A DNA stretch of 64,000 nucleotides. Source: Serratia grimesii NBRC 13537. GTDB taxonomy: Bacteria; Pseudomonadota; Gammaproteobacteria; Enterobacterales; Enterobacteriaceae. The notes under the pieces were generated by a model. It saw only the letters and a program-made list of their open reading frames with translations. It ran no database searches and was not told the DNA's origin. Shown here in pieces: positions 1 to 64,000 of the stretch. The DNA is taken from NCBI RefSeq assembly GCF_001590905.1, contig NZ_BCTT01000011.1:124001-188000 (forward strand), in the 5' to 3' direction. The first letter of the stretch is position 1; every line of letters starts with the position of its first letter. The position numbers and the translations under genes were made by a program.

Positions 1-2
1 AA

Positions 3-554
3 GCCATCAAGCAGTTGGACGCTGACGGCAAGCTACCTAACGAGTTCAAGAACTACCTGTCCGCAGTGTACAGTTCCAGTATGGAAGCCGAAGGGACAGT
101 TGCCAATTTAGGGTGGCAACAGAAGTTCGAGGCGCTTGGACTGGACAAGGATACAGCGGCAGCAATGGCGGCTACCGTGCCTGCGCTGATTGCAGCGAAA
201 GGACCGAAAGGAAGTGCAATACCTGTTCCTACTCCAACAAAAGCCAGCAATGGATTGGTTTATCAATCGAATTCCAAGCATACACTGGGTGGTGAAGGTA
301 ACAGGCCTAATGCAGGTATTGAACCTAAAAACTCTCTAACCATTTTCGAAAACTCTGTACCTTTAGCAATAAAAGGCAGAGAACACAAAGCGCGATATGC
401 GTTAGACAGCGATGGTAATGTACATAGATTTTCACCAGACAATACTGGTGGTTATCACTGGTCAGGAAGTACCGCCGACCAAAGAAATAAGCTAGAACTA
501 CCAAATGACGTTAAAGCTGCCCTAAGAAAGCAAGAAGGATGGAAGTTAAAATGA
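3..554 (+). CDS. CdiA C-terminal toxin region (5' partial)
   Basis: The frame is open to the left edge, so this is the 3' end of a longer gene, most likely the large CDI exoprotein CdiA. Roughly the first 70 visible residues are Ala-rich and look like the pre-toxin segment. The last 100 or so form a compact polar domain (GNRPNAGIEPKNS, RYALDSDGNVHRF, HWSGSTAD) of the kind placed at the tip of CdiA/RHS toxins. The toxin stop overlaps the next start as ATGA (551-554), the arrangement expected for toxin and immunity. I recall similar tails on predicted CdiA toxins but cannot assign a nuclease family, and no catalytic residues can be named with confidence. The VENN boundary motif is not inside the visible part. 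That this is a CDI toxin is inferred from context and from the cdiA debris downstream. Confidence 0.75.
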   Translation, partial: AIKQLDADGKLPNEFKNYLSAVYSSSMEAEGTVANLGWQQKFEALGLDKDTAAAMAATVPALIAAKGPKGSAIPVPTPTKASNGLVYQSNSKHTLGGEGNRPNAGIEPKNSLTIFENSVPLAIKGREHKARYALDSDGNVHRFSPDNTGGYHWSGSTADQRNKLELPNDVKAALRKQEGWKLK

Positions 555-1042
555 TCATTGGAAATGCACTAGAGATAGCGATTCAGTTGGAATACATTAT
601 CCCACTGAATTCACCAAGTGGCCTTTTTAATTTCATAATAGATGATGGCCTTATTCCAGGGAAAGGTACGGTAATAGATCTTTACATGGTGATATCGTCA
701 CTCAAGGATAGTTTGGCTTACCATTTAAATTCAGGAATTCAAGATATTGGCGATATCAATTTAGAGAAGCTAGATTTCTCTGACGGAGCCCCAGAAAATA
801 TAATCTGGCTGGACAGTGGTGAATTGTCTGACTATGGCTGTGTATTTTGGTTGGGATTTGATGGTGAGGAAGAAAGGTTTTTTTATTCAGTGGATTATGA
901 AAAGACTATACAGGAGAAAAGGTATGCTCGAGGAACTATTGAGAAACTAATTAATAGTCTACCATCCCCTGAAAAGCTCAAAATAAAAAAAACTAACGAT
1001 ATAATATCCATTACAGATATTGATGATTCATATATAGTTTAG
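551..1042 (+). CDS. cognate immunity protein (CdiI, Imm42-like)
   Basis: A 163-residue acidic cytosolic protein with no signal peptide or membrane segment. The start at 551 is preferred over the in-frame ATG at 539. It gives an ATGA overlap with the toxin stop, has GGAAG about 7 bases upstream, and the resulting N terminus (MIIGNALEIAIQ) together with FWLGFDGEEERFFYS resembles what I recall of the Imm42 immunity family. The expected role is to bind and neutralise the toxin encoded just upstream, protecting the cell and its siblings. The family label is from memory; the immunity role follows from position, size and overlap. Base composition is clearly more AT-rich than the backbone genes, consistent with horizontal exchange of toxin/immunity cassettes. 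Confidence 0.7.
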   Translation: MIIGNALEIAIQLEYIIPLNSPSGLFNFIIDDGLIPGKGTVIDLYMVISSLKDSLAYHLNSGIQDIGDINLEKLDFSDGAPENIIWLDSGELSDYGCVFWLGFDGEEERFFYSVDYEKTIQEKRYARGTIEKLINSLPSPEKLKIKKTNDIISITDIDDSYIV

Positions 1043-1053
1043 AGCTGATCGTT

Positions 1054-1080
1054 AACCCCGGCCAATTAGCCGGGGTTCTT
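1054..1080 (+). terminator. hairpin after first immunity gene
   Basis: A perfect 9-bp stem (AACCCCGGC at 1054-1062 with its complement at 1069-1077) and 6-base loop lies 12 bases after the immunity stop. The following CTTACTTCT is only moderately T-rich, so termination may be partial. Confidence 0.5.
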
Positions 1081-1251
1081 ACTTCTAAGCCCAAAATCCT
1101 CACACTTCCCACCGCTGCAACCGGAGCACACCGGGCGCAGCGGTCACTTCCAGTTGTTCAGCGTCGGTGATGCCCGAATCGGTCATCTAGTCGTGCCACA
1201 GAGCGCCGTTCCGGCGCTTGCGGGCACCGTCACAAAACCCGGAAAGCGGTA

Positions 1252-1947
1252 ATGGCAGCGGCTGACGCCGCTGCTATGATGTGGCGTTGGTGCTCTTTAA
1301 CAGCGTTGGGAAAATGGCGTAACGGGCTGAAGAATATCACCAGCGTTGATGCACAAAATCAGCAACAGATCCAAGACGCAATGATCAACTTCTTCATGAC
1401 AACCAAAGGAGTCGATTATGCAACAGCCAAAGATTATGCCGAGCTGAAGCAGGGTGCTGATATCTTTGTTGCTTCATTGACACCTGTATTGGGTGCCGCA
1501 GCAGCAAAACAACTGAGTAAGATTGTGGATGCGAATCTGAAAGTTGTCGCGAAAGGAAATGTTGATGGTAGCAAGTTCACTGATACAAATCAGGGAGTAA
1601 GACCGTCAAAATTAGCTGATTTTAACAAACCGACCTTAATCAATGACGTTGTACAGGCCAAAATAGATAAGCGTCCTGACAAAAATTATCCTAATGGAAA
1701 TATGGGTACTGCTCATGCAGAAATAGGTGTGATCCAACAGGCCTTTGATAAGGGGATGACCCAAGGGCGCGAAATGGCAATGAGTGTAGCAGGGAAAGAG
1801 GTCTGCAACTATTGCTTGAGTGATGTAAGGATCATGGCAGAAAAAGCAGGGCTTAAATCACTAACAATTTATTAAGAATCAACAGGTAACGTTCTGTTCT
1901 GGCAGCAGGGCATGAAAAAAATAGAAAATAAGGGGCCTGCAAAATGA
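1252..1947 (+). pseudogene. orphan CdiA-CT deaminase toxin, interrupted by an in-frame TAA
   Basis: The open part (1252-1875, 207 codons) has a pre-toxin-like segment (residues 37-90) and then a cytidine-deaminase-like core. HAE at residues 155-157 and CNYC at 185-188 supply the zinc-binding His/Cys/Cys and catalytic Glu. It most resembles the BURPS668_1122-type Toxin-deaminase family (family name from memory). Translation stops at TAA 1873-1875 straight after SLTIY. The same frame then continues for 23 codons (ESTGNVLFWQQG...), which looks like the normal C-terminal strand of such deaminases, to a TGA at 1945-1947. That second stop forms an ATGA overlap with the immunity start. I read the TAA as a recent nonsense mutation. 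The real 5' boundary is uncertain, because orphan modules lack their own start; 1252 is the first ATG of the frame. Confidence 0.75.
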
Positions 1948-2339
1948 TAATAAAATATGAGCTTTCTCGATTATGTTCAGGTGAGGAATATGTCAGAAAT
2001 GAATCTCCTCAGTGGGCTGATGTGCTCAATTTTTTAAATATTTTGAAGAATAGCAATGGTAGCGTAAACATCAGGATTATTAATGCCCCTGATATCGGGC
2101 CAGAAAGACTCAGTGTTGAGGCAGAGAAGGGTTTTTATCTGGTTACTCTATTGGAATATGATGAGTCTGGAGGTGATGTAAGGTCCATATGGAATAATAC
2201 GTCATCATCAGGAGATAGTATCATTATCCTTGGTAATTACTGGCCTGAGCGTCAGCTTACAAAAGATTTCGATCTTGTTGTCAGGATCTTTAAGGAGTTC
2301 TTCGATACTGGAAATGTATCAACGGATCTCCTTAACTAA
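1944..2339 (+). CDS. immunity protein for the deaminase toxin (Imm1-like)
   Basis: A 131-residue cytosolic protein that begins inside the ancestral toxin stop (ATGA at 1944-1947). The pattern SVNIRII, LSVEAEKGFYLVTL, NYWPERQLTKDFDLVV and FFDTG resembles the Imm1 family, which often accompanies deaminase toxins. The expected role is to bind and block the upstream deaminase. With that toxin now truncated, the gene may survive because siblings or competitors still deliver the same toxin. The frame is intact and ends just before a strong terminator. Family assignment is from remembered motif pattern; the immunity role rests on position. Confidence 0.7.
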   Translation: MIIKYELSRLCSGEEYVRNESPQWADVLNFLNILKNSNGSVNIRIINAPDIGPERLSVEAEKGFYLVTLLEYDESGGDVRSIWNNTSSSGDSIIILGNYWPERQLTKDFDLVVRIFKEFFDTGNVSTDLLN

Positions 2340-2342
2340 GAC

Positions 2343-2384
2343 AAAAAAACCGGCTGCTATGAAATGATCCGGTTTTTTGTTTTT
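2343..2384 (+). terminator. rho-independent terminator of orphan toxin/immunity module
   Basis: An A-run followed by ACCGG pairs with CCGGT and a run of T's (arms about 2343-2353 and 2369-2378, then TTTTTTGTTTTT), starting 4 bases after the immunity stop. Classical intrinsic terminator architecture. Confidence 0.8.
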
Positions 2385-2400
2385 AAGTATTAAACACTAG

Positions 2401-2634
2401 ACAGGCATACTCACCGGTTGCACTGTGGTGACCGCCACTGCGGATAAAAACCGCCTCGATACCACCGGTACCCTGGGCTTCAGCGAGATCCATAAGCAAG
2501 GCGATATCTATGGGCTGGAGGCGGCGAAGTATAAGTGCGAAAATGAAATGTTTAAGTTACGTCGATGCAATGTTCCTTGTAGTATTAAGAAGTGGAATAT
2601 TGTGAAAATAATTGGATTTTTATTACCATGGTAG
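2401..2634 (+). pseudogene. cdiA repeat-region remnant fused to an AT-rich toxin-like tail
   Basis: Codons 2401-2538 encode a fragment typical of the FHA/CdiA hemagglutinin-repeat region (TATADKNRLDT, GTLGFSEI). In the same frame, from about 2540, the sequence becomes AT-rich and codes for about 32 unrelated residues before TAG at 2632-2634, ten bases ahead of the next gene. No start codon or upstream coding precedes it: an in-frame TAG lies at 2398-2400. The simplest reading is a deletion that joined a displaced piece of cdiA to the last codons of a C-terminal toxin, leaving that toxin's downstream partner intact. The repeat origin is well supported; the toxin-tail origin is inference from frame continuity, composition and spacing. 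Confidence 0.6.
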
Positions 2635-2644
2635 GTAAAAACAA

Positions 2645-3982
2645 ATGGCTTCAGAATATTTTTTATATATTAAGTTGGAAAAGTTGTTAGCAGAACAGAA
2701 AAATTACTTTTGGTCTAAGAATAATTATAAATTATATAGTACAGGACATCTGAAAGAGTTGACTAGACACTATAATGGACATATACGAGAAATAGCTGTT
2801 TTATGCCTTGGTTTAATTCGTGATGTTTCTGCCTTGCCTGAGCTTATTAATCGTACAAATGATTGGGCAGAGCCAGTGAGAAAATCAGCAAGGCAGAGTA
2901 TTGAAAGGTTGCTTGTGAGTAATAACTCCGCTGAGTTTGTTAAATGTCTACCGCATCTAATTTGGCTATTAGAATGTCAACGCGATGATCATAGTCTATT
3001 TGTTTTTAAAATCATGGATTTTTTATCTAGTGAAGAAAATAAGTATGCTTTACTGAATGGTTTATCTTCACCTGATAAAATCGTTGCTGAAAGATCATTG
3101 TGTATGTTAGTAAATAAAAATCTATTTTCGCTTGATATTATTTTTGAGCAAGCTATGTTACATCCCAATCCTATTGTTAGAATGAGAGCAACTGAATATA
3201 AATTGGATAGTGGTTGTGATAATAAAGAAAATCATATCAGAGTTATGCTCATTGACTCCTTCTCTCCTATAAAACAGTTTGTCTTGCAATACATGATTAA
3301 TAATATGGTGAGAGTGCCTGAAGATCTCTGTTTTAGATTACTACTTGATAAAAACTCTCTTGTACGTTCAAGGATACATAAACTAATTGCGAGCAATCAA
3401 TTTGATATAATCTCTTTCTATCTTAATGTTTTTAATAATTCATCAAATAGTGTAGCAAAGAGGAAGGTTGCACTTTGTGCACTGAACGAACATCGATATG
3501 AAAAAATCATAGAGATTACAGAAAGTAATTTAGAACCAAATTTTATTGGTATTTATATGACATCATTAAAAATTATAGCTCAACATAAAGGAGATGATGC
3601 AAGTGGCTTATTATTTGACTCAATGAGCCATCCGCTTGTTGGGATTGTAAAATTATCCTTGAAGTTGATTCTGAAAGAGAAAATAGTCTTTAACCTCATG
3701 GATGTACAAAGATTGTTAGATAAATCACCATCACCGTCACACATACCTATTTATTATTCTATGGCTCGTAATTTAAATAAATGGGATAACTTGATTTTAA
3801 TTCTTGATAATATAAATAAAAATGATATTGATTTCACTAAAATACAAATAAATTACTGGGGTGAAAGTTATAATTTTTCTGGTATCCAACCTTCATATTC
3901 ACAAAAAATTAAGTTAAAAACTCTTATCGAGAACATAAATATTCCATTAGTAACTAATAGAGTCGTGTTTTTTTTGGATTAA
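2645..3982 (+). CDS. HEAT-like helical-repeat protein, candidate orphan immunity protein
   Basis: This is a 445-residue soluble protein with no signal peptide or membrane helix and a strikingly AT-rich gene. Residues 35-110 (HYNGHIREIAVLCLGLIRD, SALPELINRTNDWAEPVR) look like HEAT repeats, and further helical hairpins with PNPIVRMRA-type turns continue to about residue 350. HEAT folds bind proteins. The gene starts ten bases after the cdiA remnant, with AGGT about 8 bases upstream, exactly where an immunity gene would sit. I therefore suggest it protects against a toxin whose gene is now largely deleted. I do not recognise a named family. It could instead be an unrelated hitchhiking gene. Confidence 0.6.
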   Translation: MASEYFLYIKLEKLLAEQKNYFWSKNNYKLYSTGHLKELTRHYNGHIREIAVLCLGLIRDVSALPELINRTNDWAEPVRKSARQSIERLLVSNNSAEFVKCLPHLIWLLECQRDDHSLFVFKIMDFLSSEENKYALLNGLSSPDKIVAERSLCMLVNKNLFSLDIIFEQAMLHPNPIVRMRATEYKLDSGCDNKENHIRVMLIDSFSPIKQFVLQYMINNMVRVPEDLCFRLLLDKNSLVRSRIHKLIASNQFDIISFYLNVFNNSSNSVAKRKVALCALNEHRYEKIIEITESNLEPNFIGIYMTSLKIIAQHKGDDASGLLFDSMSHPLVGIVKLSLKLILKEKIVFNLMDVQRLLDKSPSPSHIPIYYSMARNLNKWDNLILILDNINKNDIDFTKIQINYWGESYNFSGIQPSYSQKIKLKTLIENINIPLVTNRVVFFLD

Positions 3983-4051
3983 TACTAAACCTGATTATAG
4001 TATGATTTATTTTAGCATTAAGCTATTTAGTTTCTCCTCCGCGATAAAACC

Positions 4052-4084
4052 AGGCCGGGCGGCAATCCAAAAGCTACCCGGCCT
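4052..4084. terminator. hairpin between HEAT gene and nucleoside hydrolase
   Basis: AGGCCGGG (4052-4059) pairs with CCCGGCCT (4077-4084) across a 17-base loop, between two convergent genes. On the minus strand it is followed by GGTTTTA. It could serve both sides. The large loop keeps confidence low. Confidence 0.4.
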
Positions 4085-4119
4085 GCCGCCTTACTATTAC
4101 CTGTCATATAAGCCGCAGC

Positions 4120-5064
4120 TTAAACTTTCACTTCCCCAATCCTCTCCAGTGCACCCACCACCAAATCCCAAAACTTATCCTGATCCAGCTTTACCGCCAC
4201 CTGAGTGTGGCAGTCGGGCGGCGGCGCGGCGCGGAAGTCGGCCACCGTCATACCCAACGTCAGGGTGCCGGTCAGTTCGATATCCACCGGGACTTTACGG
4301 ACAGTCATCACTTCGGGGTCGATCACATAAGCCACCGCGCAAGGATCGTGTACCGGCGGTGCGCTAAAGCCTTGCGCCTGTTGATACATCTTGCCAAAGA
4401 ACTCAAGCAGTTCGCTGACAAACCTGGCCGGTCCGGTTTGGATAGCGGCAATGCGAGCACAGACTTCTGGCGTGGCGAGCGCCTGGTGGGTCAGATCTAG
4501 CCCGACCATGGTTAGTGGCCACTTTTCATTGAATACGATATGCGCGGCTTCCGGATCGATCTTGATATTAAATTCTGCCACCGCGCTCCAGTTGCCCACG
4601 TGGTAGCCGCCGCCCATCAGCACCACTTCCTTCACGCGTTCGGCAATGCGTGGCTCTTTACGCACCGCCATTGCGATATTAGTCAGGCCGCCGGTCGGGA
4701 CGAGCGTCACGCTACCTGGCGGGTGAGCCATGATGGTGTCGATGATCAGATCTACCGCATGGCAGGGTTCCAGCGTCAATGTTGGTTGTGGCAGCACTGG
4801 GCCATCCAGGCCGGATTCGCCATGGATATCGGGTGCGACTTCTATCTGGCGTACCAGCGGGCGCGGGCAGCCGGCAGCAAAGGGCACGCCGGTAATATTG
4901 GCGATGCGCGCGACGGCCAGTGCGTTACGGGTGACCTTATCCAGGGTTTGATTACCTACTACGGTAGTCACCGCCAGCAGATCAATCTGCGGGTTACCCC
5001 AGGCCAGCAGCATGGCGATCGCATCGTCATGCCCCGGATCGCAGTCCAGTATGATTTTTTTCAT
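4120..5064 (-). CDS. ribonucleoside hydrolase (IU-NH family, RihA/RihB-like)
   Basis: Predicted to hydrolyse the N-glycosidic bond of ribonucleosides to base and ribose in the cytoplasm, for nucleoside salvage. The 314-residue protein starts with the family signature DCDPGHDD (residues 7-14, Ca2+ and ribose binding). It also carries NIHGESGLDGP-type sequence (DIHGESGLDGP), VLMGGG, AEFNIKIDPEAA and the C-terminal PVHDPCAVAY histidine/aspartate motif, all in the expected order. An in-frame ATG 46 codons upstream was rejected because the family begins at MKKIILDCDPGHDD and RihA/RihB are about 311-313 residues. It resembles both RihA and RihB, so no symbol is given. Pyrimidine preference is likely but not provable from sequence. 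It sits alone, divergent from the zinc-ribbon gene. Confidence 0.9.
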   Translation of the reverse strand: MKKIILDCDPGHDDAIAMLLAWGNPQIDLLAVTTVVGNQTLDKVTRNALAVARIANITGVPFAAGCPRPLVRQIEVAPDIHGESGLDGPVLPQPTLTLEPCHAVDLIIDTIMAHPPGSVTLVPTGGLTNIAMAVRKEPRIAERVKEVVLMGGGYHVGNWSAVAEFNIKIDPEAAHIVFNEKWPLTMVGLDLTHQALATPEVCARIAAIQTGPARFVSELLEFFGKMYQQAQGFSAPPVHDPCAVAYVIDPEVMTVRKVPVDIELTGTLTLGMTVADFRAAPPPDCHTQVAVKLDQDKFWDLVVGALERIGEVKV

Positions 5065-5272
5065 TTTTATTCCTGATGCAGGGAGAGGTTCCCGCAGCAT
5101 AGCGCACCGACGGCAGGCGAGGTAATGACCGATAATGCTTTTTGTTAACCACATCAAAGCGTTGCTGATTCGGTGATGTAATGAAACGTAAATCCCTTTC
5201 ATGGCACTTTACCCTAGAGTTTACTCCAGGGTTTATTGTGAGGCCTGGCGAAATGCAGAGAGGAGAGGCGCG

Positions 5273-5560
5273 ATGAGCATGTTGAAAAAGCTCTTGGGGC
5301 AAGGCGGTTTCGGTGGCGGGCATCAACGTTCGGGACATGGCCGGGGGCATCATGGCAACCGTTATAATCAGTATGGCGATCAGGGGCCACAATGCCTGCA
5401 ATGTCAGGCACTCAACAAGCCCGGTGCGCGTTATTGCCATCGTTGCGGTCAGCCTTTTGAGGCGGCGGTGGCACAATGCAGCGGATGTTCCGCCCCCTTG
5501 CCGCCAGGCAGCCGTTTTTGCCAACAATGCGGCAAGGCGGTCAATGGGGGACAGTCATGA
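5273..5560 (+). CDS. double zinc-ribbon protein
   Basis: A 95-residue protein. Its first 40 residues are Gly/His-rich and probably disordered. Then come two CxxC-x10-CxxC zinc ribbons: Cys41/44/55/58 and Cys69/72/83/86. The start at 5273 has AGGAGAGG just upstream; an upstream in-frame start lacks support. The stop overlaps the next start (ATGA), so it is translationally coupled to a membrane protein. Such ribbon pairs usually mediate protein or nucleic-acid contacts. The family is common in gamma-proteobacteria as uncharacterised protein, and I cannot assign a function. A role as soluble partner of the membrane protein is inference from coupling. Confidence 0.7.
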   Translation: MSMLKKLLGQGGFGGGHQRSGHGRGHHGNRYNQYGDQGPQCLQCQALNKPGARYCHRCGQPFEAAVAQCSGCSAPLPPGSRFCQQCGKAVNGGQS

Positions 5561-5934
5561 CGAAACGTGGATGGAGTGTGATAGTGCTGTTGGTTGCCAT
5601 GGCGTTATGGACGCTGCTGGCCTGGGGCGTTTCTGGCGTATTGGGCTGGTTGCCCGCGCTAACGGGACTGGCGCAGAGCGGCTCGGCGCAGTTGGCGCCA
5701 CAGCTTACCGGTTTGCTCAATCTGGTTCCGCAGACGCTGTTGGATAGCGGGTTACCATGGTTGCAGCAACTGGGGAACTGGCTGGCGGGCTCTTTCCCGC
5801 TGCTGCTTACCTGGGCGGGATATGTCGTCTGGTTGATCTGGGGGCTAGGCATGCTGGCATTACTGGTACTTGGTGCCTTGGTGCGCCGTGTTCTGATTAG
5901 CGATAGCCCTGATAGACTTCCCCCACGCGCTTAA
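5557..5934 (+). CDS. small inner-membrane protein, coupled to zinc-ribbon gene
   Basis: 125 residues with a membrane helix near residues 6-30 (VIVLLVAMALWTLLAWGVSG), an amphipathic Leu/Gln-rich middle, and one or two further hydrophobic stretches near 80-115 (LLLTWAGYVVWLIWGLGML). The start at 5557 overlaps the preceding stop by four bases, favouring it over upstream in-frame ATGs. The C terminus (SDSPDRLPPRA) overlaps the 3' end of aaeR on the other strand by 38 bases. I do not recognise a characterised family. Confidence 0.65.
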   Translation: MTKRGWSVIVLLVAMALWTLLAWGVSGVLGWLPALTGLAQSGSAQLAPQLTGLLNLVPQTLLDSGLPWLQQLGNWLAGSFPLLLTWAGYVVWLIWGLGMLALLVLGALVRRVLISDSPDRLPPRA

Positions 5935-6808
5935 AGTAATCGGTCAGGTAGTTGATGCACACTTGTACCTTGAGTGGCAGTTTATCTTTCTCGGTGTACA
6001 CGGCATATACCGGGCGAGGATCCGAATGATAACTTTTGAAAAGGATCTCGATCTCGCCACGTTTGATCTCTTCGATCACCCACATCAGCGGTGCATAGGC
6101 AATGCCTGCCCCGGCTTTTAACCAGCGGATCATGGTCTGTGAATCGTTGGTGACAAAACGCCCTTGCGGTGCAATACGTGTGCTGATGCCTTCCGGTGCG
6201 ATCAGCTCGAATTCACTATCCGGTCGCACGCTGTATTCCAGCCAGGAAAAATTGACCATGTCGCTCGGTTTTTGTGGCGTACCGTATTGGCTAAGATAGC
6301 TTTTGGCGGCACACACCACCATTGGCATTGAGCCCAGGCGTTTGGAAAATAGGCTGGAGTCTTGCAGCGCACCCGTGCGAATCACCACGTCCAGTCCATC
6401 GGCGATCAAATCCGGTGCTGGGATGCCAGTGACCAGGTTCACTGTCAGACCGGGATACTCTTTCAGCATATCGGCGGTCATGGTGGCCAATACGTTTTGT
6501 GCCATGGTGGATGAACTGCCAATACGCAACGTGCCGGTCGGCGTATTGTTAAATGCATACAGTTGTTCGTGCACTTCGCTGACTTCCAGCAACATGCGGC
6601 GACACCCCTGATAGTAAATTTTCCCGGCTTCTGTCAGGCCAATACTGCGTGTGCTGCGATTAAGCAGCTTAACCTGTAGTTCATTCTCCAGTTTGGAGAC
6701 GGTCTGGCTGATAGATGAAACGCTCATATCGAGCTGACGCGCAGCCGCCGTAAACGACCCGCATTCAACCACTTTGGCGAATACCGACATCCGTTTTAGT
6801 CTTTCCAT
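5897..6808 (-). CDS. aaeR: LysR-type activator AaeR
   Basis: A 303-residue LysR regulator nearly identical in pattern to E. coli AaeR. It has an N-terminal winged HTH (MERLKRMSVFAKVVE, AAARQLDMSVSSISQTVSKL, RSTRSIGLTEAG) and a periplasmic-binding-like effector domain from about residue 90 (GTLRIGSSSTMAQNV, PDLIADGLDVVIR). In E. coli AaeR activates aaeXAB in response to aromatic carboxylic acids such as p-hydroxybenzoate. Here it is divergent from aaeXAB across 433 bases that contain a CRP-like site and an ERIC element. Its 3' end overlaps the preceding membrane-protein gene tail to tail. Confidence 0.93.
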   Translation of the reverse strand: MERLKRMSVFAKVVECGSFTAAARQLDMSVSSISQTVSKLENELQVKLLNRSTRSIGLTEAGKIYYQGCRRMLLEVSEVHEQLYAFNNTPTGTLRIGSSSTMAQNVLATMTADMLKEYPGLTVNLVTGIPAPDLIADGLDVVIRTGALQDSSLFSKRLGSMPMVVCAAKSYLSQYGTPQKPSDMVNFSWLEYSVRPDSEFELIAPEGISTRIAPQGRFVTNDSQTMIRWLKAGAGIAYAPLMWVIEEIKRGEIEILFKSYHSDPRPVYAVYTEKDKLPLKVQVCINYLTDYFKRVGEVYQGYR

Positions 6809-6826
6809 TATTCACTCTGGCTTAAA

Positions 6827-6842
6827 AGTGATTTAGATCACA
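6827..6842. promoter_or_regulatory. CRP-like operator upstream of aaeR
   Basis: AGTGA-N6-TCACA, a 9-of-10 match to the CRP half-site consensus TGTGA-N6-TCACA (complete on the minus strand), centred about 26 bases before the aaeR start codon. So close to the gene it could act as a repressor site for aaeR or sit under a downstream promoter. Sequence match only. Confidence 0.45.
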
Positions 6843-7074
6843 GATTGTTGATGAGTTGATAGTAAGCAAGCTAATATAACGTAGTCGGGTGGAAAGACCT
6901 TATCAACGCGCGAGTGTGATCGGCAGCGTCATAGTGGCCGAACCCTCCGGTATCCTCGCAATTCCTATCGCGGATGTACGTTCCAGAGTTTACTCTTTTT
7001 TCAGGTTCCTGACCTGTCTGGGCCGGAATTTGTGGTGCGTGTCAGCTAAAATGTAAAGAGAATGTGAATGGAGA

Positions 7075-7201
7075 TATACCCTATAGCTTTCAAGTTGCAG
7101 TTAGGCGCCCAGCTCGCTCATCCCCAGGCGCTTACTTTAGTAAGTCACTGGGGTGAGCGAGTGCAGGTAACAACACTGCAACTTGAAAGATGACGGGTAT
7201 G
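7075..7201. repeat. ERIC element (127-bp palindrome)
   Basis: An imperfect palindrome running from TATACCC to GGGTATG. Its outer arms are TTTCAAGTTGCAG and CTGCAACTTGAAA. The central core TCCCCAGGCGCTTAC / GTAAGTCACTGGGGTGAGCGAG is the diagnostic ERIC/IRU core. It lies 40 bases before aaeX, so when transcribed it would form a long hairpin in the aaeX leader. Length and core match the 127-bp ERIC class. Confidence 0.88.
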
Positions 7202-7241
7202 GAGGTTAACGCCCGGTGCAGTGAGTGATAAGGAAAAATTG

Positions 7242-7445
7242 ATGAGTTTGCTTCCGGTTATGGTCATTTTCGGACTGTCGTTTCCCCCGGTCTTTTTTGA
7301 GTTGCTGGTTTCGCTGGCGCTGTTTTTTTTGCTGCGCCGTCTGCTGCAGCCCACTGGGATTTACGATTTTGTCTGGCATCCAGCGTTGTTTAATACCGCG
7401 CTGTATTGCTGTTTGTTCTATCTGATTTCATGTCTTTTCGTTTGA
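7242..7445 (+). CDS. aaeX: AaeX, small inner-membrane protein
   Basis: 67 residues, the same length as E. coli AaeX, and closely similar ([39 protein letters not shown]). It has two predicted membrane helices, near residues 4-25 and 45-65. The start at 7242 follows AGGAAA by about 8 bases; an in-frame start 7 codons earlier is rejected on length. It is the first gene of aaeXAB; its own function is not established. Confidence 0.9.
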
Positions 7446-7452
7446 GGTCGCT

Positions 7453-8388
7453 GTGAAAAATTTTTCAATAAAAATAGCCCGAATCGCGATCACACTGATT
7501 CTGGTCCTGCTGGGGATAATCGCTATATTCAAAGCTTGGGTGTTCTACACCGAATCCCCCTGGACGCGAGACGCCAAGTTTACCGCTGACGTAGTGGCGA
7601 TAGCCCCGGACGTCACCGGTCTGCTGACTGACGTGCCGTTAGTGGATAACCAATTGGTGAAGAAAGGGCAGGTACTGTTGGTTATCGATCAGCCGCGTTA
7701 TCAACAGGCATTGGCGGAAGCCAGCGCCGATGTTGCCTATTACCAGACGCTGGCAGCGGAAAAAAGGCGTGAAGCCGGCCGCCGCGTACGCTTAGGTGTG
7801 CAGGCGATGTCGCAAGAAGAGATCGATCAGGCGAATAACGTACTGCAGACGGTCGAACATCAGTTAGCGAAGGCCGTAGCGACACGCGAACTGGCGCAGC
7901 TGGATCTGGAACGCACCACGGTACGTGCACCCGCTGACGGCTGGATCACCAACCTGAACGTACACGCTGGCGAATACATTACACGTGGTTCAGTAGCTGT
8001 GGCGTTGGTGAAGAAAAACAGCTTCTACATTCTGGCCTATCTGGAAGAAACCAAGCTCAATGGCCTGAACAAAGGCGATCGTGCAGAGATCACCCCGTTG
8101 GGCAGTAACCGTATTATGCACGGCACCGTGGATAGCGTGGCCGCTGCCGTTAACAACAGTAGCAGCACCGTGAACAGTAAAGGGCTGGCGTCAATCGACA
8201 GTAATCTGGAATGGGTGCGTCTGGCGCAGCGCGTGCCGGTAAAAATCCTGCTGGACGACAAAGACCAATTGCACCCGTACCCGGCTGGCACCACCGCCAC
8301 GGTGGTGATCACCGGTAAGAATGATCGCGCTGTCGATAGCGGCTCACCTTTTGTGCGTTTGATGCATCGGCTGCGTGAGTTCGGTTAA
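7453..8388 (+). CDS. aaeA: AaeA, membrane-fusion subunit of aromatic-acid efflux pump
   Basis: A 311-residue HlyD/EmrA-type periplasmic adaptor. It has an N-terminal membrane anchor (residues 7-30) and a biotinyl-lipoyl-like hairpin ([19 protein letters not shown], then [19 protein letters not shown]) flanking a coiled coil at about 85-150. The beta-barrel follows ([19 protein letters not shown]). Together with AaeB it exports p-hydroxybenzoic and related aromatic carboxylic acids. It starts 7 bases after aaeX, and its stop shares one base with the aaeB start (TAATG). Confidence 0.93.
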
Positions 8389-10355
8389 TGAATAACCCAA
8401 CCTTTATCCGGCTGAGATTTGCCTTCAAACTCAGTTTCGCGATTGTGTTTGCCCTGTTTGTCGGTTTCCATCTCAATTTGGAAACGCCACGCTGGTCGGC
8501 GATGACTGCCGCCATCGTGGCTGCCGGCCCGGCCTTTGCGGCGGGCGGCGAACCCTTCTCTGGTGCTATCCGCCATCGTGGTTGGTTGCGCATTATCGGT
8601 ACCTTTATCGGTTGCTTTGTCGGCTTGGTGATTATTGTCACGACGGCGCGTGCGCCGGTAGTGATGTTATTGCTGTGCTGTATCTGGGCGGGTTTCTGTA
8701 CCTGGCTGTCTTCGCTGATTAAAGTCGAAAACTCCTATGCCTGGGGATTGGCGGGCTACACCGCGCTGATCATCATCGTGACCGTCGCTAGCAGCGAATC
8801 TCACCTGTTAGAGGCACCGCAGTTTGCCATTGAGCGCTGTAGTGAGATCGTACTGGGGATCGTCAGCGCTGTGCTGGCGGATCTGCTGTTCTCACCGCGT
8901 TCAATCAAGCAGGATATCGATCGTGCGGTGGATCAACTGCTGGTGGATCAGTACCGATTGATGCAGATGTGTATTAGCAATGCCGAGAAAGAAGACATCG
9001 ACCGTGCCTGGAGCAACTTGGTGAAAAGCACCACTGCGCTGAATGGCATGCGCAGCAACTTGATGATGGAGTCATCACGTTGGCAGAAAGTGAACCGCCG
9101 CGTTCTGGCGTTGCATACGCTTTCGCTGACACTGATTACCCAGGCCTGCGAAACTTATTTAATCCTGCTGAACCACCCGGATGCGCTGAAAGAAAACGTT
9201 CGCGAGTTATTGATGGTACCGGCGGAAACGCCGCAGGAAATTCATAAACGCATGAAGTTGCTGCGGCAAGTGCTGACTACCAACCGTACCGATGAGACTT
9301 TAGTGACCATCACCAGTTGGGTGGGCGCAGCTACTCGTTACCTGCTGCTGGCCAAAGGTGTGCATACCAACAGCAGCATTAGTGTGGTGGAAGAAGGGGT
9401 GTTAAGCAGTGAGGTCGTGGTCAAACCAACCTCGGCAGAAAGACACCACGCGATGATTAACGGCCTGCGTACCTTTGTCGCAACGGCGTTTGGTAGCTTA
9501 TTGTGGTTATGGACTGGCTGGACCTCCGGCAGTGGTTTTATGGTGATCATTGCGGTGATCACTTCACTGGCGATGCGTACTCCGGCGCCGCGCATGGTGG
9601 CGATGGACTTTGTGCTGGGTATGCTGGCGGCGATCCCGGTCGGCTCACTGTTCTTTATGGTAATCCTGCCTGCAACCCAGCAAAGTATTTTACTGCTGTG
9701 TCTCAGTCTGGGCCTGCTGGCCTTCTTCATCGGTATCGAAGTGCAGAAACGGCGGTTGGGCTCACTCGGCCTGTTGGCCGGGACCATCAACATTCTGGTG
9801 CTGAGCAACCCGATGGAGTTCAACGTGACTCAGTTCCTCGACGGGGCGCTCGGTCAGTTCCTTGGCAGCTGCGTAGGCTTGATGGTGCTGTTACTGATCC
9901 GCGATAACTCACGTGAACGTACGGGGCGTACGCTGCTGAACCAGTTTGTCAGCAGTGCAGTATCGGCGTTGACCACCAAGGCGTCGCGTCGTCGGCAAAA
10001 TCATCTGCCAGCACTGTATCAGCAACTGAATCAACTGCTGATGATGTTCCCGAACGATATCGCGAAGTACCGCCTGGCGCTAAACCTGATCATCGCCCAC
10101 CAGCGTATGCAGCGAGCGGAGATACCGGCCAGCGAGGAGCTTTCAGCATTCCATAAGCAGATCCGCAATACCGCAGACCATGTTGTTTCGGCTAAAAACG
10201 ATGTGAAGCGCGCGTACTATTACGATCGACTGTTGGGTGAAATGAATGACTATCAGCAAAAACTGGTGGATTATCATGCGCCACTCAGCGTCACTGGGCC
10301 GGTAAAACGCCTGGCGGACATGTTGCATCGTTACCGCCATGCGTTGATCGACTGA
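8388..10355 (+). CDS. aaeB: AaeB, FUSC-family efflux transporter
   Basis: The 655-residue inner-membrane pump of the aromatic-acid efflux system, the same size as E. coli AaeB. It has the FUSC layout: five to six helices near residues 10-160, a long cytoplasmic segment (about 170-345), a second helical bundle (about 355-490) and a C-terminal cytoplasmic domain. The motif around [18 protein letters not shown] is typical. It acts with the AaeA adaptor as a relief valve for p-hydroxybenzoate-type acids. Translation is coupled to aaeA by the 1-base overlap. Confidence 0.94.
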
Positions 10356-10599
10356 CACGCCAAATGCCCCTCCCGGGGCTATACTTGCCAAAGATGACCC
10401 TGTTTCGGAGTTGCACTGAGTGCCAGACGCGCTGCAAAATGGCATGATTAGCATGAATGGGTGATGCAAGTTGTTGGGTGCGGTTTCCCCTGAAGTGAAA
10501 ACGTTATATGACAGTCATCTCTGCTTCATCCTTTTCATCTATAAATCCAACTAGCATGGGTGCTGATGCACCCCTGTCTGCCATAATTCAGGGACAGCA

Positions 10600-11049
10600 A
10601 TGAATAAGCGGATCCTCGTGGCGATAGTTATCGCCGTTGTGATAGCCGGTTTTAGCGCACTGCGCGGTACCGATAGGGTGATTGCCAACGTGCCGGCGGT
10701 GGCTGAAGGTCAGAGTATTGACCAACTGACGCAGCAGAAAAGGGTGGTGAGTTACCTGCAGCAGCATCAGCGGCTGCCGGACTATTACATCACCAAGAAG
10801 CAGGCGCGTGAACAGGGGTGGGATGCACGTAACGGGAATTTGTGTTCGGTGCTGCCGGGCAAGGCCATTGGCGGTGACCGTTTCTCAAACCGTGAAGGGC
10901 AACTGCCTACCGCCCGTAGCCGAGTATGGCGCGAAGCGGATATCAATTATCAATGCGGCCGGCGCGGTGCCGATCGCTTGCTGTATTCCAGCGACGGCCT
11001 GATTTTTGTCACGCGTGACCATTATAAAAACTTCATTCGGGTGGAGTGA
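10600..11049 (+). CDS. secreted barnase-type ribonuclease
   Basis: A 149-residue guanyl-preferring RNase of the N1/T1 (barnase) family with an N-terminal hydrophobic segment (residues 4-19) that looks like a signal peptide or anchor. Against Bacillus barnase the alignment is ungapped from YITK to the end with a constant offset of 39. All key residues are present: Lys66 (K27), Arg98 (R59), Glu112 (E73, general base), Arg122 (R83), Arg126 (R87) and His141 (H102, general acid). Cys82 and Cys119 are extra and could form a disulfide in the periplasm. The barstar gene follows 5 bases after the stop. The protein looks fully active. Confidence 0.92.
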   Translation: MNKRILVAIVIAVVIAGFSALRGTDRVIANVPAVAEGQSIDQLTQQKRVVSYLQQHQRLPDYYITKKQAREQGWDARNGNLCSVLPGKAIGGDRFSNREGQLPTARSRVWREADINYQCGRRGADRLLYSSDGLIFVTRDHYKNFIRVE

Positions 11050-11054
11050 GCTTG

Positions 11055-11354
11055 ATGGCAAAAGTAGAGTTCGATTTTAATCAGATTAACGATTTGCCGG
11101 CGTTCTACCGCGACTTTGCACATAAGTTTGCGCTGGATGAGGCGTTTGGCGCCAATCTGGATGCACTGTGGGACGTGGTAACCGCGGACATCGGCTTGCC
11201 GGTTGAGATTGAGTTTACCCATCTCAACGCCCGCAGCAAACGTCGTTTTGGCGCGATTATTCTTCTGTTTGAAGAGGCGGAAGAAGAGTTGGAAGGTAGC
11301 CTGCGTTTCAATATTCGTGAAAGCAGCGGTGAACCTGCACATCACCGGGGATGA
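11055..11354 (+). CDS. yhcO: barstar-family ribonuclease inhibitor
   Basis: A 99-residue cytosolic protein homologous to E. coli YhcO and to barstar. FGANLDALWDVV carries the two barstar aspartates (D35 and D39 equivalents), and LLFEEAEEELEG is the acidic C-terminal helix. The start at 11055 has GGAG 8-11 bases upstream; GTG and TTG starts slightly upstream are possible. Encoded immediately after the barnase, it should protect the cytoplasm from enzyme that fails to be exported. E. coli keeps a barstar at the corresponding place beside aaeB. Confidence 0.9.
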   Translation: MAKVEFDFNQINDLPAFYRDFAHKFALDEAFGANLDALWDVVTADIGLPVEIEFTHLNARSKRRFGAIILLFEEAEEELEGSLRFNIRESSGEPAHHRG

Positions 11355-11375
11355 ACTGGGTTCATCCCGTGGTGA
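11342..11375. terminator. bidirectional hairpin between barstar and yjgA
   Basis: TCACC.GGGATGAA (from 11342) pairs with TTCATCCCGTGGTGA (11361-11375) around a 5-base loop. It lies between convergent genes and overlaps the barstar stop. Long stem, no strong T-tract. Confidence 0.55.
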
Positions 11376-11384
11376 CGGCGGCGA

Positions 11385-11933
11385 TCATTCGGCGGTCTCG
11401 GCCAGATCACGCAGATACTGGAAGATTTGACGGTAAGCTTTCGGCGGCTTGTTAGCGGCTTTCTCTTTCTGTGCGTTACGCACCAGTGAGCGCAGCTGCT
11501 GACGATCGGCATCTGGATACAGCGCCAGAATAGGCGGGATCGCATCATCGCCTTCTTCTACCAGGCGGTCGCGCAGCACTTCCAGCTTATGGAACAGCGA
11601 AACCTGTTGGTTATGGCGGTTCTTCAGTTTGTCGAGCGCGGTTTGGATCGGCTCTACATCGCGGGCACGCAGCATTTTGCCAATCAGTTGCAGCTGACGG
11701 CGGCGGCCTTCTTTTTTGATCTTCTGCGCCAGTTCAATCGCGGTGCGTAAATCTTCGTCCAGCGGGATGCGGTCCAGGGCGTTTTTACCCAGCTCGACCA
11801 GTTCGACGCCCAGATCTTTCAGCGCTTCGGCATCACGTTTAATTTCACTTTTACTGACCCAGATAATCTCGTCATCTTCCTCGTCAATGTTCTCCGGGAC
11901 ATCGTCGAGCCAGTCTTCAGGCTGTTTGTTCAT
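11385..11933 (-). CDS. darP: DarP (YjgA), ribosome-associated assembly factor
   Basis: 182 residues, strongly similar to E. coli YjgA over its whole length. It has an acidic N terminus ([20 protein letters not shown]), a charged helical body ([30 protein letters not shown]) and a conserved C-terminal [19 protein letters not shown]. The E. coli protein associates with the late 50S precursor and promotes peptidyl-transferase-centre maturation. The gene is divergent from pmbA, as in other Enterobacterales. Confidence 0.93.
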
Positions 11934-12110
11934 GGTAGGCTCCGTTAAAAAGAGGCTAATCCTAACAGGTTGCCGGCTTTATGCGAAATTCCACGCGGTT
12001 CCTGTTAGACTCAAAAGTATAAATCACATGATTTTTGCGCGTGACTCCACGCGCAACCACGCCGCCACGGCACTTTTCTCAACGATTTTCTGATTAAGTA
12101 TGGCAGATTG

Positions 12111-13451
12111 ATGAAAGTAGTCACTCAAGTTGCAGAACAGCGCAAGGCGCTGGAACAGGCCGTTTCACAGGCTTTGGAACTGGCACGCGCCGGCTCCGAT
12201 GCGGCAGAAGTTGCCGTGACCAAATCTACCGGTATCAGCGTCAGCACCCGCTTCGGCGAGGTGGAGAACGTTGAGTTCAACAGCGATGGTGCGTTGGGCA
12301 TTACTGTTTATCACCAACAGCGTAAAGGCAGTGCGTCTTCTACCGATCTCAGCCCGGATGCGATTGCGCGTACTGTGCAGGCAGCACTGGATATCGCCCG
12401 TTATACCTCGGTGGATCCTAACGCCGGCCCGGCAGAAAAAGATCTACTGGCGTTTGACGCACCGGATCTGGATCTGTTCCACCCAGAGGAACTGGACGCA
12501 GAGCGCGGTATCGAACTGGCTGCACGAGCCGAACAGGCGTCACTGGCCGCAGACAAACGTATTACCAATACCGAAGGGGGCAGTTTTAACAGCCACTATG
12601 GTATCAAGGTGTTCGGCAACAGCCACGGCATGTTGCAAAGTTACTGTTCCAGCCGGCATTCACTGTCTAGCTGCGTCATTGCGGAACAGGATGGTGATAT
12701 GGAGCGTGATTACGCTTACACCATTGGCCGCGCGATGGGCGATCTGGAAAGCCCGGAATGGGTCGGGCAGGAATGTGCCCGTCGCACGCTGTTACGCCTG
12801 GCACCGCGTAAGCTGTCAACCATGACCGCACCGGTATTGTTTGCCTCTGAAGTCGCAACGGGGTTGTTCGGGCATTTGGTCGGTGCCATCAGTGGGAGCA
12901 GTGTTTACCGAAAATCCACTTATCTGTTGGATTCTTTGGGCAAACAAATCCTGCCGGACTGGCTGACTATCGAAGAGCACCCGCATTTGCTAAAAGGGCT
13001 GGCCTCTACGCCGTTCGACAGCGAGGGTGTCCGTACCCAACGCCGCGACATTGTCAAAGATGGCGTGTTGCAAACCTGGCTGATGACCAGCTATTCGGCG
13101 CGTAAGCTGGGTATGCACAGTACCGGCCATGCGGGCGGTATCCACAATTGGCGGATCAAAGGGCAGGGTAATGACTTTGCCGGTATGTTGAAGCAGTTGG
13201 GCACCGGTTTGGTGGTTACCGAACTGATGGGCCAGGGGGTCAGCGGCATTACCGGCGACTATTCTCGCGGTGCTGCGGGTTTCTGGGTAGAAAACGGCGA
13301 GATCCAATATCCGGTCAGCGAGATCACTATCGCGGGTAACCTGAAGGATATGTTGCGTAACATCGTCAGCGTGGGTAGCGATATCGAAACCCGCAGTAAC
13401 ATCCAGTGCGGTTCTGTGTTGTTGCCGGACATGAAAATCGCCGGTCAGTAA
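12111..13451 (+). CDS. pmbA: PmbA/TldE, metalloprotease partner subunit
   Basis: A 446-residue TldE (PmbA) protein. With TldD it forms a heterodimeric metalloprotease that processes microcin B17 precursor and degrades CcdA; in that pair TldD carries the zinc site. Conserved stretches include [60 protein letters not shown] and the C-terminal [20 protein letters not shown] at 12111 is preferred to the TTG codon just before it. tldD is not in this window. The neighbours darP and cybC match the conserved synteny. Confidence 0.94.
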
Positions 13452-13460
13452 TGTTTACCA

Positions 13461-13486
13461 CGGCTGGCCGCTCCGGTTGCCAGCCG
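13461..13486 (+). terminator. probable pmbA terminator
   Basis: CGGCTGGC (13461-13468) pairs with GCCAGCCG (13479-13486) 10 bases after the pmbA stop, followed by pyrimidine-rich TCTCACTTCCCTTT. Confidence 0.55.
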
Positions 13487-13603
13487 TCTCACTTCCCTTT
13501 CCCCCGTTTTAACCTTGCTTACAAATCTTCGGTTTCGGTTTTCACTTCACTTGCCTATGGTTAGGCTGGGTCAAATAAAACAATAACTGGAAGGTGAGCA
13601 AGC

Positions 13604-13990
13604 ATGTCGAACAAACTGAAAGCGCTTATGGCATTGACGCTGCTGGGTGCCAGTTCACTGGCTGTCGCAGCCGATCTGGCCGACGATATGGATACCATAT
13701 CGGGCAATTACAAAACGGTGCTGAGCACCGACTCCACGGACACAATGAAGCAAAGCTTGCAGAATATGCGTGCCGCTGCCGTAGATGCGAAGCAAAGTAA
13801 GCCACCAAAAATGGAAGATAAAGCGGCCAACAGCCCGGAGATAAAAGATTTCCATCACGGTTTGGATACGCTGATCGGCCAGATAGATCAATCGCTGGCG
13901 CTGGCTAATCAAGGCAAACTGGCCGAAGCCAAGCAAGTTGCGCAGGGCTTCAAGCAAACCCGCGACGTCAATCATAAGAAATTCCGCTAA
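13604..13990 (+). CDS. cybC: periplasmic cytochrome b562
   Basis: 128 residues with a clear signal peptide (LGASSLAVA/ADL, cleavage after Ala22). The mature 106-residue four-helix bundle has Met7 (Met29 of the precursor) and His102 (His124) at exactly the positions of the axial haem ligands of E. coli cytochrome b562. RAAAVDAKQSKPPKMEDK and SPEIKDFHHGLDTLIGQID are conserved. No CxxCH is present, so haem is bound non-covalently. The physiological electron partner is unknown. The stop overlaps the stop of the convergent AraC gene. Confidence 0.93.
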   Translation: MSNKLKALMALTLLGASSLAVAADLADDMDTISGNYKTVLSTDSTDTMKQSLQNMRAAAVDAKQSKPPKMEDKAANSPEIKDFHHGLDTLIGQIDQSLALANQGKLAEAKQVAQGFKQTRDVNHKKFR

Positions 13991-14772
13991 GTCTTTTCGC
14001 GCCGTTCTGATGTCAGATAGCAGGACGGCGCTTGCCCCAGCACGCGTCGAAACATGGTTGCAAACGCCGCGCTGCTTTCATAACCCAATTCCAGAGCTAC
14101 CTGCGTCACGCTGCTACCTTCGGCCAGTCGGGCCAATGCCAATACCACGCAGGCTCGTTGGCGCCATTGTGAAAATGACATGCCGGTTTGAGTGCGGAAC
14201 AGGCGGCTGAAGCTACGGATACTCATGTACAGGCGTGCGGCCCATTCCTGCGGTGAGTCGTGGGCGTCAGGTTGTTGCAGGAAACGTTGGCACAGTTCAC
14301 CCAACCGTGGGTCAGCAGGCAGCGGGATATGCAGGGGCAAGGACTGCAGATGAGCGAGCTCATGTAACAACAGACTAACCAGCGCGCCATCCCGGCCCTG
14401 TGGGTCGTATTCCAGAGGCATATCGACGGCTGCCATCAACAGTTGGCGCATGAGTGGCGTCACGCTAACCACTTGGCAAACCTGCGGTTGAGCGGGCAGT
14501 AGAGCCGTCGGCTCAATGTAGAGGCTCCGAGTAGTGACACCGACCATTCTGACCTCATGCGGCATTTGCGGTGGCAACCACACCGCCCGCTGCGGCGGCA
14601 CAATCCAATTCCCCTGGCGGGTAAATACGTGCATCACACCGGTCGCGCCATACAGGAGTTGGGCGCGGCGGTGACTGTGCATGGGCAGCAGATGGCCTGA
14701 TGGATAATCGGTGCCGATGGCGATCACTGGCCTTGGCACGTGGTCGAGGTCATCTATACGTACGTTGCGCAT
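13987..14772 (-). CDS. AraC-family regulator with cupin sensor domain
   Basis: 261 residues: an N-terminal cupin-like effector domain (about 10-120; HLLPMHSHRRAQLLYGATG) and a C-terminal double HTH (about 160-255; LYMSIRSFSRLFRTQTGMSF, VTQVALELGYESSAAFATMF). The architecture is that of NimR/YeaM-type regulators, which control adjacent exporter genes. It is transcribed away from the FAD-enzyme/formyltransferase/exporter operon across 282 bases, making it the likely regulator of that operon (inference from divergence). Its 3' end overlaps cybC by four bases. Confidence 0.88.
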   Translation of the reverse strand: MRNVRIDDLDHVPRPVIAIGTDYPSGHLLPMHSHRRAQLLYGATGVMHVFTRQGNWIVPPQRAVWLPPQMPHEVRMVGVTTRSLYIEPTALLPAQPQVCQVVSVTPLMRQLLMAAVDMPLEYDPQGRDGALVSLLLHELAHLQSLPLHIPLPADPRLGELCQRFLQQPDAHDSPQEWAARLYMSIRSFSRLFRTQTGMSFSQWRQRACVVLALARLAEGSSVTQVALELGYESSAAFATMFRRVLGQAPSCYLTSERREKT

Positions 14773-15054
14773 AAGCCCTATCGTTGAGCATGTTGGCCGA
14801 AATGCAATGATAGTTGGCCTTTCATATAAAGCAAGCCAATCGTCGTCGCTTTACTATCAAGGAAGAGAAATAACGCTGCCTTGGCAGTGAGATATTTTTA
14901 TTGTTGATTGAACCCTCTTATTTTAAACGCCGGGGCAGGACGAGTTATCTCGTCTGCACAATACAAGAAGTTAATAAGGAATAAGTTGTCTTTTTATTCC
15001 AACACCTGAAGCAATAGTTCTTCTTTTAATGCTGTGACTATAAGGTGATATTTC

Positions 15055-16509
15055 ATGTGTAAGATCGGTGTGATTGGTGGTGGGGCGGCTGGCATTTCCT
15101 TTGTTTACAATTTCATTAAGAATAAGTCTGTTAATAATTGCAATAAACATCTTTCGCTGAAGGTTTTTGACAAGCAAGGTTTTAACGGGGGCATGGCTTA
15201 CAGCAGCGATTTCGATAGTCATATTTTAAATATGACGCCGGAGAACATGTCGGCAGATATTTTTGATCGTGCGCACTTTTCAGATTGGATCACTATGCAT
15301 TTTCCTCGCTACACTAAAGACCGTTATCCACCGCGTTGGCTCTATAAAGAGTATCTCGATTTTATCCGTGATATGTCGGTCTTTATGGCGGCCGACAGCA
15401 ACGTCACACTGAATTTCATTACCGCTGAAGTTGAGGAAATCGGCCCGCATCCTGCGGGATATTTGTTGACCGCAGCTGGTGGGATTGCAGAGCAGATGGA
15501 TGCGTTGGTGCTGTGCTCGGGGCATAATGAAGCGGAAAGTCTGTATCCCATTGATGGCGTGATTTCTTATCAGGCGAATCGAGATCTTCCTGCTATTAAC
15601 CCTGTTTCAGCAATTGGCGTGATTGGCTGTAGCCTAACGGCGATAGATGCCATTATTGAACTGATTGAGCGGGTGGGGGCGAGTAATATTTCGGCTTTGT
15701 CGCGTTCCGGATTGTTTCCCAGCGTACAACCTGCGCTGATGCGTGCACCGCCGCCAGAATTTAAGCAGCGATTGACCCGCTTTGTTGCCGACCATAACTA
15801 TATCGATGCGCATCAGTTAGTTCACATGATTAATGCGGCACTGGAGCAATACTATCCTGGGCCAGAGCGGCTGACGGTATTGTCCTCTATGGGCACCGGT
15901 AGAGATTGTTATCGTGACCTGGCTGAAAGCCTCGACCGGGCACGTTTTGCCCGTGAGCATATCTGTAGCTACCTGGCCGCGATCCATCCTGCAGTGTGTG
16001 AAGCCTGGGTTAAAATGGATGAAAATAATCGACAAGTATTTATGCGCTTTTATAACTCTTCCTGGATGCGCAATCGGCACGCTATGCCATTAAAGAATGC
16101 TTATAAAATTATCACCGGATTAGAGTGCCAACGCTTACGCGCCTTTGGCGGCGTGGTAAATATTGAGAAGGATAATCAAGGGTTCAACGCTTTCTGCCAC
16201 AATGCGACGGTACATACTCAATATTTACTTAATTGTACTGCCCCTTCATACCAAATGAAGCCAAACCGGTTAAATGGCACTCTGCTTCAAGGTGGACTGG
16301 TGCAGGAAAATATATTTGGTGGTGTGAAATGTAACCCTCTCACGCTTAAAGTCCCAGATGAACAGGGAAATGAACAAAACCTGTACTCTCTTGGCGCTCC
16401 TGCCAAAGGTGATCTTTTTTATACCTCGGCAATGGAATCCATTACCCGAGATATCAGCAAAATAGTTTTCAATAACAGCATATTTAATACAAAGAAGGCG
16501 ATAGTATGA
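15055..16509 (+). CDS. FAD/NAD(P)-binding oxidoreductase (NAD_binding_9 type)
   Basis: A 484-residue cytosolic protein with an N-terminal dinucleotide fold: GVIGGGAAG with Gly8/10/13. GGMAYSSDFDSHILNM follows, and a second Rossmann-like motif, AIGVIGCSLTAIDAI, lies near residues 186-200. This is the pattern of the FAD-NAD(P)-binding family that includes YdhS and flavin-dependent N-hydroxylase-like enzymes. The substrate is unknown. AAGGTG precedes the start. The stop overlaps the next gene by four bases, so it is translationally coupled to a formyltransferase-fold enzyme. The gene is noticeably more AT-rich than the flanking backbone genes. Confidence 0.8.
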   Translation: MCKIGVIGGGAAGISFVYNFIKNKSVNNCNKHLSLKVFDKQGFNGGMAYSSDFDSHILNMTPENMSADIFDRAHFSDWITMHFPRYTKDRYPPRWLYKEYLDFIRDMSVFMAADSNVTLNFITAEVEEIGPHPAGYLLTAAGGIAEQMDALVLCSGHNEAESLYPIDGVISYQANRDLPAINPVSAIGVIGCSLTAIDAIIELIERVGASNISALSRSGLFPSVQPALMRAPPPEFKQRLTRFVADHNYIDAHQLVHMINAALEQYYPGPERLTVLSSMGTGRDCYRDLAESLDRARFAREHICSYLAAIHPAVCEAWVKMDENNRQVFMRFYNSSWMRNRHAMPLKNAYKIITGLECQRLRAFGGVVNIEKDNQGFNAFCHNATVHTQYLLNCTAPSYQMKPNRLNGTLLQGGLVQENIFGGVKCNPLTLKVPDEQGNEQNLYSLGAPAKGDLFYTSAMESITRDISKIVFNNSIFNTKKAIV

Positions 16510-17387
16510 AAAACGTAGCGCTATTTGTTGGCAACGATATTTTTTCCTGGCTGGCATGTCAGGATGTTATTAGCGCCTTAAACAAGGAATGTGCCTTTAC
16601 GGTTTATTTTCCATTGGTGAAAGCATCGCGCCGTTTCCAAGAGCCGGCTGTGCGGCAACTTGGCCTCTATGAACGCCAGGTACTGAATGACTTTGTTTTT
16701 CCCTTTGTCACCCGACATGCTGATATTTGCCAGGGCGCTTATCAGGCTCCGCAGGTTTTCCTGGCGGGCTCAGCAGTAAAGGCCCACCGTATTGCTGATA
16801 TTAATGATGCAACTTTTATCAGCAGTTTGGGCAATATGGATGCGGTCATTTCATTGCGTTGTTATCAGAAATTCTCTGCAGATTATGTGCGGGCTTTCAG
16901 CCAGCGCGGTAAATTGCTGTGGAATCTTCATCCGGGGGATTTGCCACATTACCGCGGTGTCATGACACTGTTCCGCGCTATGGTCAACGGCGAGAAAAAC
17001 TGTGCATTGACGCTGCATGAAATGGATGAGCAGTGGGATGCAGGCCCGGTGATCGCCCGCCAGTCGGCTGAACTGCGCTATGACCTTTCATTTTTGGAAA
17101 ACATGATACTGCTGGGGTGCCGCTCTGGGGCATTTTTAGCGCACCATTTGATACGGGCGGATGAGCGGGAAGCGATAACCGTTGAGCTACAGGGCGACTA
17201 CCGTTACTGGGGATTTCCGGACGCACACTCTTTGGCGCAGGCCGAGGCGCTTGGGATTGAACTGATCGACCATGATGCAATTCGCCGCCATTATCTGTCT
17301 CTGTTTGTGGGTGATGAGTTCCATGAACTGGCGGGCCAGTTCGCTGCTGGTTTCGATGATTTCATTCGGGCGCATAGCCATGATTGA
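16506..17387 (+). CDS. formyltransferase-fold enzyme (FMT/PurN superfamily)
   Basis: A 293-residue protein with a formyl-transferase catalytic core. LWNLHPGDLPHYRGVMTLFR provides Asn140 and His142, and QWDAGPVI provides Asp178. The Asn-x-His and 36-residue His-to-Asp spacing is the same as in PurN (Asn106, His108, Asp144), so 10-formyl-THF-dependent transfer to an amine or hydroxylamine is plausible. The first 110 residues are divergent from PurN and Fmt. Pairing with a flavin enzyme recalls hydroxylamine-formylating siderophore enzymes, but the acceptor is unknown. It overlaps its upstream neighbour by 4 bases and its downstream one by 8. Confidence 0.8.
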   Translation: MKNVALFVGNDIFSWLACQDVISALNKECAFTVYFPLVKASRRFQEPAVRQLGLYERQVLNDFVFPFVTRHADICQGAYQAPQVFLAGSAVKAHRIADINDATFISSLGNMDAVISLRCYQKFSADYVRAFSQRGKLLWNLHPGDLPHYRGVMTLFRAMVNGEKNCALTLHEMDEQWDAGPVIARQSAELRYDLSFLENMILLGCRSGAFLAHHLIRADEREAITVELQGDYRYWGFPDAHSLAQAEALGIELIDHDAIRRHYLSLFVGDEFHELAGQFAAGFDDFIRAHSHD

Positions 17388-18168
17388 GATGTTGGTCATT
17401 CTTGGTGCCGGTTTTATTACCGGCATTACCACCATTTTATTCGGCTTCGGTGGCGGCTTCGTGGTGGTACCTTTTGTTTATCATCTGGTTGCCTCTTCGG
17501 GTGAACAGTCAGGTCAAGCGATGCATGTCGCAGTGGCAACCTCAACGGCGGTGATGATCCTGAACGCGGGCTATGCCACTTTCACTAACTGGCGTAGTGG
17601 TAATCTGCTGCGTGAAACCATTGTTCCGCTGGTTTATTTTATCGCTATTGGCGCTGCATTGGGGGCTTTTGCCTCAAGCCTGCTGGAAGACGGCGTGGTT
17701 AGGCTACTGTTTGTAATTTATATGCTGGTGACGATTGCGGACTGTCTGTTCAGGCGGGGTTTTTTGGTCAAACCGCCTCGTGCGGCCTTGTCTAAGGTGA
17801 CGCTATTTGTCGGTGGTCCGCTCATTGGGGTGATTGCGACGATGCTCGGCGTGGGAGGGAGCGTGCTAACCGTGCCTTTATTACGCCGACATGGTTATGA
17901 GATGAAACATTGCGTCAGCGCAGCCAATCCGCTGTCGATCCCGGTCGCTATCATTGGTGCACTGATGTATGTCGCTTTGGGCTGGCAGGAAATGACTGGG
18001 CCGCAGTATCTGGGTTATGTCAATCTGACCATTCTGGGGTTGCTTGTAGCGGCAGGTATTATGGGGATTGCGTTCGCCAAAAAATGGTTGCCGAAGGTTA
18101 ATGACAGGCTGCATGCCAGAATTTACGTGCTGCTGTTGATCGTCGTACTGGTCGCCATCAGCTTATAA
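17380..18168 (+). CDS. TauE/SafE (TSUP) family membrane transporter
   Basis: A 262-residue integral membrane protein with about eight helices in two inverted repeats. GITTILFGFGGGFVVVPFVY (residues 12-31) and GVIATMLGVGGSVLTVPLLR are the paired glycine-rich signature loops of the TSUP family, members of which export sulfite, sulfoacetate, cysteate and similar organic anions. The start at 17380 lies inside the 3' end of the formyltransferase gene (8-base overlap), giving a tightly coupled three-gene operon. Export of the operon's product is a reasonable inference; the substrate is unknown. Confidence 0.85.
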   Translation: MIEMLVILGAGFITGITTILFGFGGGFVVVPFVYHLVASSGEQSGQAMHVAVATSTAVMILNAGYATFTNWRSGNLLRETIVPLVYFIAIGAALGAFASSLLEDGVVRLLFVIYMLVTIADCLFRRGFLVKPPRAALSKVTLFVGGPLIGVIATMLGVGGSVLTVPLLRRHGYEMKHCVSAANPLSIPVAIIGALMYVALGWQEMTGPQYLGYVNLTILGLLVAAGIMGIAFAKKWLPKVNDRLHARIYVLLLIVVLVAISL

Positions 18169-18176
18169 ATGCAGAA

Positions 18177-18197
18177 AGGGCGGTTGGTCACCGCCCT
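18177..18197. terminator. bidirectional terminator between exporter and rnk
   Basis: AGGGCGGT (18177-18184) pairs with ACCGCCCT (18190-18197) around a 5-base loop, flanked by A and T tracts, between convergent genes. Confidence 0.65.
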
Positions 18198-18206
18198 GAA
18201 AACCGC

Positions 18207-18617
18207 TTAGCGGTGATATTCACCCGCCGCTTCCGGCTGGTACAACAGTTCCAGCACTTCAATACGCGCTTCTTCACCGTTCGGCAACTGCCAGGTAATC
18301 TGGTTGCCAATGTGCATGCCCAGTAGCGCTGCGCCTAACGGCGCCATCACTGAAAGCTGCTCGTGGCTATCTTTCAGCGACGCCGGGTAAACCAGCGTAC
18401 GCACATGTTCTTCTGCAGTATGCAGATCGCGGAAACGCACGCGGCTGTTCATGGTCACCACGTTGGCCGGGATCTGGGACGGCGGCAGGATTTCGGCGCG
18501 ATCCAGTTCGATGTTCAGCGCGGCGGCGACGTCGGTGTTGGCAAAGGCCGGTTGTTCCAATAGCGCATCCAGGCGTTCCGCATCCAGCTCATTAATAGTA
18601 ATGGTTGGCTTGGTCAT
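18207..18617 (-). CDS. rnk: Rnk, GreA-fold regulator of nucleoside diphosphate kinase
   Basis: 136 residues, the same length as E. coli Rnk and similar throughout: [52 protein letters not shown] and [15 protein letters not shown]. It has a short N-terminal helical pair and a C-terminal GreA/GreB-like FKBP domain, and it binds RNA polymerase. It was first identified as a regulator of nucleoside diphosphate kinase levels. Its 5' leader contains the minus-strand terminator-like hairpin described separately. Confidence 0.94.
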
Positions 18618-18685
18618 TCCACTCTCCAGTCAAATCAAAAGGCGACGGGTTACGCGCCCATAAATTCGGAAAAACAGCACAAAAG

Positions 18686-18718
18686 CAACACCCCCGCGCC
18701 AGAGGAGCGGGGGTGTTG
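18686..18718 (-). terminator. strong hairpin in the rnk leader (attenuator or end of a short transcript)
   Basis: A perfect 12-bp stem (CAACACCCCCGC at 18686-18697 with its complement at 18707-18718) and 9-base loop. Read on the minus strand it is followed by CTTTTGTGCTGTTTTT, the layout of an intrinsic terminator pointing towards rnk. No convincing gene precedes it on that strand. Confidence 0.6.
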
Positions 18719-19042
18719 TTGATGTCGAATTGTCTTACCGATAGTAGGCGGTTAAGCGGGGAAAAGAAAGAGATCCCGATCACGAAGCTTTTCACCGCCG
18801 CCGGGTTAACTGGAAACAGCTTGTGGGGTTATCTTTTTGTAATTTAATTGAATTATCTAATAAATCCTTATTTTGCGAAATGGATCCCTGATGGTCACTG
18901 AATTTCCACTTCCAACTGGAAAAAAACACGCTACACAGAAAATCGTCCTGGGGTTAGGGTAAAGACATCAGAGAAGGCGGGTTATTCAAGTGATGCGCTG
19001 TGAGATTGACAGAATCATGTTGGGATCTAGGGGTACTGAAAA
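18719..19042. other. intergenic region between rnk and the PRD-protein operon
   Basis: A non-coding stretch between divergent genes. It should contain the promoters of rnk and of the catabolic operon. A short palindrome TTCCA-AC-TGGAA lies at 18910-18921. TTGACA at 19006-19011 could be a -35 box, but no good -10 sits 16-18 bases after it. AGGGGT at 19029-19034 serves as ribosome-binding site for the GTG start at 19043. I see no sigma-54 -24/-12 signature. Confidence 0.4.
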
Positions 19043-19390
19043 GTGAATGATGGATCTGCTGCGATAGAAAAGAATGAACAGCCTGATGTCAGCATGGCCG
19101 GGGCGATAACTGAGCAGGTACTGTCAGATATTACCACTATGCTGAATGAAGACGGTATTTATACCAATGCGGTACAGCAACAGATGTTGGAATCTCATAT
19201 TCGCGCCATGGTATTGCGCTCAATAACAGGTGAGCCATTACCGGAAGTTGATAAGTCACTGTTTGATGAGATCTCAGCGGAATCAATGCAAATGGCTGAA
19301 AGAGTGGTCGATCAGTTTACCACTCTTCCGATCGAAGAGGCTTATTTGCTGTCCGTGCATTTCGAAGTAGCAAAAGATAATAACCAATAG
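19043..19390 (+). CDS. stand-alone PRD-domain protein (EF_0829/AHA_3910 type)
   Basis: A 115-residue protein that is essentially a single PTS regulation domain: His52 (ESHIRAMVLR) and His106 (LLSVHFEVAK) sit at the two positions where PRDs are phosphorylated. It has no HTH, RNA-binding or EII domain. A GTG start with AGGGGT 8 bases upstream is used; no ATG is well placed. It opens the operon, followed by four uncharacterised transporter-like proteins. The set matches the conserved cluster first catalogued in Enterococcus faecalis and Aeromonas hydrophila (family names from memory). It may report PTS phosphorylation state to a partner protein. Confidence 0.8.
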   Translation: MNDGSAAIEKNEQPDVSMAGAITEQVLSDITTMLNEDGIYTNAVQQQMLESHIRAMVLRSITGEPLPEVDKSLFDEISAESMQMAERVVDQFTTLPIEEAYLLSVHFEVAKDNNQ

Positions 19391-19425
19391 CCGTTAGCGA
19401 ATTAAATTAATCAGGAGAAAATACC

Positions 19426-19791
19426 ATGGGTCAGATTACTGTAGTGATTGGCGATCGTTTGGGTAAAGGTCAGAAAGTGGGTCAGGGCATTGAAAATGCA
19501 GGTGGAAAAGCCATTGTGATCCCTGGCGTAGCGGCAGATATGAAGCTGGGCGATGTGATGAAAGCGGAAGGTGCACAGTTAGGAATCTCTTTCTGTGGCA
19601 GTGGCGGTGCCGGCGCGATTACTGCACAAACAAAATACGGTTACAAAGCCAAATACGGTATGCGCTCCATTGATGAAGGCGTGACGGCAATTAACGAAGG
19701 TTGCACGGTGTTAGGTTTTGGTTTTATGGATAAAGAAGAACTGGGTCAGAGACTGGTTGAAGCCTACGTTAAAAAACACGGCAATCCGTAA
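19426..19791 (+). CDS. glycine-rich SFCGSGGAGAITA protein (EF_0830/AHA_3911 family)
   Basis: A 121-residue cytosolic protein whose hallmark SFCGSGGAGAITA (residues 55-67, Cys57) gives the family its name. It has an alpha/beta layout: a Val/Ile-rich strand at the N terminus (ITVVIGDRLG), the glycine loop, then ISFCGSGG, GMRSIDEGVTAINEGCTVLG and a C-terminal helix. The Cys-Gly-[ST]-Gly loop and following pattern remind me of the RpiB/LacA isomerase fold and of PTS IIB cysteine loops; this is only a resemblance. GGAG lies 9 bases before the start; the stop overlaps the next start by one base (TAATG). Confidence 0.85.
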   Translation: MGQITVVIGDRLGKGQKVGQGIENAGGKAIVIPGVAADMKLGDVMKAEGAQLGISFCGSGGAGAITAQTKYGYKAKYGMRSIDEGVTAINEGCTVLGFGFMDKEELGQRLVEAYVKKHGNP

Positions 19792-20087
19792 TGAAAGAAC
19801 AATATACAACGTCGGTAAAGGTGGAGGGTAAGGGCGACAGCAAAGCGAAAGCTTTTGCTTCCGCCTTGGCCAACGTACAGGGCGCGGTATTAAAATCCAC
19901 CAGTAATATTCTGCTGCGTATTGAACCGCAGGATGTCAGCGTATTAAGAGCGGAAGAGAAAATAACAAAAGAAAAGTTTCTATTCTTCTTTCTACCGCGC
20001 GAAAGAAAGAATTATTCCGTATCTCTGGAAATAACCGTGAACGTGACAATCATCAATACAGAAAAAGTTGTCTTCGTCACGAAATAA
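19791..20087 (+). CDS. DUF4312 family protein
   Basis: A 98-residue soluble protein (KVEGKGDSKAKAFASALANV, LRIEPQDVSVLRAEE, LFFFLPRERKNYSV) with an alternating strand pattern at both ends. It matches the DUF4312 (EF_0831-type) protein always found between the SFCGSGG protein and two membrane proteins. The start is coupled to the upstream stop by TAATG. Function is unknown; co-occurrence suggests a cytoplasmic subunit or chaperone of the transporter. Confidence 0.8.
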   Translation: MKEQYTTSVKVEGKGDSKAKAFASALANVQGAVLKSTSNILLRIEPQDVSVLRAEEKITKEKFLFFFLPRERKNYSVSLEITVNVTIINTEKVVFVTK

Positions 20088-20117
20088 AAACGTTAGCATA
20101 AATCAAAGGGTATACTG

Positions 20118-20894
20118 ATGTTTTTAATCATCTTATTTAAGTCGCTTATTATCGGCGGACTGGTGGGGGTTGGCGTAGGGGCCGGCGCCGCACGCATGTT
20201 CCATGCCCCAACCACTCAGGGCATGGGCGCTTTCCGTACCTTGGGCGAGCTGAACTCCTGCGAGGGCGATCCGGCTTCCCACTTTTCATTCGGTCTGGGC
20301 TTCTTCTTCAACGCCTGGGCGTCTTCCGTGGCGGCGGGTGCCTTCACGCAGGACGTTGACCACCGCATCATCCCACACTGGGGTGCGGCAGCGTTGATGG
20401 TCAAAAACCGCAACCTGGCGCAAACGCTGCACGACCCGAAAAAAATGGCTATCGCCTGCGGCATTATCGGCATGCTGGTGGTGGCTTTCCTCAATACTAC
20501 CGCCTCCGCAGTGCCTGCTGCACTGCAAGTCACGGCGATTAAAGTGCTGGTGCCGGCAGCTAACCTGCTGGTGAATACCGTGATGCCGGTGATCTTCTGG
20601 CTGGCGGCGATCGACGCCGGGCGTCGTTCTGGCTTCTGGGGCACCATCTTTGGCGGTCTGGCGCAGTTGATCATGGGCAATGCCGTTCCGGGTCTGGTAT
20701 TGGGCATCCTGATCGGTAAAGGCGTCGAAGAAAGCGGATGGAACAAAATCACCAAGATCATGATGGCGGTGATCGTGCTGTTGTTCGTGCTGAGCGGCTT
20801 CTTCCGCGGCTTCGACATGAAAGTCCTCGAGTCCTTCAGCCTCGGCGTACCGGGCTGGCTTGACGCCATTCACAATACCCTGAGCGGTAAATAA
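20118..20894 (+). CDS. DUF4311 integral membrane protein, probable transporter subunit
   Basis: A 258-residue membrane protein with about seven hydrophobic helices. The first helix is glycine-rich (LIIGGLVGVGVGAGAA) and is followed by a conserved polar loop (FRTLGELNSCEGDPASHFSF) that could line a substrate path. NTVMPVIFWLAAIDAGRRSG and GNAVPGLVLGILIGKGVEES follow. It matches the DUF4311 (EF_0832-type) family. It is followed 11 bases later by a second membrane protein. The gene is much more GC-rich than the three small genes before it. No mechanism is known. Confidence 0.82.
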   Translation: MFLIILFKSLIIGGLVGVGVGAGAARMFHAPTTQGMGAFRTLGELNSCEGDPASHFSFGLGFFFNAWASSVAAGAFTQDVDHRIIPHWGAAALMVKNRNLAQTLHDPKKMAIACGIIGMLVVAFLNTTASAVPAALQVTAIKVLVPAANLLVNTVMPVIFWLAAIDAGRRSGFWGTIFGGLAQLIMGNAVPGLVLGILIGKGVEESGWNKITKIMMAVIVLLFVLSGFFRGFDMKVLESFSLGVPGWLDAIHNTLSGK

Positions 20895-20905
20895 GGAGCT
20901 GGAAA

Positions 20906-21556
20906 ATGGAAGAACAAACCCAAAAAGGCTTCTGGTATGCCGACTGGTCATTCCCGATTTTTGTTGGCCTGCTCTCTTCCGGCGTGTTTGCCGGGACGCA
21001 CATGTACTACCTGTACGGCATCGGCGCATTTAACGAAGTCGCCTTTGTTTCTATGCTGCGTGCCGGGATGGATACCGGTGTTTATGGTGCTGTAGCGGCA
21101 TTCGGTGCCAGCTTCCTGTTTGCGCGCATCATCGAAGGCTCGCTGGTGGGGATCCTGGACATCGGAGGTGCGATCCAGACAGGTGTTGGGTTGGGTGTTC
21201 CTGCACTGTTGCTCGGGGCGGGGATCATCTTCCCGGTGGCGAACTTTGCTGCGTCGCTGATAACCGGTTTGGTAATTGGTTTGGCGATTGGCTACCTGAT
21301 CATCCTGGCGCGTAAATTTACCATCAACCAGAGCAACTCTACCTACGGGGCTGATGTGATGATGGGGGCAGGTAACTCCTCTGGGCGTTTCCTGGGGCCA
21401 TTGATCATCCTGTCTGCAATGACTGCCTCAATTCCTATTGGTATAGGTTCACTGCTCGGCGCACTGTTGTTCTATATCTGGAACAAGCCAATCACCGGTG
21501 GGGCGATCCTCGGCGCGATGTTGTTAGGGGCCATTTTCCCTGTCGCCATCGCTTAA
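20906..21556 (+). CDS. DUF4310 integral membrane protein, probable transporter subunit
   Basis: A 216-residue membrane protein with about six helices (FPIFVGLLSSGVFAGTHMYY, GLVIGLAIGYLIILAR, GAILGAMLLGAIFPVAIA) and glycine-rich loops (MMGAGNSSGRFLGPLIILSA). It matches the DUF4310 (EF_0833-type) family, the constant partner of DUF4311. AAGGAG lies 10 bases upstream of the start. Together the two proteins would provide about 13 membrane helices for a transport channel. Assignment as transporter is inference from topology and from the linked catabolic genes. Confidence 0.82.
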   Translation: MEEQTQKGFWYADWSFPIFVGLLSSGVFAGTHMYYLYGIGAFNEVAFVSMLRAGMDTGVYGAVAAFGASFLFARIIEGSLVGILDIGGAIQTGVGLGVPALLLGAGIIFPVANFAASLITGLVIGLAIGYLIILARKFTINQSNSTYGADVMMGAGNSSGRFLGPLIILSAMTASIPIGIGSLLGALLFYIWNKPITGGAILGAMLLGAIFPVAIA

Positions 21557-21573
21557 ATGCGACTGTGATTGTT

Positions 21574-21595
21574 GGGGAGCGGCACGCCGCTCCCC
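21574..21595 (+). promoter_or_regulatory. intercistronic hairpin between transporter and catabolic genes
   Basis: GGGGAGCGG (21574-21582) pairs perfectly with CCGCTCCCC (21587-21595) over a 4-base loop, 18 bases after the DUF4310 stop. No T-run follows, so it is more likely an mRNA-stability or processing element that sets differential expression within the operon than a terminator. Confidence 0.5.
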
Positions 21596-21618
21596 TGCTT
21601 GAAAAGGAGTAATGCAGT

Positions 21619-22758
21619 ATGTATGACTTAGTAATCAGACGCGCCAGACTGGTGGATGACCAGCTGGTCGATATAGCAGTTCAGGACGGCAAGATTGCCG
21701 AGGTTGGACAGTTAGCCGACGACGTCTGCGCCCATCGGCAACTGGATCTGGCGGGCAACTGTCTCTTGAGCGCCGGCTGGATCGACTCCCACGTGCATTG
21801 TTACCCTTCTTCGCCGATTTACCATGACGAACCGGACCTGGTTGGCACGGCCTGCGGCGTCACGACAGTGATCGACGCCGGTAGTACCGGTACCGATGAC
21901 GTCGAGGCGTTTTATGCGCTGACGCGCAATGCTAAAACCAATGTCTTCGCCTTTCTAAATATTTCACGCATCGGTTTGTTGCGGCAAAACGAGTTGGCCG
22001 ATTTGGCCGATATCGATAAGCAAAAAGTCAGCCAAGCTATCGGCAAACATCCGGGTTTTATCATCGGTATAAAGGCACGCATGAGCAGTAGCGTAGTCGG
22101 CCAGAATGGCACCCGGCCATTGGTGCTTGCCAAAGAGATCCAGCAGGAAAATAACCAATTACCATTGATGGTGCATATCGGTAATAACCCACCGGATCTC
22201 GATGAGATAGCCGATCTGCTGACCCGTGGCGACATTATTACCCACTGCTACAACGGCAAGCCAAATCGCATTCTGACGCCTGCCGGTACGCTGCGTGAGT
22301 CCATTCAGCGTGCATTGAAGCGTGGCGTGTTGCTCGACGTTGGCCACGGTACCGCCAGCTTTAGCTTTGAGGTCGCCCGGCAGGCGATAGCACTGGGTAT
22401 TTTGCCGCATACCATCAGTTCCGATATTTACTGTCGCAACCGCATGGCTGGCCCAGTACACAGTCTGGCGACGGTGATGTCCAAATTCTTCAGTGTCGGT
22501 CTGTCTCTCCCGCAGGTGATTGCCTGCGTAACGGAGAATGCTGCCTCGGCGCTGCGTCTGAACAATAAAGGTCGCCTCGCACCAGGCTATGACGCTGATT
22601 TCACCCTGTTTGAACTCCACCAAGGGCCACAGGTGTTCGCTGATTCAGAAGGGCAATCAGTTGCTGGACAACAGTTGCTGGTTCCACTGGCTGCCGTCGT
22701 GGCCGGTGAAATCCTATTAACCGATGAAGGGAAAGCCGCTCATGTCTTCAATCTATGA
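21619..22758 (+). CDS. amidohydrolase/deacetylase family metalloenzyme (EF_0837/AHA_3915 type)
   Basis: A 379-residue amidohydrolase-superfamily enzyme. DSHVHCYPS gives the metal-binding His58 and His60. GIKAR places Lys152 where the carboxylated lysine sits. MVHIGNNP and ITHCYNG supply two further histidines, and HTISSDIYC the catalytic Asp. The fold resembles dihydroorotases and N-acetylglucosamine-type deacetylases. It probably removes an acyl group or opens a cyclic amide on the imported compound, exposing an amine for the next enzyme. AAGGAG lies 12 bases upstream. It overlaps the PLP-enzyme gene by 17 bases. Confidence 0.85.
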   Translation: MYDLVIRRARLVDDQLVDIAVQDGKIAEVGQLADDVCAHRQLDLAGNCLLSAGWIDSHVHCYPSSPIYHDEPDLVGTACGVTTVIDAGSTGTDDVEAFYALTRNAKTNVFAFLNISRIGLLRQNELADLADIDKQKVSQAIGKHPGFIIGIKARMSSSVVGQNGTRPLVLAKEIQQENNQLPLMVHIGNNPPDLDEIADLLTRGDIITHCYNGKPNRILTPAGTLRESIQRALKRGVLLDVGHGTASFSFEVARQAIALGILPHTISSDIYCRNRMAGPVHSLATVMSKFFSVGLSLPQVIACVTENAASALRLNNKGRLAPGYDADFTLFELHQGPQVFADSEGQSVAGQQLLVPLAAVVAGEILLTDEGKAAHVFNL

Positions 22759-23860
22759 AAAATATAATTTAAAACAGGTCATTAATACTTCCGGTCGCAT
22801 GACTATGCTCGGTGTATCTACGCCGCGCCAGGATGTCATTGACGCCGTTGACTATGGCCTGAATCACTATTTTGAAATCAAGGATCTGGTTGATAAGACT
22901 GGCGCCTATATTGCCAACCTGCTGAATGTTGAAGCTGCGGTGATCGTTTCCTGCGCTTCGGCAGGCATCGCCCAATCGGTGGCGGCATTGATTGTGAAAG
23001 ACAATGCCAACCTGTTGGTGAACTTGCACTCAGCACCTATTACCGTTCCACGTGAGATTGTGCTGCCACGTGGTCATAACGTTAACTTTGGTGCACCGGT
23101 TGACACCATGGTGGCGCTGGGCGGCGGTAAGGTTGTGGAGGCGGGCTACGCTAATGAATGTTCTGCTGAACAGCTTGAAGCCTGCATCACGCCTCAGACT
23201 GCGGCCATTCTCTACATCAAATCACACCACTGTGTGCAGAAAAGCATTCTTTCTGTTGAGCAGGCGGTCGTGGTGGCACGTAAACATAACCTGCCGCTTA
23301 TTGTTGATGCCGCCGCGGAAGAAGATCTGCTGTGTTACTACCAAATGGGAGCCGACCTGGTGGTTTACAGCGGCGCCAAAGCTATCGAAGGCCCAACCAG
23401 CGGTCTGGTGATCGGTAAAAAACAGTATGTTGAATGGGTGAAGCTGCAATCTGGCGGCATCGGCCGAGCGATGAAGGTCGGCAAAGAGGGCATTCTAGGT
23501 CTGACTCAGGCGATAGAGAGCTATTTGACGCTGGAAAAAACCACCGGTCAGCAAATGGTTGAAAGAATGACGCCGTTTATCGATAGCCTCAATACATTGA
23601 CCGGCATCAGCGCCAAAACCGTTTGGGACAGCGCCGGTCGCGATATCGCGCGGGCGGAAATCACCTTTGACGAAGCGGTGCTTGGGCGTTCGACCTACGA
23701 CATCGTACAGGCGTTGAAAACTGGCGATATCGCTATCTACTTCCGTGGCTATAAGGCTAACGAAGGCAAGATTGAAGTGGATGTGCGCAGTGTTGACCAG
23801 CAACAACTGATGACCGTCTTCACCTGTATTAAAAATCTGTTTACGGAGAAACAAGCATGA
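22742..23860 (+). CDS. PLP-dependent ammonia-lyase-like enzyme (DgaE/SelA-like)
   Basis: A 372-residue fold-type I PLP enzyme related to selenocysteine synthase and to DgaE, the D-glucosaminate-6-phosphate ammonia-lyase. SGAKAIEGPTSG contains the Schiff-base lysine (Lys213), and LPLIVDAAAEED contains Asp189, which should contact the pyridine nitrogen. The start at 22742 (GAAGGGA 8-15 bases upstream) is chosen over an in-frame GTG 18 bases earlier. In the predicted pathway it eliminates ammonia from an amino-sugar-acid phosphate to give a 2-keto-3-deoxy acid. Its stop overlaps the aldolase start (ATGA). The exact substrate is not known, so no symbol is given. Confidence 0.85.
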   Translation: MSSIYEKYNLKQVINTSGRMTMLGVSTPRQDVIDAVDYGLNHYFEIKDLVDKTGAYIANLLNVEAAVIVSCASAGIAQSVAALIVKDNANLLVNLHSAPITVPREIVLPRGHNVNFGAPVDTMVALGGGKVVEAGYANECSAEQLEACITPQTAAILYIKSHHCVQKSILSVEQAVVVARKHNLPLIVDAAAEEDLLCYYQMGADLVVYSGAKAIEGPTSGLVIGKKQYVEWVKLQSGGIGRAMKVGKEGILGLTQAIESYLTLEKTTGQQMVERMTPFIDSLNTLTGISAKTVWDSAGRDIARAEITFDEAVLGRSTYDIVQALKTGDIAIYFRGYKANEGKIEVDVRSVDQQQLMTVFTCIKNLFTEKQA

Positions 23861-24597
23861 AGCTGCAACCTAACTACTATCGCGATCGCGTATGCCTCAA
23901 CGTATTGGCCGGTTCAAAAGACAATGCGCAGGACATTTATGCGGCGGCGGAAGGGCATGTGCTGGTGGGCGTTCTGTCTAAGAACTATCCAGATGTCGAC
24001 AGCGCGGTGGCTGACATGCAGCGCTATGCGCGGCTGATTGAGAATGCGCTGTCGGTAGGGTTGGGCGCGGGCGATCCGAAACAATCGGCGATGGTCAGCC
24101 TGATTTCTCAACGGGTGCAGCCACAACACGTGAACCAGGTATTTACCGGTGTCGGTGCCAGCCGCGCGCTGCTGGGCCAAAATGACAGCGTGGTCAATGG
24201 CCTGGTGTCACCTACTGGTCGCGTCGGCTGGGTGAAAATCTCGACCGGCCCGCTGAGTGCTGCGGCACCGGACGGTATCGTGCCGGTGGAAACCGCCATT
24301 GCCCTGTTAAAAGATATGGGTGGCAGCTCGATCAAGTATTTCCCAATGGGTGGGCTGGCATGCAAAGAGGAATATCAGTATGTGGCCCAGGCCTGTGCTG
24401 AGCATGACTTTATGCTGGAGCCGACCGGCGGTATCGATCTTGAAAACTTCGAGCCGATCGTCGAGATCGCATTGGCTGTCGGTGTGAAACGAGTGATCCC
24501 ACATATCTACAGCTCAATCATTGATTCCGCCACCGGCAACACTCGCCCACAGGACGTTAAAACCCTGCTGGCAATCACCAAAAAGCTGGTCGGGTAA
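23857..24597 (+). CDS. KDGP-aldolase-like protein (DgaF-like, EF_0839 type)
   Basis: A 246-residue protein of the 2-dehydro-3-deoxy-phosphogluconate-aldolase-like family found with DgaE-type enzymes. It has a TIM-barrel pattern with GGSSIKYFPMGG, in which Lys160 is the likely Schiff-base lysine, followed by EPTGGIDLENF at the phosphate-binding end. It should cleave a 2-keto-3-deoxy-6-phospho acid to pyruvate and glyceraldehyde-3-phosphate. The ATGA overlap with the PLP-enzyme gene supports stoichiometric production. It is longer than Entner-Doudoroff Eda (about 213 residues) and distinct from it. Confidence 0.85.
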   Translation: MKLQPNYYRDRVCLNVLAGSKDNAQDIYAAAEGHVLVGVLSKNYPDVDSAVADMQRYARLIENALSVGLGAGDPKQSAMVSLISQRVQPQHVNQVFTGVGASRALLGQNDSVVNGLVSPTGRVGWVKISTGPLSAAAPDGIVPVETAIALLKDMGGSSIKYFPMGGLACKEEYQYVAQACAEHDFMLEPTGGIDLENFEPIVEIALAVGVKRVIPHIYSSIIDSATGNTRPQDVKTLLAITKKLVG

Positions 24598-24689
24598 ACG
24601 CATTATCGGATGACGTAAGGCAGGGAGGCGACAGGTTCTGTATCCGCAGGCGCGGGCACGCCGCGCCGCTATCTATCATAAGGATAACT

Positions 24690-25904
24690 ATGCGAAACTG
24701 GCAGTCTCCACCCCTACGCACCGCGTTAACCCTAGCGCTACTGGCGATGGCCAGCCCGGTGCTGCATGCTGAGGATGCAATGAAATCTACGTCATCTCAT
24801 TTTGCTTATATCGGTACTTACAATCCCAACGGTGAAGGCGTTTACCGCGTGCAGGTTGATTCGGCCAGCGGTGTGTTGAGCGCCAGAACGCTGGTCAGTA
24901 AACAGAGTAATCCAGCACAGCTTACCGTAGATGCCAAAGGCCAGACGCTGTATGTCGCCAGTGAAGTGGCGGACTTTAATGGCACTAAACACGGCGGCAT
25001 TATTGCTTACCATATCAACCCGGTTGATGGTGGGCTGACGCAGCTTAATCAGGTCGATTCCCAAGGCGCGGGGCCGGTATATCTTTCTCCGACGCCTAAC
25101 GGCCGCCATCTCCTGGTAGCGAACTACGTCAGCGGTACCGTGGCGGTATTCCCGATTGAGAGTGATGGCAAGCTGGGTAACGCCAGCTCAGTGCAGCAAC
25201 AGCAAGGGCCAGCCGGTACCGGCAAGCCGGAAGGCGCGGTGGAAGGCAGTTTTGCGATCAGCGACCACAATGGTCCGCATGCACATATGATCGCCAGCGA
25301 TCCGAGCGGTAAGTATGTGTTTTCAACCGATCTGGGGCTGGATCGTATCTATCAATGGCGCTTTGATGATGCCAGCGGTCAACTGACGCCGAATGATCCA
25401 CCGTGGATCGCGGCATCGTCTGCCGGCGCAGGTCCACGTCACTTTGTGTTCCACCCGGACGGCAAAACGTTGCTGTTGGTGAATGAAGAAGCCTCGACGC
25501 TGACCAGCTACCGTTTTGATAACCAAAAAGGTACTCTGAAACAGCAGCATGTTGTGTCTTCACTGCCCGCTGATTATAAGGGCACTAACTTTGCAGCAGG
25601 CCTGGTCCTGAGCGAAGACGGCAAAAATCTGTATGTTGCTAACCGGCTCCACAACAGCATTGGACAGTTCAGTGTTGGCCCTGACGGCGAGCTGCACGCG
25701 GTGGCTGAAATCTGGACGCGTGGTGATTACCCACGGTCATTGACGCTGAGCCCGGACGGTCACTTTCTGTATGCGATGAACCAACGCAGCGATAACGTTA
25801 CCCGCTTCAGTGTAGATAAAGCCAGTGGCAAGCTCAGCTTTGTTGAAGGCTATACGCCGGTAGGCAGCCCATCGCAAATGGTGTTCTTGCCGCTCGCGAA
25901 GTAA
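24690..25904 (+). CDS. exported lactonase-fold beta-propeller protein
   Basis: 404 residues with a signal peptide (TLALLAMASPVLHAEDA, cleavage around residue 27), then a seven-bladed propeller of the 6-phosphogluconolactonase/lactonase family (PF10282 type): SHFAYIGTYNPNGEGVYRV, HNGPHAHMIASDPSGKYVF, GPRHFVFHPDGKTL and YPRSLTLSPDGHFLYAMNQ. Cytosolic Pgl lacks a signal, so this copy works in the periplasm. It may open a sugar lactone before import. It stands 92 bases after the aldolase, between catabolic genes and their regulator, and probably belongs to the same regulon (inference). Confidence 0.85.
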   Translation: MRNWQSPPLRTALTLALLAMASPVLHAEDAMKSTSSHFAYIGTYNPNGEGVYRVQVDSASGVLSARTLVSKQSNPAQLTVDAKGQTLYVASEVADFNGTKHGGIIAYHINPVDGGLTQLNQVDSQGAGPVYLSPTPNGRHLLVANYVSGTVAVFPIESDGKLGNASSVQQQQGPAGTGKPEGAVEGSFAISDHNGPHAHMIASDPSGKYVFSTDLGLDRIYQWRFDDASGQLTPNDPPWIAASSAGAGPRHFVFHPDGKTLLLVNEEASTLTSYRFDNQKGTLKQQHVVSSLPADYKGTNFAAGLVLSEDGKNLYVANRLHNSIGQFSVGPDGELHAVAEIWTRGDYPRSLTLSPDGHFLYAMNQRSDNVTRFSVDKASGKLSFVEGYTPVGSPSQMVFLPLAK

Positions 25905-25955
25905 CCCGCTGCCCGTCTGACTCCCCAGGCGGGCACTTTAATTGACGGAAAGAGA

Positions 25956-27872
25956 ATGGTGCGATTTCCCTACCCGCGTTTGGCCTATCTGTTTGATGCT
26001 TTACAGTCTGAGACTTTGCCACAAGACGAGTTGGCGAAGCGTTTCGCTGTGTCCACCCGGACCGTGCGTGCCGATATCACTGCACTGAACGACATTCTGG
26101 AAAAATACGGCGCCCACTTTGTGCATAACCGTGGTGCGGGCTATCACTTACAGATAGATGACGCCGTACTGTTCAGCGCCTTACAGCATCAAGAACGCAA
26201 AAAGCATGCGACTCCACGCAGTGCACAGGAGCGGGTGCACTATCTGCTGATTCGTTTTTTGACCTCAGCTTTTTCTCTAAAGCTTGAAGATTTAGCCGAT
26301 GAATGGTTTGTCAGCCGCGGTACGCTGCAAAACGACATGGCTGAGGTGAGAGAGCGCCTGGTGCACTACCAGTTAACCATTGAAACCAAACCGCGCTATG
26401 GCATGAAGCTGTTCGGTTCGGAGATGGCGATCCGCGCCTGTCTGACCGATCTGTTATTCCAGTTGCATTTGGCCGATGCCGAAAATCCACTGCTCAACAA
26501 TGAGATCCTGCGGCAACCGCAGGTGACGACCTTTGCCGGTTTACTGCATCCGTTGCTGTCGCAATATGCCATTCGTCTGACGGACGAAGGTGAGCAGTAT
26601 CTGATTTTCTACTGTGCAGTGGCGCTGCGACGCATTACCGACGGTTATCCGTTGCCGGACTTTGACGTTGAGGATGGTGATGATGCTGTGCGCAAGGTCT
26701 CTACCTGGTTGGCAAGTGAGCTGCGTAAAGCTAGCGGGAAAGATATATCAATGGCGGAAGAGGCCTACTTGCGGGTGAATATTGCTGCGCGCCGGGTTCA
26801 AGAGGTGCAGCCGACGGAGATCAATGCTGACGATGAAGAAGCGCTGGTGGATTACATTCTGTCGTACATCAACGCGCACTATAACTACAATCTGCAGGGC
26901 GACACACAGCTGCGAGCCGATCTGCTCACCCATATCAAGACCATGATTACCCGGGTGAAATACCAGATTAATATCCCCAATCCACTGCTGGCGAATATCA
27001 AGCAGCATTACCCGATGGCCTATGATGTGACATTGGCAGCAGTGTCTAGCTGGGGGAAATACACGCCTTATACCCTGAGCGAGAACGAGATTGGGTACCT
27101 GGTGCTGCACATTGGGGTTGGTCTGGAACGGCATTACAACATTGGCTATGAGCGGCACCCACAGGTGATGTTGGTATGTGACACCGGCAACTCGACGGTG
27201 CGGATGATCCAGGCACAGATCGCACGTAAGTACCCGCAACTGGTAATGACGCGGATCGTTTCGCTACGTGATTACGAGGTGCTCAACCACATTGACGAAG
27301 ATTTTGTTATTTCTAACGCGCGGGTCAGCGAAAAGAACAAACCTGTTGTTGTGATGTCACCGTTCCCGACTGAATATCAGCTCGAGCAGCTCGGCAAGTT
27401 GGTCCTGGTGGATCGAACCAAACCTTACATGTTGGAAAAGTTCTTCGATGCTGATCACTTCATGGTGGTGAACGAACCGCTGACCCAGGCGCAATTGTTC
27501 CAGAAAGTCTGTAGCCAGCTTGAGCGTGAAGGCTATGTTGGCGATGATTTTTATCCGTCGGTAGTGGAGCGCGAAACCATTGTTTCCACGATGTTGGGCG
27601 AAGGCATTGCCCTGCCGCACTCACTAGGCTTGCTGGCGAAAAAAACCGTGGTGGTGACGTTGCTGGCGCCACAGGGCGTCGTCTGGGGAGACGGTGAGAT
27701 CGCTCACGTGATCTTCTTGCTGGCAATCAGCAAAAGTGACTATGAAGAAGCGATGGCGATCTATGATCTGTTCGTCACCTTCGTGCGTGAACGATCGATG
27801 AGTCGTCTGCTGGGCAGTGACAATTTTGATAGTTTTAAGGCAGTGGCGTTAGACTGTTTGAGTCGGATCTAG
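25956..27872 (+). CDS. PRD/EIIB/EIIA multidomain transcriptional regulator (MtlR/LicR type)
   Basis: A 638-residue PTS-controlled activator. It has two N-terminal DNA-binding HTH units (residues 8-65, LPQDELAKRFAVSTRTVRAD; and about 90-150, LEDLADEWFVSRGTLQNDM). PRD1 (about 190-290) and PRD2 (about 295-395, with His326 and His385) follow, then a galactitol-IIB-like domain with Cys408 (VMLVCDTGNS) and a mannitol/fructose-type EIIA domain (about 505-638, His555 in GIALPHSLG). No RNA-binding antiterminator domain is present, so it should bind DNA. It ends the catabolic island and is its likely regulator. PRD1 lacks an obvious conserved phospho-histidine. GGAAAGAG precedes the start. Confidence 0.88.
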   Translation: MVRFPYPRLAYLFDALQSETLPQDELAKRFAVSTRTVRADITALNDILEKYGAHFVHNRGAGYHLQIDDAVLFSALQHQERKKHATPRSAQERVHYLLIRFLTSAFSLKLEDLADEWFVSRGTLQNDMAEVRERLVHYQLTIETKPRYGMKLFGSEMAIRACLTDLLFQLHLADAENPLLNNEILRQPQVTTFAGLLHPLLSQYAIRLTDEGEQYLIFYCAVALRRITDGYPLPDFDVEDGDDAVRKVSTWLASELRKASGKDISMAEEAYLRVNIAARRVQEVQPTEINADDEEALVDYILSYINAHYNYNLQGDTQLRADLLTHIKTMITRVKYQINIPNPLLANIKQHYPMAYDVTLAAVSSWGKYTPYTLSENEIGYLVLHIGVGLERHYNIGYERHPQVMLVCDTGNSTVRMIQAQIARKYPQLVMTRIVSLRDYEVLNHIDEDFVISNARVSEKNKPVVVMSPFPTEYQLEQLGKLVLVDRTKPYMLEKFFDADHFMVVNEPLTQAQLFQKVCSQLEREGYVGDDFYPSVVERETIVSTMLGEGIALPHSLGLLAKKTVVVTLLAPQGVVWGDGEIAHVIFLLAISKSDYEEAMAIYDLFVTFVRERSMSRLLGSDNFDSFKAVALDCLSRI

Positions 27873-27897
27873 CGGCAGGAGTGATATGTTTTGAAGC

Positions 27898-27921
27898 AGG
27901 TGCGCAGCAGGTGGCGCACCT
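27898..27921. terminator. bidirectional terminator between PRD regulator and ptsO
   Basis: AGGTGCGC (27898-27905) pairs with GCGCACCT (27914-27921) around an 8-base loop, between convergent genes, with TACCTTTTA following on the plus strand. Confidence 0.65.
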
Positions 27922-27927
27922 TACCTT

Positions 27928-28200
27928 TTAGTCTTCGTCAAAGCCGGAATTAATCAACTCAATCACGGCAGCCAGCGCTTTAACTTCATCCGGGCCGGTG
28001 GCTTCAACTTCGATGTGACGGCCTTGTGCAGAGTCCAACATCAGCAGCGCAATCACGCTGCTGGCCTCGGCTTCTGTGCCGCTGTCGTTACGCAGCATAA
28101 CCTCGGCGTCAAAACTCTGCACCAACTCGAACAGCTTCATCGCTGGGCGCGCATGCATGCCAAGTTTATTTTTGATTTCAACTGTTTGCTTGACCGTCAT
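27928..28200 (-). CDS. ptsO: NPr, HPr-like phosphocarrier of the nitrogen PTS
   Basis: A 90-residue HPr-fold protein with the phosphorylated His16 in [10 protein letters not shown]. It passes phosphate from EI-Ntr (PtsP) to EIIA-Ntr (PtsN), forming the regulatory nitrogen PTS, which has no transporter. It is the last gene of the rpoN operon and overlaps rapZ by four bases. E. coli NPr is also 90 residues. Confidence 0.95.
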
Positions 28201-29051
28201 TGTTTGCGTTTTTCCAACGTACGATGGCGTGATTGCACGTTCTTGCCGCGTGAGCGGAAGTAGTCGGCCAACTGCTCTGCCACATACACCGAACGGTGCT
28301 TACCGCCGGTACAGCCAATGGCAACCGTCAGGTAGCTACGGTTGTTGGTTTCCAGCATCGGCAGCCACTGCTCCAGATAACTGCGAGTCTGGTAGATGAA
28401 GTTGTGCACTTCAGTGTGGCGATCGAGGAATGAAGCGACGGGCTTATCCAAACCGGTCATTGGGCGCAGTTTGGGATCCCAGTGTGGGTTCGGCAGGAAG
28501 CGTACGTCGAACACGTAATCGGCGTCGATTGGGATACCGTGTTTAAAGCCGAAGGATTCAAACACCATGGTCAGCTCGCGCTCGCGTTTGCCCAACAGGC
28601 GGGTACGCAGCATTTCAGCCAGCTCATGCACTGACATTTCTGAGGTGTCGATGATTAGGTCGGCTCTGGACCGCAATGGTTCGAGCAGATCACTTTCTTC
28701 ATCGATAGCGCTTTCCAGTGACAGGTTCTTGCTGGAGAGCGGATGCAGACGGCGTGTATCACTGTAGCGGCGAATCAGCGTATTGCGATCGGCGTCGAGG
28801 AACAGCAACTGCGGTGAGAAGCTGTCCGGCAGTTGAGTCATCGCATATTCAAACACTTCCGGCGATTCCGGCATGTTACGTACGTCGATGCTTACCGCCG
28901 CGGAGCTGTTGCGTTCAGCCAGCGTATTGGCAAGCTGCGGCAGCAGTACCACGGGCAGGTTATCAACGCAGTAAAAACCCATGTCTTCCAACGCCCGTAA
29001 GGCGACGGATTTCCCTGAACCGGAACGGCCGCTGACAATCATCAGCACCAT
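28197..29051 (-). CDS. rapZ: RapZ, GlmZ/GlmY RNA-binding adaptor
   Basis: 284 residues, the same as E. coli RapZ. It has an N-terminal P-loop GRSGSGKS (residues 8-15) and a Walker-B-like region, then the C-terminal RNA- and GlcN6P-binding domain ([19 protein letters not shown]). A basic tail follows ([19 protein letters not shown]). RapZ binds the small RNA GlmZ and presents it to RNase E, tuning glmS and so amino-sugar synthesis. Its place between ptsN and ptsO is conserved. Confidence 0.95.
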
Positions 29052-29181
29052 GTGGAAACTCCCCTGGCATCTCAGTGGCGTCTATCGCCACCGTTAGAAA
29101 CTTTATTATTCCGGCCTGAACCGGAATCCATCATGGCTAAACAGTATCGTTATCCGGGCTGGAAGTCACGCCAGCCGGGCG

Positions 29182-29643
29182 TTACTCGGTGATGATTTGG
29201 TAAAGCTCTTCGTCACTTTGCGCGGCGCGCAGGCGACGGCATACGGTTTTGTCGGCCAGGCGCTTCGCGACCAGAGACAGGGTATGCAAATGGGTTTTAC
29301 ATTGGTCGGCCGGTACCAGTAAGGCAAACAGCAGATCGACCGGCTGATTATCAATAGCATCAAAGGCGATAGGTTGGTCGAGACGGATAAACACGCCAAC
29401 AGCCCGCAATGTGTCCTCTTCCAGTTTGCCATGGGGAATGGCGATACCGTTGCCGATACCGGTGCTGCCCATACGCTCGCGGGTGAGAACCGCGTCAAAC
29501 ACCACCTGTGGTGACAGGTTTAGCTGCTTGGCGGCCAGTTCGCTGATAATTTCCAAAGCGCGTTTCTTGCTAGTGCAATGGACGGCGCTTCTGGTGCACT
29601 CGATGTTTAAGACCGAGCTTAATTGCATTGTTTCGTTGTTCAT
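29182..29643 (-). CDS. ptsN: PtsN, EIIA-Ntr
   Basis: A 153-residue EIIA of the mannitol/fructose fold. GIGNGIAIPHGKLEED carries the phospho-accepting His71 (His73 in E. coli). Unphosphorylated PtsN regulates potassium uptake (TrkA, KdpD) and other targets. An in-frame ATG 27 codons upstream is rejected because E. coli PtsN begins at the equivalent of MNNETMQLSSVLN. The C terminus stops at YQIITE, several residues shorter than in E. coli, losing only a variable tail. Confidence 0.94.
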   Translation of the reverse strand: MNNETMQLSSVLNIECTRSAVHCTSKKRALEIISELAAKQLNLSPQVVFDAVLTRERMGSTGIGNGIAIPHGKLEEDTLRAVGVFIRLDQPIAFDAIDNQPVDLLFALLVPADQCKTHLHTLSLVAKRLADKTVCRRLRAAQSDEELYQIITE

Positions 29644-29797
29644 CTCATCTTCACTTAAAATCACACCAGCAAGCAGGCTTGTGAGGTGATTTTTCGCCTG
29701 TTGGCTTATCGGCGCGGTACCCATACAAAGACAGGTAACGCGCCGATGGCCGAATATACGTTTGAGCCGAATCCGCTGACGGAAACGGCCCAGAATG

Positions 29798-30085
29798 TCA
29801 GTGTTGCTTCAGTTTGTCTTTATGTTTGTTCAATTGACGTGCCAGTTTGTCGATCAGGGTATCAATTGCAGCATACATGTTCTCGTCTTCCGAGGTGGCG
29901 TGCAACTCGCCTCCATTCACGTGCACTGTCGCTTCCGCGATCTGTTGCACTTTTTCCACACTAAGAACGACATACACCTGATTTATGCGGTCAAAATACT
30001 GTTCGAGTTTGGCGAACTTAGTGTTCACGAACTCACGCAATGGTTCGGTGATTTCGATGTGGTGTCCGGTAATGTTGAGCTGCAT
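29798..30085 (-). CDS. hpf: ribosome hibernation promoting factor (short HPF)
   Basis: 95 residues, the same length as E. coli HPF: MQLNITGHHIEITEPLREFV, KFAKLEQYFDRINQVYVVLS and DTLIDKLARQLNKHKDKLKQ. With RMF it converts 70S ribosomes to 100S dimers in stationary phase. The start at 30085 is the family start; an ATG 9 codons upstream overlaps rpoN and is rejected. It directly follows rpoN, as in other enterobacteria. Confidence 0.95.
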   Translation of the reverse strand: MQLNITGHHIEITEPLREFVNTKFAKLEQYFDRINQVYVVLSVEKVQQIAEATVHVNGGELHATSEDENMYAAIDTLIDKLARQLNKHKDKLKQH

Positions 30086-30108
30086 AGTGTCTTCCTTCTC
30101 AATAGAGG

Positions 30109-31542
30109 TCAAACCAACTGTTTACGTTGGTTGGACGGCGGGATGGACAAAGACTCTCGGTACTTGGCGACGGTACGCCGCGCCACGATGATCCCCTGGT
30201 CGGAGAGCAGGGTGGCCAGCTTGCTGTCGCTGAGCGGTTTGGCGGGGTTTTCCGCCGCGATCATTTTCTTCACGACTGCCCGGATCGCCGTAGAGGAAGC
30301 TTCGCCCCCGCTGTCGGTATTCACATGGCTTGAGAAGAAATATTTCAATTCGAAAATGCCGCGCGGACTGTGCAAAAACTTCTGCGTAGTCACACGTGAG
30401 ATTGTCGATTCATGCATCTCCACGGCCTGTGCGATATCTGCCAGTACCATGGGCTTCATAAATTCTGCACCCTGCTCAAAGAAGGCCTGCTGCTGCTCGA
30501 CAATGCAGCGTGAGACTTTCAGTAAGGTGTCGTTTCGGCTTTCCAGACTTTTGATCAGCCATTTGGCTTCCTGCAGATTGCTGCGGATGTACTGACCGTC
30601 ACTGTCGTTACGCGCGCTGTTGCCCATTGCGGCGTATTGCTGGTTGATCTTCAGCCGTGGAATACTGTCGCTGTTGAGCTCAACCGTCCAAACATCTTGC
30701 ACCTTGCGTACCAGCACGTCTGGGATCACATACTCAGACTCGCCGGTATTGATCGACTGGCCCGGACGTGGATCGAGTGACTGGATCAACTGCATCGCTT
30801 CTTTCAGTGTATCTTCTTTTGAGCGCGTTGATCGCATCAGGCTGCGAAAGTCGTGGTTCGCCAGCAAGTCCAGATGTTCACTGATGATCAGGCGTGCTTC
30901 AGCCAGATACGGCGTGTCTTCGGCATATTGGGAAAGCTGAACCAACAAGCAGTCGCGCAGATCGCGCGCGGCAACGCCAACCGGATCAAAACGCTGTACG
31001 CGTTTCAACACGGCTTCGACTTCGTCCATTGTCACATTTTCGTCACCGATGCTCTCCAGAATGTCTTCCAGTGGCACGGTGAGATAACCGGTGTCATCGA
31101 CAGCGTCGACGATTGAGGTGGCGATGGCGGCATCCGTATCGGAAAACGGTGTGAGATCTACCTGCCACATCAGATAGTCTTGCAGGGTCTGGGTGGTTTC
31201 ACCCTGATAAACCGGCAGCTCATCATCACTGTAATCAGTGCGGGTGCCAGAGGGGGTGCCCGCCGTGTAGATTTCGTCCCAAGTGGCGTCCAGCGGCAGC
31301 TCTTCTGGCATGTCTTTCTGTTCCAGCGCTTCGCGGGTGTCCAAACCTTCGGTTTCGATGGTTTCTTTGGTATCGATTTCTTCGTGCAGGTCGGTCTGTT
31401 CAAGCAATGGGTTGCTCTCTAACGCCAGCTGTATCTCCTGCTGGAGCTCAAGCGTGGACAACTGCAACAGGCGAATCGCCTGCTGGAGTTGGGGGGTCAT
31501 AGCCAATTGTTGACTAAACCTGAGTTGCAAACCTTGCTTCAT
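30109..31542 (-). CDS. rpoN: RNA polymerase sigma-54 factor
   Basis: 477 residues, as in E. coli. Region I is Gln/Leu-rich ([20 protein letters not shown]) and region II acidic (about 60-120). The core-binding domain follows, then the HTH and the C-terminal RpoN box ([10 protein letters not shown]) that reads the -24 element. It directs transcription of nitrogen, phage-shock and other genes with AAA+ activators. It is followed by hpf, ptsN, rapZ and ptsO and preceded by the lpt genes. Confidence 0.96.
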
Positions 31543-31592
31543 AATCTTCTGTCTACTTCCGTTAAGCGTCGCCCATCAGGACGTGCTGGTAC

Positions 31593-32318
31593 TCAGAGGC
31601 GGAATTCTTCGCCCAGATAAACGCGTTTCACCTGCTCATCGGCCAGAATAGCATCCGGCGTGCCGTGAGCAATCAGTTTGCCCTGGCTGACGATATAGGC
31701 GCGTTCACATACGTCCAGCGTTTCGCGCACGTTGTGGTCGGTGATCAGCACGCCCAGGCCGCTGTCACGCAAGTGCTCGATAATTTTTTTAATGTCGATA
31801 ACGGAAATGGGGTCGACCCCGGCGAACGGTTCATCCAGCAGGATGAATTTCGGGTTGGCCGCCAGTGCTCGGGCGATCTCCACGCGGCGGCGTTCGCCAC
31901 CGGACAGCGCCTGGCCCAGGTTGTCGCGCAGATGGGTGATATGAAACTCTTCCATCAGCTCTACCGCACGGTCTGCTCGCTGTTCACTGCTGAGATCGTC
32001 ACGGATCTCCAGAACGGCCATCAGGTTGTCATACACGCTCAGGCGGCGGAAGATTGACGCTTCTTGCGGCAGATAGCCGATACCACGACGTGCGCGCGCA
32101 TGAAGTGGCAACAGGCTGATATCTTCTTCGTCAATCACGATACGCCCGGCGTCACGCTGGACGATACCGACCACCATGTAAAAGGTGGTGGTCTTGCCGG
32201 CGCCGTTTGGCCCCAAAAGGCCGACGATTTCGCCGGATTTCACGTTCAGACTGACGTCTTCAACAACTTTGCGGCCCTTGTAGGCTTTCGCCAAGTTTTC
32301 TGCGATGAGTGTAGCCAT
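31593..32318 (-). CDS. lptB: LptB, LPS-transport ATPase
   Basis: A 241-residue ABC ATPase with Walker [10 protein letters not shown], signature [13 protein letters not shown], Walker [14 protein letters not shown] and switch His in [11 protein letters not shown]. It powers LptFG to extract LPS from the inner membrane and push it through LptC-LptA to LptDE. It lies 6 bases after lptA in the kdsD-kdsC-lptC-lptA-lptB operon. Confidence 0.96.
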
Positions 32319-32324
32319 AAGTGA

Positions 32325-32864
32325 TTAGTTACTCTTCTTTTGCCCGTTTTTGTCTTGCAACTGCGACGGTACCAGAACCGTAGTCACGCGTTTGCCTTTA
32401 TCGCTAAACGCCTGCATTTGCTGCTGTTGCACCAGGTAGGTGATGCGATCGCCTTTTACGTTGCTGTCGAGCTGTTCCAGATAGGCATTCCCGGTCAGGG
32501 TCACTAACTGCGATGCGACATCGTAACGGACCTTTTGGGCATGGCCTTTAACCGGCTTGCCGCTGTCTTGCATCTGGTAAAAAGTAACTGGGTTACCAAA
32601 GGCTTCAATATAGGTTTTGTTCTGGTCGCCGCCCGGCCTGGTCACCACGACCTTGTCGGCTTTGATATCGATAGTGCCTTGCTTGATCACCACGTTATCG
32701 GTAAAGGTGCTGACGTTGCTCTGCATGTCCAGAGACTGTTTCAGTGAGTCAATGCTCACTGGTTGACTGGAGTCGGACTTCAGCGCCCAAGCGGGTGCAC
32801 TGGCGGCCAAAATCAAGCTGCCGATCAACAGATTACGGCTTCGTTTGTTGGTTCTGAATTTCAT
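32325..32864 (-). CDS. lptA: LptA, periplasmic LPS-bridge protein
   Basis: 179 residues with a signal peptide (LLIGSLILAASAPAWA/LKS) and a beta-jellyroll (INIKADKVVVTRPGG-type IDIKADKVVVTRPGGDQ, GNAYLEQLDSNVKGDRITYL, KGKRVTTVLVPSQLQDK). LptA monomers polymerise between LptC and LptD to carry LPS across the periplasm. The start at 32864 corresponds to E. coli MKFKTNK; a start 7 codons earlier is rejected. The gene begins inside the 3' end of lptC (32-base overlap), as in other enterobacteria. Confidence 0.95.
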   Translation of the reverse strand: MKFRTNKRSRNLLIGSLILAASAPAWALKSDSSQPVSIDSLKQSLDMQSNVSTFTDNVVIKQGTIDIKADKVVVTRPGGDQNKTYIEAFGNPVTFYQMQDSGKPVKGHAQKVRYDVASQLVTLTGNAYLEQLDSNVKGDRITYLVQQQQMQAFSDKGKRVTTVLVPSQLQDKNGQKKSN

Positions 32865-33411
32865 AGTTGGTCTTAACCTTATCAATCAGCTCAGCGGTTT
32901 TGGCCCGCAGGTTCCCACGCATTTTCATGCCGTTAGAGGTGAAGTTCGTCCCGTAGAGTGTCACTTCGTCATCCGAAGCCACATCTTGGGTCACCAGGTT
33001 CACCTGAGCATTGTCTGTTTTAATTTTTTCCAGCTGTGAGGTGGTGGTCAGGCTGTTCACCTCGACATGGCCGTAAAGATACAGCATCCGGTCTTTAGTC
33101 AGTTTGGCGCGATCGGCGCGAACTGACCAGGTGGCCACCGCGTTTTCATCAAACAGCGTCATCACTGGCTGGGTAAACCAGCTTAATTCGTCGGCCTCAT
33201 AGTACTTCACGTCTTCCGCCACCAGCTTGTAACTCAGCTTGCCGGTCGGATTGTACACTATGGTGACCGTGTGCTGGCTCTGGTAAGTTGGGTCCTGGCT
33301 GTTGACCGGCCCTGGGACCGAGTCATTATTGAAGTCAGCCATGTTCCAGCCAATCAGCGCCAATGCGATCACCGCCAGCAAGAGGGTGATCCAAAGTTTG
33401 GTTTTACTCAT
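32833..33411 (-). CDS. lptC: LptC, inner-membrane anchor of the LPS bridge
   Basis: 192 residues with a single N-terminal membrane helix (LWITLLLAVIALALIGWNMA) and a periplasmic jellyroll (FTQPVMTLFDENAVATWSVR, DRMLYLYGHVEVNSL). It receives LPS from LptB2FG and hands it to LptA. It overlaps kdsC by 4 bases and lptA by 32. Confidence 0.95.
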   Translation of the reverse strand: MSKTKLWITLLLAVIALALIGWNMADFNNDSVPGPVNSQDPTYQSQHTVTIVYNPTGKLSYKLVAEDVKYYEADELSWFTQPVMTLFDENAVATWSVRADRAKLTKDRMLYLYGHVEVNSLTTTSQLEKIKTDNAQVNLVTQDVASDDEVTLYGTNFTSNGMKMRGNLRAKTAELIDKVKTNYEIQNQQTKP

Positions 33412-33962
33412 ATCGACAGCCCTTTGGCGTCCTCCAGCTTGTTCTGAGCCAAAAGAATAATGTCACACAGCTCGCGCACCGCGCCCCGGCCGCCGGCAAT
33501 GCGGGTAACGTAATGGGCGCGTGGTAGCAGCAACGGATGTGCATCTGCGACTGCAACGGCCAGGCCCACTTGCGCCATCACCGGCCAGTCGATCAGATCG
33601 TCGCCAATATAGGCCACCTGATCTGCCGTGAGCGACAGTGTATCCAACAGTTCACGGAAGGCCAAAAGCTTATCGGATTGCCCCTGATAAAGGTGAGTGA
33701 TACCGAGGGTGTTAGCTCGGTCCTCCAGTAGCTTGGCGGAGCGGCCGGTGATGATCGCCACGTCGATATCTGAGGTTTTCAGGCAGCGGATGCCGTAACC
33801 GTCACGGACGTTGAACGCCTTTAACTCTTCGCCATTGTTGCCCATAAAAATCAGGCCGTCTGACAGCACGCCATCGACATCACAAATCAGCAGGCGGATT
33901 TTCCCGGCACGCGCCATGACGTCTTGTTCTACAGGCCCGTAGCAGGTTTCAACCAGACTCAT
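33408..33962 (-). CDS. kdsC: KdsC, 3-deoxy-D-manno-octulosonate 8-phosphate phosphatase
   Basis: A 184-residue HAD phosphatase releasing Kdo from Kdo-8-phosphate for LPS inner core synthesis. The nucleophile and acid are Asp28 and Asp30 in LLICDVDGVLSDG, motif II is AIITGRSA, and motif III is YIGDDLIDWPVM. ATG at 33962 is chosen because GGAAGAG lies about 7 bases upstream. The in-frame ATG at 33977 has no ribosome-binding site and nearly abuts kdsD. The difference is 5 residues. Confidence 0.93.
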   Translation of the reverse strand: MSLVETCYGPVEQDVMARAGKIRLLICDVDGVLSDGLIFMGNNGEELKAFNVRDGYGIRCLKTSDIDVAIITGRSAKLLEDRANTLGITHLYQGQSDKLLAFRELLDTLSLTADQVAYIGDDLIDWPVMAQVGLAVAVADAHPLLLPRAHYVTRIAGGRGAVRELCDIILLAQNKLEDAKGLSI

Positions 33963-33979
33963 TGAGTTCTCTTCCATAA

Positions 33980-34966
33980 TTAAACGACGCCGGCGCGCAG
34001 CATGTCATGCATATGTACCACACCCAGCAATTGGTCGCCATCGGCAACCAGCACGGCGGTGATATGACGTTGCTGCATCAGGTTCAACGCGTCGACGGCC
34101 AACAGGTTCGGGCGTACTCGTATGCCGCCCTGTGTCATGACATCGACGATCTTGGCTTCGTTGAGGTTAATGCCCATATCAAATATTCGGCGCAGGTCAC
34201 CATCGGTGAAGATACCGGCGATCTTCATCAGATCGTCACAGATGACTGTCATACCCAGATTTTTACGGGTGATCTCCAGTAATGCGTCGCGTAAAGAAGC
34301 GTCGGCACTGACATGGGGGATTTCATCACCACTGTGCATAATGTCGCATACACGTAGCAACAATCGGCGACCCAGAGCGCCGCCTGGGTGCGAAAGGGCA
34401 AAATCTTCTGGCGTGAACCCCCGCGCTTTCAGCAGTGCGACGGCCAAGGCATCACCCATCACCAGAGTGGCAGTGGTGCTGGTGGTCGGGGCCAGGCCAA
34501 GCGGACAGGCTTCTTGTGGCACCTTGATGCACAAGTGAATATCGGCCGCTTTGCCCATCGAGCTGTCCGGATTGTTGGTCATGCAGATCAATGGGATTTG
34601 CTGGCGCTTCAATACCGGGATCAGCGCCTGGATTTCGTTAGACTCACCCGAGTTTGATATGGCGAGCACGATATCTTGCGTAGTGACCATTCCGAGGTCG
34701 CCGTGGCTGGCTTCGGCAGGATGAACAAAGAACGCAGGCGTGCCTGTGCTGGCAAAGGTCGCAGCAATTTTGCAGCCGATATGCCCGGATTTACCCATGC
34801 CCATCACGACCACTTTGCCACTGCAACCGGCAATCAACTCGCAGGCGCGGGTGAAGTCTGCATTGATGTATTGATCGAGCTGAGCCAGCCCGTCACGTTC
34901 AATCTGCAGCACTTCTTTACCTGCCTGCTGAAAATCAAAGCCCGGTTGCAACTGAATGTTCGACAT
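33980..34966 (-). CDS. kdsD: KdsD, D-arabinose 5-phosphate isomerase
   Basis: A 328-residue enzyme interconverting ribulose-5-P and arabinose-5-P, the first committed step to Kdo. An N-terminal SIS domain (VVVMGMGKSGHIG, AISNSGES, LGLAPTTSTTATLVMGDALA) is followed by two CBS domains (about 205-328). The second ATG (34966) matches the E. coli start (MSHVELQPGF aligns with MSNIQLQPGF) and has GGGA at suitable spacing; an ATG two codons earlier is possible. It is followed 17 bases later by kdsC. Confidence 0.95.
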   Translation of the reverse strand: MSNIQLQPGFDFQQAGKEVLQIERDGLAQLDQYINADFTRACELIAGCSGKVVVMGMGKSGHIGCKIAATFASTGTPAFFVHPAEASHGDLGMVTTQDIVLAISNSGESNEIQALIPVLKRQQIPLICMTNNPDSSMGKAADIHLCIKVPQEACPLGLAPTTSTTATLVMGDALAVALLKARGFTPEDFALSHPGGALGRRLLLRVCDIMHSGDEIPHVSADASLRDALLEITRKNLGMTVICDDLMKIAGIFTDGDLRRIFDMGINLNEAKIVDVMTQGGIRVRPNLLAVDALNLMQQRHITAVLVADGDQLLGVVHMHDMLRAGVV

Positions 34967-35167
34967 ACTCATTCCCGTCGGTTATCCCCTTTCTCTTTAA
35001 GATACAGGGGTGTTGGCTGCTTTTTCTTACTCTGGGCACTTAGCGGGCTAAGTTCCCAGAGATGATGAGCCTTGTTCTTCGGCTCAACCAGCGGATCAGC
35101 GCAAGCGCTGTTCAAATCGGCTGTGGCCGGTTAGTCGTTCTTTTGCCGTCTTCGAATCTTTCAACGG

Positions 35168-36154
35168 CTATAGGGTATAGCCAAATAAATGGAAAGGGTT
35201 AAAGAACAGCACCGCAAGATACGCAATAAAACCACATAATAACAGAGCGCCTGCCAGATGGCCGATGCGATGTTTCCGCCCAATGCACAGGGCACTGAGC
35301 ACAATGCTGACTGCCAACATCACCCAGTAATCGCGATGGAAGGCGGCGGCATCGACGCTGCCCGGAGACAGCAGGGCGGGAACCCCCAGCACGATTACCG
35401 TGTTGAAAATATTGGAACCGATGATATTACCAATTGCCATATCATCCTCACCCTTTAGTGCCCCGGCGATGGAGGTGGCCAGTTCAGGCAGGCTGGTTCC
35501 AATAGCGATAATGGTCAAACCGACAACCAGTTCACTCATACCGAAATAGTGCGCAATCACCGTGGCGTTATCGACCACCATTCTGGAAGACAGTGGCAGA
35601 ATGATAAACGCCAACACCAGCCACAGCACCGCGACAGTATTGCTGCTGTCCTGCGGCAGTTCGGCCATTTGTTCCACGGTCAGGCTGTCATTGCCTTCAC
35701 GCTGCGCCAGCCGGGCAATTTTTAGCATCAACAAAATAAAGACGGCGGCGGCAGCCAACAGCACCACGCCATCCAGCCGGCTCAAGGTGCCATCCATCAA
35801 GACGAAGCCACACAATACTGTGACCGCCAACATCAGCGGCAGTTCGCGCCGTAAAACTTCGGAACGCGCCGCCAAAGGATGTATCAGCGCAGCAACGCCC
35901 AGGATCAATAGAATATTTGTAATGTTGGAACCTAATACGTTCCCTACAGCCATATCTATTTGCCCGTTCAGCGCTGCTGTCGTAGATACGAACAGTTCCG
36001 GTAATGACGTGCCGATACCGACGATGGTCATGCCGATAATCAGCGGTGGTACGCCAAGTGAACGAGAAATTACCGCAGCACCGTAAACTAAGCGGTCTGC
36101 GCCATACACCAGTAAAAATAAACCAACGATTAATAACGCTATCGCGAGAAACAT
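35168..36154 (-). CDS. yrbG: YrbG, Ca2+/Na+ antiporter family membrane protein
   Basis: A 328-residue inner-membrane protein of the CaCA superfamily with about ten helices in two inverted repeats. Each repeat has an alpha motif: GIGTSLPELFVSTTAALNGQ in the first and GTSLPELATSIAGALKGEDD in the second. The GNxxGSNxxN motifs that line the ion site are also present (NVLGSNITN, NIIGSNIFN). The E. coli homologue YrbG is uncharacterised in vivo. It lies between kdsD (same strand) and the divergent mla operon. Confidence 0.94.
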   Translation of the reverse strand: MFLAIALLIVGLFLLVYGADRLVYGAAVISRSLGVPPLIIGMTIVGIGTSLPELFVSTTAALNGQIDMAVGNVLGSNITNILLILGVAALIHPLAARSEVLRRELPLMLAVTVLCGFVLMDGTLSRLDGVVLLAAAAVFILLMLKIARLAQREGNDSLTVEQMAELPQDSSNTVAVLWLVLAFIILPLSSRMVVDNATVIAHYFGMSELVVGLTIIAIGTSLPELATSIAGALKGEDDMAIGNIIGSNIFNTVIVLGVPALLSPGSVDAAAFHRDYWVMLAVSIVLSALCIGRKHRIGHLAGALLLCGFIAYLAVLFFNPFHLFGYTL

Positions 36155-36310
36155 GCAGGGTCCTTTGTTGGGTATTATCCCGGTTCGTTGGTTAAAAGCC
36201 GTAATTCGGCTATCTTGCTTTGCCCTCCGTTGTGCAGACTAAAGCCGCAGCAACGGGTTTTCCCGGCTAATATATGAACACTTTCGTTTTTTTTCGTTAT
36301 GGTGCCAATT

Positions 36311-36338
36311 TTGACCGGGTGACGCGTAAAAGTAAAAT
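36311..36338 (+). promoter_or_regulatory. candidate promoter of the mla operon
   Basis: TTGACC (36311-36316), 16-base spacer and TAAAAT (36333-36338), about 135 bases before the mlaF start. It is the best sigma-70-like match in the 317-base gap between yrbG and mlaF. The rest of that gap is AT-rich leader without a supported gene. Confidence 0.45.
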
Positions 36339-36471
36339 AGGCTGTGCCTTGGCGCACCATTGGTAACGAAATGCCGGTAAGTTTTTGTAAAGATAAGACG
36401 CATTGCGCCCGTTGCTTTAACATCACGGGTAGATTTAGCAAAAATGAGCCGTACGTAAAGGATCCATTAAC

Positions 36472-37287
36472 ATGCACCAGAAGGCAGAGAATCTGGTCGA
36501 AGTTCGCGATATGAGTTTCTCGCGCGGCGATCGACTGATATTTGAAGATATCAACCTGACGGTTCCCCGTGGCAAGGTGACGGCGATCATGGGGCCGTCC
36601 GGTATTGGCAAAACGACGCTTTTGCGTCTGATCGGCGGTCAGTTGACGCCGGACTGTGGCGAGATCTGGTTCGATGGCGACAACATTCCCGCGTTGTCCC
36701 GTCATCAACTGTATGATGCGCGCAAGAAAATGAGCATGCTGTTCCAGTCGGGGGCGCTGTTCACCGATCTGACAGTGTTTGAAAACGTAGCTTACCCGCT
36801 GCGTGAACATAGTCGTTTGCCGGAGCCGCTCCTGCGCAGCACGGTGATGATGAAGCTGGAAGCTGTTGGGTTGCGTGGTGCGGCTGACCTGATGCCCAAT
36901 GAATTGTCCGGCGGTATGGCACGGCGTGCCGCGCTGGCGAGGGCTATCGCGCTCGACCCGGAAATGATCATGTTCGATGAGCCGTTTGTCGGCCAGGATC
37001 CGATCACCATGGGTGTATTGGTCAAGCTGATCGATGAACTGAATCACGCACTGGGTATCACCTGCATCGTGGTTTCACACGATGTGCCAGAAGTACTGAG
37101 CATTGCCGATTATGCGTACATTGTTGCTGATCATCGGGTGATAGCCGAAGGCACGGCGCAAGAATTACAGAACAATCCTGATGCGCGCGTGCGCCAGTTC
37201 CTGGATGGTATTGCCGATGGGCCAGTACCTTTCCGTTATCCGGCCGGTGACTATCAGGCCGAGCTGTTAGGTTTAGGGAGTAAATAA
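36472..37287 (+). CDS. mlaF: MlaF, ATPase of the phospholipid-transport complex
   Basis: A 271-residue ABC ATPase: Walker [10 protein letters not shown], signature [14 protein letters not shown], Walker [14 protein letters not shown] and switch His in [11 protein letters not shown]. With MlaE, MlaD and MlaB it forms the inner-membrane machine that keeps phospholipids out of the outer leaflet of the outer membrane. The C-terminal extension (about 245-271) that contacts MlaB is present. First gene of mlaFEDCB. Confidence 0.95.
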
Positions 37288-37291
37288 GCTG

Positions 37292-38074
37292 ATGTTATTA
37301 CAGGCGTTAGCGTCGTTAGGACGCCGTGGCATCAACACCAGCGCCAGCTTTGGGCGTGCCGGGTTGATGCTGTGGGGCGCGCTGGTCGGGCGGCCTGAAC
37401 CACGCAAACAGTGGCCGCTGCTGCTCAAACAGATGCACAGCGTTGGCGTACAGTCACTGTTGATCATCATGGTCTCCGGGTTGTTTATCGGCATGGTGCT
37501 AGGGCTGCAGGGTTATATTGTGCTCACCACCTACAGCGCCGAGGCCAGTTTGGGCATGATGGTAGCATTGTCATTGCTGCGCGAATTGGGGCCAGTGGTC
37601 ACGGCACTGTTATTTGCTGGTCGTGCTGGTTCGGCGTTGACAGCCGAAATTGGCCTGATGAAGGCAACCGAACAAATCTCAAGCCTGGAAATGATGGCAG
37701 TCGATCCGCTACGGCGCATTGTTGCACCCCGCTTCTGGGCAGGATTGATCAGTATGCCGCTACTGACGCTGATCTTTGTCGCGATCGGCATCTGGGGCGG
37801 TTCGGTGGTTGGCGTAGACTGGAAGGGCATTGACAGTGGCTTCTTCTGGTCAGCAATGCAGGGCGCCGTAGAGTGGAAAAAAGACTTACTCAACTGCCTG
37901 ATCAAGAGCGTGGTATTTGCCATCACCGTGACCTGGATTGCCATTTTCAACGGGTATGATGCGGTACCGACCTCTGAAGGCATTAGCCGGGCAACGACCC
38001 GTACCGTGGTACATTCGTCACTGGCGGTGTTGGGATTGGATTTTGTGCTGACAGCACTGATGTTTGGGAATTGA
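37292..38074 (+). CDS. mlaE: MlaE, permease of the phospholipid-transport complex
   Basis: A 260-residue MlaE-family permease, the same length as in E. coli, with an N-terminal interfacial helix and about five membrane helices. Typical stretches are [40 protein letters not shown] and the cytoplasmic [20 protein letters not shown] coupling region. It starts 4 bases after mlaF. Confidence 0.95.
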
Positions 38075-38078
38075 TTCG

Positions 38079-38630
38079 ATGCAAACGAAGAAAAGTGAAA
38101 TCTGGGTTGGGGCATTTATGCTGATTGCGCTGTGCGCCATCGTGTTTTTGTGTCTGCAAGTGGCGAACATTAAGTCGATTGGTAACGAACCAACATACCG
38201 TATTTACGCGACCTTCGATAATATCGGCGGTCTGAAAGCACGTTCACCGGTGAAAATTGGCGGCGTGGTCATTGGCCGTGTGGCTGATATCTCGCTTGAC
38301 CCTAAAACGTATACACCGCGTGTCGCCCTGGATATCCAGGATAAATTCGACCAGATCCCGGATACCAGTTCATTGGCGATCCGTACTTCCGGTCTGCTGG
38401 GAGAACAATATCTGGCACTGAACGTCGGTTTTGAAGATCCGGATATGGGGACTGCCATTTTGAAAGACGGCGGCACTATTCAGGACACCAAATCAGCAAT
38501 GGTTCTGGAAGATCTGATCGGCCAGTTCTTGTATAAGAGCGGCGGCCAGGATAACGCAGATAAAGCGGGAGACGCGGCTGCTAGCCCGGCTGCCGGTGCT
38601 GCGCCGCAATCTGCTGCCCCCATTCATTAA
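38079..38630 (+). CDS. mlaD: MlaD, MCE-domain substrate-binding subunit
   Basis: 183 residues, as in E. coli: an N-terminal membrane helix ([19 protein letters not shown]), then an MCE domain ([38 protein letters not shown]). The domain forms a homohexameric ring with a hydrophobic pore for phospholipids. The C-terminal tail is Ala/Pro-rich. The start at 38079 is 4 bases after mlaE. Confidence 0.95.
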
Positions 38631-38644
38631 GAGAGGAAGCCTGC

Positions 38645-39274
38645 ATGTTTAAACGTTTACTTATGGTTGCCCTGCTGGTGGTTGCGCCGCTGGCGAATGC
38701 GGTCGATCAAACCAATCCTTACAGCCTGATGCAAGATGCGGCTCAAAAGACCTTCAACCGTCTTAAAACAGAGCAGCCGAAAATCAAACAAGACCCTAAC
38801 TACCTGCGTGCCGTTGTGCACGAGGAGTTGATGCCGTTTGTACAGGTCAAATACGCTGGCGCGCTGGTGCTGGGCCGTTATTACAAAGAAGCCACACCGG
38901 CGCAGCGTGAAGCTTACTTCACCGCATTCCAGGCTTATCTGGAACAAGCTTACGGCCAGGCGTTGGCGATGTACCACGGCCAGACTTATCAGATTGAACC
39001 TGAGCAGCCGCTCGGCACTGCCGACATTGTGGCCATCCGTGTAACCATCATTGATCAAGGCGGTCGTCCCCCGGTGCGTCTGGATTTCCAGTGGCGTAAA
39101 AACAGCAAAACCGGTCACTGGCAGGCGTATGACATGATTGCCGAAGGTGTCAGCATGATTACCACTAAACAAAACGAGTGGGCATCTACGTTGCGTACCC
39201 AAGGGATTGAGGGCCTGACCAAACAACTGCAGGCAGCAGCGCAGCGGCCAATCACGCTGGATCAGAAAAACTGA
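38645..39274 (+). CDS. mlaC: MlaC, periplasmic phospholipid shuttle
   Basis: 209 residues with a signal peptide ([18 protein letters not shown]) and the Tol-Tol-Ttg2 NTF2-like lipid-binding domain ([50 protein letters not shown]). It ferries phospholipids between the MlaA-porin complex in the outer membrane and MlaFEDB. The stop shares one base with the mlaB start. Confidence 0.95.
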
Positions 39275-39576
39275 TGTCCGCAGCACTCAGCTTTGAATCG
39301 CAACAACAGACCCTGATCCTGCGCGGTGAGCTGGATCGGGAAACGTTGTTGCCGCTGTGGGAACAGCGGGAAACGTTGCTGGCGGATAAAACCGTCCTCG
39401 ACGTTACGCAACTGCAGCGCGTGGACTCTTCCGGGCTGGCACTGCTGGTGCATCTGCGCGAACAGCAGCGTCAACGTGGTGTGGAATTAAAAATTTCTGG
39501 TGCCAGCGATCGTTTAAAAACGCTGATCGCGCTGTACAACCTGCAAGCAATAATGCCTGTCGATACCGCTGGTTAG
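39274..39576 (+). CDS. mlaB: MlaB, STAS-domain subunit
   Basis: A 100-residue cytosolic STAS protein; TVLDVTQLQRVDSSGLALLV is the conserved STAS loop. It binds MlaF and is needed for assembly and activity of the transporter. TGATG coupling to mlaC. Last gene of the mla operon; a strong terminator follows after 35 bases. Confidence 0.94.
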   Translation: MSAALSFESQQQTLILRGELDRETLLPLWEQRETLLADKTVLDVTQLQRVDSSGLALLVHLREQQRQRGVELKISGASDRLKTLIALYNLQAIMPVDTAG

Positions 39577-39611
39577 CCCTATTTTAGGCTGGCTAAAGAC
39601 GGTTTTCTTTC

Positions 39612-39640
39612 AAAAAGCCCCTGTCACACAGGGGCTTTTT
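39612..39640 (+). terminator. mla operon terminator
   Basis: AAAAAGCCCCTGT (39612-39624) pairs perfectly with ACAGGGGCTTTTT (39628-39640) over a 3-base loop, ending in a T-run. Confidence 0.9.
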
Positions 39641-39716
39641 CTTTAGTTTAAGAAAACGTCGTATTCCACTAAGATGTCAGGCTGATTATGATCCTTTTGA
39701 TGCAGAACTGGATACT

Positions 39717-39971
39717 ATGGAAAATAACGAGATAAAAGACGTGTTGATGCGCGCATTGGCACTGGATGAAGCACATGTTACCGGCGACGGCAGCCATTTT
39801 CAGGTGATCGTGGTCGGCGAATTATTTGCTGCTATGAGCCGCGTTAAAAAACAGCAGGCGGTCTATGCGCCACTGATGGAATACATTGCGGACAACCGTA
39901 TTCATGCTTTGTCGATCAAGGCATATACCCCTGAAGAGTGGCAGCGAGACCGCAAACTCAACGGATTTTAA
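39717..39971 (+). CDS. ibaG: IbaG (YrbA), BolA-family protein
   Basis: An 84-residue BolA-fold protein, the same length as in E. coli. [15 protein letters not shown] contains the conserved His of the class, and the C-terminal [20 protein letters not shown] is typical. BolA-type proteins bind [2Fe-2S] clusters with monothiol glutaredoxin; IbaG is linked to acid-stress response. It precedes murA by 55 bases, as in other enterobacteria. Confidence 0.94.
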
Positions 39972-40008
39972 GGCTGTTTGCCCAGAAGGGCGGGCAGCAT
40001 CAGTTTAG

Positions 40009-41286
<1,278 letters not shown>

Positions 41287-41330
41287 TTTGTTAAACGCCG
41301 GGGCGTTGCCTCCGGCGGAAATACAGTTTG

Positions 41331-41357
41331 GGGCTCGGCATTGCCGGGCCCTTTTTA
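41331..41357. terminator. bidirectional terminator between murA and degS
   Basis: GGGCTCGGCA (41331-41340) pairs with TGCCGGGCCC (one G-T pair) followed by TTTTTAATT, between convergent genes. Confidence 0.75.
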
Positions 41358-42413
41358 ATTGCTGTCTTCCGGGAACTCACCGACCGTCATCTTCAGCGTG
41401 ATGCGTTTTCCCTCTCGCAGCACGACCACCGGAATTTCAGTCCCAGGGCGGATCTCAGCCACTTGGTCCATGGTTTCCAGTACAGAAATTGCCGGTTTGT
41501 TATCCACATTGATAATCACGTCGTTGATATGGAAACCTGCATTGCCTGCGGGCCCGTTCGGCGTAATTTCTGTCACGATAATGCCCTGCAGGCGGTCGAT
41601 ACCAGAATTGGACGAGCGCAGGGGAATAATCTCTTTACCCTGAATGCCAAAGTAACCACGGATGACACGACCGTCGCGGATCAGTTTATCCATGATTTTG
41701 GTCGCCAGTTCGATAGGAATAGCGAACCCCAAACCTTCTGGTGTCTCACCGTCAGTGATTTTGTCGTAGGTCAGCGTGTTTATACCGATTAACTCACCCA
41801 GTGAGTTGACCAGCGCGCCACCCGAGTTGCCACGGTTAATCGAAGCATCTGTTTGCAGAAAGGTCTGGCGGCCGGTTGTGCTCATACTGATGCGCCCGGT
41901 AGCGCTGAGGATACCCTGGGTGACGGTCTGACCGAGATTATAAGGGTTGCCGATCGCCAAGACGACGTCACCGACGTGTGCAGTGCGGGCGTTATTAAAT
42001 GGGATTACCGGCAGGTTGCCAGGATCTATTTTCAGAACAGCCAGATCGGTCAGGCTGTCAGAGCCGACTAAGAGAGCTTCGTAGCGGCGGCCATCCTGGA
42101 GCACAACCGTAATTTGCTGTGCATCTTTAATCACGTGGCGATTTGTTAGGATATAACCGCGATCGTTCATGATCACGCCAGAACCTAGCGACAGCACGTT
42201 GGCAGCGCCACTCATATTACGGTTATAGATATTCACTACGGCAGGCGCAGCACGTCGCACCGCCTTATTGTAGCTAACCGGTGTTTCATCACGGGTATTG
42301 TCATGTTTTTCTGCGAACAGAGTATTGGAAGAACGTAGCGCAGGCAGAGCAACCAGCAACAGACCGGCAACGATTAGACCAATAACGACGGAGCGCAAGA
42401 GCTTAGCAAACAT
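41355..42413 (-). CDS. degS: DegS, site-1 protease of the sigma-E stress response
   Basis: A 352-residue periplasmic serine protease with an N-terminal membrane anchor (residues 5-26). The catalytic triad is His93 (LTNRHVI), Asp123 (LTDLAVL) and Ser197 (RGNSGGAL), followed by a single PDZ domain (about 255-345). When the PDZ binds the C termini of misfolded porins, DegS cleaves RseA and releases sigma-E. It is 3 residues shorter than E. coli DegS. It lies downstream of degQ, separated by a hairpin. Confidence 0.95.
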   Translation of the reverse strand: MFAKLLRSVVIGLIVAGLLLVALPALRSSNTLFAEKHDNTRDETPVSYNKAVRRAAPAVVNIYNRNMSGAANVLSLGSGVIMNDRGYILTNRHVIKDAQQITVVLQDGRRYEALLVGSDSLTDLAVLKIDPGNLPVIPFNNARTAHVGDVVLAIGNPYNLGQTVTQGILSATGRISMSTTGRQTFLQTDASINRGNSGGALVNSLGELIGINTLTYDKITDGETPEGLGFAIPIELATKIMDKLIRDGRVIRGYFGIQGKEIIPLRSSNSGIDRLQGIIVTEITPNGPAGNAGFHINDVIINVDNKPAISVLETMDQVAEIRPGTEIPVVVLREGKRITLKMTVGEFPEDSN

Positions 42414-42462
42414 GGAGTTTTAGTACGTGAGATGAAAGATACACGGAGGATAACATGAGAAT

Positions 42463-42495
42463 ACCGGGCGCAGTATGTCACCGAGCCCGGTTTTT
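42463..42495. terminator. hairpin between degQ and degS
   Basis: ACCGGGC (42463-42469) pairs with GCCCGGT (42485-42491) with TTTT after it on the plus strand and AAAA before it; it lies just after the degQ stop. Probably a terminator that separates degQ from degS transcription. Confidence 0.55.
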
Positions 42496-42509
42496 AAACA
42501 AATTACCGA

Positions 42510-43880
42510 TTAACGCAGCAGCAGATAAATGGTTTCACCGCCACGTACGATGTTCAGCGCCATTACTGGTGGTTTGGCTTCAAGGACCTTACGCAGCGCC
42601 GTGATGTTCTCAATACGCTGGCGGTTGACGCCAATGATTACATCGTCTTTCTGTAGCCCGATCTGCGCTGCCACAGAACCTTTGTCTACTCGATCGATCT
42701 TCACGCCTTTCTCGCCGCTTGGAATGGCGCTGTTGCTGAGTGAAACACCCTGCAAGGCCGGTGACAGCGTTTCGGCATTGGTCGAAGCACTTTCGCTGTT
42801 ATCCAGCGTAACGGAAACTTCCTGTGGTTTGCCATCACGCAGCAACCCAACCTTGATGGTTTTGCCCGGTGCGGTAGTCCCTACCTTGGCACGCAACTCG
42901 GCGAAGCTGCTGACCGGTTTGCCGTCAACAGAAACCAGAATATCGCCGGCTTTGATACCTGCCTTGGCGGCGGCTGATTTCGGGAGCACTTCACTGACGA
43001 AGGCACCGCGTTGGGCATCGGTATTAAATGCCTTGGCCATATCGGCCGTCATTTCGCTGCCTTTGATGCCCAGCAAGCCGCGTTTCACTTCACCAAACTC
43101 GATCAACTGCTGGCTGAGGTTTTGCGCCATGTTGCTCGGAATAGCGAAGCCGATGCCCACGTTACCGCCGCTTGGCGCCAAAATGGCGGTGTTGATACCG
43201 ATCAGCTCGCCGTTGAGGTTAACCAACGCACCACCTGAGTTGCCCCGGTTGATGGAGGCGTCGGTCTGGATGAAGTTTTCCAGCCCTTCCAGGTTCAGGC
43301 CGCTGCGGCCTAACGCAGAAATAATACCGGAAGTGGCGGTTTGGCCGAGGCCGAATGGGTTACCGACAGCCACAGCGAAATCGCCGACCCGCAGTTGATC
43401 TGAGTCCGCTATTTTAATCGCCGTCAGGTTTTTCACGTCGCTGAGTTGCAGCAAAGCGATGTCGGACTGTTCGTCACGACCAACCAGCTTGGCGTCAACT
43501 TCACGGCCATCATTCAACTGCACGCTGATTTTGTCGGCGTTGTTGATCACGTGATTGTTGGTCAGCACATAACCTTTGGTGGCATCGATAATGACGCCAG
43601 ACCCTAGCCCTTCAAATGGACGTGAGCTCTGTTGCTGCCCAGGGCCGCCCGGGCCGAAGAAGCGTTTAAATTCCTCCGGTACTTGTTGGCGCTGCACCTG
43701 AGTCCCTTCAACATGCACGCTGACTACTGCAGGCAAGACTTTTTCCAGCATCGGCGCCAGGCTTGGCAGCGGCTGCCCCTGAACGGCGACGGGCATCGCC
43801 GCGGTGGCTGCCGGTACGGAGGTCAGTGTGAGGCCAATGCTCATTGCCAATGCACTAAGAATTAACGACTTTTTCTTCAT
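42510..43880 (-). CDS. degQ: DegQ, periplasmic serine endoprotease
   Basis: A 456-residue HtrA-family protease-chaperone with a signal peptide (SIGLTLTSVPAATA/AMP). The triad is His110 (LTNNHVI), Asp140 (SDIALLQL) and Ser215 (NRGNSGGALV), followed by two PDZ domains (about 260-350 and 370-450). The start at 43880 is the family start; a longer in-frame extension of 35 codons lacks a ribosome-binding site and would bury the signal peptide. The linker is shorter than in DegP (about 475 residues), and position beside degS supports DegQ. Confidence 0.94.
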   Translation of the reverse strand: MKKKSLILSALAMSIGLTLTSVPAATAAMPVAVQGQPLPSLAPMLEKVLPAVVSVHVEGTQVQRQQVPEEFKRFFGPGGPGQQQSSRPFEGLGSGVIIDATKGYVLTNNHVINNADKISVQLNDGREVDAKLVGRDEQSDIALLQLSDVKNLTAIKIADSDQLRVGDFAVAVGNPFGLGQTATSGIISALGRSGLNLEGLENFIQTDASINRGNSGGALVNLNGELIGINTAILAPSGGNVGIGFAIPSNMAQNLSQQLIEFGEVKRGLLGIKGSEMTADMAKAFNTDAQRGAFVSEVLPKSAAAKAGIKAGDILVSVDGKPVSSFAELRAKVGTTAPGKTIKVGLLRDGKPQEVSVTLDNSESASTNAETLSPALQGVSLSNSAIPSGEKGVKIDRVDKGSVAAQIGLQKDDVIIGVNRQRIENITALRKVLEAKPPVMALNIVRGGETIYLLLR

Positions 43881-44041
43881 TGATAATAACTCTCTCAATA
43901 CCTGCCGGTGAAATAGTGATGATAAAGCAGCAGCAATACCATAGTGAAGGGTAAGACCGTGAATTTGCGTGAAAAGTTCACTCAATCGCCAGCTTTAAGG
44001 ATAGCTCAGCGCGGGGTAAGCAGTAGGGGGAAGAGTAAGAA

Positions 44042-44064
44042 ACCCGTGGGGCTGTCCCACGGGT
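44042..44064 (-). terminator. zapG terminator
   Basis: ACCCGTGGG (44042-44050) pairs with CCCACGGGT (44056-44064). On the minus strand it follows the zapG stop by 12 bases and is followed by TTTCTTACTCTT. Confidence 0.65.
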
Positions 44065-44076
44065 AAAGAAAAGCGT

Positions 44077-44478
44077 TTAGTCGCGGCGTGGGCGTTCGCC
44101 ACGCAGCAGGCCAGATGCGCCTTCAGAGTAGTCGCGCGGCATTTCTACCGGCGCCTGATCATTGTCCGCTTCGGCTTCGGTCAGGCGATAGCGGAACGGG
44201 TTTTCCTGCATCGGCAGGTCTGGCAGCAAGTTGTTGGAGCTTTTCGCCATATGCTGATACAGCTGGCGATAGTCACGTGCCATGTTGTCCAACAGCTCAG
44301 CGCTGCGAGCAAAATGGCCAACCAGCTCTTGACGATATTCTTCCAGCTCGGTTTTGCTCTTGTCCAACTCGTTCTGCAAAACTTGTTGTTGGCGTAATTT
44401 ACGGTTACCAAAACGCATCGCTACCGCACCAATGGCGATACCGACCACCAAACCAATCAGCGCATACTCCCAGGTCAT
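44077..44478 (-). CDS. zapG: ZapG (YhcB), cell-envelope and division-associated protein
   Basis: 133 residues: an N-terminal membrane helix (YALIGLVVGIAIGAVAMRF), a coiled coil (about 30-85; LQNELDKSKTELEEYRQELV, YRQLYQHMAKSS) and a polar tail ending LLRGERPRRD. E. coli YhcB/ZapG links division and cell-envelope biogenesis and interacts with divisome and elongasome components. It is divergent from zapE, as in E. coli. Confidence 0.93.
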   Translation of the reverse strand: MTWEYALIGLVVGIAIGAVAMRFGNRKLRQQQVLQNELDKSKTELEEYRQELVGHFARSAELLDNMARDYRQLYQHMAKSSNNLLPDLPMQENPFRYRLTEAEADNDQAPVEMPRDYSEGASGLLRGERPRRD

Positions 44479-44828
44479 GATGACTCCTATTTTGACTTCG
44501 TTGTTCCGCAGGGATTTTTCACTTAATAATATCCACTATAACCGTTAACCTTGTCCGAGTGGAATCCTGATGAGCTTTTACCTAGTGTTTACAGGGTTTT
44601 TCAGTATTGCCCGGAGTGGGTATTTGTGGCGATTACGGTGCGAAGCAGCATCAACTTGCCGCCAAAATTGGCTAAATAATTTATTATGCCCAATAGGTTT
44701 CAAGCTACGACAAGGCAGCAACCGTGCGGATTTCCAACGCTAAGCTTTCAAGGCTGTTGGGATTAAGGAGGCAACGCTGCGGCAGCTTGAAGATGAAGGG
44801 GATAGCGTTCTTAGGAAACATCGAACAG

Positions 44829-45956
44829 ATGCAGGCACAATCACCGTTATCACGCTACCAGCAGGCGCTGGACGCGGGAGAATACCAGGCCGATGCGGTT
44901 CAGCGTCAGGCCGTGACTCAACTGGATCATATCTATCAGGCATTGCAGCAGACACCTGCCGTCAGTGCGTCAGCCAGCGGCCTGCGCGGTAAGCTCAGTC
45001 GTTTGTTGGGCAAGCGTAACGAAGTCGTAAAACAACGCCCAGTGCAGGGCTTATATATGTGGGGCGGTGTTGGGCGCGGCAAAACCTGGTTGATGGACAT
45101 GTTCTTCCACAGCCTGCCGGGAGAGCGCAAGCTGCGGTTGCATTTCCATCGCTTTATGCTGCGGGTGCACGAAGAGCTGACGGAACTGCAAGGGCAAGAG
45201 AACCCGCTTGAAATCATCGCTGATGGGTTTAAAGCGCAAACCGATGTGCTGTGCTTCGATGAATTCTTTGTCTCCGACATCACTGACGCCATGCTGTTAG
45301 CTACGCTGTTGCAGGCCTTGTTTGCCCGAGGCATCACGCTGGTGGCCACTTCAAATATTCCGCCTAACGATTTGTATCACAATGGCTTGCAGCGTGCGCG
45401 CTTCCTGCCGGCGATAGACCTGATCAATACCTATTGTGATGTCATGAACGTCGATGCTGGCATTGACTACCGCCTACGTACGTTGACTCAGGCACATCTG
45501 TATCTGACGCCGCTTGATGAGCAGACTCGGCAGACCATGGACCGGATATTTGGGAAGCTAGCCGGCAAGGAAGGCGAGTTTGCGCCGGTCTTGCAGATCA
45601 ATCATCGGCCACTGCAGGCGATCCGTGCGGTAGATGGCGTGCTGGCTGTGGATTTCCACACGCTGTGCGAGGATGCACGCAGCCAGTTGGACTACATTGC
45701 ATTATCGCGCCTGTATCACAGCGTCATCCTGTATAATGTGCGGGTGATGGGGCCGCTGAAGGAAAATACCGCGCGTCGTTTCCTGGCCTTGGTGGACGAA
45801 TTTTACGAACGTCACGTTAAGCTGGTTATTTCTGCTGAAGCCTCGATGTTTGAGATCTATCAGGGTGAGCGGCTGAAGTTTGAATACCAACGTTGCTTGT
45901 CGCGCCTGCAAGAGATGCAGAGTGAAGAGTATTTGAAGCTGCCGCATTTGCCATAA
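44829..45956 (+). CDS. zapE: ZapE, division-associated AAA+-like ATPase
   Basis: A 375-residue AFG1/ZapE ATPase. It has Walker A GLYMWGGVGRGKTWLMD, Walker B DVLCFDEFFVSD, a sensor in LVATSNIPP, and the conserved C terminus ALVDEFYERHVKLVISAEA. ZapE localises at the Z-ring late in constriction and destabilises FtsZ polymers. The start at 44829 gives exactly the E. coli length and aligns MQAQSPLSRYQQAL with MQSVTPTSQYLKAL. Upstream in-frame starts at 44724 and 44793 would add 35 or 12 unconserved residues. Confidence 0.92.
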   Translation: MQAQSPLSRYQQALDAGEYQADAVQRQAVTQLDHIYQALQQTPAVSASASGLRGKLSRLLGKRNEVVKQRPVQGLYMWGGVGRGKTWLMDMFFHSLPGERKLRLHFHRFMLRVHEELTELQGQENPLEIIADGFKAQTDVLCFDEFFVSDITDAMLLATLLQALFARGITLVATSNIPPNDLYHNGLQRARFLPAIDLINTYCDVMNVDAGIDYRLRTLTQAHLYLTPLDEQTRQTMDRIFGKLAGKEGEFAPVLQINHRPLQAIRAVDGVLAVDFHTLCEDARSQLDYIALSRLYHSVILYNVRVMGPLKENTARRFLALVDEFYERHVKLVISAEASMFEIYQGERLKFEYQRCLSRLQEMQSEEYLKLPHLP

Positions 45957-45962
45957 GGTCCA

Positions 45963-45994
45963 CGGGGATTCAGTCATTGGAGTCCCCGGTTTTC
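45963..45994 (+). terminator. zapE terminator
   Basis: CGGGGATT (45963-45970) pairs with AGTCCCCG (45981-45988, one G-T pair) followed by GTTTTCC, 6 bases after the zapE stop. Confidence 0.6.
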
Positions 45995-46032
45995 CTCTGC
46001 TAGCGATAAATTGTATTTCCATTCAAAAAGCG

Positions 46033-46062
46033 TTCGATCTTTGTGAGCGACTTCTCTATAAT
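46033..46062 (+). promoter_or_regulatory. rplM-rpsI promoter
   Basis: A perfect -10 TATAAT (46057-46062) with a weak -35 TTCGAT (46033-46038) 18 bases upstream. Transcription would give a leader of about 160 bases before rplM. In E. coli the rplM leader is the target of autoregulation by L13, so a regulatory structure here is likely. Pyrimidine and A/T runs (46085-46110) are conspicuous. Confidence 0.6.
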
Positions 46063-46166
46063 CTTGCGACCCCACGTTACAACAAAGTTTTTTTTCCCAA
46101 AAACTTTATAGTGCCGGCAATGGCTATTCGAAGGGGTAGGTTTGCTGGACTTGTATGGTCGTGTGA

Positions 46167-46661
<495 letters not shown>

Positions 46662-46673
46662 TCGGGATTATAG

Positions 46674-47069
<396 letters not shown>

Positions 47070-47100
47070 TTTTTTACTGCCTTGGCAGTGGAATTTACGC

Positions 47101-47130
47101 AAAAAACCCGGTGCTTCACCGGGTTTTTTT
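47101..47130 (+). terminator. rplM-rpsI terminator
   Basis: An A-run and ACCCGGTG pair with CACCGGGT and TTTTTTT, an intrinsic terminator 32 bases after the rpsI stop. Confidence 0.9.
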
Positions 47131-47360
47131 ATGCCTGAAAATCAAGTTGTCGTTACTAAAATCTTTGGTATATCAGACAATTCAATACGAATTAGCCGTA
47201 CAGCCCCCACAAAACAAGCAAAATCTGGTAAACTATCATCCACTTTTGCGCCTGTTCGCCATGCAGCAGTTATCAGTTTACTTCCAAGGCCGGTTTTTAG
47301 ACCTCGGGTTTAGCTGCGAGTTGCTGGCCTGCGGTCAAGATCATTCAGGATAGCAGCCTG

Positions 47361-47487
47361 GTATACCCGATAGATTTCGTGGTGCAGCAAGGCGGGCAAC
47401 TGGACGAGTCCCTGGAACTTAGTACGCTAAGTCATTGGGGGTGAGACAGATAAGCCAGCACTGTTGCAGTATGAAAAATGAAGGGAA
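47361..47487. repeat. degenerate ERIC-like element upstream of sspA
   Basis: GTATACCCGATAG at one end, a core CCTGGAACTTAGTACGCTAA / GTCATTGGGGGTGAG, and GTTGCAGTATGAAAAATGAA at the other end. This follows the layout of the element at 7075 but with many mismatches in the arms. It fills most of the gap between rpsI and sspA. The rest of that 460-base gap shows only AT-rich leader sequence with possible promoters. Confidence 0.65.
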
Positions 47488-47529
47488 GTTGGCTATTCGC
47501 AGTATTTTCTAGATAACTTGGAGGTTTTC

Positions 47530-48171
47530 ATGGCTGTCGCTGCCAACAAACGTTCGGTAATGACGCTGTTCTCTGGCCCGACCGACATTTTTAGCCATCA
47601 AGTACGTATCGTACTGGCGGAAAAAGGTGTCAGCGTTGAGATTGAGCAGGTTGAGTTGGATAACCTGCCGCAGGACCTGATTGACCTCAACCCGTACCAG
47701 ACGGTGCCTACGCTGGTCGATCGCGAGCTGACCTTGTATGAATCCCGTATCATCATGGAATACCTCGATGAGCGTTTCCCGCATCCACCACTGATGCCGG
47801 TTTATCCGGTTGCCCGTGGTGAGAGCCGTCTGATGATGCTGCGTATCGAGAAAAACTGGTATTCGCTGATGTACAAAATCGAGCAGAGTAACGGTCAGGA
47901 AGCTGAATCGGCTCGCCGCCAACTGCGCGAAGAGTTACTGGCGATTGCCCCTATCTTTGGTCAGACCCCGTATTTCATGAGCGAAGAGTTCAGCCTGGTG
48001 GATTGCTACCTGGCACCGCTGTTGTGGCGTTTGCCGCAGCTGGGCATTGATCTGATCGGCGCGGGTTCCAAAGAGCTGAAAGGTTACATGACCCGTGTGT
48101 TCGAGCGTGATGCCTTCCTGGCCTCTCTGACCGAAGCGGAGCGCGAAATGCGCCTGCAAACTCGGGGCTAA
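47530..48171 (+). CDS. sspA: stringent starvation protein A
   Basis: A 213-residue glutathione-transferase-fold protein that binds RNA polymerase and alters transcription in stationary phase and starvation. MTLFSGPTDIFSHQVRIVLA is the thioredoxin-like domain, without a GST catalytic residue pattern. PYQTVPTLVDRELTLYESRI and the all-helical C-terminal domain follow. The start at 47530 has GGAGG 7 bases upstream. It forms an operon with sspB, 5 bases downstream. Confidence 0.95.
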   Translation: MAVAANKRSVMTLFSGPTDIFSHQVRIVLAEKGVSVEIEQVELDNLPQDLIDLNPYQTVPTLVDRELTLYESRIIMEYLDERFPHPPLMPVYPVARGESRLMMLRIEKNWYSLMYKIEQSNGQEAESARRQLREELLAIAPIFGQTPYFMSEEFSLVDCYLAPLLWRLPQLGIDLIGAGSKELKGYMTRVFERDAFLASLTEAEREMRLQTRG

Positions 48172-48176
48172 GCATC

Positions 48177-48674
48177 ATGGATATGTCTCAGATGACTCCA
48201 CGCCGTCCGTATTTGTTGCGGGCGTTCTATGAGTGGTTGCTGGATAATCAGCTAACACCGCACCTGGTGGTAGATGTGACGCGTCCTGACGTCTTGGTTC
48301 CTATGGAGTTCGCTCGTGATGGTCAGATCGTTCTGAATATCGCACCGCGTGCAGTTGGGAACCTGGAATTAGGCAACGACGAAGTGCACTTTAATGCGCG
48401 TTTCGGTGGTGTGCCACGTCAGGTCTCGGTACCAATGGCTGCCGTGCTGGCAATCTATGCGCGTGAAAATGGCGCAGGCACCATGTTCGAACCTGAAGCC
48501 GCTTATGAAGCGGAAGGATCGTTTGAAGGCATGGACAATGAGACGATTCCATCGGAAAGCCTGATGTCGGTGATTGATGGCGACCGCCCGGATCTGAGCG
48601 AAGATCACGATCCGGATGATGAGCCGCCACCGCCGCCACGTGGTGGTCGCCCAGCATTGCGCGTGGTGAAATAA
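48177..48674 (+). CDS. sspB: SspB, ClpXP adaptor for ssrA-tagged proteins
   Basis: 165 residues, the same as E. coli: the ssrA-binding domain (MTPRRPYLLRAFYEWLLDN, EVHFNARFGGVPRQVSVPM), an acidic disordered linker (about 115-150), and the ClpX-binding tail RGGRPALRVVK. It delivers ssrA-tagged peptides from stalled ribosomes, and RseA, to ClpXP. Confidence 0.96.
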   Translation: MDMSQMTPRRPYLLRAFYEWLLDNQLTPHLVVDVTRPDVLVPMEFARDGQIVLNIAPRAVGNLELGNDEVHFNARFGGVPRQVSVPMAAVLAIYARENGAGTMFEPEAAYEAEGSFEGMDNETIPSESLMSVIDGDRPDLSEDHDPDDEPPPPPRGGRPALRVVK

Positions 48675-48694
48675 TCCCGTAGCAGTGAATAATA

Positions 48695-48720
48695 AAGGTC
48701 GCCTCGGCGACCTTTTTTTT
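48695..48720 (+). terminator. sspAB terminator
   Basis: AAGGTCGCC (48695-48703) and GGCGACCTT (48706-48714) flank CTCG and run into eight T's, 20 bases after sspB. Confidence 0.9.
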
Positions 48721-48739
48721 GCCTGTAAAAAGGGCGCTG

Positions 48740-49219
48740 TCAGCTTTTCAATGACGCAATGCAGGCATCACGTGGGGCACTGAGATCGCCGATACGCACA
48801 GTAGTGAGTGCGTGAGTCGCGCGTTGTTTAAACGAGGTAATGGCGGTATCACCTTGTATTTCTGGTGGCGCAGTGCAGATATCGTTGATCGGTAAATTAT
48901 TGCCTTTGTCGAGGGCATGCAATACCGCGGCTGGGTTGTAGACCAATGCAGAAGACAGCGCTGATTTGACGCCCGCGGTAAAGGCGGCGTTACCGCCGTT
49001 GGCTAACTTGGGTGCCAAGGCAATCCAACTGTCGTCACCCAGCTTAATGCTGTTTTCTACCGCATGAAGCTGGCCTGCTTTCGCCAGTTGAGCCACTACC
49101 GATGCCGCACCGCGCGCCTCAATGTTGTAACCCACCTCTTGTGAATCCAACGACATCGCCAGTGAGCTGAAACTGACAACCAGCAAAGCGCTGGCTAATA
49201 AGGGAACGGGCAATTTCAT
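48740..49219 (-). CDS. uncharacterised exported protein
   Basis: 159 residues with a Sec signal peptide (LLASALLVVSFSSLAMS) and a mature part of about 138 residues. Features are ASVVAQLAKAGQLHAVENSI, DDSWIALAPKLANG, a helix SALSSALVYNPAAVLHALD, and two cysteines (NDICTAPPE and DACIASL) that could form a disulfide in the periplasm. It is convergent with sspB and about 180 bases from gltD. I do not recognise a named family; similar helical periplasmic proteins occur in Serratia-type genomes. Confidence 0.65.
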   Translation of the reverse strand: MKLPVPLLASALLVVSFSSLAMSLDSQEVGYNIEARGAASVVAQLAKAGQLHAVENSIKLGDDSWIALAPKLANGGNAAFTAGVKSALSSALVYNPAAVLHALDKGNNLPINDICTAPPEIQGDTAITSFKQRATHALTTVRIGDLSAPRDACIASLKS

Positions 49220-49349
49220 GGTTAGCTATCCTTATCAAGATACCAGGCGCAACTGCGCCCTGAGTGATATTAATAGAATACTATAGCGCGCCAGGCGCTG
49301 GACTGCGGGTGAGGTTGTTACAAAGCGTGTGGGGAGTGCAGTGAAAACA

Positions 49350-49380
49350 AAGGGCCCGTCAGTGTGAACTGCGGGCCCTT
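49350..49380 (-). terminator. gltBD terminator
   Basis: AAGGGCCCG (49350-49358) pairs with CGGGCCCTT (49372-49380). Read on the minus strand after gltD it is followed by TGTTTTCACT. Confidence 0.8.
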
Positions 49381-49400
49381 AGAGGCAAAGCGGGGAAGGA

Positions 49401-55290
<5,890 letters not shown>

Positions 55291-55708
55291 ATCAGTGAAC
55301 CTCCCCAGGCTCTGCGTGACTCTCACAACCCACTGCGAGCGGCTTCTTAATTTCAGGCAGAAGTCCAATCAGCAAGGTTAATAGCGCCGATCTGCTTTTC
55401 CGCCCTCCGTTAATGGCCTCTCGTGACGGTTCTCACAAGTGGTAAATGACTTGTTTTAAGAGGGAGTCTTAAATTACTGCATAAATATGACGAGACGTTT
55501 GCCCGTCCAGAAAGCTTCCAGCGGACTTCCAACTTAGCGAGAAAGAATACGCAGGTCAACTATAGGCCTAAGGGGGTTTCTTATGGGATTTTTTTCGGTT
55601 AATTATTTGATAGTTAATATTTTATTTGAGTTTTTTAGCTTACGCAGGAGAGCAGTACCCCCCGGAGAAATGTGAGCTGTCTCACTATAGTGCAACGCCC
55701 GAATCTCT

Positions 55709-55723
55709 GCACCATGCTAGTGC
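55709..55723. promoter_or_regulatory. NtrC-like dyad upstream of gltB
   Basis: GCAC-N7-GTGC, the same geometry as the strong NtrC sites before glnA (TGCAC-N6/7-GTGC). It is about 420 bases upstream of gltB. No sigma-54 -24/-12 element is evident nearby. Pattern match only. Confidence 0.35.
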
Positions 55724-55840
55724 GGGTGGGAATGGCAGAGTTTTATTCTAATAAGTCATTCTTTATTGTTGTTTATAACTATTTTTCATCGCTTTGTCAT
55801 ATTGACGTGAACGGTTGCGTGAGAATAAGAAAAATTCATC

Positions 55841-55872
55841 TTGGCTGGAGTGATTTTATTTGCATTTATAAT
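55841..55872 (+). promoter_or_regulatory. candidate yhcC promoter
   Basis: A perfect -10 TATAAT (55867-55872) with TTGGCT at 55841-55846. The 20-base spacer is longer than ideal. It lies about 110 bases before the yhcC start. Confidence 0.4.
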
Positions 55873-55983
55873 GAATAGTTATGCCTGGTGAAGCCTTGCG
55901 GGGAAAGCGTTGATCTCTGTCATCGCGGGAAAAGCCGTTTCTTATTAGCATCACGGGCTTTGAACACAGAGACAACCAAGATT

Positions 55984-56910
55984 ATGCAGTTGCCGCAATT
56001 AGTCAATATGTTTGGCGCCGATCTTCAGCGCCGATACGGTGAAAAGATCCATAAACTCACGCTGCACGGCGGTTTTAGTTGTCCTAACCGCGACGGCACG
56101 CTGGGGCGCGGTGGCTGTACCTTTTGTAATGTTGCCTCTTTTGCCGATGAGCAAATGCAACAACAGAGCATTGCAGAACAGTTGGCACTGCAGGCCATCA
56201 GAGTGAATCGCGCAAAGCGCTATCTCGCCTATTTTCAGGCTTATACCAGTACTTATGCAGAGGTGAGTTTGTTGGCGCAGATGTACCAGCAGGCGCTGGC
56301 ACAGGCTGACATGGTCGGTATCTGCGTAGGCACGCGCCCGGACTGTGTGCCAACCGCCGCACTTGATTTGCTGGCGAGTTACCTCGAACAAGGCTATGAA
56401 GTCTGGTTGGAGCTCGGGTTGCAGACTGCGCACGATAAAACGCTAAAACGCATCAACCGAGGCCATGATTTCTCCTGTTATCAACATACCGCACGGCTGG
56501 CACGCGAGCGTGGGTTGAAGGTGTGCAGTCACCTGATCGTCGGGTTGCCTGGAGAAACTGCTGCCGACCACTTGGCCTCGCTGGAGCAGGTGGTGGACTG
56601 CGGTGTGGATGGCATCAAACTGCATCCGTTGCATATTGTTACGGGGAGCACGCTGGCGCGGGCCTGGCAAGCTGGCAAGTTGCCTGAGCTAGCGCTTGAT
56701 GAGTATGCCGTCAGTGCGGGCGAGATGATCCGCCATACGCCGAAAAACGTGGTTTATCACCGTATCTCTGCGAGCGCACGCAGGCCGACGTTGTTGGCAC
56801 CATTATGGTGCGAAAACCGTTGGAACGGTATGCAGGCAGTCGGTGGTTACTTGCAGCGTTATGGGGGACAGGGCAGTGCATTGGATGAAAAGCAGCAATA
56901 TCGCCCTTGA
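55984..56910 (+). CDS. yhcC: YhcC, radical SAM family protein
   Basis: A 308-residue radical SAM protein. SCPNRDGTLGRGGCTFCNVA carries the cluster-binding cysteines in the C-x(n)-C-x2-C arrangement, and GTRPDCVP, ELGLQTAHDKTLKRINRGHD and SHLIVGLPGE follow. The C terminus (YHRISASARRPTLLAPLWC) is conserved. The substrate is unknown; family members are annotated as tRNA- or Elp3-like. The start at 55984 matches E. coli (MQLQKLVNMFG); a 32-codon upstream extension is unconserved. It precedes arcB, as in E. coli. Confidence 0.93.
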   Translation: MQLPQLVNMFGADLQRRYGEKIHKLTLHGGFSCPNRDGTLGRGGCTFCNVASFADEQMQQQSIAEQLALQAIRVNRAKRYLAYFQAYTSTYAEVSLLAQMYQQALAQADMVGICVGTRPDCVPTAALDLLASYLEQGYEVWLELGLQTAHDKTLKRINRGHDFSCYQHTARLARERGLKVCSHLIVGLPGETAADHLASLEQVVDCGVDGIKLHPLHIVTGSTLARAWQAGKLPELALDEYAVSAGEMIRHTPKNVVYHRISASARRPTLLAPLWCENRWNGMQAVGGYLQRYGGQGSALDEKQQYRP

Positions 56911-56957
56911 TCGCTGTTTTGATTTGCAATCTTTCCCACACTTCGGTGTTTGCTTCC

Positions 56958-56985
56958 TTATCTCATCGGTGTTTTACGGTATGAT
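56958..56985 (+). promoter_or_regulatory. candidate arcB promoter
   Basis: TATGAT at 56980-56985 with a weak TTATCT -35 (56958-56963), spacer 16, about 30 bases before the arcB start. Confidence 0.4.
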
Positions 56986-57014
56986 TTAAACGATTCTGTC
57001 TGATGGGAGCCGCT

Positions 57015-59354
57015 ATGAAGCAAATCCGGGTGTTAGCCCAGTACTATGTTGATTTAATGGTAAAACTGGGGCTAGTGCGCTTTTCGCTGCTGCTGGCGTC
57101 GGCATTGGTGGTGCTGGCGATGGTGGTGCAGATGGCGGTGACCATGCTACTGCGTGGCGAAGTCGAAAGCATTGACGTAGTGCGCTCAATCTTCTTTGGT
57201 TTGTTGATTACGCCGTGGGCGGTCTACTTCCTGTCGGTGGTGGTTGAACAGCTAGAGGAGTCACGTCAGCGTTTGGCACGACTGGTAGATAAACTGGAAG
57301 AAATGCGCCACCGCGACCTGGAGCTTAACCAACAGCTTAAGGACAACATCAGTCAACTGAATCAGGAAATCGCCGACCGTATCAAGGCAGAAGAAGAGCG
57401 TCAGCAAGTGATGGACAAACTGACGGAAGAAATGGAACAGCGTGAATTGGCGCAGATCGAACTGGGTCAGCAGTCGGCACTGTTACGTTCATTCCTCGAT
57501 GCTTCGCCGGATCTGGTGTATTACCGCAACGAAGACAAAGAGTTCTCTGGCTGCAACCGGGCGATGGAGCTATTGACCGGCAAAAGTGAAAAACAGCTGA
57601 TTGGCCTAACGCCATTTGATGTCTACGGCCAGGAAATTGCCGAGAAGGTGATCGAAACCGACGAGAAAGTGTTCCGTCATAACGTTTCCCTGACCTATGA
57701 ACAATGGTTGGTTTATCCCGATGGGCGCAAGGCCTGTTTTGAGCTGCGTAAAGTGCCGTTTTATGACCGTGTGGGTAAACGTCATGGGCTTATGGGTTTT
57801 GGCCGCGATATAACCGAGCGTAAGCGCTACCAGGACGCGCTGGAGAACGCGAGTAGGGATAAGACGACCTTCATCTCAACGATCAGCCACGAGCTTCGTA
57901 CGCCGCTTAATGGCATTGTTGGCTTGAGTCGCATTCTGCTCGATACCGATTTAAACGACGAACAGCTGAAATACCTCAAAACTATCCATGTCAGCGCCAT
58001 TACGCTGGGCAATATCTTCAATGACATTATCGAAATGGATAAGCTTGAGCGGCGTAAAGTGCAACTCGACAATCAGCCGGTCGATTTCACCGGATTCCTC
58101 GCCGATCTGGAAAACCTCTCTGGCCTGCTGGCACAACCGAAAGGGCTGCAATTTGTGATGGAGCCGCAGCAACCTCTGCCGCAACAAATCATCACTGACG
58201 GTACTCGCCTGCGGCAAATCTTGTGGAACTTGATCGGCAATGCGGTCAAGTTCACCCCACAAGGGCGGATTGTGGTGCGTGTGCGGCGCGAAGAGCAGGA
58301 TCGGTTGGTGTTTGAGGTAGAAGACTCCGGCATGGGGATCCCTCAGGACGAACAAGACAAGATTTTCGCTATGTATTATCAGGTGAAGGATCAGCATGGC
58401 GGTCGCCCGGCGACCGGTACCGGCATCGGGCTGGCGGTTTCCAAGCGATTGGCGCAGAGCATGGGCGGTGATATCACCGTCAGCAGCGTACAGGGGCACG
58501 GTTCTTGCTTCACCTTGTCCATTAAGGCGCCAGGGGTGCAGGAAGCGGAAAACGAAACACAGGCCGAAGAGGTACTGCCATTACCGGCCCTGCATATCCT
58601 GCTGGTGGAAGATATTGAACTGAACGTGATTGTGGCACGTTCAGTCCTGGAGAAACTGGGTAACAGCGTAGAAGTCGCAATGAATGGACAGGATGCGCTG
58701 GCGATGTTTGATCCGGACGAGTTCGATCTGGTGTTACTGGATATCCAACTGCCGGACATGACCGGGCTGGATATCGCTCGAATACTGCGTGAGCGCTATG
58801 CCGGGCAGGCTTTACCGCCACTGGTGGCGTTGACGGCCAACGTGCTGAAAGACAAAAAAGAGTACCTCGACGCGGGGATGGACGACGTGCTGAGTAAGCC
58901 GCTGTCGGTACCGGCGTTGACCAAAGTCATCAAACATTACTGGGATCATCAATCCTCTCACGCCACAAAGAAAACGGAGCAAAAGACGATGCAGATTAAT
59001 GAGTCGTTACTGGATACCACCGTGTTGGAACAGTATATGGACCTGGTGGGGCCGCAGTTGATTCATCAAAGCCTGGAGATGTTTGAGCAGATGATGCCAG
59101 GTTATCTGGCGGTGCTGGACTCCAACATGACGGCGCGCGATCAGAAAGGTATCACAGAAGAGGCGCATAAAATCAAGGGTGCGGCGGGTTCGGTTGGCTT
59201 GCGTCATCTGCAACAGCTTGCTCAGCAAATTCAAACGCCAACATTGCCGGCATGGTGGGATAACGTACAAGACTGGGTTGATGAACTGAAACAGGAATGG
59301 CGTAACGACGTGCAAGTGTTGCGGGAATGGGTAGCGAACGCTGAAAAAAAATGA
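57015..59354 (+). CDS. arcB: ArcB, tripartite anoxic-redox sensor kinase
   Basis: A 779-residue membrane hybrid kinase. It has two N-terminal helices (about 22-46 and 56-77), a coiled coil, and a PAS domain with the quinone-sensing Cys180 and Cys241 at the E. coli positions. The transmitter has His292 (TISHELRTPLNG) and G boxes, the receiver Asp576 (LVLLDIQLPDMTG), and the HPt domain His718 (EEAHKIKGAAG). It phosphorylates ArcA under low-oxygen conditions. GGGAG lies about 8 bases before the start at 57015. Its last codons overlap the ArcZ terminator encoded on the other strand. Confidence 0.96.
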   Translation: MKQIRVLAQYYVDLMVKLGLVRFSLLLASALVVLAMVVQMAVTMLLRGEVESIDVVRSIFFGLLITPWAVYFLSVVVEQLEESRQRLARLVDKLEEMRHRDLELNQQLKDNISQLNQEIADRIKAEEERQQVMDKLTEEMEQRELAQIELGQQSALLRSFLDASPDLVYYRNEDKEFSGCNRAMELLTGKSEKQLIGLTPFDVYGQEIAEKVIETDEKVFRHNVSLTYEQWLVYPDGRKACFELRKVPFYDRVGKRHGLMGFGRDITERKRYQDALENASRDKTTFISTISHELRTPLNGIVGLSRILLDTDLNDEQLKYLKTIHVSAITLGNIFNDIIEMDKLERRKVQLDNQPVDFTGFLADLENLSGLLAQPKGLQFVMEPQQPLPQQIITDGTRLRQILWNLIGNAVKFTPQGRIVVRVRREEQDRLVFEVEDSGMGIPQDEQDKIFAMYYQVKDQHGGRPATGTGIGLAVSKRLAQSMGGDITVSSVQGHGSCFTLSIKAPGVQEAENETQAEEVLPLPALHILLVEDIELNVIVARSVLEKLGNSVEVAMNGQDALAMFDPDEFDLVLLDIQLPDMTGLDIARILRERYAGQALPPLVALTANVLKDKKEYLDAGMDDVLSKPLSVPALTKVIKHYWDHQSSHATKKTEQKTMQINESLLDTTVLEQYMDLVGPQLIHQSLEMFEQMMPGYLAVLDSNMTARDQKGITEEAHKIKGAAGSVGLRHLQQLAQQIQTPTLPAWWDNVQDWVDELKQEWRNDVQVLREWVANAEKK

Positions 59355-59457
59355 CCCCGACCTAGGCCGGGGTGCGCGAATATTGCGCCAACACCAGGGA
59401 AATTGTGAACCTGCGTATTGGATTTAGTGTTCTGGTCGAGCAGGTTGTAGAGAATTC
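59344..59457 (-). ncRNA. arcZ: ArcZ small RNA
   Basis: On the minus strand between elbB and arcB, the same place and direction as E. coli ArcZ. The pairing region TTTCCCTGGTGTTGGCGCA (plus-strand 59384-59402) matches what I recall of E. coli ArcZ base for base. It is followed by ATATTCGCGC, a terminator hairpin ACCCCG/CGGGGT with an inner CCTAGG, and a run of T's. Upstream, TTACAT-N18-TATGAT (59493-59464, minus strand) is a good promoter and puts the 5' end near 59457. ArcZ is an Hfq-dependent activator of rpoS and repressor of many mRNAs, repressed by ArcA. The 5' half is not conserved, so the exact start is uncertain. Confidence 0.9.
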
Positions 59458-59591
59458 CTAAACATCATACAGCCAACAACATAGCAAATGTAAGCGCTCT
59501 TGTTAGAAGATTCATTAAAATGTGTGATGTAGATTAGTGTTTGTCTACTCCGAGCACTAACCAGTTGACAGTATCAACAGGAGGAAGGGTG

Positions 59592-60245
59592 ATGAAAAAC
59601 GTTGGTGTAGTGCTGAGTGGCTGCGGGGTTTATGACGGTACGGAGATTCATGAAGCCGTTCTGACACTGTTGGCGTTGGACCGTGCGGGTGCCAAAGCAG
59701 TGTGCTTTGCACCTGACAAACCTCAACTTCATGTTATTAATCACTTATCTGGTGATGAAGTACCCGGGCAGCGTAATGTTTTAGTGGAGTCAGCGCGCAT
59801 TGCACGAGGCGAGGTCCAGCCGCTTTCACAAGCCGATGCCAGTCAGTTGGATGCCCTGATCGTCCCAGGAGGATTTGGTGCAGCGAAGAACCTCAGCAGT
59901 TTTGCGAGCGAAGGTGAGGGATGCTGGATTGATAAGGATTTGGTTAAGTTAACGCAACAAATGCATAAGGCAAATAAACCAATCGGTTTTATGTGTATTG
60001 CCCCGGCGTTGCTACCGAAGTTGCTGGATCAACAAGTGCGGCTGACCATTGGCAACGATCCAGACCTCGGTGAAGTGATTGATGCCATGGGCGGTGAACC
60101 GGTGATTTGCCCAGTCGATGACATCGTGGTGGATAGTGAAAACAAAGTGGTGACGACACCGGCCTATATGCTGGCTAAATCTATCGGTGAAGCAGCCAGC
60201 GGGATTGATAAGCTGGTTTCACGGGTGCTGGATTTGGCTGAATGA
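59592..60245 (+). CDS. elbB: ElbB (YhbL), DJ-1/PfpI-like glyoxalase family protein
   Basis: A 217-residue class I glutamine-amidotransferase-like protein. [20 protein letters not shown] opens it, [17 protein letters not shown] follows, and [13 protein letters not shown] contains the nucleophile-elbow Cys. The family (isoprenoid biosynthesis protein with amidotransferase-like domain) has been reported to have glyoxalase activity. The start at 59592 has AGGAGGAAGG upstream; a 17-codon extension is rejected. It overlaps mtgA by 4 bases. Confidence 0.94.
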
Positions 60246-60973
60246 GAAAGTCTGCGGGGAAATCGATTTTATCCCGGCCGTGGTTTTGGCTGAAGCGTGG
60301 GCTTCTTGTTCTGGTTGGGGTGTGGTTATTGGGGATTATTGCCTTTGCTTTCCTGCCAGTGCCTTTTTCTTCCGTCATGGTAGAACGGCAGGTTGGTGCC
60401 TGGTTGAGAGGCGATTTTGGCTATGTAGCGCACTCCGACTGGGTGTCAATGGACGATATTTCCCCGCAGATGGCGTTGGCGGTGATGGCGGCCGAAGATC
60501 AGAAATTCCCTGACCACTGGGGTTTTGACGTGGCGGCGATCGAAAAGGCGTTTAGCCACAATGAGAAGCGCCCGACGCGCATCCGTGGTGCTTCCACGCT
60601 GTCGCAGCAAACCGCCAAGAACCTGTTCCTGTGGGATGGCCGTAGTTGGTTGCGCAAGGGGTTGGAAGCCGGGCTGACATCCGGCATTGAGCTGGTGTGG
60701 ACCAAGCGGCGTATCTTGACGGTGTACCTGAATATTGTCGAATTCGGTGACGGTATTTTCGGTGTGGAGGAGGCATCACAACGTTTCTTCAACAAACCGG
60801 CCAAGCGGCTGACCGCATCAGAGGCTGCATTGCTGGCGGCGGTATTGCCCAACCCGCACCGTTTCAAGGCGAATGCCCCTTCTGGCTACGTGATACAACG
60901 ACAGCAATGGATTATGCGCCAGATGCGCCAACTGGGCGGGGAAGCGTTTTTGAAAGAGAATAATCTGGATTAA
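60242..60973 (+). CDS. mtgA: MtgA, monofunctional peptidoglycan glycosyltransferase
   Basis: A 243-residue GT51 enzyme with one N-terminal membrane helix (about 20-40). [16 protein letters not shown] contains catalytic Glu85, and [37 protein letters not shown] and [20 protein letters not shown] are the remaining donor/acceptor motifs. It polymerises lipid II glycan strands without a transpeptidase domain and interacts with divisome proteins. The start overlaps the elbB stop (ATGA). Confidence 0.95.
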
Positions 60974-61008
60974 CGCGCCGGATGAAGGCTAGTGCCTTAT
61001 CCGGCGCG
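60974..61008. repeat. REP-like palindrome, also mtgA/dolP terminator
   Basis: CGCGCCGGAT-GAAGGC pairs with GCCTT-ATCCGGCGCG. GCCGGAT...ATCCGGC is the REP/BIME core. It lies between two convergent genes, immediately after the mtgA stop. Confidence 0.65.
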
Positions 61009-61013
61009 GCGGG

Positions 61014-61589
61014 TTATTTCACTGAGGTAAAGGCCGTGGTGACGTGTTTCACACCACTCACCTGGCTGGCGATTTGTGCCGCTGATTGCCCTTCTTGTGG
61101 TGTAACCAGGCCCAGCAGGAACACTTCACCGTTTTCGGTGGTGACTTTCACATTCGATGACTTCACCGTATCGCTGGTGAGCAACTGTGAACGTACCTTG
61201 GTTGTGATCCAGGTATCGGAAGAGGCGGTGCTCAGACTGACCGGAGTACCTTGGCGGATCTCGTTATACACTTCAGTCGTGCCTTCAACACCCATCGCGA
61301 TTTGTTTGGCGCGTGCGGCCAAATCGGTGCTCGGCGCTTGGCCTGTCAGTAATACTTTACCCTGATAAGCCGTTGCAACGACGCGGGCATCTTTTTTCAA
61401 CTGCTGATCTTTACTTAGGGCGTTCTCAACCCGGGCTTCCAGCGTGCCGTCGTCTACCTGAGTACCCACGCTGCGTGGGTCGGTGGCGGTTTTGGTGGCA
61501 ACAGCCGCGCTGCCAACGACAACGCCTGCAATACAGCCTTGTAACAGCAGGGCGCTGGACAGCACTGCAAATGTGGCTTTCAGCTTCAT
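61014..61589 (-). CDS. dolP: DolP (YraP), outer-membrane BON lipoprotein
   Basis: 191 residues with a lipoprotein signal ending in LLLQGC, so Cys19 is lipidated. It has two BON domains (about 46-115, LEARVENALSKDQQLKKDAR; and 125-190, ITTKVRSQLLTSDTVKSSNV) that bind anionic phospholipid. DolP localises to the divisome and maintains outer-membrane integrity; in E. coli it belongs to the sigma-E regulon. It follows diaA by 9 bases in the lpoA-yraN-diaA-dolP group. Confidence 0.95.
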   Translation of the reverse strand: MKLKATFAVLSSALLLQGCIAGVVVGSAAVATKTATDPRSVGTQVDDGTLEARVENALSKDQQLKKDARVVATAYQGKVLLTGQAPSTDLAARAKQIAMGVEGTTEVYNEIRQGTPVSLSTASSDTWITTKVRSQLLTSDTVKSSNVKVTTENGEVFLLGLVTPQEGQSAAQIASQVSGVKHVTTAFTSVK

Positions 61590-61598
61590 CTCAGTTCC

Positions 61599-62189
61599 TT
61601 AATCGTCCTGGTGGGGAAACAACGTACTATCTATCAGGTCGCATAGGCAATTTACGGTGAGCATATGCATTTCCTGAATGCGTGCACTGCGGTGTGATGG
61701 GATACGGATTTCGACATCCTGCTGGCCGAGCAAGCCGGCCAGTTCCCCGCCGTCGTAACCGGTCAGCGCGACAATCGTCATATCACGCGTCACTGCGGCT
61801 TCGACCGCTTTTACAATATCACGGCTGTTGCCGCGGGTGGAAATTGCCAACAACACGTCGCCTGCATGGCCGAGCGCGCGCACTTGCTTGGCGTAGACCT
61901 CATCGTGCAGACGATCGTTAGTGATCGCCGTCAGCACCACGTTATCGGCATTGAGAGCAATTGCCGGCAGGCTTGGGCGCTCGGTTTCAAAGCGGTTGAT
62001 CATGCTGGCGGCGAAATGCTGTGCGTTGGCTGCCGAGGTGCCATTACCGCAACAGAGAATTTTATTACCGTTAAGTAAGGATTGGACCAGCGTCATCGCT
62101 GCTCGCGAGATGGCATCGGGTAAAGCCTCCGCTGCCGCAATCTGAGTTTGGATGCTTTCGGTAAAACAGGCTTTAATTCTATCCAGCAC
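61599..62189 (-). CDS. diaA: DiaA, DnaA-initiator-associating protein
   Basis: A 196-residue SIS-domain protein ([60 protein letters not shown]) like GmhA but without its catalytic role. As a tetramer DiaA binds several DnaA molecules and promotes assembly at oriC. Same length as E. coli DiaA. Confidence 0.95.
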
Positions 62190-62240
62190 GTTGTATTAAT
62201 CCACTAAGTCAAAGGGCCGGTCTGCACCGGTAAACCACGA

Positions 62241-62594
62241 TTAATCCGCATTGAAGGCGTTGGGTATCCATTCTAACTGGCTACCGGTGATGGCCAAAAC
62301 ATCAAAACGGCAAGATGATGTGTCAAAACTGGCTCCGCGCCCCGCCAACCAAACGGCGGCAGCATGCAACAACCGTTGTTGCTTACGATAAGTGACGCTG
62401 GCTGCCGCACCACCAAAAGCGTCATTGCGGCGGTAGCGGACTTCGACGAACACCCAGGTTTGACCATCGCGCATGATGAGATCGAGCTCACCGCCGCGCA
62501 ACGCCACGTTGGCGGCGAAGAAGGTGAGCCCGGCGCGTTCCAGATAGTGGCGGGCTTGTAACTCATAGCCCGCCCCTGTGGCGCGTTGACTCAA
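62241..62594 (-). CDS. yraN: YraN, UPF0102 endonuclease-like protein
   Basis: A 117-residue UPF0102 protein with a Holliday-junction-resolvase-like nuclease core: [20 protein letters not shown] (Glu and Asp metal ligands) and VFVEVRYRR (the ExK-like position), then [14 protein letters not shown]. No activity is established. A TTG start at 62594, overlapping the lpoA stop as TTGA, gives the MSQR... N terminus I recall from Yersinia homologues. The alternative ATG at 62657 would add 21 residues overlapping lpoA. Confidence 0.85.
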
Positions 62595-64000
62595 GAGACC
62601 GGAACGACCGTACCCTGACGGTATTGCAGCCAAGGCAGTTTTCTGTTGATCACACAACCTTGTGAGGATGTTAGCACACCCGTCGTGCCTGAGACCTGGA
62701 AGCCTGGCAGTTGGCGCATTTCAGCAAAGTGGTTGGACAATGTCCAGGCATCCATCCCCATTGCGTACAGACGAACCAGCGAATAATCGTTACGGAACTG
62801 GCTGCTTGCCTGCTGCAATAACTGTGGGTTGGAGCCGGCCAACAATGGGATGTCGCTAAACTGCAGACCTTCCATTTCCAGGCGGAAGTCTGGACCGGCA
62901 CCGGCCTGATAGCTGCGTGAGCTGGCGTACATTGCAGGCTTACTGCGTGAGGTGGTAGCCATGTCGATCATCGGTTTGATCAGTGTCAGTTGAGACTGTG
63001 TCGCTACGATATAGACCGCGTCTACGCTGCCGCCGCTGGCTGCAGGCGTATCGCTTGGCGGTGCCGGAATAGTCAGCCCGGCAATGGTTACCGCCTGTGG
63101 TGCAGGTGCAGCAGAGATTGGTGTACCGGACATGCGAATGCCGCCGCTGTTCACCATCTGACGCAATTCACCCGGTGAACCGATGCCTTGCTGCAACACG
63201 GTCTGGCCGCCCAGTTTCTGCCACTCTTGGTTAAAAGCCTTGGCAACGCGATCGCCGAAGGCGCCGCGTGGGATCAGCAACAGTGGTTGCCGTTTCTGCT
63301 GTTCCCAGATGTGGCGTGCAGCATCACGGGCTTCGTCTTCCGGTGAAAGTGCGAAGTAGCAAATATTTGGGTTGTCTTTCGGGGTTTCCGGCTGATTAAG
63401 CGCCAGTACGTTCAACGTGGTTGTGCTACTGGCCAGTTGGTCGACATTTTCTTTCAATAGCGGACCGACCACCAGGGTCGCGCCATCCTGCTGTGCCTGC
63501 GTCAGCAACGCGGCCAGTGGCTGGCTGGAGGTGTCATATACCTTAATCTGTGCATTAGCGGCTTGTGGCGGCGTAATAGGCGCAGTGGACGGTGTAGACG
63601 GTTGTGCCGCTGTGACCGGAGCAGCCTCAGCTGACGGCGCAGAGGTGCTTACCGCACCATTGGCGTTTTGGTCCGCTGGTGCAGGTGCCTGTGCGGGGGC
63701 ACTGACGGGCTGTGGTTGCTGTTGTATCGGTGCTGAAGACGTCACGCCATTTTTCGCCGCTTCAAAGCCTTTTTGGATCGCGTCGGCGAACACTTTGGCC
63801 TGGCCGTTCAACGGCAGCAGCAGGGCGATTTTCGACGTAGAAGCCTGGGTAAAGTTCAGTACCTGGTTCAACTGGGTCGGTAACGTTTTCGCCGCCGGGT
63901 TCTGCGGGTAGCGATTCTGCCAGTCTTTAATGCCTGCTTTCAACAGATCAGGATCCTGCTTGTTGTCCTGATAAACACGCAACAAATCAAGCCAACCTTG
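62591..64000 (-). CDS. lpoA: LpoA, outer-membrane lipoprotein activator of PBP1A (5' partial)
   Basis: The frame runs off the right edge, so the lipoprotein signal and part of the N-terminal TPR domain are missing; about 470 residues are visible. A short Leu-rich TPR end is followed by a long Ala/Pro/Gln-rich linker (about residues 85-145 of the visible part). The C-terminal periplasmic-binding-like domain follows ([58 protein letters not shown]), ending [12 protein letters not shown]. LpoA reaches through the peptidoglycan to stimulate the transpeptidase of PBP1A. The linker is longer and more Ala/Pro-rich than in E. coli. Confidence 0.95.

What the first reader, a model, noticed from the sequence alone, without database searches (positions are those of the whole stretch)
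15055..18168. Coupled flavoenzyme-formyltransferase-exporter operon under a divergent AraC regulator
Three genes overlap (4 and 8 bases): an FAD/NAD(P)-binding enzyme, a formyltransferase-fold protein with the full Asn-His-Asp set at PurN spacing, and a TSUP exporter. Hydroxylation plus formylation is the chemistry of formyl-hydroxamates, and export would complete production of a small secreted metabolite. I know of no described pathway with this combination. The first two genes are more AT-rich than neighbours.
Basis: partly seen in the sequence, partly recalled or inferred. Interest (0 to 1): 0.62.

Follow-up and report, generated by a model that had tools for sequence, protein, structure and literature searches.

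The report
Serratia flavoenzyme–formyltransferase cassette with RNA leader
Many Serratia bacteria carry two enzyme genes, one for a flavin-using oxidation and one for adding a formyl group, set between a regulator and an exporter, and the messenger RNA in front of them has an extremely conserved leader predicted to fold over the translation start, so the set probably makes and exports an unknown small molecule under tight control.

Summary
The anatomy is as described: flavoprotein (15055-16509), formyltransferase (16506-17387) and TSUP exporter (17380-18168) overlap by 4 and 8 bases beside a divergent AraC gene. Among 30 Serratia genomes the two enzymes occur together in 18; AraC and exporter occur in those 18 plus four where they are adjacent with nothing between. 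So the enzymes are a strict pair set between a separable regulator-exporter pair. The formyltransferase orthologue is in none of 118 relatives outside the genus. The flavoprotein belongs to Pfam NAD_binding_9, the family of the solved L-aspartate N-hydroxylase 8CP2, so N-hydroxylation is plausible but untested; the formyltransferase keeps Asn-His-Asp. It occurs once in each of the 18 carriers, in none of 130 other genomes, and matches no Rfam family at E<=1. It is a candidate new cis-regulatory RNA; covariation supports only its upstream hairpin. Product, ligand and mechanism are unproven.

The parts
13987..14772 (-). AraC-family regulator (261 aa), divergent
   Evidence: orthologue (E<=1e-130) in 22 of 30 Serratia genomes
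14793..14838 (+). putative AraC operator: TTGGCC direct repeat 21 bp apart; GCAATGATAGTTGGCC and GCAAGCCA are in 22 of 22 genomes with or without the enzyme cassette, both TTGGCC copies in 20 of 22
   Evidence: operator role inferred
14852..14857 (+). putative -10 (TACTAT) just downstream of the operator; the transcript would start near 14864
   Evidence: read; not found by the sigma-70 consensus scan; inferred
14927..15072 (+). conserved, predicted structured 5' leader, from outer helix to codon 6 of the flavoprotein gene
   Evidence: alignments A5-A7; model R1 hits once in each of 18 carriers and in none of the other 130 of 148 genomes; no Rfam hit at E<=1
14940..14953 (+). leader hairpin P0; three of its five pairs have changes on both sides
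14961..15060 (+). predicted three-way junction: P1 (14961-14965/15056-15060 and 14967-14971/15050-15054, taking in U and G of the start codon), P2 hairpin (14978-14984/14994-15000), P3a (15003-15007/15043-15047, pairs with the Shine-Dalgarno AGGTG)
   Evidence: invariant blocks of 22, 18 and 18 nt
15055..16509 (+). flavoprotein, Pfam NAD_binding_9 (484 aa)
   Evidence: same Pfam family as L-aspartate N-hydroxylase 8CP2
16506..17387 (+). formyltransferase-fold protein (293 aa) with N140/H142/D178
   Evidence: widened profile nearest the ArnA formyltransferase domain in the PDB
17380..18168 (+). TSUP (TauE/SafE) exporter (262 aa)
   Evidence: in 22 of 30 Serratia genomes

Best explanation
A Serratia two-enzyme cassette lies between a regulator (AraC) and an anion exporter (TSUP) that also exist without it. 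AraC is proposed to bind the TTGGCC direct repeat and drive the transcript (inferred). In the mRNA leader a three-way junction hides the Shine-Dalgarno and part of the start codon, so translation of the flavoprotein, and through the overlapping reading frames probably of the other two genes, waits for a signal that opens the fold (structure predicted, switching inferred). The flavoprotein, of the Pfam family that includes L-aspartate N-hydroxylase, oxidises an amine, probably to an N-hydroxylamine. The formyltransferase adds a formyl group from 10-formyl-THF, and the TSUP protein exports the small, probably acidic, N-formyl product. Shown: gene layout, co-occurrence, catalytic triad, family placement, purifying selection, extreme leader conservation. 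Inferred: substrate, hydroxamate chemistry, export, ligand.
For: Flavoprotein and formyltransferase in the same 18 of 30 Serratia genomes; the formyltransferase orthologue in none of the 118 relatives outside the genus. AraC and exporter in those 18 plus 4 with a 116-126 bp gap and no enzymes. Pfam families. A ten-row NAD_binding_9 profile, three rows of it Serratia, has 8CP2 as best PDB hit, E 6.3e-20, and the N-terminal part of 8CP2 is itself NAD_binding_9, E 7.7e-45. N/H/D invariant in 14 of 14. dN/dS 0.048-0.166. Leader invariant runs of 22, 18 and 18 nt against at most 8 in the flavoprotein gene from codon 9 on and in the formyltransferase gene. P0 covariation. Shine-Dalgarno unpaired probability 0.01-0.06 in 18 of 18. 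Third codon positions invariant in codons 1-6 and variable afterwards.
Against: No substrate, product or expression data. The Serratia-only flavoprotein profile finds no PDB chain at E<=1, and its direct comparison with 8CP2 is weak (probability 6.8%). AlphaFold models were poor (mean pLDDT 40 and 56). Helices P1 and P3 hardly vary, so they have no covariation support; the inner helix P3b is doubtful (pair probability 0-0.86). With other end points the best folds of 2 of 18 sequences lack helix P1b and 1 of 18 lacks P3a. MFE z-scores are only -0.3 to -2.5 in six sequences. The start region ranks 4th most closed of 30 window genes, itself included, and its AUG 15th. Exporter and AraC exist without the enzymes. 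Formyltransferase relatives elsewhere have no flavoprotein neighbour.
Confidence: 0.4

Rival explanations
1. Formylated sugar or other amine without N-hydroxylation: the formyltransferase acts on an amino sugar or amine as ArnA and WlaRD-type enzymes do, and the flavoprotein does an unrelated oxidation such as dehydrogenation.
For: The best PDB hits of the formyltransferase profile are ArnA (E 1.2e-20) and sugar N-formyltransferases. NAD_binding_9 proteins occur in very mixed gene contexts, so the family is not bound to one reaction.
Against: No sugar-nucleotide family among ten neighbouring proteins scanned. The exporter is TSUP, a family known (recalled) for small anions. The closest solved structure of the flavoprotein family is an N-hydroxylase.
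Confidence: 0.25
2. Detoxification or turnover: the cassette modifies a toxic amine or hydroxylamine and the TSUP removes it, with AraC sensing the compound.
For: The AraC-exporter pair without the cassette looks like a regulator/efflux pair. Patchy presence (18 of 30) suits a conditional function.
Against: The leader is more conserved than any stretch of the enzyme genes, which suits control by one specific signal better than general detoxification.
Confidence: 0.2
3. On the leader alone: it is an RNA thermometer or the target of a trans-acting small RNA or of an RNA-binding protein, not a metabolite sensor; or the invariant blocks act as DNA sites.
For: A hidden Shine-Dalgarno is shared by these RNA classes; there is one copy per genome. 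The helices that matter most hardly vary, so the invariance does not by itself prove a fold.
Against: Thermometers (recalled) do not need long invariant unpaired strands; here J1/2 and the bulge GAAGCA are invariant while the loops of P2 and P3 vary. The blocks reach into codons 1-6 with invariant third positions, at the predicted pairing partners.
Confidence: 0.4

Closest known systems
L-aspartate N-hydroxylase of Streptomyces sp. V2 (8CP2) and CreE/FzmM (PMC10404684 and PMC7347517, passages read)
   Same: NAD_binding_9 N-terminal domain; in the family profile the flavin-facing Asn62 falls in the column of N59 of this protein, which is invariant (my own residue count)
   Different: 484 against 601 aa (8CP2 chain); R13 of 8CP2 falls at A12 here; no lyase family in the neighbours scanned; the pairwise profile alignment is weak and does not pair N59 with Asn62
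Siderophore pathways with an N-hydroxylase followed by a formyltransferase (rhodochelin, coelichelin; PMC7347517 passages)
   Same: flavin N-hydroxylase plus 10-formyl-THF formyltransferase logic
   Different: no NRPS or siderophore family among the neighbours scanned; the flavoprotein has no K_oxygenase hit at E<=1
ArnA formyltransferase domain and sugar N-formyltransferases
   Same: fold and triad; closest solved relatives of the widened profile
   Different: no sugar-nucleotide context; well below the ArnA and Fmt model cut-offs (44 against 777 bits; 41 against 201.5 bits)
NimR/NimT-type AraC-exporter pairs (recalled)
   Same: divergent AraC regulator and exporter
   Different: TSUP instead of an MFS exporter; the enzyme cassette sits between
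Riboswitch-type leaders that hide the Shine-Dalgarno (general class, recalled)
   Same: junction with invariant strands, variable loops, hidden ribosome-binding site (predicted)
   Different: no match to any of 4227 Rfam families at E<=1; found in one genus only among 148 genomes

Membership tests
L-aspartate N-hydroxylase (CreE/FzmM) | NAD_binding_9 (PF13454) FAD domain | tested here: met
L-aspartate N-hydroxylase (CreE/FzmM) | flavin-facing Asn62 | tested here: inconclusive
   aligned with invariant N59 through the family profile, not in the pairwise profile alignment
L-aspartate N-hydroxylase (CreE/FzmM) | Arg cluster of the aspartate entry chamber | tested here: inconclusive
   R13 of 8CP2 falls at A12 here; the helical substrate domain could not be aligned
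L-aspartate N-hydroxylase (CreE/FzmM) | neighbouring nitrosuccinate lyase | tested here: not met
   no lyase family among ten neighbours within 8388-23857 scanned or among the three operon genes and AraC; three short ORFs at 19043-20894 and one at 20906-21556 were not scanned
Ornithine/lysine N-hydroxylase of siderophores (K_oxygenase) | K_oxygenase Pfam domain | tested here: not met
   no hit at E<=1
10-formyl-THF-dependent formyltransferase | Formyl_trans_N domain with Asn-His-Asp | tested here: met
   N140, H142, D178 in 14 of 14
10-formyl-THF-dependent formyltransferase | formyl transfer from 10-formyl-THF | not testable with these tools
   needs an enzyme assay
TSUP (TauE/SafE) exporter | TauE Pfam domain over nearly the whole protein | tested here: met
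   residues 8-258 of 262, E 6.9e-37
Known RNA families (Rfam 15) | match to a family model | tested here: not met
   no match at E<=1
Metabolite riboswitch (as a class) | ligand binding that changes the fold | not testable with these tools
   needs in-line probing with purified RNA

The most novel reading that the evidence does not exclude
The leader at 14927-15072 is a new riboswitch class, restricted to Serratia, that senses the product or a precursor of an undescribed N-hydroxylation/N-formylation pathway encoded by the two enzymes, and gates translation of the whole enzyme-exporter operon.
Probability: 0.2. Interest if true: 0.82.

Novelty: new variant of a known kind. Interest (0 to 1): 0.6.

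Why it matters
It points to an unassigned small-molecule pathway carried by 18 of 30 Serratia species genomes, and to a leader element conserved beyond its own coding genes. The leader gives a handle: a ligand found by probing would name the pathway's product or precursor, and the empty-site genomes give natural comparison strains.

Tried and rejected
AlphaFold models of both enzymes from shallow Serratia-only alignments were poor (mean pLDDT 40 for the flavoprotein, 56 for the formyltransferase) and were not used; no fold search was run. Looking for the pair elsewhere: nine of the 47 plasmid records matched by the flavoprotein were read; none has a formyltransferase annotated beside it, but the plasmid gene table is incomplete. 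Formyltransferase relatives in 25 fetched regions have no NAD_binding_9 neighbour; one weak hit of the widened profile lies at the edge of L155, about 7 kb away, and for L161 one flank lies beyond the contig end. A uORF in the leader was considered by eye and rejected: no start codon is shared, and the invariant runs ignore codon wobble. A terminator-like hairpin at 14874-14889 was not pursued; the region gave 8 such sites against 5.1 expected. The PADLOC scan gave one weak irrelevant hit. A search for the term PF13454 found no paper; the one paper with the term NAD_binding_9 (listing only) was not opened.

Direction of cassette gain or loss was left open: the least number of changes on the AraC+exporter tree is 3. 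The four empty genomes share a related stretch before the exporter that carriers lack, so the gap does not look like a simple deletion scar.

Two early scripts read minus-strand loci in the wrong direction; their rows and trees were discarded and redone, where the flavoprotein tree left out G015 because of its stop codon. In one search the test for helix P1a was mis-indexed and its count (0 of 18) is not used.

Full report
Observation. The three reading frames, the 4- and 8-base overlaps and the divergent AraC gene are as described, and so are the families: NAD_binding_9, Formyl_trans_N, TauE and AraC. The flavoprotein gene is the most AT-rich (46.0% GC; window 52.4%); the formyltransferase gene (50.9%) is close to the exporter (51.7%) and cybC (51.4%).

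Among 30 genomes of the genus, own genome included, the flavoprotein is in 18, the formyltransferase orthologue in the same 18, the exporter in 22 and the AraC orthologue in the same 22. In 18 of 18 the two enzymes are adjacent (coordinates). In four genomes (G018, G020, G003, G005) AraC and exporter are 116-126 bp apart with no enzymes. On the AraC+exporter tree these fall in three places and at least three changes are needed. Eight of the 30 lack the AraC orthologue, the exporter and both enzymes at the thresholds used. The enzymes are therefore a strict pair, and regulator and exporter a separable one.

Outside Serratia. The flavoprotein has only distant relatives on plasmids (47 records; the 20 listed are at most 25.9% identical), in mixed contexts in the nine read. 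In one search the formyltransferase orthologue was in 18 of 148 relatives, all Serratia; best hits in the 118 genomes outside the genus are at E 7e-9 or weaker and look by open-frame length like ArnA, Fmt or PurN. Relatives of its own subfamily were found in 3 of 369 class genomes and 2 of 398 phylum genomes besides the own genome, and with a widened profile in 20 non-Serratia genomes of 384 at E<1e-50, two of which helped to build that profile. Twenty-five regions around such hits, two of them weaker hits, were fetched. Neighbours differ between them, apart from some pairs of close relatives, and no flavoprotein of this family lies beside them.

Enzymes. A profile of ten NAD_binding_9 proteins, three of them Serratia, hits 8CP2, the L-aspartate N-hydroxylase, best of all PDB chains (E 6.3e-20). 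The N-terminal part of 8CP2 is NAD_binding_9 (E 7.7e-45). [quoted passage not shown] in the profile it falls in the column of N59 here. Against this, the Serratia-only profile finds nothing in the PDB, and the pairwise comparison is weak and places that residue differently. So the family is shown and N-hydroxylation is an inference. The formyltransferase keeps N140/H142/D178 in 14 of 14 and is nearest to ArnA and sugar formyltransferases. Both genes are under purifying selection. Ten neighbouring proteins scanned hold no lyase, NRPS or sugar-nucleotide family.

The leader. In the 18 carriers the space between AraC and the flavoprotein is 274-284 bp. The part next to AraC, with a TTGGCC direct repeat, is also present in the four empty genomes (core in 22 of 22, both TTGGCC copies in 20 of 22) and is read as the AraC operator. 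Further down, three blocks of 22, 18 and 18 nt are invariant in 18 of 18, while the longest invariant run is 8 nt in the flavoprotein gene from codon 9 on and in the formyltransferase gene, and 14% of third codon positions are invariant in the flavoprotein gene from codon 9 on. Third positions are invariant in codons 1-6 and vary afterwards. The sequences are predicted to form an outer helix, a hairpin P0 and a three-way junction. Mean pair probability is at least 0.81 for the outer helix, P1 and P3a in 18 of 18, and 0.98 or more for P2 in 17 of 18, the last being out of register in the alignment; P0 varies (0.41-1.0) and the inner helix P3b is doubtful (0-0.86). With other end points the best folds of 16 of 18 keep helix P1b, 17 of 18 keep P3a and 18 of 18 keep P2. 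P0 has three pairs with changes on both sides. P1 and P3 hardly vary, so covariation neither supports nor refutes them. The Shine-Dalgarno is 0.01-0.06 unpaired in 18 of 18; 5-13 of 300 shuffled leaders hide it as well, in the six of 18 sequences tested. Energy z-scores are modest, -0.3 to -2.5 in six of 18. The start region ranks 4th most closed of 30 window genes, itself included, and its AUG 15th. The covariance model finds the element once in each of the 18 carriers and in none of the other 130 of 148 genomes, with strict filters. Rfam, plasmids and phages give no match. In the own genome the 17-base core occurs once exactly.

Reading. Invariant junction strands with variable loops, a hidden ribosome-binding site and a single copy before a short pathway suggest a cis-acting translational switch. 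Whether the signal is a metabolite, temperature, a protein or a small RNA is open. With overlapping frames, control at the first gene probably reaches all three.

Literature. I found no paper on this set (search listings over open PMC papers only). PMC10404684 and PMC7347517 were read in passages. The PurN/Fmt residue numbers, NimR/NimT, TSUP substrates and the properties of thermometers and riboswitches are recalled.

Noticed in passing
   Followed up: no
window 14874-14889: A terminator-like hairpin followed at a short distance by a T-run lies at the start of the presumed transcript.
   Followed up: no
window 10600-11354: A secreted-ribonuclease-type gene (Pfam Ribonuclease) and a barstar-type inhibitor gene overlap by four bases, a barnase/barstar-like pair.
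   Followed up: no
window 19426-23860: A neighbouring gene set with a glycine-rich SFCGS protein, membrane-protein-like ORFs, an amidohydrolase with an EF_0837-like domain and a SelA-type protein; function not looked into.
   Followed up: no
genus-wide: The 22 Serratia genomes with the AraC orthologue carry 2-8 further AraC paralogues each at E<=1e-30, at 31-46% identity.
   Followed up: no
L123 7671-8480 and similar loci: A solitary formyltransferase-like family of mostly 256-292 aa with NLHSG and YRGVM-type motifs, in other families of the same order and class, with no evident partner or assigned function.
   Followed up: partly
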